Of a DNA stretch of 64,000 nt, positions 1 through 64,000 are shown piece by piece. A program made the position numbers and the translations under genes. The notes beneath the pieces are model-generated. The model saw only the letters and a program-made list of their open reading frames with translations, ran no database searches and was not told the DNA's origin. The DNA is taken from assembly GCA_963965975.1 (NCBI GenBank), contig OZ014411.1, forward strand, positions 13,780,501-13,844,500. Reading direction: 5' to 3'. Every line of letters starts with the position of its first letter. Within the stretch, counting starts at the first letter, position 1. This stretch comes from Xestospongia bergquistia (taxonomy: Eukaryota > Porifera > Demospongiae > Haplosclerida > Petrosiidae).

Positions 1-628
1 ACTAGAACAAATGTCCTCAATATAGAGTTTGTATAATACATTAAAGTATTAGTACGGAACTAGAGCAATTGTACTCAACACAGGTTGTATGATACATTAA
101 AGTATTAGTATGGGACTAGAACAAGTGTCCTCATTATAGAGTTTGAATAATACATTAAAGTATTAGTATGGAACTAGAGCAATTGCACTTAATATAGAGG
201 TTGTATAATACATTAAAGTATTAGTATGGGACTAGAGCAAGTGTCCTCAATATAGAGGTTGTATAATACATTAAAGAATTAGTATGGGACTAGAACAAGT
301 GTCCTCAATATAGAGTTTGTATAGTACATTAAAGTATCAGTATGGGACTAGAACAAGTGTTTTCAATATAGAGGTTGTATAATACATTAAAGTATTAGCA
401 TAGGAATAGAACAAGTGTCCTCATTATAGAGTTTGTATAATACATTAAAGTATTAGTATGGAACTAGAGCAATTGTACTCAATACAGGTTGTATGATACA
501 TTAAAGTATTAGTATGGGACTAGAACAAGTGTCCTCAATATAGAGGTTGTATAATACATTAAAGTATTAGTATGGAACTAGAGCAATTGTACTCAATATA
601 GAGGTTGTATAATACATTAAAGTATCTT
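1..628. repeat. 58-bp tandem minisatellite, about 11 copies
   Basis: Imperfect head-to-tail units of about 56-58 bp. Each starts ACTAGA(A/G)CAA and contains TATAGAG, GTATAATACATTAAAGTATT and AGTATGG. Two unit types alternate, one with GTGTCCTCA and one with ATTGTACTCA after the start, which suggests that the array also grew as a ~116-bp dimer. The array begins before the window and ends near 628. No coding content is seen. Confidence 0.93.
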
Positions 629-852
629 ACACCTAATTTTGTTTTACCAGCACCCATCCTTCCACTCTCTGAATTAATTTGTGTTATTGTCCAGCTTGTG
701 ACTGACATAAACTATTTGGACTAACAAATTGTAATTACAAAGTTAAAAATGGAGTTTGATTGGACCATTGATAATAGTACTAGTATTAAGTCTACTCTCA
801 GTCACATGTTGATCACCTGTCATGAAAAATTTGGTCCGGGCCGTCCGGGTGT

Positions 853-878
853 AAAATTTGGATCTAGGTCCAAATTTT
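853..878. repeat. Palindrome of the (A)TTTGG..CTAGGTCCAAAT family
   Basis: A near-perfect 26-bp palindrome (AAAATTTGG / CCAAATTTT around a CTAG-like centre). It matches the palindromes at 2287-2312 and 2322-2344, so it is probably a terminal or internal piece of a dispersed inverted-repeat element. A short open frame covers it (749-979) but shows no protein-like features. Confidence 0.6.
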
Positions 879-1293
879 GCAACAAAAAGGCTGCAAAATT
901 AATTCCTTCTTGGCAATATTTTGACCCAAGGTTGTCATACTGTAATAATTTAGCAAAGAGAATGGCTTATCTGATTTAAGATCTTCAGCATCTTAATCAT
1001 TGCCTCCAACTATATCCATTATGTAATATAGTTGTATGGAGACACTTACTTGAGTAGATTTTTAAGATAAATGTTAAATTCAGTGTACATATTAATAAGT
1101 AATTATACAACAATGATTTATGCCTCTTGTATTATAAATTTACTAGGTGAATGGAAGGAGTTTTATGACATTGAACATTGCAATGGTGTCCAAGGGTTGA
1201 GCAATATCAAATCTGAGGCCACAGTTATTGTTAAAAGAAAGAGCCTTAAGTAAGTCACTAAAACATGTACCTGTATTAATACAATATTTTAAG

Positions 1294-1680
1294 GTATAGT
1301 ATATTGAGCTTGAAGAGTATCCAGTAGAAGTGTTGTCTAATAGTTTACAAGATGAGACCTATAATGCATTAAGTAAACTACTAACAGAAGTGGCTTCTTA
1401 AGAAGACAAAGATATAGAAAAGGAAGAAATACAAAAAGAAAGAGAGAAAGTAAAATGCCAAGAGGAAGAAGATCAAGAAAAGTTACAAAACACACTTGTG
1501 TAACAAATTGCCAAAGATCAGGACATTGTCCCTTCACAAGACAATTGAGAAGTTAATATAAGAAGTACCTGAATATCTTACACCTAATGAAGAGAGATAA
1601 GATGAAGCCCCACCTCTCTCCTCGCCTCCCCCTCCAGAAGGGAGTTGACCCCTGTCCCTCAATGACTTGTTTAGACTTCC
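1294..1680 (+). pseudogene. Possible decayed exon, unknown acidic/charged protein
   Basis: One plus-strand frame reads as a continuous charged, glutamate- and lysine-rich, coiled-coil-like peptide, interrupted by three or four stop codons (for example TAA near 1398, 1501 and 1545). It contains motifs such as EYPVEVLSNSLQDETYNALS and KCQEEEDQEKLQ. The stops, and the lack of clear splice sites, suggest a relic rather than a live exon. I do not recognise the family. It could also be chance open frame in A-rich DNA. Confidence 0.25.
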
Positions 1681-1875
1681 TGCATATCTCGAATCCTGTA
1701 CAGTTGGTTTGAAGTGAGGACGAAGCTCCAGCCAGGATTACCTTGTCTTCGGACGAGGGTTACCAGGGCACTGTGTCGGTCCCAGCTACCAATAGCAGGG
1801 AATCCTGGAGCCTAAATGGAGGTCCGAGTGGGTGAGTCAGGAGGGACCATTTGGGCAACACACAGGTTTTTTTTA
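1640..1875 (+). repeat. GC-rich dispersed repeat, copy 1
   Basis: This stretch is much richer in GC than its surroundings. It matches, in inverted orientation, the segment at 22945-23140 and, over a shorter stretch, 22395-22445. Shared blocks include TAGCAGGGAATCCTGGAGCC, CCAGCCAGGATTACC and GGTGAGTCAGG / its complement. The length and the inverted dispersal suggest a short mobile element. I cannot identify the family. Confidence 0.75.
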
Positions 1876-2873
1876 AATTTAGATTTATTACTTTAATTTG
1901 AAATAAATAACATTGTTTTTAGTGTTACTTTTTATTTATGAAATAAATACATTTACATGTATTTGCTGTTCATTTATTGATTGTCAAGTTTGAAAAAAGA
2001 TAAGAAAAAATATTAGATTTCATCTCTTAACACTACGATATTACAATGTCATGTACTACACAAGTGTCACATATCATGAAAATGTGACACTTGTTTAAAA
2101 AGCTCTTAATTAATTGTAACATTACCTATATAATATAACCTATAATTACATAACATATACTGTTTTTATTTAGATTAAATGCTAAATCTTATTATAATCA
2201 GATCAAATTGGACCTATATAGGACCAAATTTGCTGCCTACCTATCTCTGGGAACAAATTTTGCCATATAGGTCTAAATTAGGGAGCAAAATTTGGTCTTA
2301 GGACCAAATTTTACTTGCATAAATTGGACCTAGGTCCAAATTTTGCATGCAAAAAATGGGTCTAGGTCGAATTTGAACTAGGAACAAATTTGCCGTGACA
2401 CACCTTATCTCATGATTACCTCTACCTTTTGTACCTGTAAAATATTGTTCACTGAGATAGAGAGTTAGAGCAACTATTTGTATTTGATATGATAAAATAA
2501 TGGAGGACAAAAGATTGAACTATTGACCAAGACATGTCTGTTACTATGACTATGATCAATAGTCCAATCATTGGTAGTGTGACTATTCACTATAAACTGA
2601 ACTTAATTTAAACTATACAAGTTATAGAGTTACAGTTGTACTACATGAATTGTCTACTAGTAGACAATGTTCCTCCACATACTTTTGAGTTATAAAAAAA
2701 TAAATAGCTTAAATAAAACGTGAGTCTTACGGTATTACTTTGCTGAAATATGACAACATCCTACGGCCATTTTTAATTGCTTCCTCCATAGATTGATTGG
2801 ACTGCTTATAAACTGACGTACTTCTTCATGACATGCTATTACTGTAACGTCAAAGATTAATGCTACGGTCTAT
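1876..2873. other. No gene seen; AT-rich with palindromic repeat piece
   Basis: Noncoding by inspection. Positions 2205-2400 hold a cluster of TTTGGTC/GACCAAA words, including two palindromes (2287-2312 and 2322-2344) like the one at 853-878. The last ~150 bases are presumably the promoter and 5' UTR of the DOMON gene. Confidence 0.6.
2287..2344. repeat. Two adjacent GGTC-CTAG-GACC palindromes
   Basis: The first arm pair is AAAATTTGGTC / GACCAAATTTT around TTA(G), and the second is AATTGGACC / GGTCCAATT around TAG. They lie in a ~200-bp region rich in the same words on both strands, as expected of a MITE-like element. A related palindrome lies at 853-878. Confidence 0.6.
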
Positions 2874-3116
2874 ATGCAAACATCAACAATTAAGATGCAA
2901 ATTCTTCAAGTTATCTTGTTAGCTTGCCTGGTAATGTTTGCTAGTGCTCAATGCAGTGGGACTTGGTCACCTTCAGCTATGTCATCATACGTGTTAAGTT
3001 GGGAAGTGAGCAGTGATGGACTCAGTGTGAGGTTTAATGTTACTGTTCCTACTACAGGATGGGCTGCTGTTGGTTTCTCTGCAACTCCAAGTATGGTAAG
3101 TTACCTGATCATGATC

Positions 3117-3165
<49 letters not shown>

Positions 3166-6144
3166 ATAGTATATATAAATGATCAAAATTAAAGAATTGT
3201 TCTGACTTTCCTATATTTTGTTTATTTAATAAATATCACTTTGCCTACAACTTTGTGCCCTTTGACTTACTTTCATTACATTAACATACTTAATTTTATT
3301 TATAATTGTCTGAAATCATTTTCCATGAATTGTTGTACTTTCTGTTACTGTATATAGTAAAATAGCTTTCTTGACCCATATTTTAACACCTTAGTGTTGA
3401 CTGAAATGTAAATTTGTACATGTATGAGTTATAGTGTTTGTTTACCAACAGCCAAACTCGGACATTGCAATTGCAGCTGATGATGGAACTAATTCAATTG
3501 TGGAAGACAGGTATAATTCAAATATTATTTAACATTTACATTAATTTTGGACATACTGTTGTTTTTATTAGATATGTTTCAACAAGTAAAGTAGAACCTA
3601 GTATTGATGCAGCCCAAAGTTTCACAAACGCAGTTACTAATAGGATGAGTGGTGTCTTGTCTTTTGCTTTCACTCGTCTCATTAACAGTACTGATACTAG
3701 TGGTCAAGATGTGAATCTAAATGTCTGTCAGCATGTACTCTGGGCATTTGGTGGAACAGTCACTTTCGGAAATCCTACAGTTTTTGGTAATCATGGAATA
3801 AATAGACGAGATGTTTTTTCTAATCAAATATGTCTTCAGCAATGTGAACGTGCATCTGGTAAGTGAATAATTAGTTAGACAACTTCTTCATTCTTTGTTA
3901 CCTATCTTTGTAGTTTTCAGACCATTCATACATGATTGACTATCTTAAGCTTTCATCCTAGTAGTCTTGAATAGAATTATATAAAAGTCCTTGATTTCTA
4001 TTAAGTAGATGACTTGTGTGTACAGAAGCTTAACTGACTATTAAAAGTGAATATTCATAATTGTAAATATTTCTTATTAAAAAAGTCTACATGAATACAT
4101 GAAATATGTTACAAAAATCAATAGCATGTAATTATACAATATTACAGAATCTATTCTAGCTTGTCATATTATTTGAAAATTTAGGGAAATGACAGGATAG
4201 AAATAAAAGAGGGAGATACATATTATGTATATATGTATGTATAGAGAGTTAGAGAGAGAATTAGATTATTGTTATAATGGCAAGCTATACAATTTGAAAT
4301 ACATACATTATTAAAATATGAACTTATTCTGTATTTAAATAACAACTCAATGTTACTATTACACCTGCTAATTTGACAACATAACAACAACACTGACAGC
4401 CTAAAAGTGTCAGGTGATTATATAATTATAACGCTTGTATATTTGATTAGTGTAAGTGTGTAATGTTAATTATAGTTCACATTAAAACCTATATTGATTA
4501 CATATTGTATATACCACAAAAATCAATAATATGTAATTGTACAATGTAACAAAGTCCGTTCTAGCTTGTTCCATTATTTGAAGTTTTAGAATTACATTAT
4601 TGGGTGCTATTACACATGGTAGGTCACTGTGATTGATTATTCTAAACCACTAATTTGTTTATTTAATATTTATGTCATAAGACTTTCAAATGATATGTGT
4701 ATAAATTATGTGCATAGTATCAAATGATAAACAATGCTATTTCTATTGGATTAGCTGTCTATATACACTAATATCATATATAGGATATAGGAATATCTAA
4801 TTAAGGAATTGTTAGAATACTGTTCATACTTTTGCAAATATCATTTGAATTTATTAAATTGTTTTCTAACCACACAGACGTTTATATAATTCTGTGTGAC
4901 TTATTGATACCTTATTTATTAAGTTATACTTATTTCCATTGAACTCATCACATCTAGTATATTTGTATGTAATAGAGCATTATATATTGCAGGTAATAAC
5001 ATCATTAACAAGAAAATTAAACCATACAATTTCCATCACTTTCATTACTCATCAAGTTAATAAATTTCACTCTTACAGAAGTAATGTTTTTCATATAGAA
5101 TACTTTAAATCTTTTTGAGTTTAGTATTAAAATTTTAATATTGGTAAAATTTTTATTACTTATAATTGCATAATGTTTGCTATAATAATAAACTTAGAGA
5201 AATTAGACATAATTAAAACAGCAATTTTAGCCAACAGTTGATGTAATATAACTATGGAAATCATGATAACCTCTGAAGGTTATATAAACCAAGCTAAAGA
5301 AAGGTTTCTATTGAATTTATCAAATTGAGTATTGTAGTTGCTATAGGTTTGAAAGTCTGTATCAGAAACTGTACTATGTTAATGTGTATAACTGACATTT
5401 ACCATACACAACATTCAATGAGGATAATAAATGTTCCTGAGAGGTCATATAACTAGCTGTTCACAAATACTTATAAAATGTCTTGGATTATACTTTATCA
5501 AGATAGGTATTATGTTTATAAACCTGAAGTCAAACTATTGCATTTCTCAGTTTATTACAAGCAAGCAAGTAAATCAGTTTATATACCTTGATCTCTGGAA
5601 TGTGTTTGTGTTTATAAGACTGTAGTGTTTGTAAGGTTCAACACTTATAAAATGTACTTATTTATCAAGATTAATATATAATATTATGCTTGATATTTTA
5701 TAAATCTGAAATCAAGTGATTTCATTTATCTGATCACTACAAGCATGGAGAACTATTATTTTAATTGGCATATATTAGCATTGTTAAATGCTACAACCAT
5801 TTTCCTACACAGACCCCTTCTTGCAAAAACTCTTTGAATAATTGAAATCAGAGCAAACTATAGCTATAAGCATGTAAACAGGAATATTTTATTGTTTACA
5901 TTACTCCTTATAATTGTAGGCATTGTCTTTGATTCTTATGTAAGTATATAATAATATGCAATCTATATAATAGTGCTATAAATATCATAATGATTATAAC
6001 TATTTATTTCTTTTGTTTATATATATAGAGTGCAGTGCCTTACCTGGAACTAGTGCCTGTAATGAAGTATTCAGAAAAATAGCATGTGCTGATATTATGC
6101 GTCAAAATAATGGCAATATTCCTCGTCCATGCTATGACCGATAA
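2874..6144 (+). CDS. Secreted DOMON-domain protein (4 exons)
   Basis: Exons 2874-3095, 3452-3510, 3572-3858 and 6029-6144 join in frame with GT-AG introns (357, 61 and 2170 nt) into about 227 residues. A signal peptide comes first (core ILQVILLACLVMFASAQ). The first ATG is used; an in-frame ATG at 2895 gives an equally good signal. The body carries DOMON hallmarks: LSWEV near the start, the block GWAAVGFSATPSM, then SDIAIA, and a C-terminal FGNHGINRRDVF before a cysteine cluster. DOMON domains bind heme or sugars in secreted or membrane redox proteins. No membrane or cytochrome b561 segment follows, so this is a stand-alone secreted form. The last exon adds a small Cys-rich tail (CSALPGTSACNE). 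An AATAAA lies near 6283. The long last intron holds only repeats. Function beyond the domain is unknown. Confidence 0.78.
3119..3162. repeat. (TA)n microsatellite
   Basis: About 21 uninterrupted TA units in intron 1 of the DOMON gene. Confidence 0.97.
4111..4590. repeat. Direct repeat pair of ~75 bp in DOMON intron 3
   Basis: 4111-4185 and 4515-4590 share the order AAAAATCAATA, TGTAATT, TACAAT, TTCTAGCTTGT and ATTATTTGAA, about 80% alike by eye. A second, looser duplication in the same intron pairs 5465-5575 with 5640-5750 (shared ACTTATAAAATG, TTATCAAGAT, AATCAAGT-type words). Both add to the unusual 2.17-kb intron length. Confidence 0.6.
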
Positions 6145-6331
6145 TAAAAAGAATAGGACATTAATTATTATATTTGCTCAGTTTAAATTTAGCTACAATT
6201 ATAAATTTTAGGCCATAATTTTTGTCAGTTATCATATGTTTTTAACACTTTTCTTTTTAATAGCAACTATTTATACACATTGAATAAAAGACATATGCAG
6301 CATGCAGATATCATGTAGCAGCCACCCACTT

Positions 6332-6445
6332 GTAAGATTGTTTTGGCCACATGTTTATTGTACGGAGATTTTTGTTTTCTTTGTTTATTGTATTGTTATA
6401 TGTGACTTCAAGAGCAAGAAATACACCTGCATATAGACACTTACA
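6332..6445 (+). repeat. Dispersed repeat, copy 1 (partner at 24628)
   Basis: Shares AAGATTGTTTTGGCCACATG, then TATTGTATTGTTATATGTGA and GCATATAGACAC, with 24628-24745 in the same orientation. The two copies are 18 kb apart. The family is unknown. Confidence 0.75.
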
Positions 6446-7025
6446 CATAGAACAATAGAAAACAATAGAAAATAATAAAAAATATAAGAAAAAATTAAAA
6501 ATAGAAAGCGATACAAAATAAAAGAACAAAAAGTGATAAAAAAAAGAAAACAATAATAAATTAAAATATCTCTTTGTCTTATTGTTATACTTGGAAAGTA
6601 AAGATTATTATCATTTTCTGTGTTATCTGAATTATTATGTATATTTATTGAATAACATTGTTAAATAGAAAAAAAAGGTTTATCTAAACAATTAGTAATG
6701 TGATTATTAACTGTAAATATATCTAAATTATACAAGTTTTAGAGTTAAATTTGTACTCATTATTATTATAGTTCCTTTGATCAGATGTATTTGTTAGTAT
6801 CATTTAATGCTTCCAGTTAATAGTAGTCACACTACCAATTATAAATAATTAGATAGGTGTGTAGAGTATAGGCCTCTTAACCTGTGAATGATTGTCTTAT
6901 TAAAATCAATCAATAATTACAATGAATTGTGTAGCAACAGTTGCTAGTCACCATTTTGAAGGTCATAAAACTAATTATAACTAACTAAACGTTTTGACAA
7001 TACTTCAGTAACCAACTAAGTTGAG

Positions 7026-7290
7026 TTTGGTTAGCCAAGACTACAACCACGAGCTATCTTTGTAGACATGTAATCTTTCCCAGAACATTGTAGTATGTAT
7101 GCTAATTAAATGTTGTAGTCAGTTGCTGAGGAAGCTATAGTTGGTCAACCAAGACTACAAACGGGAATTATCTTTGTAGCTGTATACTCTTTCCCACAAC
7201 ATTGGAGTAGACTAATGTAGATGTTGTAGTCAGTTGGCTGGAGGCAAGTTGGGTCAGCCAAAACTACAACCACAAATTATCTAATAATTG
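7026..7290. repeat. ~115-bp imperfect tandem repeat
   Basis: Two full units and one partial start with GGTTAGCCAAGACTACAA-type words (near 7029, 7143 and 7252) and share TTATCTTTGTAG, CTTTCCCA.AACATT and TGTTGTAGTCAGTTG. A further isolated copy of the start lies near 7587. Confidence 0.7.
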
Positions 7291-7822
7291 TAACTATAGC
7301 CATAATAAAGGAATCACTCTGATTAGCTAGTATACATATCCACCATTTGAAGGTCAAGAAACTATAACTATAACTACAAGTTTTGGTCTATCAAAAGTAA
7401 CTGTAATTAACTAAAAATTTTACAATACTTCAATAACTAACTATAACTAACTAAATTGTTTTAATGTAAAAAAACTGAAGCAACTAAAACAACTGATAGA
7501 AATTGACAAATTAGCACTGGTAGTGATACTTGTCAACGATGTCATTGCATGTGTTATATTATGTATTCAAAAAAGGGTTGGTCCAGGTTGGATCAGCCAA
7601 GACTACAACCACAAATTATCCAATTGTAATTAGATCAAAGAGATCACTGATTAGCTAGTAGTAAAATAGAAGTTCTATATAACACTCTATCATGACATGA
7701 TGTCACGCATTTCCTAGGCTTAAGTAAGATATATGAGCATCAACAGCTTTATTTTCTTGAGCTTGCACTAAAATACTGTTGTTATTGTTCAAGTGTCTAC
7801 ACCTTAACTTGGTCTTCAAACA

Positions 7823-8325
7823 ATGAAATTATACATTGTAAGTTGTACATAGTGCTAATATATTTTAAGATGTATCTGGTTTATAATAATATTATATTAT
7901 ATAATATATTTCTTTCTCAATAGATCTACTGTCTTTTTATGACTCAACTCTCCATACTTCTTTCTCTATGTGATGGTCTTGTTCTATATGTTAAGTCTAA
8001 TGAACAGCAGAAATGTCCAAATAGTTCTATATGCCACACTCTATCTTTTTACTCTCAAAATGCTGGACTCTTTTTTGTATCTAACACTACCTTTGTCTTC
8101 ATGAAAGGTGAGCATAAACTTGAAAACAATATAGTTGTTACTGGAGTTAGTCAAATTGTATTTATGAGCATGTTTGCTTACAACCAGAAAAACAATGACA
8201 AGTCAACTATCAGTTGCAGTACAGTCACAGCTGGTCTACAATTTATTAACTCTTCTTATGCTAGAATTGATGGTCTAGTAATTAATGTCAGTTGTAGTTC
8301 TAGAGCTGCACTGATAAAAGAAATT
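7823..8325 (+). CDS. 5' part of beta-helix/multi-pass membrane protein gene (split)
   Basis: Exon 1 (7823-7837, MKLYI) splices with GTAAGT at 7838 to exon 2 from 7924, giving a hydrophobic signal region and then the N-terminal domain of the large sponge beta-helix membrane family: KCPNSSICHTLSFYSQN, FFVSNTTFVFMKGEH, ISCSTVTAGLQF and IDGLVINVSC. The frame meets a stop at 8329, exactly where transposon-like sequence begins. The continuation at 15816 reads CGISFYNVSS, as expected of the same gene, so this and 15816-19460 are two halves of one gene about 1.36 kb of residues apart only in the mature protein sense. Either the element sits in the coding exon and breaks the gene, or it sits in an intron whose donor lies upstream (GTCAGT and GTAATT, both in phase, occur just before 8300). 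Confidence 0.7.
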
Positions 8326-8664
8326 TGTTAAGGTAACAAAATATATGTGTTATATTGATGCATTCGATATAACAATACAAAATTTGTTAATATAACAAAA
8401 AACAATTTTGTTGTTATAACAGAGACTTGTTCTGTTACATTAAAAAACTAAATGTGTTAGTGTAACAGAATATTGTTGTTATAACATAACCCTGTTCTGT
8501 TGCCTTGAAAAGCAAAAATTCGTCTATCTAACAAATAATATTGTCATTATGACATAGACCTGTCCCGTTGTAATGAAAAGCAAAATCTGTTATAGTAATA
8601 AAAACTATTGCTGCTATAACAGATCATGTTCTATTGTAATGAAAACAAGTCTGTTAATATAACA
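8326..8664. repeat. Left-end array of TGTTA-N3-TAACA palindromes
   Basis: Exact 13-bp palindromes lie at 8326-8338 (N3=AGG), 8385-8397 (ATA), 8455-8467 (GTG) and 8652-8664 (ATA). The short form TGTTATAACA lies at 8412-8421 and 8477-8486. A wider TGTTATAT..ATATAACA pair spans 8348-8374. Degenerate copies fill the gaps at about 60-75 bp spacing. These are probable transposase binding sites. Confidence 0.85.
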
Positions 8665-8804
8665 ACTAATTTCTTTAACTCAACAACAATAATTATGAAA
8701 CAAAATAGAAAAAATGAAAAATAGACAAAAAAAATGACTGAAGAAAGAAAACACAATAATTTGTATGCAAATATTTAGAAGGTATGATTAAACAAAAATG
8801 GAGT

Positions 8805-8862
8805 TTGAATCTGACATTGAATGTTATTTGTTAGTCCAAATAACATTCAATGCCAGATTCAA
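8805..8862. repeat. 26-bp inverted repeat over the SAM-gene stop codon
   Basis: The arms 8805-8830 and 8837-8862 are complementary with a single mismatch. The 6-base loop holds the stop codon of the minus-strand SAM gene, so the last ~9 codons pair with the first bases of the 3' UTR. In RNA this makes a long hairpin at the end of translation. Confidence 0.9.
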
Positions 8863-11181
8863 CAGACAGGTAAACAGCAGACTTTTTAAAACTTTTATCA
8901 TCAAAATTGGCAACTTTTCTTTGTATAAAGAACAAAACATCCTTGACTGTCACATTATACGAAATGTTAAAGATGTAGTGAGTTGATATCAAGTGATACA
9001 GAGCACTAGTAAAGTTTGTAGATTCCATAACTACGTCTTGTTCAACAACAATAAAATATTGAGGAGGAATATCCTCATCACCATCTACAAACCTCAAAAT
9101 ATGTGGGTGGTTGTTTGTTTTGTCAACAACTTCTGTCAGTGGGGTACCACGCTGTATAACATAACAACAGAAATACATGGCATTACATTAGTGTTAAATT
9201 GCTGTAATTAATGAATCTTGATATAATTGCTAATATCAATTCTATGTAGAAACCACATATATTAGGTATGAATTATCACACAAGCACAAAATACCATTTA
9301 GATGGTGTTAATGAGGTTAGTCATTACTCTTTAGCATGTACTAAAGTGTGTGCACTTCTTACAGAAAGTCACTTACAGGAGCTTGCATAAGAATACAAGG
9401 TATTACACAATAATCCACAAATATCTCTTTTTTCTTCCTAAGTTTTGTAGCCATGAAGTACGTTAGGGACCGAAGTGCAAGCAAAATTTTTTCATCTATA
9501 TTGATATGTTATACCTATAATAAAAGTTCTGACATACCTCCATCAACAGAATCAGAAAGATATTGACGTAGCTCCTTTGGTAAAGATTTACTAGCTGTAG
9601 CATATTTGATAATGGCACATTCCCACTTTGGCCACTCGTAGCAAAATGCTTCATATGATGAAGTTACGTCCATAATTAGGTCCAACTCAAATGCAACCTA
9701 TGTTCATGATGTAATCACACTACAGACCATACATTATGTTTTATTACTCACATGAACAGGTTTAGAAAGATGAGGATATTCTGATATTATATCCTTTACG
9801 GGGATGGTATCATTCAAAATCCACTGTCGTCTGGTTGGAAAAGTACGGCGAATCAAAGATGTTAAGTCGGACTTGGGATGAATTACAAGTTCTCGTTGCA
9901 ACAAAACTTTGTTTCTTTCTTGTGATACTTCATCTTCCCCCTCCCCAAAAATTGAAGCATAGGCATGTTTTTCGTTATTATCAGTTTTGGGTTTCTTTGG
10001 AATGGGTGGGACTGATGGCTGGCCACGATTTGTGTTTTGACATATGGTGTAAATAAACTGGGTCCACGAGTCCTATTATAGGTAGATAAATAATAGAGAA
10101 AGAAGAAGTACTATACATATAAAATAATATGAATATACATATATTTGTGACTTACATGTTCCTTTAAAAATTTATGGTTGTTAACAAGGGAAGTGGCAAC
10201 AAGTTTACAATGGCACATTGATGGTCTTTGTACATAGGAGCAGAGCATTGTTGCCAGTACTCTTACCATATATTTTCTATCATCATCAGCCAATCGACCA
10301 TTAGAAAGGTTAGTTTCAGTGCTTTCGCGGAAAACAGGAATGGGAAAGGGATCAGGTATCTGTAAATAGATATTTTATATAACATAATGCATTCATCAAT
10401 ATATACTAACATCTTGTAGTGGTCGTTTTCGTCTTAGTCTTGACTTTTCATGTTGGGACTCATAGTTTAGTGTAGCAACAGATACTGTGCTAATTGAATT
10501 TGAAGGCGAGTTAGATATACTTTTCTGTTGAATAAAAGTTTATGAAATGTATAATTATCAATCTTTGAATATTGTATGTGTACCTTTCTCCCTGTCACTA
10601 AAGATGAATTACTTTCAGGAGACTAACATACAAATCAAAAAATTAGTCATTTTCACATGTGTAAACTGACAGTAATAAATTGCAATATTCACATCAACTT
10701 CCCTCATGCATATATGTAGTAAGGATTAATGATTATACCACATACATCAAATTACTACCTTATGACTGAAGCTTCCTGGAGATCCAATGGGGCTTAAGGG
10801 TATAATATCACATGGACTTGGTTCCTTCCACTTTTCCTCATCCTATAGTGGATATGTTCTCTAGTGTACTATAATAAAAGAGCTTACTTCAAGTTGTCTT
10901 TTAATTGCCATATACACTTTTATTCTTTTCCCATATGTAGGGACAAGGTCCTTCAAGCAATCTGGACCCGAGCAAGTAGTGAACGATTGCACTAGAGCCT
11001 CCCCATCCATCTCTTCACCTTGTCAAGAATTCGAAGTTATTACTTATATATACATATATAACAAATTCTCACCAATAAAAACCTGCTTTATATCGTCATC
11101 AAAACCTCTCTCTGTTAACCATTCACCGACCTTTTCAGTAGACCACGAAATCATGTTCAATGGTGCCGTATGCTCTACCAT
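8831..11181 (-). CDS. SAM-domain protein carried by the transposon (10 exons)
   Basis: Exons, in gene order: 11181-11073, 11018-10888, 10842-10759, 10622-10584, 10524-10411, 10359-10156, 10072-9752, 9697-9538, 9495-9377 and 9151-8831. They splice in frame with GT-AG introns to 533 residues, with no stop found. Residues ~12-80 form a SAM domain: WSTEKVGEWL, GFDDDIKQVF, EEMDGEALV and LKDLVPTYGKRIKVYMAIK. The middle is low-complexity and basic (RLRRKRPLQD). Next comes a conserved-looking region (DDDRKYMVRVLATMLCSY, FPTRRQWILND, FMATKLRKKKEIF), and the C-terminus reads HPHILRF, QYFIVVEQDV, FNISYNVTV. From memory, this C-terminal part resembles SAMD3-like proteins multiplied in fish and invertebrates. 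Its role in transposition is unknown; SAM domains usually polymerise or bind partners. Start: the ATG at 11181, in frame with the SAM domain. An upstream ATG at 11340 would run through the transposase exon. Confidence 0.8.
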
Positions 11182-11249
11182 CTCTGTTTCTTTTGCGCCA
11201 ATTATTTTAATCAACAAGGTGGATTCAGTTAGATCACGTGATTGGTAAC
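11182..11249. promoter_or_regulatory. 68-bp bidirectional promoter of the transposon
   Basis: This is the only sequence between the SAM gene ATG (11181, minus) and the transposase ATG (11250, plus). It holds CCAAT at 11198-11202 reading plus, ATTGG (inverted CCAAT) at 11241-11245, and an E-box CACGTG at 11235-11240. No TATA box is seen. Both transcripts should start here or inside the opposite 5' exon. The motif assignment is inference from short words. Confidence 0.6.
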
Positions 11250-14200
11250 ATGTCCTTTTGCTGCTGCTTCTGTGCATTCCGCTGTGGCAAGTGGAGTGTT
11301 TTTTTACGTCACACTTTTGAGTCTCATTCTTCTCTTCCAAATTTCTCCTTCAACTGTCCTGTGGATGGCTGCAATCAAACGTTTCAGACTTTCTCAGCAA
11401 TCTCCAGTCATCTCTCTAGAAAGCACCCCACTCATGATCTGGATCTTACTCACTCTCTTACAAGAACTGACCCTGCAGATATTGGTGTAGATAATTTAAG
11501 TTCTACTGAGCATTATGAATACAATCATTCTTTCATTCAACAAGAAAACAACATATGTAAAGATATGGATCACAAAATTATGGTGCAAAGATCAGCTGCA
11601 CTCTTCCTTTTGACACTAAAAGAACGATACTCTGTCACCCAAACTGCACTAGATTTGGCTATTCAGCAGATAAAAGGGATGGTAGGTTATTTGGTTGAGG
11701 ACATGAAAGCAAACCTGAAAGAAAGATTTGAAAATTGTCCTGGAGAAGTAGCTTTACCTGATATTACTGAATGTTTTAACTGTACTGATCCCTTTGCTAA
11801 TCTTGGTACTGAGTATCTACAGTATAAGTTTTATCAAGAACATTTTGGTCTTGTGGTACGTCATAGAATAATAATCGTTTGACCATTAACAATTAAAATC
11901 TTTTATGTCTTTTCATACTACAGGAACCCCAAACAAAGGTATTAGGTACAACCTTATCTTCAGCTGGGACAGGGACAGAAAGACGTTTTTGTGATAAACC
12001 AGATACATATCAGTATATACCACTTTTAGAAGGCCTTAAATCTTTATTACAAAACCCAGAAATATTGAATGAGGTAGACTTTATATTCGATTCCCTTACT
12101 CGCTCCATGCATGTTGATTCTGTAGGTTGTGATAGCTCATGGACGTTCTGACGACATGATTGGTGATGTGTGTGATGGTGATCTATTCAGAAGTCATCCC
12201 TTATACCAGGAGCATGCAGATGCCCTTCAACTATTAGCATACTTTGATGAAATTGAGGTATGTAATCCCCTAGGTTCCCATTCAGGCATTCATAAACTAG
12301 GCAAGTGTGTTATTTGATTATCAGTTACTGATTGAACTGTTTAAAGGAATGTTTTATTACACTTTGGGTAACATTCGTCCTGAACTTCGTTCAACTCAAA
12401 GAAGTATTCAACTGATTTTATGTGTTTCCTGTCCTATTCTTCAAAAATATGGATTTGAACGAATTCTTCAACCTTTTATTGAAGATGTTAATACTTTGTC
12501 AAGAGTAAAATATTGATTAATGCTGTATTCCTTACTATTATTGCTTTTAGGATGGTATCTTAGTCACAACTGGAAGTGTGACACGAAGATTCCATGGTAC
12601 AGTTCTGTTCTTTTCAGCTGATACTGTAGGAGCACATCAGTTAGGTGGTTTCAAAGTTGGTGTGGGTCTTTCTCTAAGGAAGTGCAGAGACTGTATGGCA
12701 ACTGATATAGATATTCAGTTGAAGGTGAGTACATGTTGTTTGATTATGTTGGTATAATGTTTTAAATTTTGATTTTTTTAAGTTTAAAGAAGAAGATTTT
12801 CAACTTCGTTCTTCTACTGCATACGATTACCACTGCTCACTATTAAGTGGTCCTACAGCAAAAAATGACTCGGTCACATATGGGATCAACTACCCAAGCC
12901 CACTCAATAAAATTGACCACTTTCATGTTGTAAACTCACAATTGCCACAAGATGTGATGCATGTTTTGTTAGAAGGAGTCCTCCCAGTGGAAACAAAATT
13001 GATGTTGAGGAATTTCATGTCTCAAAGATTTTTTACATTAGACTTTCTCAATAATAGATGTAAGCACTTTACATAAGGTAGAGCAGAGTCAAGAAACAGA
13101 CCACCAAAGGACTTCAATGCAATTCACTTCTCTGACTCCTCTAACAAGCTACCATTATCAGGTATTGTATAAATGTGTAAGTATAATTCCATAATTAGTT
13201 GTATGTTGAGTACATGCACAATTGATTTGCATTTGTTTATCTCTACTAGCGAGTCAAATGTGGAACTTTGCTATTTTTTTACCCTTTTTAATTGGTGACC
13301 TAGTTCCAGAAGATGACCCCTTGTGGGAATGTTTTCTACTGCTCCTGGAAATCTTGAGAATATGTACATCTAGAGTAACGTCTTCAGCCTCTGCTAATTA
13401 TTTGAAAGTTCTAATTGATCAACACCATTCTGACTTCAAAATATGTTACCCAGAAGTATCTCTCACACCAAAATTCCACTATATGATCCACTTTCCTCGA
13501 TTACTTACACAGTAGGTAACTCTATATACCAGAATTAGGAGCCCATAACCTCCACAATGGAGGATAAGAACACTTTTGTGAATGACCATATTGGCTGTAT
13601 TCACAATTGTATTAGTCTTAATCACACAAGCACTTCAAATTATAATTGTAATTATATTATTTTTTTGGCATGCAGAGTAGGACCATTGGTTTCTAGCTGG
13701 TGTATGCGAATGGAAGCAAAGCATTCATACTTTAAAAGAGCTGCACAAATTGGTAATTGTTTTAAAAATGTACCATATTCAGTTGCAAGAAGACATCAAA
13801 AGCTTCTGTGTGGGTACCTGCAGGGAAAGTTCTTTTCATATGAAGACTTAGAATGTGGACCCTGTAAGTATATAAATATTATTTATTACACATCACAACA
13901 GTTCTGTCTTTAGTCTGTTGCATGTATTGGGGTAGGAATGAAGTTTAATTTGGGGAGGGGGGGGTGACTTTATATTTAGTTGCATTATATTATTAAACAT
14001 CAAAAATGAAATCCGTCTGTCGTTAAAAGAAACAAACTCTTTACCTATTTCTAATAAGTTTATGTTATTAGTACGGTCCTTATGTGTATGTAACAGCATG
14101 ACATGGTTTAGTCATTCTTGGGTCATAGTACTTCGTAGGTAAATTTTTTAGTTGGAATAAGGTTGAAAAAGTATGTTTTGCTATAGCAGAAGTCATTGGT

Positions 14201-15205
14201 ACAGTTAGATACAGTCTAATTAGGTTATAAACATCAAACACATGCATTGATTATGCATTGACGCATTAATACTTTTGTTATAGCAATTAATTTTACAGAA
14301 GGTAACATGACCACACAATAATGTGGTGATTGATTGTTAATGTACATAAATTAACACAATAACCACTTTAGTCAAGAGGTTATTGTGTACATAGTCTTGA
14401 GTGCAAATCAGGGGGGCTTAGCCCCCCCTGATTTGAAGTTGGGGGGATGCCCCCCCTTCCTACCCCTATGGTTGGTTGCATGTACATTTTAATATGTGTA
14501 GTGCACTCTGAGCCATGTAACATATAAAGTTATTTGTTTGATAACAAACCTTAACAGCCCACTTCAATTTCCTTATAACTAAACAATTTCAATGTAGCAT
14601 TCTTTATGTTGTTTATACAGGTAAAACTAAGAGTTCAGTTCGTTTAGCTGATGATCCCTTATGTCAAAATATTCTCTCTTTGTTGGAAAATCAAGATTCA
14701 GATTTATTTATTTCTAGGTAAGTTTACATGTACTTTTTGTTATTGCATTCAGCTACATAATGTGACGATACTCAACTAGTCTCAATTATTCAACTAGTGT
14801 TAAAAGTCACTCGTACTTTGTTTTCAATTAATAGTGATTGCAATTTAAATTAAATAGAAGTAATTCTCATGCAATTCCTCATCATTTAGGCCAAATTGGA
14901 TTGGTATTTATGGAACAAAATTTTTCCGTGATGAGTTTATTCACTGTGGATGGCAGGATGATGATTTACCTGAATTTGCAAAAATTAGAGATATACTTGT
15001 AGTAAAATGTTGTCCTTTTTTTGAAGTTGAAAAGTATAGAACAGTAGGTATTAACAACCATTTACAAGCTTATCAAATATCTCATTTACATTCTTATTTT
15101 CTTGTAATGCTGTCTTCACTTTGTAATAAATACACGTTTTGTTCTCATACCTATATTGGTGATGGACAACTGTACATTGCTGTTCGAAGTAATGTTAATT
15201 CATAA
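11250..15205 (+). CDS. Zinc-finger DDE-type transposase (10 exons, one nonsense codon)
   Basis: Exons 11250-11855, 11924-12073, 12126-12300, 12347-12504, 12551-12724, 12783-13161, 13250-13511, 13676-13863, 14621-14717 and 14890-15205 join in frame to 834 codons. An N-terminal zinc-finger region has FCAFRCGKW, FLRHTFESH and a C2H2 unit CPVDGC...HLSRKH. The core has VCNPLGSHSGIHKLG, FYYTLGNIRPELRS, DTVGAHQLGGFK, LRKCRDCMA, QDVMHVLLEGVLP, PKFHYMIHFPRLL and WCMRMEAKHSYFK. These blocks are typical of a large metazoan transposase family that I associate with CACTA/tnp2-like DDE enzymes. Codon 519 is TAA (13074-13076) where context suggests tyrosine (KHFT-stop-GRAESR), so this copy is probably inactive. 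Intron 3 (12301-12346, 46 nt) begins GC. Intron 8 is long (757 nt) and holds a GC hairpin. The start is the first ATG in the frame; the enzyme presumably binds the terminal palindromes. Confidence 0.78.
14405..14434. repeat. G-run/C-run hairpin in transposase intron 8
   Basis: AAATCAGGGGGGCT pairs with AGCCCCCCCTGATTT across a 1-2-base centre. It is followed at once by a second GGGGGG...CCCCCCC pair (to 14456). It is strikingly GC-rich in AT-rich DNA, so it is probably a nested MITE-like insertion that explains the intron's length. Confidence 0.7.
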
Positions 15206-15611
15206 CTATTTCATGTTTTTGTAATAATTTTTCTAATAATAATTTTTGTTTCATGATAATTTTATATAACATTTATTTATATATATAATATTTATTATAT
15301 TGCATTTGTATTCTTTATTTTAAAAAATATTAATTTCTCTTTGTGATCAATTATTTTTATATATGCCTTCCAGTTCATACCTTTGAGAGACGTGTACTAA
15401 ACAACCATCATTTTCAATGAAAATTAATGTTCATCAATGCAAGTCATTGCTGATATTGGTGTGTTCATTGACATAACTCTTTCAAGTTTAGACAGTGTTC
15501 TGTAAAAGTAAAACATGCAAATTGACACTTATAGCCTGAAACATTATTTTTTATGTTAACTTGAAGCAATGCATTTTGTTATAGCATATAAAAGTCAACA
15601 TAACAAATTAT

Positions 15612-15800
15612 TGTTATTATAACAGCTTGTAAAATTAACAAACTATGTTAATATAACATGAAGTTACTATTACATTACTTCAACTTAACATTTTGTGTTA
15701 ACTTAACAATAATTCTTCTGTTATAACATCTTATGGTTACTGTAACACATTAGTGTCATTATAATAGTTTGCTACTTTAACAATTTATGTTAATATAAGA
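15612..15800. repeat. Right-end array of TGTTA-N3-TAACA palindromes
   Basis: Exact copies lie at 15612-15624 (N3=TTA), 15646-15658 (ATA) and 15696-15708 (ACT). The short form TGTTATAACA is at 15719-15728. One-mismatch copies are at 15735-15747 (GGTTA-CTG-TAACA) and 15788-15800 (TGTTA-ATA-TAAGA). The array mirrors the left end. Confidence 0.85.
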
Positions 15801-15815
15801 AATTATTTTTTTCAG

Positions 15816-18800
15816 TGTGGTATTTCATTTTACAATGTCTCATCAGTTAACATATACCGATCTACAATACACAATCTATACAACATGGGAATATTTATTG
15901 CCAATTCAGTCAATCTTACAATATCAGAATGTTCTTTTACTGCTGCTAATGGTCTTGATGTTCATAATGAGAGCAATCAATTGTTGTACAGTGTTTCTAT
16001 TATATCTAACAGTTTAGAGGAGGTACATTATAATATCAGTCACTCTGTCTTTGTTGGTAATCTACCTTCATTAGGTGGAGGTTTACATATTTATACTACT
16101 AACACTATATATAGTGAAGTGATTATTAAAGGATGTAATTTCTCACATATAGTTGGTTGTCTTGATAGTGCAGCTAATATTACTGTTGTTAACAATAGTG
16201 ACTATGCTGATATCATCGTACTTGATTCTGTTTTTTTTCAAAATTACCTCAATTGTTCAATTCATAAAAAAGAAGTTCTTGGTGGTGGATTAAAAATAAA
16301 ACTTGCTCAGATTGTTAATACTAACAACACTAAAACATGGCATTATAATAAAATTATCATACAAAATTCATTTTTTTCAAATAACTATGCCAATTATGGA
16401 GCTGGTGCTGGTATTCTAATTGAAGATAATATAAAGACTTGTAAAGTTATTGTCTCAAATTCAACTTTTCAACAGAACATAGCAAGAAGTAGATGTGGTG
16501 GTTTGATAATTTCTCCATCAGATGATATTCCAGAAAATGAACAAAGTCATTTTATAAATATAGTGGGAAGTAATTTCTTTGGTAATCAAGCTGGAATAGA
16601 TGCCACTGGATTACTAATATGGCCAAGGTTGAATAGTTCCAGTCAGGTTCATATATTTATCAATGATTGTAATTTTGCCTCAAACAATATTAGAGATATA
16701 AAACTGAGTGGAATAGGTCAATCAGCATTGTTGTTAAGGTTTTTCAGCTTTAGAGCTTCTACTAATTCATTTACAGTTACTAACTGCTTCTTTGTTAATA
16801 ATAAAGGAGGGAGTTTATATCTGAGTACAATTGAACAAGGATTGGTTGGGAAATTAAATGTGTCAATCAACAATTGCTACTTTGGTCATAATACTGGAGA
16901 TGTATATAGTACTATAACGATCCTTTTACATCCAATATGTGGATCAGTGGAAATATCTTATTGCCTGTTTGAAAATATCTCTGCTTTAAAAGATACCATT
17001 GCTGTTGCTTTAAGTTTAATCTATTTAAATGAAAATTCTTATTGTTCTAATTTACGCCTTTTGAATATAACCGTGAGAAATTTCAAATCAGGAAGAAATG
17101 CTATAGTTTTATCATGTTCATCTAAAAGCCTTCAAGTTAACATCAAAAATATTCAAATATATGACAACAATATGACTGCTATTGGATGTTATCGCTGTGG
17201 ACTACATTTCAGTGGATACAGCATTATAGCTAACAATACTACACCATATGCTGGAGGAGGTCTAGTAGTCAATAATAGTGGATATGCTGTTACAGAGAAA
17301 TATGGTTCAGTAATTTTTATTAATAACACTGCTAGTAAAGGAGGAGCTTTATACTCAGATACTAACATTCCATATATCAAGTCATTATTATTTGTGTATT
17401 GTACCTTTTCTGATTTTAGAGCTCGTTTTCAAAATAATACTTCTCATATTACAGGAGATAATTTGTATGGAGGATTATTTTATAATTGTCTGTTGCCTAT
17501 CACTGGGGCTCTAATAACTCATGAGCACTTTAAAGATGCAATAAATTGCAATATAACTGCACACATTAATCAAAACTATACTAGTGTCTCCTCAGATCCT
17601 TTTGCTGTTTGTTTATGTCATCAAAATAATTCTATTAATTATTACACAAATGTCACCAATATTACTGTTTATCCAGGTCAATTATTCAACATATCATTGA
17701 TTACAGTAGGATACTGTGGAGGTTCTAGTCCAAGTACATTATATTTATCATCATCATCTAATTTACAACTTATTGGTAACACTGATAATGACAAGACAAG
17801 TGTTCATTGTAAAGACTTTTTTTATAAAGCAATTCAGTTGTTACCACATGTTTCACAAGGTACTGTCACATTCAGTGTGCCTTCAAGACCTATTCCATTT
17901 TCTAAATCTTTGTCTTTGATGGTTTCATTTTTAAATTGTCCTCCTGGTACAAAACTGGGGTCATCACATGAGTGTGTTTGTAATGATATCATAACAGCTC
18001 TCACATCTGATATACAATGTAATGTATCATGGTGGCCATATCCTCTACGTAAACATTCTGGAAATAATAATTGGTTAGGTTACAAAGAAGATTATAATTG
18101 TACAATTGCATACAAGAATTGTCCATTTGATTATTGTCAATCTTCTGAGATCTTCTTCAATTTAAACAATTATACAGATCTTCAATGTAATCACAATAGA
18201 GCAGGTCTTCTTTGTGGTCAATGTCAGTCAGGACTCAGTCTTAAACTTGGTTCTAATGTATGTTCTAAATGTACTAATATTTATCTCCTCCTACTGATTG
18301 TGTTCATGTTCTCAGGAATATTACTAGTAGTTTTACTAATAACACTGAACTTAACTGTGTCAGTAGGTACTATCAATGGATTGCTGTTTTATGCTAACAT
18401 TATAAAACTGAATGAAGCAGTCTTCTTTCCTAATGGAAATATCATTATAGTTAGTCAGTTCATATCATGGATCAATTTGGACTTTGGTATTGAGGTATGT
18501 TTGTTTGATGGATTAGATGGATACTGGAAAACATGGCTACAGTTTGTCTTTCCATTTTATGTGTGGACTCTTGTAGCTGGTATTATTATCATATCTCGAT
18601 GGTCTACAAAGTTGTCCAATATGTTTGGTCGTAACATTGTCCCTGTTCTGGCAACACTTGTACTAATGTCATTTACTAAATTGTTAAGAACTACAACAAA
18701 TGCTTTGATGACATCAAAACTACATTGTGGTAGTCATGAATGGACAGTGTGGAGTGTAGATGGTAATATTAATTATGGAACTACCAAACATTCTATATTG

Positions 18801-19460
18801 GTAGCATTCTCTGTTGTGGTACTAGTATTATCAATAATATACTCTTGTTTAATCTTTTCTACTCAATGGTTACAACGATATAGTTATTTATGTTGTCATA
18901 GTAGAAATGATCCTGTATTAAAACTACTACCATTTATTGATGCATATACAGGTCCATACAAAGAGAAATATCGGTTCTGGACTGGTCTGTTGTTAATTGT
19001 TCGTTTACTATTAACTGTTGTATTTATTTACACTTCAGGATCTCTACATTCTCTTAATAATTATATTATTGTTTTGGTTGAAATGGTCTTATTGTATATC
19101 TTAAAGGATAATGTCTATTGTAGAGGTCAAATATCTATCCTTGAGCAGTCGTTCCACATCAACCTCTTTGTACTTGCCCTCACTAACTCCTTTATAAGTC
19201 AAAGTACCTACAAGGTCTATGTATCATTCATAACTGTTACATCTATTGCAGTTTCTATGGTGACATTTATTGTGACAATAGTTTATCATTTGTACATCAA
19301 GATTAAAAGAATGCAGTGCTACAAACAAAAGCAAACAGCAGAGATGTTGCCATTTTTAAATAATTCAGATAACACACAAGATGATGATGATCTTTACTCT
19401 CCAAGTATAACAATAAGACGAAGAGAATCTTTGATATTTGATGTTGTCATGGATAAATAG
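15816..19460 (+). CDS. Main exon of beta-helix/multi-pass membrane protein
   Basis: The exon opens after TTTTTTTCAG at 15815. Its frame is open from TGT (15816, CGISFYNVSS) to the TAG at 19458-19460, about 1,214 residues; the ATG at 15885 is internal. The first ~680 residues are right-handed beta-helix-like repeats with recurring cores such as C.FS.N.A..GGGL and N-glycosylation sites. Then come a Cys-rich part (CPPGTKLGSSHECVC, NRAGLLCGQCQSG) and, from about 18275, some eight hydrophobic segments with the block DAYTGPYKEKYRFWTG (near 18938). The tail is cytosolic, acidic (QDDDDLY) and basic (IRRRES). This resembles a family, very abundant in sponges, often annotated after bacterial polymorphic outer-membrane repeats. 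A sensor or adhesion role is inference. AATAAA is at 19521-19526. The 5' half is at 7823-8325; decayed relatives lie at 28117-29582 and 36868-37020. Confidence 0.8.
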   Translation, partial: CGISFYNVSSVNIYRSTIHNLYNMGIFIANSVNLTISECSFTAANGLDVHNESNQLLYSVSIISNSLEEVHYNISHSVFVGNLPSLGGGLHIYTTNTIYSEVIIKGCNFSHIVGCLDSAANITVVNNSDYADIIVLDSVFFQNYLNCSIHKKEVLGGGLKIKLAQIVNTNNTKTWHYNKIIIQNSFFSNNYANYGAGAGILIEDNIKTCKVIVSNSTFQQNIARSRCGGLIISPSDDIPENEQSHFINIVGSNFFGNQAGIDATGLLIWPRLNSSSQVHIFINDCNFASNNIRDIKLSGIGQSALLLRFFSFRASTNSFTVTNCFFVNNKGGSLYLSTIEQGLVGKLNVSINNCYFGHNTGDVYSTITILLHPICGSVEISYCLFENISALKDTIAVALSLIYLNENSYCSNLRLLNITVRNFKSGRNAIVLSCSSKSLQVNIKNIQIYDNNMTAIGCYRCGLHFSGYSIIANNTTPYAGGGLVVNNSGYAVTEKYGSVIFINNTASKGGALYSDTNIPYIKSLLFVYCTFSDFRARFQNNTSHITGDNLYGGLFYNCLLPITGALITHEHFKDAINCNITAHINQNYTSVSSDPFAVCLCHQNNSINYYTNVTNITVYPGQLFNISLITVGYCGGSSPSTLYLSSSSNLQLIGNTDNDKTSVHCKDFFYKAIQLLPHVSQGTVTFSVPSRPIPFSKSLSLMVSFLNCPPGTKLGSSHECVCNDIITALTSDIQCNVSWWPYPLRKHSGNNNWLGYKEDYNCTIAYKNCPFDYCQSSEIFFNLNNYTDLQCNHNRAGLLCGQCQSGLSLKLGSNVCSKCTNIYLLLLIVFMFSGILLVVLLITLNLTVSVGTINGLLFYANIIKLNEAVFFPNGNIIIVSQFISWINLDFGIEVCLFDGLDGYWKTWLQFVFPFYVWTLVAGIIIISRWSTKLSNMFGRNIVPVLATLVLMSFTKLLRTTTNALMTSKLHCGSHEWTVWSVDGNINYGTTKHSILVAFSVVVLVLSIIYSCLIFSTQWLQRYSYLCCHSRNDPVLKLLPFIDAYTGPYKEKYRFWTGLLLIVRLLLTVVFIYTSGSLHSLNNYIIVLVEMVLLYILKDNVYCRGQISILEQSFHINLFVLALTNSFISQSTYKVYVSFITVTSIAVSMVTFIVTIVYHLYIKIKRMQCYKQKQTAEMLPFLNNSDNTQDDDDLYSPSITIRRRESLIFDVVMDK

Positions 19461-19520
19461 AATCAACTAAAATAATATATATTCTGATTGTTGGTCTTTG
19501 TTGTTAGTTTTTTTATTAGA

Positions 19521-19526
19521 AATAAA
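19521..19526 (+). terminator. Polyadenylation signal of the membrane gene
   Basis: AATAAA lies 61 bases after the stop at 19460. The 3' flank (about 19540-19815) recurs at 29590-29850 and 36868-37020, so it marks the same gene end in the duplicated blocks. Confidence 0.6.
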
Positions 19527-19814
19527 TGTATGACTATTCATGTAGTAAGTTTAATTGTAAATGAGACACACATAATTATGCTTTTGTCTAATGGAAGTCA
19601 AATATGTTAATTAATACTGTGATGTATAATTAGTTTAATATATCATTTAGCAATTTCTGTATACATTATAATTATATGTATTTCTAATGTGATTTTGAAG
19701 CATCATTGTTTCATACAGAGCTATTATTAAAAACGAAGTGTAGTAATTAAGTAAACACAGGCAAATGTTATTAACAATAGTTTACTAACTTCACTATTTA
19801 TAATATGTCTTACA

Positions 19815-20375
19815 AGACCAACAACAACAGCTAGAGGACTGGCCATCAAATCTATCTGAAGGCGAAAATAGTTGTAAATCAGGTAGGAAGAGCACCAGAT
19901 TTCCTATAAAAAGGTAAAGCTAAAGAAAGCGATTTGATGATGATGACATTATTTTGAAGGTGAAGATGGCGAAACAAATGAAGACACAAGCTTCAAACAT
20001 GAAGTTTTTTACAAGCTTTTAAATGCTTTTATTTCTGAACAAACAGATAGGTACAAAGCAGAAAGTCAGATTAATAACCATTTTGTCAATTTTTTGCCAA
20101 TACATTGCTTTGACAGTTGAGGTATAGCAAGGAAAGGTAGATAGCTTTGTACTTACATCAATATTTCAGAGGATCTTCTTCAACCTTAAAGCAATCTTTA
20201 TGAGAAATTTTGGGAAATAGTCTTTGCATCCTATCAATCTTCAAAACAGCCTTCATTATAATATAAGCTACAGTCTCTTTTTCTAATCTCTGTACTGCCT
20301 TACATATTTTTGCATGTTTCCTGCTACAGAACCAGAGACCAAGAAATTGTTCAGTAGATTATAATGAATTAAATT
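19815..20375 (+). pseudogene. hAT-like transposase C-terminal relic (block A)
   Basis: About 20120-20375 resembles 40090-40310 in block C and, in shifting frames, reads like a hAT dimerisation tail (NLCTALHIFACF, then ETKKLFSRL, compared with the usual ERSFSKLK block). 19815-20100 may be more of the same element but shows only weak frames. Stops and frameshifts are plentiful. It lies just before the NLR scrap, in the position of NLR intron 2. Confidence 0.5.
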
Positions 20376-20479
20376 ACTTATCTACAAATACGACATAGAA
20401 TTTACTGACAGATCTAGGTATCTATCTAGCCATTGAGAGTGAATTTTCTGAAACAGTTGACTTTGATCACGTTATTGAC

Positions 20480-20973
20480 TCATCAAAAGGCCAGAAACCA
20501 CACCTCACTTAACTTAGTAATATATATACACGTATTTTTTCTTGAATTAAATAGACATTATTGATTGTCACTGTCATTCACCAATTGATAAATAAGTTAA
20601 CAACATAATGGGGCCTTTCTATAATGTGGGTCCCAGGTAAGTATCTCCATTTGCCCCTCCTGTCAGTGGGCCTGAGTATAATTCAGTATTTAAAGCCAAT
20701 TAAGATGTTAAAGCAAGAGATGGATAATATATCAACAAAGTATATCTGTAACTAACCTATAGTAATGTATGGTCAAGCTCTTATACAACATCATATAGTT
20801 GATTATATTGACATATATTATGATAACTATATACTCATTTCATAAGTATATGTAGTTAATCAACTAAACTTTTATGTCAAATTCAATGTAATAATCAACA
20901 ACAGTTGAAATAACTCATTAATGTTTTCAGCATCTTATACTTATTGCTAATTAGGTCCACGTGAACTGTTTCG
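20480..20973 (+). pseudogene. NLR scrap: end of intron 2 plus first bases of exon 3 (block A)
   Basis: The sequence parallels the end of NLR intron 2 at 30950-31379 and 40320-40680: TAAAGCCAATTAA, AGATGGATAATAT.TC, CATGTAGTTAAT-type words and AACAACAG.TTGAAATAA, then TTGCTAATTAG and the exon start GTCC.(A/C)GTGAACTGTTTCG. Homology stops abruptly at 20973, where retroelement-like sequence in the opposite orientation begins. No NACHT or LRR part remains nearby. Confidence 0.75.
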
Positions 20974-21127
20974 AAGTTGACAGTCTACAAACACTGAGCA
21001 GCACTGCTGATTCTTGCTAGGATCAGCAATATCATTAGTCACATGATAGCATTCTAAACTCTCAGCATAAGACCTCCAGTCCTCTTGATTAGCCCCAAAC
21101 TCTCCAATACTGCCTGTCTTGCCATGG
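20974..21127 (-). pseudogene. Retrotransposon gag N-terminal fragment
   Basis: The minus strand reads about 50 residues without a stop: GSIGEFGANQEDWRSYAESL, then CYHVTNDIADPSKNQQ. The pattern 'GEF....EDW..Y...L..Y...NDI.D..K' is the usual N-terminus of gag-like polyproteins of Ty3/Gypsy-type elements with K02A2.6-like products. It is only a fragment and abuts the NLR scrap, so its insertion or a deletion ended the homology there. Confidence 0.55.
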
Positions 21128-22394
21128 GATTAGATAATCTTCATCACCAATAAATGTTGTAACATATAGCAAGATCAAAAAAACTAGTTTTTTTAGATAA
21201 GAAATGGCCAAATTGGCAGTATAATAAATACATAAATAATAAACAACATATTGTTAGATTCTGTAATAAATTTAATGATCATTGTTTAGTCAGTCAGTAG
21301 TCCAATTGTCTCAAAATATAACAGTTTGAAAAGAAGATCGTCTGCTTAATAGAAATAGACTAGGAGATCTAGAATTGCTTTTGTTTGCTTTTATAACTGT
21401 CTTCAGTGATATTGCTGAGATCTAAGAGAAGGTATTGAAACTCATCTAAAATTGGTTCATTTATTTCTACACCAGATGTTAGTTCATTAAAAGATGTCAC
21501 AACTACCCATGATGTAATCGTAGATTTAACACAGGTAAGAAGTTCAGCAAATGTAACCTGCAGTGAGTTTATAAGTCTCCTATATGAGCAAGTAGACTGC
21601 CACGAGTATTGACTGCATTAAATTCAGCCACTACTTCATCTTTAATCTCTTCACATAAAAATTGAGTTTCTTGTATGAGCATGACTACTGACTACTGACC
21701 TGGAGTGTCATATACATTGATGAGACATGACTTGTCTTTAGAATCAAGTGGAACTAATGAGAGGGACACACACTTTATACTAACTCCATGCTAGAATTTA
21801 CATGTTAATTATTGAGTGGGTGGTATCTGAAATACTAACTATCATTAAAACGGCTGCTGGATCTACGCGATACAACAATACTCGCTCTTCTAATTTAACT
21901 TACTAGCTATCTTGTGTGCTTGCAAACAAGAGGCTTATAAAGAGCATAGGAGAATGTTCCGAGCATGCGTATTAGAAATTCACTTTATGTTAAAAAGTAG
22001 TATTGGGGACGTAAATGGTTATATTTAGTCTATAACATAATGATAATATTGTCACGAAATGTTTTGTCCTAGGACAAACTATTCAACCGTTCTTTTGAAA
22101 TTTTTGGTTCTTTGTTGTAAATTTTTGTCCTACCAGACCAAAATGGCTAATTCCAATTGTGCTAACCTTAGAAGAATGCAGTAGAGTGACAAACAATACT
22201 TGTATAATATCCAGGAAAGTATCATAGAAAGCTGTTGACTGCAGTAACGTGTTATTTTTGAAAGAAGAGCTAAGAAGAAGGGCAGAGGCAGAGAGAGAGA
22301 TGACTTTGATCTATTAGATAAAGTTTACCTGTATATTGTGGAAAAAACATTTAGAAGAATACACTGGTACTAGAAATAGACAAATAAGGACAAA
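21128..22394. other. No live gene seen; possible EF2-like relic
   Basis: Minus strand 21698-21775 reads SLVPLDSKDKSCLINVYDTP followed by G. This resembles the switch-II (G3, DTPG) part of EF2/Snu114-type GTPases, but an in-frame stop follows and no other motif could be found, so it is at best a scrap. The rest shows no exon-like frames. Confidence 0.3.
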
Positions 22395-22445
22395 GACAAG
22401 GTTATCCTAGCTGGAGCAATACCACTCACTTCAAACCATTAGACA
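22395..22445 (-). repeat. GC-rich dispersed repeat, short copy
   Basis: Contains GACAAGGTTATCCTAGCTGG and CACTCACTTCAAACCA, matching the complement of 1715-1770 more closely than the neighbouring copy at 22945 does. It is a truncated member of the same family. Confidence 0.6.
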
Positions 22446-22944
22446 CTTTTTACATCCATCAACCTATTTTTATAGTTATTTTTATTAGTGATAAATTATA
22501 ACAGAGCCTATAGAAAATCTACTTGACTCTAGTATTGTTCAAAAGGATGCTCAGTCTCATCAGCTATAGCAATGGTGATATGTATAGTTATAGTAATAGT
22601 GCCAGCAGCTATATACCAAGCAAGGAGGTACTCAAATTTTTAAATAATTACCATTTTAACCATAACTAATATTTGTAATACCATGTCTTAATTTTTTAAA
22701 CATATTGTCAATACGAAAATTTGAATACATCTAATAAACCAATCAAACTTGTTAAACCAGTTAAAGAATTATTATCTGATAACATTGATGCTATGCTTTG
22801 TAATACCAATTGCATGTTTCATGTATGCCATACAACTTAAAGGAAGTTCGTGGAATGTTCTCTATAAAACACTGATCAGTTATACCAACATTCCTTCCCA
22901 GTGGTTATTTAGATTTCATTAAAAAAGTTAAGATTTATAAAAAA

Positions 22945-23140
22945 AACATGTTGTGTTGCCCAAACGATTCCTACTCGCTCACCCACTCAGGCTTCCACTT
23001 AGGCTCCAGGATTCCCTGCTATTGCTAGCTGGGACCGCCACCTGGCTTGGTAACCCTCGTCTTCGCGAGGTAATCCTGGCTGGAGCATCGCCCTAACTTA
23101 AAACCAGCCGTACGGGATTCCAGCTCTTAGGGAATGTCGC
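22945..23140 (-). repeat. GC-rich dispersed repeat, copy 2 (inverted)
   Basis: This is the complement of 1640-1875 over about 170 bp: TGTTGCCCAAA, CTCACCCACTC, GGCTCCAGGATTCCCTGCTA, AGCTGGGACCG, GGTAACCCTCGTC and GGTAATCCTGGCTGGAGC. GC content is far above the surroundings. No protein frame is shared by the copies. Confidence 0.75.
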
Positions 23141-23925
23141 ATTCAGGAACCGGGAACCACAAATACACCAGCCTCTTCTCGTTTAAAGGGAGACTACCAG
23201 CCCTATCCTAGTCGGCCTTTCGGATACTCCGTAGAGTATGCTGGTAACCATCTCAGAGGTCTGATGCATTGTAGAACGCTGGCCCACAACACAACCTATC
23301 CAAGGTTGTTTTCGTTTCCTTTTATATGTACTGCAGATTTTGTCTTCATGCTCTTGTGGGGCGCAACCCTGTCGGTTATGAATTTCTTTAAAGGTAACTA
23401 TGAATATGTTTAATGGCAGTCCGCGATAGCACTGACGAAGTAAAAAGCCTGTTAAAATAACTAAAACCAAATACTTTTAGTTAAAGTTAAATACTTTAAG
23501 TCACTCATAAGTAACTAGAAACCTATAGCTTCACAAGCAACTACATAATGGTTATTGAATCGTCATACTGAAAATTTGTTTTGTTTTAAGAGTTTTGCAT
23601 AATTTGGAGGGACACATCTACAATATCCAATATTCACTATCAACAATGGGACACAGCTTAATGTAATACAAGTTTCATCTTGCATACAAAATCAAAAGTC
23701 AACAGAAAACTGCTGATAGTTAGTAAAATATAAAACGTTTTATATTTAATATCAATTAAACTTTGTATTATTAATAAAATTTAATAATAATTAACAAATA
23801 GTAATATTGGAATTAGCGCCATTTGAAGGGAAAATCTGTAGTAATGTTTTCTAGTCTTTTACGAGGTCAAAATCAATGTCAAGTGAGGACAATAAGATCA
23901 TCTCTGATCTACACCTAACATTCAG
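23141..23925. other. No gene seen
   Basis: The first ~330 bases are moderately GC-rich and may be further parts of the neighbouring repeat or element. A minus-strand open frame (23183-23470) has no recognisable features. The remainder is AT-rich. Confidence 0.4.
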
Positions 23926-26900
23926 TTAGCTCAAGTACAAAGAATTTCAAGTAGCAACAGGAATACATCCGTCACTTTGAATAGCACCAGCAGACCTCAT
24001 CCATTTTTTCAAAAGCTGACGAATGAGGTCAAAACTATTCACCAGAGAATATCTCTTATTTATGACCAACAAGAACATGCTGATGAGATGATAAAAAGAC
24101 TACAAAGAACTATTAAAGAACAAGAGAAAGGTCATTTAAAATTACAGACTACCCACATCAGGTTAAGGAATATAATATCATCTATTTATAAGTGAATTAG
24201 ATAGGGTTCTTGGCAGTTCAACCATTTTGCTCAAATTTATCTTGAGAGTTAACTAACCAACAGATAAAGGTAATAATGAGAAAGTAAGTTATTACATTAT
24301 ACGTTGTAGTTGTAATTGTAGTGTAATAATATGTATACTCAGCTTTTTAGTTTAAAGAAGAGGAGATTGATTTTTCAATTGATGATAAGTTGATGATAAT
24401 TTTGCTTTTCTGAACATGTAGAAACTCTTTAAAATAATTAAAATGACACACTATAATAATATAAATGTTGTTACTTTTTAAATATAATCTATATAATTAT
24501 GACATTGAGAAGATAACCACACCTCCATCTGTTACTCCATCACACAAAAGATTCAAACATGGTCATTGGTAGGTTGGTAGTAACTTTTCCATGACTTATG
24601 CACTTATGCGGCATGGCAGATGGTCCTAAGATTGTTTTGGCCACATGTTTACTCTACAGAGGTGTTTGCTTTATTAGTTTATAATTTTATTGTATTGTTA
24701 TATGTGACTTTTAAGACCAAGCAATAAACCAGCATATAGACACAGACATAGCAAGCAATGAATATTATTACTTTACTGTGAGTGTATTTATTAATTGGTT
24801 ATGACTGATCAAACCTCTTAATTTCTCCCTGATAAAATGTCTTTGAGAAATTCCATGGTTTCTGCCAACTTTTCAATCTTCAAAATTAGCATTAATTCAG
24901 TCTCTGATAGCAATAACAGTACTATCAAAGCAATGTTAGGACGATTTTTATTATAATTATTTATCACTTTAATGAGTTACCTACTAGACATTATTTTTAA
25001 AGTTTGATATTAAGCAGTTACTTTATACTCCGCTTAATTTAATTATTATGGTGACTAATTGCTTGATGTCAATGGAGAATTTAATTTTTTGTGTGTTTTT
25101 TTATAGATACAACTTCAGCTGTTTCTCCATGTGAAAGTGGCAAACAGACATATTCAAATGACAGTACAAAGAAAAAAATATGTGAAAGTTAATGAAAATA
25201 ATATAATGAGCCCATAACCTTGCAAAGGAGGCAACTGCATGCATTGAGAATCACCATATCAGATTGTTTAATTGTATTTATAGTATAGTTACAGTTTGTC
25301 CTAAAAAGAATCACTCAGACACATAAACAACACTCTCTTAGTAAAAACAAGCTCTAGTTTGTGGTGATAGGACAAACAGTCATTGTAAACATCTCCTAGT
25401 AGTAAGTCAAACATAAGAAGTTAAACACACACTCTCACATTTTGTGGGTCTAGTCAATACTAAAGATGCTTTAGGTGAGATTTACTGTATATTATATCAT
25501 GTATTCAGATTTAGGATTTAGGATTTAATGTTTAGGTCTATCAGATATCTATCAATGATGTAATATCATACATGGCTTTGTCTAGAACATTTAAAAAAAT
25601 GTCTTAGAATTTTTGCTTATACTCTTATTTACATATAGGGATAAAAAAACAATGAAATGTGTTAAAGTAAAGGAACTCATTAGCTCTATTGTTGTAGCAA
25701 GTTATTAATAATATTAACTTGAATATGCATAGCTATGAAGCCTAATAGTTCTTTTTAAATTGCTACTTCTAAATTAATTCTTTTAAATTACTATTATTAA
25801 TATCTTATTATTATTATTGATAAGTGTCTTATGTAGATCATATATTTTTAAAATGATTCTCAGTTGATCATTAGCTACTCAGAGTATAGTGATCTCAAAT
25901 TCTTGATATTGGAAGCAGCTACTTGAAAGTATTTGTGCTTTTCATGATAAATAATTATATAACAATTGGTTTTAGAAAGTCTATTGTCTTTTAAATATTA
26001 ATTATTGTTATGTTCATAGTGAATGATAATACACTCTTTGCATGTCAGTTCTATAGTAGTGCTTTATAAAAATTATGACATAAAACAATTAATTATGTAT
26101 TATGCAAAAGACTAAGAATGGGATAGTCATCAAATTTGATTTGTTATATTATATATTTATTTTGTTGTATAGCATACCTGATGGAAGTTGTTATTGCTTT
26201 ACTTTTTATAATCATAAGTGTTTCAAACTCAAAAGACAGTATGAAAAGTTATGTTATATAACTCTTTTGATAAATACTGATTAATTTATATGTTATTGGT
26301 TTTGTATTTCCTGTAGATAAAGTACTTACTCAAAAAATGATCATAGGAGGAAATAAAGACTCACTTCAATGGGTAGACTCCATGCAGTTTTATATTGAAT
26401 ATTTCTGCTAAATGTTTCCAAAGTAACTTCTCATTTTAGTTTTCAATTAATGATTATCAGCCACTGAAAGCCATTGAAAGATATGCATCTCTTTCTCTAA
26501 AATATGAAATAAGTGCTTGTGAAAGGTTCCAAAAAGCAGTTACTATCAGTCTTAAACATAATGCAGTTGTCACTAACAGAGAAGTGGCAGAATCACTTGC
26601 TATACTACATGTAAACAGCAAAGATGAAATTCAAATCTACATGACAAAACTGAACCTTTTTCTACCTATTTTACATTTCAAACATCCAATCTATGTTAAA
26701 TTGCAGTCATTGGGGTTGATAAACTCAATCAAACTTTTTTGCTTTGTTTTTTAAGAACAAAACATTAATGGTGTTAGCAACCCTCTGTTGAAGATTCTAA
26801 CTGTTATTTATCCATTTGTACAAAACAAAATATCCTATTTAAAGGGTATTAATTGTTTTCTAACTCAAAATTAGGATATTGAGGAAAAACTGAAGAGTAA

Positions 26901-27194
26901 AGACAGGATAGCAGACAATTATCCATTTCCTGAAGATTTAGTAGCTGTAAATGGCAAAGTAAATCTGACAGTTGAGCCAGTAAGTTGTTGGAAGATTAGT
27001 ATAACTACAAAAAATAATGCAGTAAATCTTGTTTATATATTATTTTGTTATTTACTCATTCTTTCTTTAGGTTGAAGTAAAGGATCAACTAGTTGCATGT
27101 GAAATCTTATTAGAATGTAAAATTAGTAACTGTGATGTTCATAAATTGCTTGGTAACTCTCACAATGACCAATTATATCAGACATTTGTTGGAA
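23926..27194 (+). CDS. Unrecognised multi-exon gene, partial model
   Basis: Several exon-like pieces lie on the plus strand. (a) 23926-24161, between TTCAG and GTTAAG, codes for a polar helical stretch (KLTNEVKTIHQRI, QEHADEMIKRLQRTIKEQEK). (b) 26440-26610 (KAIERYASLSLKYEISACER, REVAESLAILH), (c) 26875-26979 (FPEDLVAVNGKVNLTVEP) and (d) 27071-27194 (KDQLVACEILLECKI) have good GT-AG borders and join in frame with each other. Piece (a) may belong to another gene. A hydrophobic segment (FAFVMIILVLSFFGSM) follows near 27345, after another possible acceptor. I do not recognise the product. In-phase splicing of three exons argues for a real gene; start and end are undetermined. Confidence 0.4.
24628..24745 (+). 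repeat. Dispersed repeat, copy 2 (partner at 6332)
   Basis: Same orientation and word order as 6332-6445. The copy carries a few small gaps. Confidence 0.75.
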
Positions 27195-28116
27195 GTATGT
27201 TTAAAATCATTAATTTTATGGATATGGTCACACATTTAATAGATAAAATAGTGACAACACTATGGGAGAATATTCTGAAAATTATTACAGGTATACATAT
27301 AGGTACTACTGCTTATTGGTTATTTATTATTTAACTGTTATAGATAATGGTTTTGCCTTTGTTATGATTATCCTTGTACTAAGCTTCTTTGGAAGCATGA
27401 AGCTAAAAAAAGTATCAACTTATTGCAAACTGTTTTTGTTAACTAGTATACTCTTTATTTTTATTAGAAATAATACAATTTATTCAAATAATAACCAAAA
27501 TTTTTCTTTTAATTATTTTGAAGAGCAATGGAACAACAGGTAAATTACACATTACAATTTTACTATCATGCAATTGTTATGATAATAGATTTCTCTATTG
27601 CATGTAGACATTACAACAATGATTGTTGATTTCATTTGGCAGGGCAAGTCATAGTGTTGTTGTATAGTCTATATAAGGCCAGATTAATTTTGTTACTGAT
27701 AGTCAATTGTTTTTGCTAAATAAATAGTAACAATACATTGATTGTCAGATAAGGTTTTATCATAGTATGGAAAATAAAGGGTGGTTGATTAAGTACACTA
27801 CACAAGTATATCTATCAGTGCCTTTGGTCATGCCTCAGCCTATAGAAGTCATCAAACATAATGACATGATTTGAGTTTGTATAGAGATCAAAAATCTTCA
27901 CTAACTTTTGCAAAAGGAATTAAAACCAGGAACCAGACACTTTAGTAAGTGTTACCACATAAGGATAAGCAAATATATCATGACTGATAACTTGTAGGAC
28001 CTAATAAATGTTTAAACTTGTTTCTCATTTGCACTTTATTCTTTTTTGGCTTTCATAATTACATGCACTATATAATACTCACAGAGATACACTTTAATAT
28101 TCACTGAATTTGGCTC
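27195..28116. other. AT-rich intergenic; possible last exon of preceding gene
   Basis: Positions 27340-27540 hold a frame with two hydrophobic stretches that might be membrane segments of the preceding unrecognised gene. 27545-28116 shows nothing. Homology to the beta-helix gene starts at 28117. Confidence 0.35.
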
Positions 28117-29582
28117 TGCTTGATAGTGCAGCTAATATTACTGTTGTTAACAATAGTGACTATGCTGATATCACTGTACTTGATTCTGTTTTTTATCAAA
28201 ATTACCTTAATTGTTCAATTCATGAAAAAGAATTGCTTGGTAAAAATAAAGCTTGCTCAGATTGTTAATACTAACAACACTAAAACATTGCATTATAATA
28301 AAGTTATCATGCAAAGTTCAATTTTCTCTAACAACTATGTCAATTATGGAGCTGGTGCTTGTATTCTAATTGAAGATAATGTAAACACTTAAAGTTCTTG
28401 TCTCAAATTCAACTTTTACACAGAACATAGAAGAAGTAGATGTGGTTTGATAGTTTCTCCATCAGAATATATTCCAGGAAATGGCCAAAGTTATTTCATA
28501 AATATAGTGGGAAGTACTTTCTTTGATAATCAAACTGAGATAGATGCCACTGGATTGCTAATATGGCCATTATTGTGTAATTACAGTCATTTTAATATAT
28601 TAATCAAAAATTGTTATTTTAATCCATCAATTTTAATTGGAGATATAAAAAACAGGTCATTCAGTATTGTTGTTGAGGTTTACGGCTTTAGAGGTTATAC
28701 TAACTCAATTATTGTTACTTTTGTCAATAATAAAGGAGGGAGTTTATATATGAGTACAGATGAACAAAGATTGGTTTGTAAATTAAATGTATCAATCAAC
28801 AATTGTCACTTTGATCATAATAATGAAGGTGTATACAGTGCTATAACAATGGAAATATCTTACTGCCTGTTTGAAAATAACTTTGCTTTGCAAAATGCTG
28901 TGTCTCTTTTATTGAAAATTCTCTTTGTTCTAATTTACACCTTTTGAATATAACTGTCACAAAAGTCCAAATCAAAAAGAAAAACTATAGGTTTATCATG
29001 TTTAACTATATACCTTAAAGTTAACATCAGTAATAGTTAAATATCTGACAGCAATATGACTGCTATTGGATATTATCGCTGTGGACTACATTTCATTGGA
29101 TACAACATTATAGCTAACAATACTACACCATATGCTGGAGGAGGTCTTGTAGTCAATAATAGTGGATATGCTGTTACAGAGAAATGTGGTTCAGTTTTTT
29201 GAAATTATTACAGCTACTAAAGGAGGAGCTTTATATTCAGATACAAAGACCCCATATGTGTTGTACTTTTTTCTGATTTTAGAGCTCTTTTTCAAAATAA
29301 TACTTCTGATATTACAGGAGACAACTTGTATGGAGGATTATTATATAATTGTCGGTTGCCCATCACTGGTGCTCCAACAACTCATAGGCACTTTAAAGAT
29401 ACAATAAATTGCAATATAACTGCACACATTAATCAAACCTATACTAGTGTCTCCTCAGATCCTTTTGCTGTTTGTTGATATCATTAAAAATTCTATTATT
29501 TATTATACAAATGTTATCAATATTACTGTTTATCCAGGCCAATCATTCAACATATCATTAATTACAGTAGGATACTGTGGTG
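28117..29582 (+). pseudogene. Decayed copy of the beta-helix membrane gene (block B)
   Basis: Nucleotide homology to 16159-17722 of the intact exon runs through the whole segment (CTTGATAGTGCAGCTAATAT at the start, GTAGGATACTGTGG at the end), with many small deletions, frameshifts and stops. Open pieces at 28120-28392, 28447-28947 and 29162-29407 carry beta-helix text such as CTNSIIVTFVNNKGGSLY-like repeats. The signal exon is missing, and a deletion removes the counterpart of about 17723-19540: the Cys-rich part, all membrane segments and the stop. Homology resumes in the 3' UTR at about 29590. It cannot make a membrane protein. Confidence 0.88.
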
Positions 29583-30182
29583 GCTCATTAGAAATAATGT
29601 GCTAAGTTGTGAATGAGACGCACATAATCATGCTTTTGTTAATAGAAGTCAAATATGTTAATTAGTAGTGTGATGTAAATTAGTTGAATATATCAATCAA
29701 CAATTTCTGTGTACATTATAATTGTATCTATTTCTAATGTGATTTTGAAGTATCTTTGTTTCATAAAAATGAAGTGTAGTAATTAAGTAAACACAGGCAA
29801 AAGTTATTAATAATAGTTTACTAACTTGACTATTTATAATATCACTACTGTCCAAATTACCAAATAAGGTAATATGGTGAACTCCTACATGCTTTGCTAT
29901 AATTGAGACTGCCACAATAGTGTGTTTAGCTGTCTCAGCTTTAAGATAAGAGTTATTCACTGATACTATCAGAGATAAGGTGTAGTAAGAGATTGAAGGT
30001 ATAAATTAAGTGTAGACATGATTGATGTTCATCAATGGAGAGTTACTGTTGGATTGTGGTCCTGTCGTTTCTTACCACATCTCACTAAAAGGAGTCCACA
30101 TGGAGTGACCACTAACACAAACTGTGTGAATTCATTGTGTCTTAAACTAATAATTATTGGTGGTAATCTAATCTCATTAATA

Positions 30183-30243
30183 ATGTTTCTGTTTCTAGTC
30201 CTAATTTTATCAGGTGATGTTGAAGTTAATCCTGGGCCTAAAA
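30183..30243 (+). promoter_or_regulatory. 2A-like translational recoding signal in the NLR leader exon
   Basis: The first exon codes for a short leader, MFLFLVLILS, followed by GDVEVNPGP. It fits the 2A consensus D(V/I)E.NPG-P, where the ribosome skips the last Gly-Pro bond. A hydrophobic signal plus 2A at the N-terminus of an NLR is the arrangement reported in sea urchin NLRs, where it gives secretory and cytosolic forms of one protein. The block C copy (37320-37383) keeps the motif unchanged. Confidence 0.8.
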
Positions 30244-33200
30244 TAGGTAAATTGAATGTTGTACAAAGTGTCTAGAGACCTGCAAAAGAATTCTATACAA
30301 TATTATAATACGGAAGCTTATAACACTTATGTTCCAATGTTAAGGCTTATATATACAGTCTATGAAATTACAATGAATTTATCTAATCTCCTCAGTCTCC
30401 AGACTCATGGAGGGAAAATTTAATAGATTTTTTTACCTTAAACAGAGTTGACATCAAGTAATGCCTTGAGACTTTTGGTTAAAAGTGGTTTTGTTGTTAA
30501 AGACAAATGGACAGAACTTACTAGTCTTCTTGGTGTTGCTATGGAGGAGAGGAGAAGACTCAAGACAATGGCTAGCAGTGATCAAGACTACCACTTTGCT
30601 TTAGAAGAAGGTTTACAATGGTGGATCACTAACAATACTAGCCCCTCCTGGGAAGAATTGATTTCATCTGTTGAAGGCTGTGGAGATAAGACTGTAGCTG
30701 GAATATTAAGAAGAGAGTTGGATATCATTGACAAAGGTATGTTTTATGCTTGAAATATATCCAAATGTTACATATATTACTAAAAGTATTGTATCATTTC
30801 AATCAAATCCTGATTCCCATAGTTCAATATAGTGTATAGCCAATGTTGTAGTTTACACAAAGCCAATCTAGTGTATTTCAATCTGTAGTTTATTATGCAT
30901 AACCAATAATTGAAGTTAGAGTAAGAGGTGGATAATATTTCAGAAAAGCACACCTCAATTAACTTGTTTATGGAAGTAATATATATACACATATTTCTTG
31001 AGGTAAAAATTGACAACATAGAATGTGGGAGGAGGGGGGGCAGGGAAATATCCTTGGGTGTCCTTCCTTCTCAGGGGGTCTGACTGTAATTCAATATTTA
31101 AAGCCAATTAAGAGGTGAAAAGTAATCTTTGTATTTTATTATGCATACATACCCAATAATTGAGCAAAAGATGGATAATATTTCAACATAAGATCTGTAA
31201 TTAACCTGTAGTAATGTACCACTAAGCTCTTGTACACCAACTGTATACTTATCTCATAAGTACATGTAGTTAATTAACTAAATTTTTTTCTCAAATTCAA
31301 TCTAAATAATTAACAACAGGTTGAAATAATTTATTAATATTTCCTTGTATATTAAGTACTTTTATTTATTCCTAATTAGGTCCAAGTGAACTGTTTCGAT
31401 CATATTTTGCTGACCTTAGTGTTATCATTACTAGCGATCTTTATAGTGTAGCTAATGAACTCTATGCTAAAAAGCTGATATCACTTGAGACTCATAATAG
31501 CATACTTACCACAAAAGGAGAGAGCAATTCAGAAAAGTCAAGTAGGTTGGTAAACGTGTTACAGAGACAACTAAATGCTCGAACAGATTCACATCAGTAC
31601 CTAGTGAATGTATGTCAGGTATTAAGAAGTCAACCACAACAGCAGAGACTAACAGAAATTGCTACATGTATTCTACAGCAGTTGGGTAAGTGTATTAATC
31701 CACTTCTCCTTAATACATTTGCCTTCTCATTTTCTTTAAGGTGAATGCGGTAATGATAAAGCTCCGCCAACCAGCATGTCAGAACTAGACCGTGATGTTC
31801 AGAAATATTGCACCATTATGAAAGATCGATACAAATACCAACCTATAATCCCTACTGACTGGCCACCTCGAGTTGGAAAAGACTTCTTTGGGAGACTAAC
31901 ATTAATAGAATCAAGAGATGCTTCTCTTAAAACATGTCAGCAGAAAGCTTGGTACATCCTCAGAGGACAAGTTGACAAAATATCTGAAGTTATTGATAAT
32001 AATGCAGAGATATGTATTCAGGATATTTTCAAGCCATGTGACAATAATGGTCAGTCTCTTAGAGTAGCAGTTGATGGTCCTCCTGGCATTGGAAAGACAT
32101 CACTATGTCACAAAATATTAAATATGTGGGCTAATGGAGAAATTGAGCATGTACAATATGACTTGGTGCTTTACTGTCCTTTAAGAAATGACAAGGTTGC
32201 TCAAGCTAGTTCATTAGAAGATCTATGTCTTTATCGAAGTCCAATTGTATCCAGTGTTGTAAAATGGATAACAACTAGTGAGGGAGAAGGGTTATTAATA
32301 ATCTTTGATGGTTGGGATGAGTTAAGTACAGACCTTAGGAAATCCTCATTAGCAACTTGCATAATACGAAGAGAAATGTTGGACAAATGTTCAGTAATTG
32401 TTACCTCTCGTAGCTATGCTACCTCTTCATTGTTAGAAATAGCTCCAGTTATTAGACATATTGAAGTTATGGGATTTTCACAAATTGAAATAGATATAGT
32501 AATTAGAGGAATACTTAAAAAGGAACCAAACATGGCAACAGAACTCATTGAAGAACTTGAAATAAGAGAAGATATCAAGTCATTGTGTTATATCCCACTT
32601 GTTTGTTCCATGGTCATCTTAGTTTATCGTAAGTCAGATGGACATTTACCAGCAACACTTACAGAACTGTATGAGAATTTTACACTACAAACTATTAGAA
32701 GACATGTAAAAATTGGAACTTCTCACACTATTAAGCCTAGACAACTGTATAGCCTTCTAGATTTACCACCTACCTTAGCTACATCTTTCAAAGAGTTGTG
32801 TAACTTTGCTTATGTCAATCTATGTGAACAAAACCCCATAATGTCATTTAATTCAGGCAATGTTTATCAATCTCTTGATCAGTCAATGAAAGAAAATTTT
32901 CTTGGACTAATGACAGTATTTACTGTGTATGATGAGGAAATGTATCAGTTCCTTCATCTTACTATTCAAGAATTTCTTGCAGCATGGTGGATAGCTAAGC
33001 ATGAGAAGTCAGAAGTAGTGTTTATAGAACACTTTGATGATGATCATTTTCGAATGTGTTTAAGGATTGTAGCAGGACTAACTCATCTTGAGCAAGAAAG
33101 CTATCAAGAATTTTTTGATAAAAAACTTGATCTTTGTAGAGTGGCACCACTGTCTGGATCTAAGGCTTATTCCTACTTTCATTTCTGTCGGAATTCAGAA

Positions 33201-34946
33201 CGTTTTAACTTTATCAAACTTGATGTTCTTCTTTTTCATATGTTATATGAGTCACAGAACACAAAACTGTGTGAAGTATTGTCACAAAGCATGAAGAAAC
33301 AGTCATTGTGTCTCAAAGTACTTGGAGAAAACCCTGTTCTATCACTGTTTGATTTTCTGTGCTTTACCCATTTTCTTAATAAGTCTAATGAAACATGGAA
33401 ATACTTGGATATAGGAAGACTAAGTCGTGAAGCAGTAAACATCTTCACTAATGCATTAGTAAAAAACATCCATGTACAGTGTAAAAGACTGAGGGCAGAG
33501 ATGATTATTAGTGAAACCAATATAAAGTCAATAATAACATTGTTTCAATCATCATTCTGCCATTATCTCCAAGAGTGCTACATTAGACTGGATAGATTTC
33601 TTGGTTCACCACAATATCTACCTAATGCCATACCTTGTGTATTATTACAATTGATAAAACTACAACATCTAGAGAGACTCCATTTCACCATCCGTTATGA
33701 GATGATGAATACAAAACAGAATACCTTATTGGAATTGGAGGAAAGTTTATGTAATAACACTACATTACATGAGCTAGTGATAAAACTAATTCCAAGTCTT
33801 TCAACTACTTGGTTTATTGGTATCATTAATAGTGTCGTTAAAGGAGTAACCAAGAACAAATCAATTCAGTCATTTTCACTTCAATGTGATAGTAGTGGAC
33901 GTATGTTTGGAATGAGTACAGAATACAAAATTGAAGATAAAGTCATTGAGAATTTACTAAGAGAAAATTACACATTAAAAGCCCTTGCACTGAATTTGCC
34001 TGATGAGATTATACCACCAATAAATATAGTGGAAGTGAACATACCACTTAAGGCTTTGAAGATTGGACAGTCTCATCAACTTACAACATTACTTCCTCAG
34101 CATATCAAAGGACTGCACTGTCTAATACACAAAAACAGAAAACATCTATTTTTCCCTTTATTGTTAGTTCCACAATACACATTATCCTACTTATTTCATT
34201 CTCATTGTGATCTACAACAACTTGAATTAACACTAGACAGAGCTGAGACAGTCATTGAACTCTTTACTATTCTACAGAGTAATGCCACACTTAAAGATCT
34301 TACTGTATGCATTAAGGAAAAAAGTATATTTGAGACAATAGGTCCTAGTTTACACGACATGTTAGGAAGAAATCAAACAATAGAATATCTTCAAATTAGA
34401 CCTTTCATTCCTATTTGTTGCCTGTCTTTCTTAACAAATGGTCTTGTACATAACACAACCTTGAAAGGTCTTGATGTCTTCATTCCATTGTCAGATACTA
34501 ACCCTGAACTGAAATCTGTATTAAATGTCATTTCAGGAAAGAACAAACTCACAGAATTGAAAGTGGACTTCATATTTAATCAACCTTATGTAACACAAAG
34601 GAAGACACAGTTGTTCTATGAACATGGTTTACCTCTTATTATTGATATGTTACAATCACACAAAACCATTGAATTTCTTGATATAACCAGTGTATACTCT
34701 TTTGATGTTGAGGAAGATCTAGAAACAAATTGTCAATCTAGGTTTGAACTAGCACTTAAACTTTGGGCATTTACTTTTTTCCATCCTACACTTCAATACA
34801 TTGGAATTCATACTATTTTTAACAACGACCTTAAGTGTGCTCTGGCATTTGTTCACAAATATATGAAAGAAAAAGAATCACAGAGAACTCCACCAATAAT
34901 AATTGTAAATATCTTGATGGCTTCAATTTTTCATGAGTTACACTGA
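30183..34946 (+). CDS. NLR-type receptor: 2A-like leader, two death-fold domains, NACHT, LRR-like
   Basis: Exons 30183-30246, 30446-30736, 31380-31685 and 31741-34946 splice in frame (GT-AG) to 1288 residues, no stop seen. Residues 1-19 are a hydrophobic leader ending in GDVEVNPGP, a 2A-like ribosome-skipping motif. Residues ~22-118 form a Death-like domain (DKWTELTSLLGV, SWEELISSVEG) and ~119-220 a second, CARD-like helical domain. NACHT follows: Walker A GPPGIGKT (residues 333-340), Walker B LLIIFDGWDEL (~405-415), VIVTSRSYA, then QFLHLTIQEFLAAWW. The C-terminal half has degenerate leucine-rich repeats (LCNNTTLHELVI, NATLKDLTVCI). By family knowledge it is an innate sensor whose NACHT oligomerises to recruit death-fold partners. 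Start: the ATG at 30183 matches block C; an in-frame ATG at 30018 would add 55 residues but is not conserved there. Confidence 0.85.
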
Positions 34947-35658
34947 ATGATTTTTTTTCATAATAATAATAATATTTGCTAATTAACAATTTGGGTTTTC
35001 AGTTGTGGTTTATAACAGAATAATTATCATATTAGTGAATGTGTACATTGTTGTACTGTATATAATAAATCTATGACATTTTACTGTCTTGTACATGCAC
35101 ATGTACTTACACCTTTAAAAAATTGGATATCAGCTGCTGTTGTACAATTCTTCACTGAAGTCAACAGAGTAGAGAATGTAAGTGTAAAAATTTACTGTTT
35201 TGAGATAACTATCATTAGTATCAATATAAGAAAAAAACTTTATTTTTGGCTAAGAATTTCCGTCTATTTTCATGTTACTTTGATATAAATGTACAATTTG
35301 ATTAATTAAATCTAAAACACTTAACAGAGAGCATGATCCAAAATATACATATGATAAAACAGAGTAGCTGTTGTAAGTAACTTCAGTATTTCTCAAGCAT
35401 TATAATTACCTTTGCAAGTGTACATATGTAAAGAGGGAAGCTCTTTTTAATTTTTATTTGGTTAATTAAATTGGTGTAACAGCTCTATTAAGAAATCAAA
35501 AGGAAAAATAACATGACCTAACACACAGTTTTCTCAACTATTTTAAATTTTTAGAGCAGGGAGGACCTGAGAAACAATGACTTTTTACTACATCATTATA
35601 ACAAGTACATCATATTTTGTTTAGTACAAATTTATGTTGACAATATAGAAGTACTTCA
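34947..35658. other. NLR 3' flank, no gene seen
   Basis: AT-rich and collinear with 44262-44935 in block C. A possible AATAAA-type signal lies near 35063 (TATAATAAATC). No exon-like frame. Confidence 0.5.
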
Positions 35659-35792
35659 TTAATCTGAATCAGAACTTGTACTTGAACTACTACTACTACT
35701 ACTAGTGAAAGAATGATGTTTTAGTTTTGGCTTTACTTTATGTTTTTTAGCTTTCAGACCAAATTCAAGTGGACCTGCATCTATTTTAACAT

Positions 35793-35835
<43 letters not shown>

Positions 35836-36347
35836 AACCACTAAGGTAATACTAATATATTGATATATTATAACATAAATTTTACAAATTGCCCTAAGAT
35901 TGTATTGGTAATGATTCTATTGCAATAAACTATTAAAGTAAACATTGAAAGATAATTATGGTGCTGTTAAGAAGAACAAAGAGGCTTCAATTAGTTAAGT
36001 TCAATATAAAAGTACTACTAATAAAATTCATTTGTAGCCTAGTACTATGTTAGCAGTCAATTTTTCCTGGTAAATTCAACTGTTGTGTTTGATACTGTAG
36101 CTGTAACTTCATACAATAGAATAAAAAAAGGCAAACATACCATACCATATATACAAATATAACACAAATTATCTTAGGACTACCAAGCATTTGAAGAAAT
36201 GTATTATTACTATAAGGCAACACAACTATATAAATGTTATTTTAGACTTACTTTGAGTTTCTTGACTTTCACTTTATGCTCTTTGTGATGTTTATGAACT
36301 TTATACTTCTCATCTTTCTTATCTTTAGAATCACCTTTATGTTGACT
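35659..36347 (-). pseudogene. Duplicated last two exons of the Pro/His-rich gene (block B)
   Basis: Exon 4 copy 35659-35790 (GPLEFGLKAKKHK then a Ser run and SSDSD-stop) and exon 3 copy 36252-36347 (SQHKGDSKDKKDEKYKVHKH) match exons 4 and 3 of the gene at 44936-47444. Both frames stay open, but exons 1 and 2 are absent, and the acceptor before exon 4 reads TCTAT instead of TCTAG. The copy therefore lacks both a start and a splice site. Confidence 0.8.
35795..35830. repeat. (GA)n microsatellite
   Basis: A GAGA run in the intron of the duplicated gene end. The block C counterpart at 45068-45088 is only about half as long. Confidence 0.95.
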
Positions 36348-36867
36348 CTAGGAGAAGACAAAGTTAATAGTATGAAGTAAGGGAAGGATACATGCACAAA
36401 CTGTACATATAGAGACAGATCTAAAGGGTAAAGACCTAATTATTTGTTCATGAAGTGTAGTCAATTAATTGACTTGTCTTAATTACTCCTATTTTTATAA
36501 GTTCATCACAAGACATAATTATATTTTTATTGCTTGGCTTACTGTGCTTGTAAGGTGGTTATAAGGTTGTTTTAACGACAGGGAGTCCTACAATTCTTGT
36601 GGACAACATGCTAACTATATATTAATCCTATTCACTTTGACAATTGAAACCAATGAATGAAATTAAACTACATCTTTAGACTGTCAATGCATTTAGCAAC
36701 CAATGAAGTTATTAACCTTAACCACAGGCACTATGATGATAGGTGCCACTGATCATCCTTGAAGCTTCTTGCTATATATGTATATATACATGTACATGTA
36801 TTTTATTTCTCTTTCTAATATATATTTCTAGTATTCTATAACTATTGTCTTCTACAATATATTATTT

Positions 36868-37020
36868 ATATGTATTTCTAGTGTAATTTTGGAGTATCAT
36901 TGAGCCATTGTTAAGAATGAATTAAGGAAACACAAGCAAATTTATTAATAATAGTTTACTAACTTGACTATTTGTAATATACTTTACTATCATAATCATA
37001 ATTACCAAATAAGGTAATAT
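36868..37020 (+). pseudogene. 3'-UTR remnant of the membrane gene (block C)
   Basis: TATTTCTAGTGTAATTTTGG, ATTAATAATAGTTTACTAAC and TGACTATTTGTAATAT match 19676-19810 and 29722-29850. No coding part remains. It marks the order membrane gene, then NLR, in the ancestor of all three blocks. Confidence 0.75.
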
Positions 37021-37319
37021 TGTGAACTCTTATATGCGTTCCCATAATAAAGACTGTCACAATGGCATGTTTTTAGCTGTCTCTATTTGAATATAAGATT
37101 TGTTCACTGATAGAGATAAGGTATAGTAAGTGAGTGAAGATATAGATTAAGTGTAGTCATGATTGATGTCCATTAATGGAGAGTTACTATTGGATTGTGG
37201 TCCTGTAGTCTGTCACCACATCTCACTAAAAGGAGTCTACATGGTGCGACCACTTACACAAACTGCGTGAATTCATTGTGTGTCTTAAACTAATTATTGG
37301 TAATAATCTAATCTCATTA

Positions 37320-40300
37320 ATGCTGTTCCTGTTTCTAGTCCTAATTTTATCAGGTGACGTTGAAGTTAATCCTGGACCTAAAATAGGTAAATTGAATGTT
37401 GTGCAAAGTGTCTAGAGACCTGCAAAGGAATTCTATTACAATATTATAATATTACAGTGTGAAAGCATATAACACTTACGTTCCAATGTTAAGGCTATAG
37501 ACTCTATGAAATCACAAAAAAATTATCTAATCTTCTCAGGCCTCTAAACTCATTGGAGTGAAAATTTAATAGAGTTTTTATCTTAAACAGAGTTGACATC
37601 AAGTAATGCCTTGAGACTTTTGGTTAAAAGTGGTTTTGTTGTTAAAGACAAATGGACAGAACTTACTAGTCTTCTTGGTGTTGCAACGGAAGAGAGGAGA
37701 AGACTCAAGACAATGGCTAGCAATGATCAAGACTACCACTTTGCTTTAGAAGAAGGTTTACTATGGTGGATTACTAACAGTACTGGCCCCTCCTGGGAAG
37801 AATTGATTTCAGCTGTTAAAAGCTGTGGAGATAAGACTGTAGCTGGCATATTAAGAAGAGAGTTAGATATCATTGACAAAGGTATGATTTATGCTTGAAA
37901 TATATCCATCCACATGTATACACATATCACTAAAACCATTGTATCATTTCAACCAAGTCCTGGTTACCATAGTTTCATCAATACAGTGTACAGCCAAATA
38001 CTATGTTTTTTACAAAGTCAAAACTAGTGTAACAGGCCTATTGAGAGATTTGAGGGGCCTAGGGAAGTTGGTATATGTCTGCCCTTGTGCATGAAATGTG
38101 CTGTGCAAATTTTTAGTTAATTAAATTGTCATAGAGCTGTGGTTTGAATTAACGTCATTAATTATTATATATGTTTTATGTCTTGCAAATTGTTATTACA
38201 ATCATATGTGAAGTAACTACTTGAGATAAACCAAATCAACTTTGTGGCTAAAATATCATAACAAATTATCATTAAAATACTCACCATCGAACTCAATAAT
38301 TTATGCATGTATCAACAGTTTTAACCTCATACAAAATGCCAAGTATATATTAGTCAGGTGCTTAGAAAAGGAGGAAGAGAAAATAAGTGATAAAGATGAT
38401 ACACTCTTTTTAAGACATCTAAATAAGATAAGAGTTTAGAAGGTAGAAGCCATTCTTTATCTGGTCTGCTTTTGGAAACTTCTGATGAAGCTCAGGCTGT
38501 ATATAGAATACTCTATGTTTATCCTCAATCTGTAGATGTAAGTCCTGATACTGTAGAAAGTGAAAATGACTGCATAGCATCCAGAAACATTGAAATAGCT
38601 GTCAAGTGTGGACCCAAACCACACCCAAAGCAATTTCTCAAGGAAATAAAAGCCTTTTCGCTTCTAATTTCAGTTTTTAAAAAAAATGTGAAATGGTAAA
38701 TGCTCTCACAGAGACTGGTTGATTTGGATTGAGACAAGACGGGCTTTATTTTGTTTTCCTTGTAGTTTGTTTAAATCAGCAATTAGTGGTGGTAGTACTT
38801 TGTTACAAGTCACTAGTTGGTCTAACGAAATCGGGGGAAGGGAAGAAGCTCTATGATCAAATCCCTGAGCATGATTAATCAGTAAACTTTTTGTGGTGGT
38901 ATGTAGTTGAGAGGTGAGTGCTGATTGAGTGCAGCATTGATATTCAACTGAGAAGGAAATATTGTCTGAAGTGGATATATAAATAGAGGGAAGTTCTAAA
39001 GTCTTTATTACTTCTTTAGTTCTTTTTTTGAGTGAAAAATGCTTAGAATTTTGTGGGTCCTCTTAATGAATTGATTCAGCTAATAATAGTAACTTCTTTA
39101 GTATTGTTGAACCTCTCAGCCATTATGATTCAATCTTAAGAGAGCACGATGTAACTAAAGTGCAAGAGTCTCAGAAATCCAGTCAATGTTCTTTGTGCAT
39201 TAGTTGTCTTCAGACACACAGAATTAATTCATATCTCCTGTGCACAAGTGTTTGGTATATATCCAGTTTAACATGCCAAGAAAGCTAAAAAATTCAAGAG
39301 CATTTTATTGAGTTCATTGATATCACTATGAAGACAGGAGCTGAAATGGTAGAGCTTATTTTAAATTTTTGGAAAGTCATCACATATAATCAATAATTGG
39401 AGAGGTTAAGATTGACTTTATATTTGCTAGTAATGTTAGAAACATTGTCATAATGTTATGACAATGGTTTTAAAAGACTGGCAAGTATAATGGTGCTAAA
39501 ACAGATGAGCACATATACTTATGGTTTATACACTTGCTGAATTTTTACTTGTGTTTGTAGCAGTCTGAGTTTATGTGATTCTCGTGTTGCTGAGTGTTCG
39601 CAACAATTTAAATCCTTTTTTGGTGTTATTCAAAATTATACCGTCTTTTTAGTAGTAGCCCAATGATGTGGAAAATTTTAACAGAAAACATTGGCTGATC
39701 TTTACAGTCAGTGTCACATACACATTAGAGTGATGGAGTGGATAGTGTAAAACCATTGCTGCTCACATTCCTACCAAACAAGCCTCATTAAATGTGCCCT
39801 TTCAGCTGAATTTAAAACCTGAAAAAAGTCTGCATGATCCTAAACCTAGCCTATTCATAATTTACTTGCATACTCTTGTCTTCGATATAGTTTAAAGTTT
39901 GGATTGTAACTGATGAACACAAGAAAGTACTTAAACTCAAAATACAACTTTGGATATTGATGGTGTTATTTCTGGACTAAGTTACATGCAGAGGAGCAAA
40001 TCAGATCAATGACCATTTTTCATTTCTATAACAATACATGAGGTACTGCAAACATAAGCAGAGAGCTTTTGCAAATTTACGGCTATGATATTTTAAAGGA
40101 TCTTGTTCAAGAGCTAAAAGATTTTAAGCAATTAATATTACCAAACAGTTTTTGCATCCTCTCAATTTCCTAAGCAAGATTCATAAATGTTAGGAACAGC
40201 CTCTTTTTCCTAACTGCTTCATTGCCTTATGTATTTTTTGCACTTTCCCTACTATAGTATCAGACTCCAAGAGATCATTCAGTATATTAAAAATAATGAA

Positions 40301-43300
40301 AAATTATTGTAACTCATTATTTAAAGCCAATTAAAAGCTGAAAAGTAATCTTTATATTTTATTATGCATACTTAACCAATAATTGAAGTTCAAGCAAAAG
40401 ATGGATAATATTTCAACAAAGTATCTGTAATTAACCTGTAGTAATGTACCATTAAGTTCTTATACAGCATCATATATTTGGTTATATTGACATATATATT
40501 ATGCAAAATGTATACTTATCTCAAAAGTACATGTAGTTAATCAACTAAATTTTTTTCTCAAATTCAAACTAGACAATTAACAACAGGTTGAAATAACTTA
40601 TTAATATTTACTTAATTATTAATAAATTAATTATTTATTTTATTTATTTATATTAAGTACTTTTATTTATTCCTAATTAGGTCCAAGTGAACTGCTTCGA
40701 TCATATTTTGCTGACCTTAGTGGTATTATTACTAATGATCTTAATAGTGTAGCTGATGAGCTCTATGCTAAAAAGCTGATATCACTTGAGACTCATAATA
40801 GCATACTTACCACAAAAGGAGAGAGCAATTCAGAAAAGTTGAGTAGGTTGGTGAACGTGTTACAGAGGCTACTAAATACTCACACAGATCCACATCAGTA
40901 CCTAGTGAATGTATGTCAAGTATTAAGAAGTCAACCACAACAGCAGAGGGTAACAGAAATTGCTACATATATTCTGCAGCAGTTAGGTAAGTGTATGATT
41001 GCACTTCTCCTTAATATATTTCCTTCTCATTTTCTTTAAGGTGAATGCAGTAATGATAAAGCTCCATCAACCAGCATGTCAGAACTAGACCGTGATGTTC
41101 AGAAATATTGCAGCATTATGAAAGATCAATACAAACATCAACCGATAATCCCTACTGACTGGCCTCCTCGAGTTGGAAAAGACTTCTTTGGGAGACTAAC
41201 ATTAATAGAAACAAGCAATGCTTCTCTTAAAACATGTCAGCAGAAAGCTTGGTACATCCTCAGAGGACAAGTTGACAAAATATCTGAAGTTATTGATGAT
41301 AATGAAGAGATATGTATTCAGGATATTTTTAAGCCATGTGACAATAATGGTCAGTCTCTTAGAGTAGCAGTTGATGGTCCTCCTGGTATTAGAAAGACAT
41401 CGCTATGTCATAAAATTTTAAATATGTGGGCTAATAGAGAAATCGAGCATGTACAATATGACTTGGTGCTTTACTGTCCTCTAAGAAATGACAAAATTGC
41501 TCAAGCTAGTTCATTAGAAGATCTATGTCTTTATCGAAGTCCAATTGTATCCAATGTTATAAGATGGATAACAACTAATGAAGGAGAAGGGCTATTAATA
41601 ATCTTTGATGGTTGGGATGAATTAAGTACAGACCTTAGAAAATCTTCATTAGTGACTCGCATAATACGAAGAGAAATGTTGGACAAATGTTCAGTAATTG
41701 TTACTTCTCATAGCTATGCTACCTCTTCATTGTTAGAAATAGCTCCAGTTATTAGACATATTGAAATTATGGGATTTTCACAAATGGAAATAGATATAGT
41801 AGTTAGAGGAATACTTGAAAAGGAACCAGACATGGCAAAAGAACTCATTGAAGAACTTGAAATAAGAGAAGATATCAAGTCGTTGTGTTATATTCCACTT
41901 GTCTGTTCCATGGTCATCTTAGTTTATCGTAAGTCAGATGGACATTTACCAGCAACACTTACAGAACTGTATGAAAATTTTATACTTCAAACTATTAGAA
42001 GACATGTAAAAAATGGAACTGCTCACAATATTGAGCCTAGACATCTCAAAAGCCTAGTAGATTTACCAACTACCTTAGCTACACCTTTTAAAGAGATGTG
42101 TAACTTTGCCTATGTCAACCTATGTGAACAAAACCCCATAATGTCATTTAATTCAGGCAATGTTTATCAATCTCTTGATCAGTCAATGAAGGAAAATTTT
42201 CTTGGGCTAATGACAGTGTTTACTGTGTATGATGAGTAAATGTATCAGTTCCTTCATCTAACTATTCAAGAATTTCTTGCAGCATGGTGGATAGCTAAGC
42301 ATGAGAAGTCAGAAGTAGTGTTTATAGAACACTTTGATGATGATCATTTTTGAATGTGTTTAAGGTTTGTAGCAGGACTAACTCATCTTGAGCAAGAAAG
42401 CTATCAACAATTTTTTAGTAAAAAGCTTGGTCTATGTAGAGTGGCACCACTGTTTGGATCTGAGGTTTATTCCTACTTTCATTTCTGTCAGAATTTAGAA
42501 CGTTTTAACTTTAACAAACTTGATCTTCTTCTTTTTCATATTTTATATGAGTCACAAAACACAAAACTGTGTGAAGTATTATCACAAAGCATGAAGAAAC
42601 AGTCATTGTGTCTCAAAGTATTTGGAGAAAACTCTCTTCTATCACTCTTTGATTTTCTGTGCTTTAGCCATTTTCTTAATAAGTCTAACGAAACATGGAA
42701 TTACTTGGATATAGGAAGACTAAGCACTAAAGGTCTTTACTAACGCATTAGTAGAAAGCAACAATGTGCAGTGTAAAAGACTGAAAGCAGAGATGATTAT
42801 TAGTGAAACCAATATAAAGTAGTAATAGCATTGTTTCAATCATCATTCTGCCACAATCTCCTAGAGTGTTACATTAAACTGGATATATTTCAACCACCAC
42901 AATATCTACCTAATGCCATACCTTGTATATTATTACAATTGATATAACTACAACATCTAGAGAGACTGCATTTCACCATTAGTTCCGACATGATGGATAC
43001 TAAACAGAATGTCTTAATGGAATTGGAGGAAAGTTTATGTAATAACACTACATTACATGAGCTAGTAATAACACTGCGTTCATGTATTCCAGTTACTATT
43101 TCCAATGGTATCATCAATTGTGTCATTAAAGGAGTAACTAAGAGCAAATCAATTCAGTCATTTTCACTTCATTGTGATCGTGAACTTATGTTCGGAATGA
43201 GTAAAGAATACAAAATTGAAGATAAAATCATTGAGAATTTACTAAAAGAAAATTGCACATTAAAAGCTCTTGGACTGAATTTGCCTGATGAGATTATACC

Positions 43301-44261
43301 ACCAATAAATATAATGGAAGTGAACACACCACTTAAGGCCTTGAAAACTGGACCATCTCATCAACTTACAACATTGCTTCCTCAGTATATCAAAGGACTC
43401 CACTGTCTAATACATGAAAATGATACACACCCAGTATCCCCTTTATTGCTAGTTCCACAGTACATACTATCCAATTTATTTCGGTCTCATTGCGATCTCC
43501 AGCAACTTGAATTAACACTAGACAGAGCTGAGACAGTCATTGAACTTTTCACTATTCTACAGAGTAATGTCACACTTAAAGTTCTTAATGTGTTCATTAA
43601 GGGAAATAGTATATTTGAGACAATGGGTCCTAGTTTACAAGACATGTTAGGAAAAAATCAAACAATAGAGTATCTTCAAATTTGTCCTTTCATTCCCACT
43701 TCACCTTGTTACTTGTCTTCTTTTACAGCTGGTCTTATGTGTAACACAACCTTGAAAGGTCTTAATATATTCGTACCATTGTCAGATACAAACTCTGAAT
43801 TGAAAGCATTATTAAATGTTATCTCAGGAAAGAAAAAACTTACAGAATTAAAAGTGAACTTCTTGTTCAATCAGCCTTGTCTAAAACAAAGCAACCAGAA
43901 GACACAGTTGTTTTATGAACATGGTTTACCTATTATTACAGATATGTTAAAATTACACAAAACTATTGACCTTCTTGATATAGCCTGTGCATACTTACAT
44001 AATAATGAAGATGAGACAATATGTCAATCTAGGATTAATCTAGCATTAGAATTTTGGAAGGTTATTTTTCTCCACCCTACACTTCAATACATTGGTATAA
44101 ATTTTTTCTTTAACTTTAACCTTAAGTGTGCTCTAGCATTAACTCACAACAATATGAAAGAAAACGAACCAGAGAGAACTCCACCAATAATAATTTTAAA
44201 ATTCTCAATACCTCCAATTTTCCATGATTTATACTCTGACTTTAACTTGAACCCTGAATGA
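37320..44261 (+). pseudogene. Decayed NLR (block C)
   Basis: Same exon plan as 30183-34946: 37320-37386 (2A-like leader, GDVEVNPGP kept), 37591-37881 (Death-like domain), 40681-40986 (CARD-like) and a last exon from 41041. Breaks: GAA to TAA at 42237-42239, CGA to TGA at 42351-42353, a small deletion and frameshift near 42731, and a further TAA at 42944. The LRR-like end is open again from 42990 to 44261. The P-loop glycine is replaced (GPPGIRKT, AGA at 41391-41393), and the sensor-like TSRSYA reads TSHSYA. A truncated product, leader plus both death folds plus an impaired NACHT, is still conceivable because the first stop is at the end of the NACHT region. Confidence 0.88.
39090..40320 (+). 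pseudogene. hAT-like (ZMYM1/DUF4371-type) transposase relic in NLR intron 2
   Basis: Plus-strand frames, with shifts and stops, read like the hAT family whose products contain 'HYD.ILREH..K..ESQKS': 39110-39180 gives EPLSHYDSILREHD and VQESQKSSQ. 39570-39640 gives DSRVAECSQQFKSFFGVIQN. 39655-39770 gives SSPMMWKILTE and SDGVDSVKPL. 40200-40310 gives the C-terminal dimerisation block (PNCFIALCIFCTFPT, SFSILKIMKNY). The inserted segment spans about 38033-40320 relative to block B, so 38033-39090 should hold the 5' end; an open frame at 38472-38699 is unassigned. Confidence 0.7.
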
Positions 44262-44935
44262 GTTTTTTTTGTTTCATAATAATAGTTATGTTTGCTAATT
44301 AAAAATTTGTGTCTTTAGGTGTGGTTTATAACAGAATAATTAATTATTTTTAGTTAATATGTAAAAATTAATATTGTTGCTGTATATAATAAAATCTCTG
44401 ACATTTTACTGCCTGATATATGTACATATAGTTACACCTTTAACAAATTGGATATTGACTGCTGCTGTATAATTCTTCACTAAAGTCTAGAGAATCTAAT
44501 GGTAAGGATTTACTGTTATGAGACAAATATCATAATAGTATCAATATAAGAAATTAATATAATTACTTTTTTGGATATGAATTTCTGTCCGTTTTAATGT
44601 TTCTTTGATGTAAATGTACAATTTGATTAATTATAACTACAACACTTAACACAAAACATTGTAGTTGTTGTAAGTAAATTAATTGTTTCTCAAGTATTAT
44701 ATTTACCTTTTCCAAATGTAAAGAGAATTTAATTTTATTTGATTAAATAAATTTGGAGAACAATTCAAATAAAGAAATCAAAAGAAAAAATGGCATGTCC
44801 TTACACACAGTTTTATCAGATGTATAAGCTTTAAAGGAGGGATGGGCTTAGAAACAATGACTTTACTACATTACAGCAAGTACATCTTACTTTCGTTTTA
44901 TACAGATTTATGATAACATTATAGAAAATAATTCA
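44262..44935. other. NLR 3' flank (block C), no gene seen
   Basis: Collinear with 34947-35658. AT-rich, no exon-like frame. Confidence 0.5.
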
Positions 44936-47444
44936 TTAATCTGAATCAGAACTTGTACTTGAACTACTACTACTACTGCTAGTGGAAGAATGATGTTTTA
45001 GTTTTGGCTTCAGTTTATGTTTTTTAGTTTTCAGACCAAATTCAAGTGGACCTGCATCCATTTTAACCTAGAGAGAGAGAGAGAGAGAATATAACCACTA
45101 AGGTAATACATATTATAACATAAATTTTACAAATTGCCCTAAGATTGTATGATAATGATTCTATTGCAATAAACTAGAACAAAGAGGTGTCAACTAGTTA
45201 TGTTCAATGAATTTTATTAGTAGTACTACTAATAAAATTCACTTGTAGCCTAATAGTATGTTAGCAGTCAATTTTTGCTGGTAAATTTTAACTGTTGTGT
45301 TTGATACTGTAGCTGTAACTTCATACAATAGAATTAAACAAAGGCAAACATACTATACCATATATACACATGATTTAAATTATCTTACGACAACCAGGCA
45401 TTTGAAGTAAATGTATCATTACTATAAGGCAGCACAATTATATAAAATTATTATTTTAGACTTACTTTGTGTTTCTTGACTTTCATTTTATGTTCTTTAT
45501 GATGTTTATGAACTTTATGTTCTTTGTGATGCTTCTTGTCTTTCTTATCTTTAGAATCACCTTTATGTTGACTCTAAGAGAAGATAAAGTAAATAGTATA
45601 AAGTAAGGCAAGGAGACACGCACAAACTGCACATGCAGAGACAGATTTAAAGGGTTCTTACATAAAGGGTAATTACTTACTCATGAAAGTATAGTCAATT
45701 AATTGTCTTATCTTAGTCACTCCTATTCTTATAAGACAAAAGACAGATATTTTTGGCTTGCCGTGCTTGTCAGGTGGTTATGAGATTGTTTTAATGCCAG
45801 GAAGTCCTACAATTGTTTTGAACCACATACTAATTATATATAAGTGTTATTCCCATTGACTATTGAAAGCAATGAATGAAATTAAACTAAATCTTTAGAT
45901 TGTCAATGCATTTAGCAGTCAATGAATTTATTAACCACAAGCACTGTGATGATAGGTGTCACTGATCATGCTTGAAGCTTCTTGCTATATATATACATGT
46001 ATATGTATTTAATTTCTCTGCCTACAGTATAATTCCAGTATTCTATAATAGTAGTCTTCTACAGATTCTATCACTAATTATGTAATATTTGTAGTTCTAG
46101 TCAATGTTTCATTATAAAGTCGGTATCTTCTAAAACAATGTTTTTTTTCAATTATAATCTTGTTGATCATGTGGTATATATCTATGGATCTAGTTTCATC
46201 ATTTGTTGTATCCAACATTCAAAGCCAACAAATGACAATAATGCACATAAAGTAATTTCCTATGTACAATTTGCACCTAATGAATTTAATTGCTGCTACT
46301 GAAGGGCTTCAAAATGGGTATGACTGATTAAGGCTTGAAAGCTATTATAACCAAAGTATCTTCAGGCATCACAATAGCTTTCATAGTAATGACAGTATCC
46401 AATCTATACACAATTTTACAATCATAACGTTGTGAATTTTTCTTTATTATATGGGTGTGGTTAAAGTTTCTAACAACTCCCAATAATCTAATGAACCAAG
46501 TTAAATATTAGTTATAAAATTAAAGCTTACTGGCTGAGCAGGATAATGAGTTGTTGGAACAGAACCTCCATAGCCAGAAGGATAAGGTTGTCCTGGAGGA
46601 CCAGGTCCACCTGTTACCTATAAGATATTGATGACAAAGAACTTTACTGACTTAAGTGACATACATCTTAATCCCAAATATGTACATGATTAAAAAACTC
46701 TATATATCAGTGCTATATAAGGTGACTACTAATACTTTATATATCAGTGCTATACAAGGTAACTACTAATACTTTATATATCAGTATTATATAGGTGACT
46801 ACTAATACTTTATATATCAGTGCTATATAAGGTGACTACTAATACTATATATATCAGTGCTATATAAGGTGACTACTAGTACTTTATATATCAGTGCTAT
46901 ACAAAGTAACTACTAATACTTTATATGTATCAGTATTACATAGGTGACTACTAATACTTTATATATCAGTGCTATATAGGTGACTACTGATACTCAGTAT
47001 TATATAAGGTGACTACTACTATGCATATTCAGTCTATTGCTAATATATAAATTTATCATTACTGTTTACATTGCCTATAAACACTTTCCCAGTACATATT
47101 AATACACTATTAAGTACTATCAAGTGATATATGACATCATTCATACATACATGTTATCAAAAAATTCGTTAATTATAATTAATAAATAAGAACTTCTAAA
47201 GGAGACCACATCTCAGACTTTATCTTACTTGAGACTGTGCATATGGTGGTGGAGCTTGTGATGGAGGATACCCTGTAGTTGGTGGATAACTAGGATTGGT
47301 GGCAGGATATCCTGTAGTTGGTGGATAACCAGGGCTGGTGGCAGGATAGCCAGTGGGTGGTGGGTAACCAGGATTAGGAGGGGGATAACCAGGGTTGGCA
47401 GGAGGGTAGGCAGGGTTATATCCTGATGGTGGTGGATATGCCAT
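44936..47444 (-). CDS. Pro/Tyr-rich protein with His/Lys-rich tail (4 exons)
   Basis: Exons 47444-47229, 46617-46531, 45573-45466 and 45067-44936 are all in phase 0 with GT-AG introns and give 180 residues. Exon 1 is built of GYPP(T/P/A)-type repeats (AYPPANPGYPPPNPGYPPP). Exon 2 is Gly/Pro-rich (GPGPPGQPYPSGYGG). Exon 3 is a run of His and Lys (KKHHKEHKVHKHHKEH). Exon 4 holds GPLEFGLKTKKHK, then polyserine and SSDSD. The layout resembles low-complexity proline-rich proteins with a charged His/Lys tail in plants and animals; such N-termini may phase-separate or bind WW/SH3 partners, but function is unknown. The ATG begins the repeat region. Intron 1 holds a ~40-bp tandem repeat. The last two exons are duplicated at 35659-36347. 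Confidence 0.75.
46695..47030. repeat. ~40-bp tandem repeat, about 8 copies
   Basis: Units contain TATATATCAGTGCTATATAA, GGTGACTACTAATACTT. Copies vary by small deletions (ATATAGG for ATATAAGG) and by GTATTA for GTGCTA. The array lies in intron 1 of the Pro/His-rich gene. Confidence 0.93.
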
Positions 47445-49348
47445 ATTAGAGAAAACTATATAGTATTAAAAATAGCGTATAATATTGTGTTATTTGGGAT
47501 TACTAAAATAGAAATGACTTGATGAAATATAGAGTTACCAATGTGGTGTCTTAGGTTAAAATATTAGGATTAAATTGCCTGGCTTGTTTTGTGCTCTAGG
47601 ATAGTCTGACCTGACCAGGCGTACAGGAAAGGTATTCGCAAATAGTCAAACATACAGGAAAGTACCTTTCCAGGACAGAAAATTGGTATGATAATTGTTA
47701 GAAATGTGATCAAAATATATTTTGAAATCCTAAACTTTGAACTATAAAACAAACCAAATGTCACATTTAATAACAAGAACATTTTAATTCCAACGAAACA
47801 ATACTATACTTTGGGACATGGCAATAGTTGTAGTAATCAACAAACCAATTTTTGATTTTTATTAATTTTTTATTATGATATTTGTTACTACACAAGGTAT
47901 AGTGTGATAATACAAAAACACACCCTCAAGAAATGACAATGATACTCTAAGCAAAAAATTTAATAAGAGCTATCATTCATTGTGATTTTCAGTCATTAGG
48001 GGACTGCTTTTTCACAGTTGTGCACAGCAATTGACAAATTTCATATAAGAACATCAGACTCTTGATAGCACAACATCACAATAGCATAACTTAGATGCAA
48101 TCAGTGATAAATTTTGTAAACTAGTCATCCTAGACAACTTGCAACTCAACTTAGCCATGATTATATAAAGACAAAAGTCTTGCTGACACACCTTGTTTGA
48201 ACTATATATAATTATAGCGAAGCAAGGATCGATGAGATGTAATGTACAAAGTGTATTCCTCTTAGTAATACAAATGTTTTATCGAGCTGCAGGAAATTCA
48301 CTTATATTTCCTCATAAATGTCTCATAACAGTTTGATATAACAATGAGGTGGGTACATGTGATATATCATATGACACATACATGTGACATGACTTGGCCT
48401 AACTGACAATAGTAAATATGGGCCTTTTAAGTAAACTATGTTAAGAGAACCTTACAGACTCAAATAATAATTAAAATCAATTTGGTTTGTGGTACCATAA
48501 CTATTAAAGTATAGTGATATTTAAGACAAACATTGTCTCATTGATTGCTATTGTCTACTGTCTTTTTATCTAAATTTGACTCATAATGCTATTTCAACTG
48601 ATACTCTATGTATTAAATGTAATTACTAAATGATCAAATCCTGAGCCATTACCAAACATATATTCCAGTCAAAAATAATAACTTCTACGATAGTGCTTCA
48701 GCTATTGGTACTTAGGTGAAATACAGAGAATGAACTAGAATTGAGCGTTAGTGAGACACTTCTAGTTTGGTTTAGGTTTAGGGAATGATTTAGTATGTAC
48801 TAACTCGTCTCAAGAAAAACCTCCATACATTTAGATACTGAAATAACCCCTCTCAAAAAATTTATACCCCCTGAATTTTGACATATACATATCACCATAA
48901 CTTTTACTTGTATCTTACTGTAATATGATGATATACAAGCAAAAATAGTATGAATGCCAATTTATAGGTTAAAGAGGCTGTATCATATAAATTACAATGA
49001 ACTAGAATGTCAAATAGAAATGTAATTCCTATAGTAGGTGTGGCTATAGGTGGAGCTCTTAAGTCTTTCAACAGAGGATAGTCTAAAATCTAATACTAAT
49101 TCTCAACAGACTGTACGTATTATTACTAAAACATTGTTACTTACCCAAACTATCTTAGGTTTTTCCGACAATCCTGTCTTGAATATGACGAAGTAGTTTA
49201 TTATAATTATTAAACGATCAATAATAAGTTAAAGGTCATGTGATTACGTCATAGTGACGCATCAGAATTATTCCCCAGAGGAATAAAAAAAGTTACATGT
49301 GCTATAAGAGTCAAGCTCCTACACTTGATATAGCTCATCAGTAGGTGG
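47445..49348. other. Intergenic between divergent genes
   Basis: No gene seen. It separates the start of the Pro/His-rich gene (minus) from the LC3 gene (plus). The last ~150 bases hold bZIP/bHLH-like words (see 49236). Confidence 0.5.
49236..49262. promoter_or_regulatory. Possible M-box and CRE-like words upstream of LC3
   Basis: TCATGTGA (49236-49243, an M-box as used by MITF/TFE factors) is followed at once by TTACGTCA (49244-49251, CRE-like) and TGACGC. They lie about 100 bp before the first ATG of an autophagy gene. Short motifs can occur by chance. Confidence 0.3.
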
Positions 49349-55290
<5,942 letters not shown>

Positions 55291-55864
55291 TGCAAATGAT
55301 CTCAACTCAGTAACTTTAAAAACTTCCACTAGTCACATTTATCAATTACAAAACATCACCTAGCAAGCATCAGAAAACTAAACTCAGAGAATTTACACTT
55401 GTTTTCTTATCTCCAATTCTGTGTATGTACAAGTCTATGTCTTAATCGTTTTGTCTTGTCATTATATTGTTCAACTATATCATCTAGTGTGTTATAGGAG
55501 CCCTTGTTTCTGTTATTAAAATTGTCAGTGTTATCACTGGATTGTTATAGTTCAGTGTCAATACAGTTTTGTTTCATAATTTGTTACACTATTAACATAG
55601 TGAATAACCTCTTGATTTTGTTAATGCAAGTTGATTTTACCATTTGAGTTATGAATTATTGTTCTAAGAAATTTATTGTGTTAAACTGGTACTTATCTTT
55701 ATCAATAAGTTTGTTGCTTCTATGAAAGTAGAACTTGTCACTTCGTCCAAAATAACTGGTTTACTGAAGACAATGTTCTAATACCTAAAATATATCTTAC
55801 ACAATTAAATCAGTCCAAAAATTGGAACTGCCTTTTTATAGTGATATTCTATATTTGAAACCAG

Positions 55865-56140
55865 GTTATTACTGTACTGTCAGTGGCTGCTATTACTGTA
55901 CTGACAGTGGCTGCTATTACTGTACTGATAGTAGCTGCTATTACTGTACTGTCAGTGGCTGCTATTACTGTACTGACAGTGGCTGCTATTACTGGACTGA
56001 CAGTGGCTGTTATTACTGTACTGATAGTAGCTGCTATTACTGTACTGACAGTGGCTGCTATTACTGGACTGACTGGCTGCTGTTACTGGACTGACTGGCT
56101 GCTGTTACTAGACTGATAGTAGCTGCTATTATTTGACGGA
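55865..56140. repeat. 24-bp minisatellite, about 11 copies
   Basis: The unit GGCTGCTATTACTGTACTGA plus CAGT repeats head to tail, with variants GTCAGT, GATAGT and ACTGGACTGACT. The unit length is divisible by 3, so all copies stay open in two frames (GCYYCTDS-type and AAITVLTV-type). No start context or splice site supports a protein. It lies 575 bp after the LC3 stop. Confidence 0.93.
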
Positions 56141-58073
56141 CAGTGGCATATTACAAGTTTAATTTGTGAAAATTAGAAATTTAGAATACAGTTGTTTGAA
56201 GAGTTATTTCAATATTTTGTACTAGTATATTAATTATTTCATGTATTACTTGATAAAATGGTAAATTAAAGAATAGATGAAACAACGTTCAACCGGATGT
56301 CGACATGCACTTTACACAGGAAATACTTCGAGTTATTGTTACCATGGCTACGTTTGCTAAACATGGCTGCCCTATATTATAATATGATTGAACAAATTAG
56401 TGATTTCCACTAATTAGCTGTGATATGTACATCAAAAACAAGCAACTAGTTCATTAAATATAATATATCAATAGGTTTAAATAAATAAAATAAAGAAAAG
56501 CCACCATAATCACAAATTGTAGTTACTCTTCAACAAAATACTGGTTCTTCATAACTACTTTCACTCTTTTCAAAATATCTATTCCAAAAAGATACTGACA
56601 ATAGACACTACAACTCATATAATACCATATACATGACTAAAATGTTTTGAAATGCTTTATAAATGTCTTAAAAGGTTTCAACAACAACAAGTATACACAA
56701 GAGCTATACTCAAATGTAATAACAAGTAATTAAGTGCAGCAAGTTAATTATTACATAGAGATTATTATATGAAAATTGGTATAATGTTTTGTATGAAAAG
56801 ATATACATACACAAGTATCAATTGAGAACTATTTGCATATAAAATATTAGTCATCAAATATTACTTTTTAAGCATAAATTTAAATATACAACACATTGAA
56901 GACTTTATATATGACCATTGCAAACATAAAAAATACATATATGACATTTTAGAAACTACAATTAATGCTATATTAGACAAAATACATGTAAATCAATGTT
57001 TTACTCACCAGGATGTCACAGCATATAGTTTATATTACATAGTAGCTGGCATGTTTCACAACAATGTCATACAGTATCTATGTATGATTAAATGTGACAT
57101 GAACTTGTCAACACCAAACACACAATAACCTGCATCACAACAACTAGATGTATACAGACTTTGTGAACATGATTATGGCAGGTGCAACTGGGAAAAAGGA
57201 ATGATAATTACGTATTATAGTTATATAAATTATACATAATAGTAAGGTATAGGAAATGCATACTTTGATGATAAATTAATACAGTTAGGTTCTAATGTTT
57301 AGGATATAGGGTCTAGGGATAGTATTAAGTTCTCATTGAAGAATGCACTTCCTGTGCCATACGAATAGCCATTCACTAAATTAGATCAAAATAATACAAT
57401 TATATATATTGATGTTTATGTGAGCTATATACATTTCTAATACACTACCAGTATAGAGGTGCTTTAATAACAACATGTCGATTTCATTTGAGTGACCAAG
57501 TACTGAGTCTACTCTTCATAATATCTATATAATAGTCATACTTTCTACCCTTTTTGACAATGTAATTAATATATAATGATCATCAAAGTGGTTAGAATCC
57601 TAGCCATGCTTTAATATGTAAATCAATATATTGAGGTTTAATGATCATTATCAAGTACAAAATTATCATATATGATAATAAACTGTTATATTTCTATTTA
57701 ATGGCTTTGTGACTTCTGTTCTTGTCTTCAGCCTATAAAAAGCAAGAATGATGTGCAGGCAAAATAGGAGAGCTTATACTTTTTTTCCATTCTCCATTCA
57801 TGCACCTCAGGAAATACTTGTGAGGGTGACCAACCCTGATAGATTGGCCATGTTTATAGAAATGTTGCTTTATAAAGTTCAGTAGCATAAGGAATTAAGT
57901 TATGTTTGAGTGATGTTTACCAGATGGAAATATCAGTAAAATTTTATTTTAATTTCATCCATTGTTGATAGCATGGATTCATATACTGGCAATAATGTAA
58001 CATACAGTGCATATTGATGTGTGTATGTTTTGTTAGTGTGTTGAGTTTGCATCTGTTAAACTATGACATGCAG
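56141..58073. other. No gene seen
   Basis: AT-rich. The last ~300 bases precede an integrase exon and may be the relic's intron or 5' part, but no further coding similarity is visible. Confidence 0.45.
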
Positions 58074-59382
58074 GTTGTATCAGATAGCAAGACAAAACTT
58101 AAGATCCTTGAGGTTTGTCACAATGATTCAGTTGGGGGCTGCCATTTCGGATGGGACATAACTGCTGCTAAGGTATCAGCTCGATACTATTGGAAGACAA
58201 TTAATCAAGATGTTGCTGACTGGGTATGTTTTCTATATGTGCACAATGCCTATATAGATTGTCAGTGTGGATTACAAGCAATTCAATGCAACTAATATTG
58301 ACTTTTATTAATGTTTTTGCAGGTAAAGTGTTGTGATGTATGCCAAGGTACGAAGAGAAAATTTGATCGCCCAGCACCATTGTTGTACCCAATCCCTATG
58401 TCTGTCACATGGAACAAAATAGGAATTGACCTGATCACATTGCCCCTGAGCAGGAATGGCAACCAGTATTGCATTACCCTCACTGATTATTTCTCAAAGT
58501 GGGTTGAAGCAGAACCAATTCCAACAAAGGAAGCTAAGCATGTAGCAGCATTCCTTTACAAAATGATCCTTCGACATGGTTGTCCTCTAGAGATAGTGTC
58601 TGACCAGGGTAGAGAATTTTGCAATGACTTTGTAGATTTGCTTGAAGAACTTACTGGATTCAAGCACAAAATGACAACACAAACACCAAACTTAAGGTTA
58701 GAGACAAAGTGCTTGTGCAATCAATGAAGAATGAAGGCCGGAAGGGTGGAAAACTTGAAGTCAGGTTTAAAGGTGGTCCATAAACCATTGCAGAAGATCT
58801 GGGTAAGGGTAGCTTTCATATTAAGAATTTGGATGATAAGTTACTCCAGTCAGAGCTGTTAACTGTCACAGACTAAAGCTGTGGCATGATCTTGATAAAT
58901 GTTCACTGAAGAAGAACCTTGAACCTCTATCTCAGCCTAAACAAGATCAGCCACAAAAGAAAAAGAGGAAGGTGAATGAGGATGATACAAAAGATGATGC
59001 AAACAAAGATGGGTGGCTTAGCATCTCAGGAATTCAGCTAACTCAAGAAGATAAGAAGGTGTTATTGGAAGGGGGCTGGCTCAATGATAAACATATCCAT
59101 AGTGCACAAATATTGAGGAAACAAGATACAGACCTTCTACCAGTTGGATCACTTCAGAATCCTTTATTGGGGCAAAACTTGAGGTTTGAAGTTGTTACTC
59201 AGGAGTCTGTACAAATCCTCCATTCTGGAGGAAACCACTGGCTTACTATTAGCACAGTCGGCCTTCAAAATTCTACTGTGAAGGTATATGACAGCTTGGG
59301 TTCCAGATTACCATGCTCAACAGTACTGCAGATCACATCCCTTCTTCATTCCACTGAAGACAGCATTACTATTCTTTATGCC
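58074..59382 (+). pseudogene. Integrase + Ulp1-like protease gene relic (KRBA2-like)
   Basis: Exon 58074-58223 and a second from 58323 are joined by a 99-nt GT-AG intron that splits an HHCC zinc-binding module (CHNDSVGGCHFGWD / VKCCDVCQ). A DDE integrase core follows (KIGIDLITLP, EIVSDQGREF). After 58690 a deletion and frameshifts lead to DKVLVQSMKNEGRKGGKLE, then stops at about 58782 and 58874, the basic run QKKKRKV (NLS-like), and a Ulp1/C48-type segment (GGWLNDKHIHSAQIL, GGNHWLTIS with the catalytic-type His, VKVYDSLGS with Asp). The order integrase then Ulp1-like protease is that of KRBA2-like genes in fish and invertebrates, from memory. The frame ends where a Gypsy LTR begins at 59383, so the protease C-terminus, including its Cys region, is missing. 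Confidence 0.7.
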
Positions 59383-59615
59383 TGTGACTGATAAGATACG
59401 TCGAGCTAGCGGATCACTTATTCAAGAATGGAGCGGACCAATTACAAGACAGGAAAGGGAATTCCAAAGTGGTCCAGCGATCTCGTGATCCTGGCAAGGA
59501 CTATATAAAGAACTAATACTCATAGAGGAGAGTAGTTGTTGTTGCTGTTTTTGTAACTGTATTATTACTATCATTACTATTAAAAGTTTGAAACTATTTA
59601 AGTCACTCTGTAACA
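59383..59615 (+). repeat. 5' LTR (approx. 233 bp)
   Basis: Begins TGTGACTG and ends CTGTAACA, giving short imperfect TG..CA inverted ends (TGTgAC / GTaACA). A TATA box TATATAAAG is at 59502-59510. The edges are inferred from these ends and the primer site; the 3' LTR is outside the window. Confidence 0.7.
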
Positions 59616-59620
59616 TTATT

Positions 59621-59640
59621 TGGTGGCAGTGGTGGGATCC
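59621..59640 (+). promoter_or_regulatory. Primer-binding site candidate
   Basis: TGGTGGCAGTGGTGGGATCC follows the LTR end after 5 bases and starts with TGG, as expected for pairing with a tRNA 3' CCA end. The tRNA is not identified. Confidence 0.55.
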
Positions 59641-59826
59641 AGCGAGAAACAGTAGACATTTGAGGACCTTACCAACTAAGCAGGAAGCAAAATGTCACGA
59701 TTACCAGATTTGCGGAAGTACCATAAAGAGCCCTGGAAGAAGGTAAATAAAAGACGTAACCAAAAGCCCACTAGGCTAACTGATAGTTTTGAAAAAACAA
59801 GTATACAGAGTAAAGACTAAACTGAT

Positions 59827-60800
59827 ATGGAAAAACTCGCAGCAGTGATGGCGCAGCTAGCCAGTAGTGAACAACAGTTCCAACAACAATTGGTCAATAG
59901 TCAACAACAATTCCAGCAATTACAACAAAAATGCAACACCAGAATCAAGTACAACAAAAGGAGTTACAACAACAATTAATGGATCAACAGGAACAGCAAC
60001 AACGACAACAACAGGAGTTACAACAGCAAATAATGGATCAGCAACAAAAACAACAGAAAGAGTTTCAGAAAATCTTGAAAGAGGTGGGCAAGCAATCTAC
60101 GGCTAGGAGTGAAAGAGTAAATGTTGCCGAGTATAAGGAAGGAGAAGATATTGCTTCTTTCCTGGAAGCCTTTGTAGGGATGATGACACTAAATGAAGTA
60201 GAAGAAGAAGACTGGTTGAAGTATTTAGTCCCGAGTCTGACCAGCAAAGCAAGGGAAGTAAGCCAGTACATGGAATTTGATAAATGCACATACTGAAACT
60301 TTTAAGAGAGAATCATGAAGCACTTTGAAGTCACTAGAGAGGCACAAAGGCGGAAATTCAGAGAGAAGAAGTGGACGACTGAGTGAATTCCCGAGGCGTA
60401 TGTGCGGGAAGCAGAACAGGTGATCCAAAGATGGCTAACTGAAGATATGTCTCCAGATGACATACGTCAACAGCTTGTGATTGAACAACTGCTGAGTGGA
60501 ATGCCGAAGGAAATGCGGACCTGGGTGGGAGAGTGGCAGCCAGTGAAAACTGACCAGATGGTGGAGTTAATACTTCACTTACCACCCACATGAATGAAAA
60601 GCGAGTGAAAGACGACCGTATCGAAAACCAGGTGTAAAAACCGAGTATAAGACACCTCCTCCGAGGAATGGACTGCTACACCCAAAGCTGCAGTCAAAAG
60701 GGAGATCACTCCAAAATGGGAAGGTACTTGCTACAAGTGTGGCAAGAAGGGACACTATGCCCAAAAATGTAAACAAGAGGCTTTCGCTTGTGAGGAACAA
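59827..60800 (+). pseudogene. gag: Gln-rich coiled coil, SCAN-like capsid, zinc knuckle
   Basis: The reading begins with MEKLAAVMAQ, shifts frame near 59930 at an A-run, and continues through a Gln-rich helix (60000-60070). A capsid segment follows: SFLEAFVGMM, EEDWLKYLVP, a stop TGA at 60295, another at 60381, then QQLVIEQLLSGMPKEMRTWV, which is SCAN-domain-like. SCAN is thought to derive from Gmr1-like capsids. A CCHC knuckle CYKCGKKGHYAQKC is at 60729-60770. In the element, gag packages the RNA. Stops and shifts make it nonfunctional. Confidence 0.75.
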
Positions 60801-60827
60801 GGCGAGGATCACATTCGGCTGGGGCGA

Positions 60828-61573
60828 GTGGATGGTGGATCGAAAGTCAAGATGATAGTCGATACTGGGTGTTCTAGGACTACCATTCGGAAGGATTTGG
60901 TGAGTCCAAGTAAAGTACAAGTGAACACCAGGGATTCACAGATCGCAAATGGTGAGTGGATCAACTTCAAGCTGGCCGTAGCGGAACGCCTAGCAGTACC
61001 TGTTCTCCTGGGCAGAGACCTACTGATTGACTGGATGATTGCCCAACATATGTCTGATGAGGAACTCAGGGAGATACTTCAGAAAAGACAGGAGCAACAG
61101 TTTGTAGTGACTATGAGAGCACGGGCTCGAAGAGAGGGGGTCAAGGAGGAGCAGAGGCTTCAAGAGGAAGCACTAGCTCAAGGCCAACCAAGGACGATCA
61201 CAGAGGAGCAAAGGCCTAGGAGGGATGCAGACATGCAGGACGTTGAAGCTGTTGGGCACAGGGAGCAAGATGTGACTGTGACTCGAGACAAGCAGCTGAA
61301 TAACCAGGATCATCAGGAAGATCAGTCAGAAAGTCAGAGACGAGAACCGACGCTAGGAGAGGAGTTTGACTTCTCAGAGGACCTGTTTAGGAGGAGCAGG
61401 CTGGCCAGACAGGACCTGTCGAGAGGACAGAGGAGGAGGAGGAAGGCCAACGAATCACGAGTGATGTTTGATGAAAAGGACACGAGTATGCTGAGCAGGG
61501 CTCAGCAGGAAGATCCAGAAGTCCAGCGTTGGAGGAGCAAGGAGGACCCCTCTAGAGTCAAAGAAACCAGGGA
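60828..61573 (+). pseudogene. Aspartic protease and charged linker
   Basis: VKMIVDTGCSRTTI carries the catalytic DTG (60861-60869), and VLLGRDLL is the usual C-terminal flap partner. A long Arg/Glu/Gln-rich linker (about 61050-61560) leads to the integrase. This frame is open, but the polyprotein is broken before and after it. Confidence 0.8.
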
Positions 61574-62890
61574 GTGTTTCTTCGTGTATGGAGAGCCAGG
61601 AACGAAGGAACCGAGTATGACCAGATTGTATTACCAGAAGAATATAGGGCACAGGTGTTGAGGATGGCACATGCATTACCATTAGCAGGACACTTGGGAA
61701 AACAGAAGACAGCCCAACGTATCCTGAGACGATTTTATTGGCTTAGTGTTTTCAAAAATGTGGAGAAGTATTGCCGACAATGCCCGGAGTGTCAGCTGGT
61801 TGGGAGAAGGGTGACAGGCAGAGCACCATTAGTACCACTTCCAATAGTGGGAACCGTTCGAGAAAGTGGCCATGGACATAGTGGGGCCATTGACCAAAAC
61901 AGCGCGAGGACACAGATACATATTGGTCGTTTGTGATTATGCCACCAAGTACCCTGAAGTGATGCCACTGAAAAGGTTCACAGAGCCAGCTATAGCTGAA
62001 CAATTGATGGAACTGTTCTCTAGGCACAGGGTACCAAAGGAGATACTCACCGATCAAAGGGACTAATTTTATGTCTCAGCTGCTGCAGGAGCTGTATAAA
62101 ATGCTGGGAGTAAAACCTGTCCAGACAACACCATATCACCCTCAAACGGACGGACTGGTGGAAAGATTCAACCAGACCCTCAAACAGATGCTTAGAAAGA
62201 TGATTGACGAAGAAGGACGGGACTGGGACAAGCTTGTTCCCTACATCCTATTTGCTTACAGAGAAGTGCCTCAATCATCCACGGGATTCAGTCCTTTCGA
62301 GATGGTTTATGGGAGAGATGTTAGAGGACCCCTGGAAATTTTAAAAGAAGGATGGATTGGAGGAAAACCAGGAGGAGACGACATAATTACATATGTTATC
62401 CGAATCCATGAACGCCTGGAAGCAGCAAAGGAGATCATATTGGAGAATCTGCGACAAGCATAACAGAAACAGAAGACATTGTATGATAAGAGGGCCAGAG
62501 AGACCCAGTTTGAGGCGGGAGATAAAGTCTTAGTATTGCTACCCACTCATACAGAGAAACTGTTAGCCAAATGGAAAGGACCCTACAACGTAATTCGGAG
62601 ACTAGGGAAGGTTAACTACGAACTGGAAATGACGGATGGAAGGAAAGGATGAAAGCTCTTTCACGTAAACATGCTGAAAAAGTGGAACGAACCTGAGGAG
62701 ATGTTTGTGAATCAGATATCTGACGGACAGGAGGAGGTTCCCTGCTACCAGAAAGAGCAACAGAATATACAGGATGCTATGTATGGGGAGCAATTAACAA
62801 AGAGGCAAAAAGTGAAGGTAGAACAACTAATCAAAAGGTTCCCCCAGGTAATACAAGCAAGAAATAGTGTCACAACTCAAGTGAGACACT
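61574..62890 (+). pseudogene. Integrase and GPY/F module, frameshifted
   Basis: HHCC zinc module (HALPLAGHLG, CRQCPECQ at 61665-61797) and DDE core: AMDIVGPL (61866), ILTDQ (62043), LVERFNQT (62155). Breaks: loss of one base near 61852 before the first Asp, gain of one base near 62057 after the second, and TAA at 62461-62463. Then DKVLVLLPTHTEKLLAKW, GPYNV and FHVNMLKKW form the GPY/F-type end, with a TGA at about 62650 and another at about 62890. Integrase inserts the cDNA; here it precedes RT. Confidence 0.85.
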
Positions 62891-64000
62891 GAATTGACAC
62901 AACCGATCAACAGCCCATAAGACAGAGATCCTATCGGATACCTCCGGCTATCAAAAGAGACATAATCAAGGAACTACAAGAAATGAAAGAAATGGAATCG
63001 TAGAGGAGTCAACCAGTGAATGGGCGTCACCACTAGTGATAGTAAAGAAAAAGGACGGAAGTAACCGAATCTGCATTGACTACCGGAGGTTGAATGCCAA
63101 AACTAAGTTTGATGCATATCTGATGCCAAGGATCGATGATCTACTGGATAACATCGGACAATCAAAGTATCTCACCATGCTAGACCTGATGAAAGGCTAT
63201 TGGCAAGTTCAGTTGGATGAAAGAGACAAAGAATAGACAGCATTTATGAGCCCGTTGGGACAGCTACAATTTACAACAATGCCGTTTTGACTAAGTGGAG
63301 CCCCAGCAACATTCCAGAGACTGATGGACCAAGTTCTCAGAGAAACAGAGGAATATGCAGGAGTCTACCTAGATGAAATAATTGTCTATGGAACAGACTG
63401 GGAAGAGCACCTAAAGAATCTGGAAGGAGTATTCGAAAGACTAAGTAGAGCAGGACTTACGATCAAACTCAAGAAGTGTACCTTTGGAGTGCAAGAATGC
63501 ACCTACCTGGACACAAGATTGGAAATGGGGGAGTACTGCCGAAAGATGCTAAAGTACAAGCAATTAGAAAGATAGCCGAACCAAGGACCAAGAAAGAAGT
63601 GAGGAGTTTTCTAGGAATGGTAGGATACTACTGGAGGTTCATTCCTCACTTTGCTACATACGAAAGCAGAACCGCTAACTGCCTTAACGAAGAAAGGACA
63701 ACTGGACCAAGTGACTTGGACCAGTTGGGAAGCAGAAGCCTTTGAACTCCTAAAGAAGGACCTCATCGACGCAGTAATGTTGAAGAACCCGGATTTCAGT
63801 AAACCATTTCAATTACAAACAGATTCTTCAGACATGGGAGTAGGAGCAGTTTTAAGTCAAGGAGGAGATCAAGATCAGCCTATTCCATACTTTAGTAGAA
63901 AGATATTGGATCGCGAAAGGAACTACTCAACAATAGAAAAGGAATGCTTAGCCATAGTATTGGGGATTAGGGCCTTTGCTATATACCTTGTCAGAAAACC
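62891..64000 (+). pseudogene. Reverse transcriptase and RNase H (runs off window)
   Basis: RT blocks: SPLVIVKKKDGSNRICIDYR, YLTMLDLMKGYWQVQL, GAPATFQRLMD, and the catalytic box at 63366-63377, which reads YLDE instead of YxDD. Stops: TAG at about 63001 and 63234, TGA at about 63287. A frameshift near 63500 moves into the thumb/connection (VRSFLGMVGYYWRFIPHFA). RNase H follows: LQTDSSDMGVGAVLSQ, RNYSTIEKECLAIV. The element continues beyond 64000. No active polymerase is expected. Confidence 0.85.

Follow-up and report, generated by a model that had tools for sequence, protein, structure and literature searches.

Gene structure

In the window analysed here (the whole stretch of 64,000 nucleotides), a gene whose product has a weak SAM-like domain lies beside a gene for a putative DDE-type transposase. 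Is the SAM gene a working part of a mobile element or a bystander captured by it, and what kind of element carries such a pair? The SAM gene occupies positions 8831 to 11181 of the minus strand and the transposase gene positions 11250 to 15205 of the plus strand. They do diverge from one spacer, as a preliminary description of this DNA had stated.

That description read both genes as 10 exons with consistent phases. For the SAM gene (533 codons) this is upheld by nine GT-AG introns and the absence of any inner stop. Exons 1 to 5 lie at 11181-11073, 11018-10888, 10842-10759, 10622-10584 and 10524-10411 and exons 6 to 10 at 10359-10156, 10072-9752, 9697-9538, 9495-9377 and 9151-8831 (all minus strand). 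The transposase gene keeps its exon number and its length of 834 codons (plus strand; exons 1 to 5 at 11250-11855, 11924-12073, 12126-12300, 12347-12504 and 12551-12724; exons 6 to 10 at 12783-13161, 13250-13511, 13676-13863, 14621-14717 and 14890-15205), but a premature in-frame stop at 13074-13076 (plus strand) had been missed and the protein must be read through it. The three near-identical copies all have a sense codon there and the window copy is therefore broken in its transposase gene. An 18-nucleotide intron skirting the stop was rejected as too short and because of the sense codon in the other copies. One of the nine transposase introns is GC-AG; this model was adopted in place of an alternative for exons 3 and 4, in which the NPLGS..HKLG motif is lost.

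The SAM label comes from matches that are weak but consistent, every one of them below the Pfam cut-offs. The whole protein matches SAM_2 (E 0.0098, residues 12-46), the stretch bearing exon 1 matches SAM_3 (E 0.022, with a chance-looking viral family scoring alike at E 0.023) and a homologue matches SAM_1 (E 0.0036). The domain is placed in exons 1 and 2 (10888-11181, minus strand), its extent in exon 2 being presumptive. A PDB sequence search with the SAM protein gave a single match, L3MBTL3, at E 0.61. One homologue contains an AT-hook, below cut-off, and DNA binding by the SAM protein is putative.

The transposase begins with a zinc-finger-like C2H2 region (11250-11440; C2H2_ASCIZ, E 0.035, below cut-off). 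Further along the same plus strand are a putative first catalytic aspartate (12246-12248, in YFDEIEV..NPLGS), a putative second one (12620-12622, in SADTVGAH), the motif CRDC (12683-12694), the motif HYMIH (13477-13491) and a putative catalytic glutamate (13713-13715, in MRMEAKH), all conserved in relatives. The window transposase has no Transposase_21 match in Pfam. Two relatives match Transposase_21 (E 0.0034 and 0.0075) and DUF4218 (E 0.087 and 5.9e-5) below the Pfam cut-offs; the two matches stand in the same order in both relatives, and the weakest is equalled by a chance-looking match to Ig_CD22 (E 0.087). One intronless relative has a contiguous reading frame of 625 aa. PDB sequence searches with a transposase profile and with one relative gave no match, and no relatives were found among IMG/VR viral contigs.

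Element limits, copies and insertion

The preliminary description had proposed that multiple copies be aligned to fix the ends. This was done and places the whole transposon at 8309-15817 (7,509 bp). The two-gene element previously drawn at 8326-15796 stands, but it extends beyond those limits by 17 bp on the left and 21 bp on the right. Four further genomic copies (on C8, C3:6.84M, C6 and C1:4.69M) have ends in common with that of the window. Three of them are near-full and differ from it by 0.4-0.7%; the copy at C1:4.69M is internally deleted, with the SAM gene and both ends kept and nearly all of the transposase lost. The left terminal inverted repeat (8309-8323, plus strand) begins with CACTG and matches in 12 of its 15 bases the right repeat (15803-15817, minus strand), which ends with CAGTG.

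The element is flanked by a duplicated TG (8307-8308 and 15818-15819). A host reading frame is continuous once the element and one TG are taken out, which rules out that the host gene splices the element out as an intron. In the five copies of this family (family 1) with both ends read, the duplications are TG, CA, CA, TA and TA and, in two copies of a second family (family 2), TG and TA. The length is thus 2 bp in seven of seven copies, and the same copies all have CACTG..CAGTG termini. The SAM gene and the transposase gene form one real mobile element that has lately been mobile, as indicated by five copies sharing ends, each with its own 2-bp duplication.

Two palindrome arrays had been described as matching and as enclosing both genes. 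The arrays are real but subterminal, the termini being CACTG and CAGTG. The left array of TGTTA-N3-TAACA palindromes (8326-8664) has eight members with at most one mismatch and the right array (15612-15800) seven. All seven exact matches to TGTTANNNTAACA in the 64-kb window fall in the two ends of the element, as do 15 of the 24 with at most one mismatch. When two mismatches are allowed, the count for the whole window is 107 against 107.2 expected by chance; the signal is therefore local and the stricter match is needed to see it. The transposases of families 1 and 2 are only about 32% identical, yet the two families have in common CACTG ends, 2-bp duplications and the subterminal palindrome core GTTA-N3-TAAC. 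For two other families, each scanned in one copy (C1:22.23M and L027), the best candidate ends agree in 11 of 15 bases and give no fixed termini; in shuffles, made for the C1:22.23M stretch only, 17 of 20 reach or exceed this value. A scan of one copy of a third family (L026) gave no candidate.

Classification

It had been suggested that no named superfamily fits this element. Its motifs, termini and short duplication do fit the definition of the CMCT clade (CACTA/EnSpm-Mirage-Chapaev-Transib), which the excerpted text of PMC12730594 gives as 5'-CA..TG-3' termini, target-site duplications of 2 to 5 bp, and C(2)C and H(3-4)H motifs between the second D and the last E. Here we find CACTG..CAGTG, duplications of 2 bp, and CRDC (C(2)C), HYMIH (H(3)H) and MRMEAKH in that order. 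Homology to Transposase_21 (tnp2) and DUF4218 also marks the clade; two relatives match both below cut-off, the window protein itself does not, and the RNase-H-like DDE fold of CMCT transposases would be expected here. The element is very probably a two-gene CMCT (CACTA-like) cut-and-paste DNA transposon, a distant relative of the plant CACTA elements. With these features present its lineage belongs to a kind already known, and the partner gene appears to be the new part.

A superfamily outside CMCT with 8-bp duplications, Zisupton-like or hAT-like, might be proposed, since AAGAAATT occurs close to each end of the element in the window. This sequence is common to other copies and so lies inside the element; the copy alignment refutes it as an 8-bp duplication. 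As the actual duplications are 2 bp, not the 8 bp of Zisupton (KDZ), and the CMCT motifs are present, such an assignment is barely credible.

Within CMCT, the element resembles the CACTA/EnSpm type, exemplified by maize En/Spm with TNPA and TNPD, in its CA..TG ends with a CACT core, in the C(2)C and H(3)H motifs, in having two proteins and, in relatives, in sub-threshold similarity to Transposase_21 and DUF4218. The ends of CACTA/EnSpm elements also hold internal repeated motifs, as here, but the subterminal motif of the window element is a 13-bp palindrome. The strict CACTA/EnSpm definition differs in its 3-bp duplication and CACTA core. In addition, alternative splicing yields both tnpA and tnpD in Spm, whereas the second gene here is transcribed on its own, in the divergent direction, and encodes a SAM-like domain.

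Other systems share separate parts of this plan. The animal TRC elements (SmTRC1 of Schistosoma) are animal CACTA relatives with a 2-bp duplication, but their inverted repeats begin with CCC and the SmTRC1 products arise by alternative splicing (PMC1636069); the text of that paper contains neither 'sterile' nor 'subterminal'. The CMCT lineages Plavaka, ESTA and Lanisha have CMCT motifs, short duplications and, in some cases, accessory genes. According to the excerpt of PMC12730594, however, Plavaka ends are TGT..ACA or CATCA..TGATG and the accessory gene is a TET/JBP dioxygenase; a SAM partner does not appear in that excerpt. Harbinger and Nuwa elements likewise combine two genes, one of them for an accessory protein distinct from the transposase, but they belong to the PHIS transposase lineage, have a 3-bp duplication and carry a Myb/SANT protein instead of a SAM protein (PMC12730594). 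Among the literature matches listed, as judged from title or start of abstract, none describes a CACTA-like element that carries a SAM gene. Repbase Reports and most subscription papers fall outside this scope and the lineage may be catalogued there.

Pairing and co-divergence of the two genes

If the SAM gene is an element gene, how general is the pair? In this genome a SAM-type gene divergently adjoins the transposase at 34 of 74 transposase loci. Random placement (n = 1000) gave a mean of 0.24 divergent pairs and a maximum of 3. No partner in divergent order was detected at the other 40 loci, which include nine at C1:18.2-18.8 Mb. Among the unpaired loci, SAM exons do show at L017; at L019 the likeness is confined to 113 bp of DNA matching SAM exon 3, with no SAM protein match. 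The two outcomes named beforehand as speaking against the pair, a transposase never accompanied by the SAM gene and a single-copy SAM gene, are not what this genome shows.

The divergence of the SAM genes follows that of the transposases; for 59 of 91 locus pairs the correlation is r = 0.84 (permutation test, 0 of 5000). When each close group is represented by a single locus it is 0.69 (9 of 5000 permutations), and it is weaker, 0.53, when close pairs are removed (52 pairs). Between families, pS is 0.72-0.82, near saturation, and pN is 0.30-0.42 for both genes; these values are quoted from five of 15 loci (L026, L027, L030, L031 and L032), and the pN values come from BLAST-aligned stretches, in which conserved parts are favoured. 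The other ten loci (near-identical, degraded and C2-cluster copies) give dN/dS of 0.23-0.72. NG86 values for the transposase between near-identical copies were left out as too high, perhaps through misalignment at exon edges.

These data bear on the idea that the SAM gene was taken up from the host and hitch-hikes without function in transposition. It would account for the 35 of 69 SAM-type loci beside which no transposase was detected in divergent order. Given that 34 loci show the pair in a single orientation, that pN is low compared with pS between families and that the two genes co-diverge, we consider it very improbable. The original proposal that the SAM gene genuinely belongs to the element is borne out by its moving together with the transposase in near-identical copies, by the divergent pairing and by the co-divergence. 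Judging from sequence comparison, the two genes have travelled and diverged as one unit across many related elements of the same genome.

Possible role of the SAM protein

Overall, the data are probably best explained by a two-gene CMCT transposon, whose SAM partner may be TNPA-like. The DDE transposase would cut at CACTG/CAGTG and insert at YR dinucleotides through cuts staggered by 2 bp. A dimeric element protein, either the SAM protein or the zinc-finger region of the transposase, may bind the palindromes. The SAM protein, like TNPA of maize En/Spm, could then gather both ends into a complex through SAM-SAM self-association, could regulate the shared divergent promoter, or both. We hold this TNPA-like role, as an end-pairing or regulatory partner, only tentatively, at a little under an even chance. 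In animal elements, a TNPA-like role has been proposed for a second product of SmTRC1 (PMC1636069); DeMarco et al. 2006 put forward such a product for an animal CACTA relative and found it unconserved even between animal elements.

Alternatively, the SAM protein may be dispensable for cutting and act as a host-facing factor, in escape from silencing or in controlling the element's chromatin or transcription. Passengers of the TET/JBP kind are known in CMCT elements (PMC12730594, in excerpt) and, in fungal transposons, are thought to be host-facing. The head-to-head layout of the two genes makes a promoter role natural, and the deleted copy at C1:4.69M retains the SAM gene and the ends with nearly no transposase. 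Against this, an arrangement and a co-divergence kept over highly diverged families suggest an integral role, not that of a swappable passenger, and Pfam scans of the SAM protein found no chromatin domain above cut-off. We therefore regard a host-facing role as possible but doubtful.

The TNPA-like reading can be taken further. The element might represent a CMCT lineage whose hallmark is an obligatory partner with a SAM domain, one that recognises GTTA-N3-TAAC at either end and had begun to co-evolve with the transposase before these families separated. In that case the SAMD3-like genes found in other animals would themselves be element genes, or would descend from such genes by domestication. 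We think this rather unlikely. Vertebrate SAMD3-like genes presumably resemble the SAM gene in having an N-terminal SAM domain and a similar length, and the tie to them is a lead only.

Significance

A second gene with a recognisable domain has been kept together with the transposase across families whose transposases are only about 32% identical (the distant comparison for which ends are known), with the palindrome core in both. The pairing of CACTA-like ends thereby becomes testable, with both the protein pair and the DNA site defined. It also serves as a warning for annotation: what looks in this genome like a SAM-type 'host' gene often belongs to a transposon, 34 of the 69 loci being paired.

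Element copies, ends and target sites

Region 7500-16700 of the window (C1:13780501-13844500) was compared by BLASTN with 15 genomic stretches from the 146-Mb assembly (21 contigs). This revealed three near-full copies of the element (on contigs C8 and C6 and at C3:6.84 Mb; 98.8-99.4% identity), a copy with an internal deletion (C1:4.69 Mb; 97-98% identity over the aligned parts), two degraded copies and a cluster of nine copies within about 1 Mb (C2:13.6-14.7 Mb) with approximately 71-82% identity to the window. The match values of several cluster members are identical, suggesting that old insertions were duplicated. The four near-full copies, including that of the window, differ pairwise at 0.38-0.70% of compared bases (8460-15817) and movement has therefore been recent.

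The alignments of the near-full copies are limited by position 8309 on the left and 15817-15825 on the right. That of the C6 copy starts at 8451 because a nested insertion splits its left end. This insertion of about 2.7 kb (C6:2189378-2192106, locus L040/L010) includes a 705-codon frame resembling gag, protease and integrase parts of a retroelement, and left-end positions 143-158 are present on both sides of it.

Base-by-base reading places the element start at CACTGATAAAAG and its end at TTTTTTCAGTG. The five copies of this family (family 1) with both ends read all have a 2-bp target-site duplication (TSD): TG in the window, CA in the C8 and C3 copies, and TA in the C1:4.69 Mb and C6 copies. 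If the element and one TG are removed from the window, the two flanks join and the host gene interrupted there has one continuous open frame. This gene (7900-8308 and 15820-17500), whose frame is split by the insertion, reads as a long protein with many 'GGGL' and 'NNS'-like units.

Elsewhere, the window carries minisatellite arrays at 1-625 (58-bp unit), 46697-46994 (37-bp unit) and 55867-56147 (24-bp unit), and a region of raised G+C (0.40-0.48) with a strong plus-strand excess of G and A (58000-64000).

Structure of the two genes

Genes of this genome are AT-rich and intron-dense, which points to an animal, probably a sponge. The SAM gene (11181-8831, minus strand) has ten exons, GT-AG introns and 533 codons plus a stop. 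The divergent transposase gene (11250-15205, plus strand) also has ten exons, with 834 codons plus a stop and one GC-AG intron. These ten-exon models and codon counts are those of the preliminary description, but the transposase frame of the window copy contains an in-frame stop at 13074-13076, missed in that description, where three near-identical copies have a sense codon. Damage varies between copies and, under the same exon model, not all of them are damaged. Part of transposase intron 8 (13929-14445) also occurs outside the element ends at C1:4.69 Mb (84-92%) and it therefore seems that another repeat has inserted into this intron. A 26-bp inverted repeat (8805-8862; 96%, 6-nt loop) straddles the end of the SAM coding sequence; the stop codon lies inside its loop or next to it.

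Pairing of the SAM gene with the transposase

The SAM gene is part of the element. When SAM exon 7 was used as a DNA query, ten loci were recovered, eight of them with 86-100% identity, and at seven of these eight a transposase exon lies nearby in divergent order. Genome-wide, two transposase queries together with three fragment loci, and three SAM-type queries (both sets clustered at 4 kb), gave at least 74 transposase and at least 69 SAM-type loci. At least 34 of the former and 34 of the latter form divergent pairs less than 9 kb apart. All of these are minimum numbers, since only the best candidates are scored in the search. A SAM locus in the same orientation lies within 9 kb of a single transposase locus. 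The only convergent pair (C1:4.367 Mb) was divergent before the SAM matches on its two sides were merged. Random SAM placement (1000 trials, with assumed lengths for contigs C5, C9, C11 and C13) paired 0.24 transposase loci on average and never more than 3.

Two SAM loci for which an earlier count gave no partner were inspected, and at each a diverged or decayed transposase lies where the divergent plan places it. As for unpaired transposase loci, SAM exons can be seen locally at one (L017); at another (L019), similarity is confined to 113 bp of DNA matching SAM exon 3, with no SAM protein match. Nine related transposase loci are clustered at C1:18.19-18.78 Mb with no detected SAM partner; this is possibly a sub-lineage without the SAM gene or a duplicated locus.

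The distances of the two proteins among 14 loci are correlated (r = 0.84, Spearman 0.64, from the 59 of 91 locus pairs with enough overlap), a value of r reached in none of 5000 permutations. The correlation is 0.53 without close pairs (52 pairs), 0.69 with one locus per close group (24 pairs; 9 of 5000 permutations) and 0.87 without the C2 cluster and close relatives (15 pairs; 93 of 5000). Between families (loci L026, L027, L030, L031 and L032), pS is 0.72-0.82, near saturation at synonymous sites, with pN of 0.30-0.42 in both genes. On these values, which concern the BLAST-aligned parts only, both proteins look to be under constraint.

A second family and subterminal palindromes

A second family, represented at C1:3.25 Mb and at C7:3.89 Mb, has the same divergent plan. 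The transposase of its C1 copy is at a distance of 0.68 (about 32% identity) from that of the window over the compared length. The ends are CACTGCAAAAAAAATTA...TTTTTTGCAGTG and the TSDs are 2 bp (TG and TA). In the C1 copy, sites matching GTTA-N3-TAAC with at most one mismatch number five in the 400 bp at its start and three in the 400 bp at its end (expected 0.6 and 0.4; reached in 0 and 2 of 500 simulated sequences), four in its 5.4-kb interior, and zero and six in flanks of 1.5 and 4.5 kb. The ends of the window element contain eight and ten sites (expected 0.5 and 0.6; 0 of 500 simulations), its 6.7-kb interior none, and its flanks of 8.3 and 48.2 kb seven and 34. Thus, CACTG ends, a short TSD, the palindrome core and the SAM partner co-occur in two sequence-distant families. 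For three further families, no ends were fixed from single copies.

Classification of the transposase

The window transposase protein has no transposase match in Pfam. Two relatives from the same genome whose core frames are contiguous, L025 (625 aa) and L028 (627 aa), share 31-36% identity with the window protein. They match Transposase_21 (E 0.0034 and 0.0075, respectively) and DUF4218 (E 0.087 and 5.9e-5), all below Pfam cut-offs and in identical order; a chance-looking Ig_CD22 match (E 0.087) occurs beside them. In plant CACTA proteins, DUF4218 follows Transposase_21. Conserved blocks of the core alignment are YYDE..NPLGS, ADN/ADT.AAH..GG(F/Y)K, CRxC, HYM(I/V)H and MR(Q/M)E(S/A)K.

Transposase_21 is the domain that links SmTRC1 to CACTA in PMC1636069. 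The element has the CA..TG ends, short TSD, C(2)C and H(3-4)H given for the CACTA/EnSpm-Mirage-Chapaev-Transib (CMCT) clade in PMC12730594. It lacks both the 3-bp TSD and the CACTA core of CACTA sensu stricto, and its ends differ from the CCC core that characterises animal TRC elements (PMC1636069) and from the termini of Plavaka. We therefore assign it to the CMCT clade as a CACTA-like element and go no further in placing it.

Proposed role of the SAM protein

Judging from the ends and TSDs, the DDE transposase would act by cut-and-paste, cutting at CACTG/CAGTG and inserting into YR dinucleotides with a 2-bp stagger; all seven TSDs read (TG, CA or TA) are of this type. The subterminal palindromes would be bound by a dimer, candidate binders being the zinc-finger-like N-terminal region of the transposase and the SAM protein. 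An AT-hook match in one SAM homologue falls below threshold. In maize En/Spm, transposition requires both TNPA and TNPD, and the two proteins interact (summarised in PMC1636069). By analogy, the SAM protein may bind or bridge the end arrays and, by self-association through SAM, pair the ends; alternatively, it may regulate the shared promoter. We regard such a role as a tentative proposal, just short of probable.

In the literature searched, with Repbase Reports outside its scope, we found no paper in which a CACTA-like element is described as carrying a SAM-domain gene. Elements of this kind are already known; what is new here is the SAM partner gene. It also provides a lead: SAMD3-like genes of animals may be element genes.
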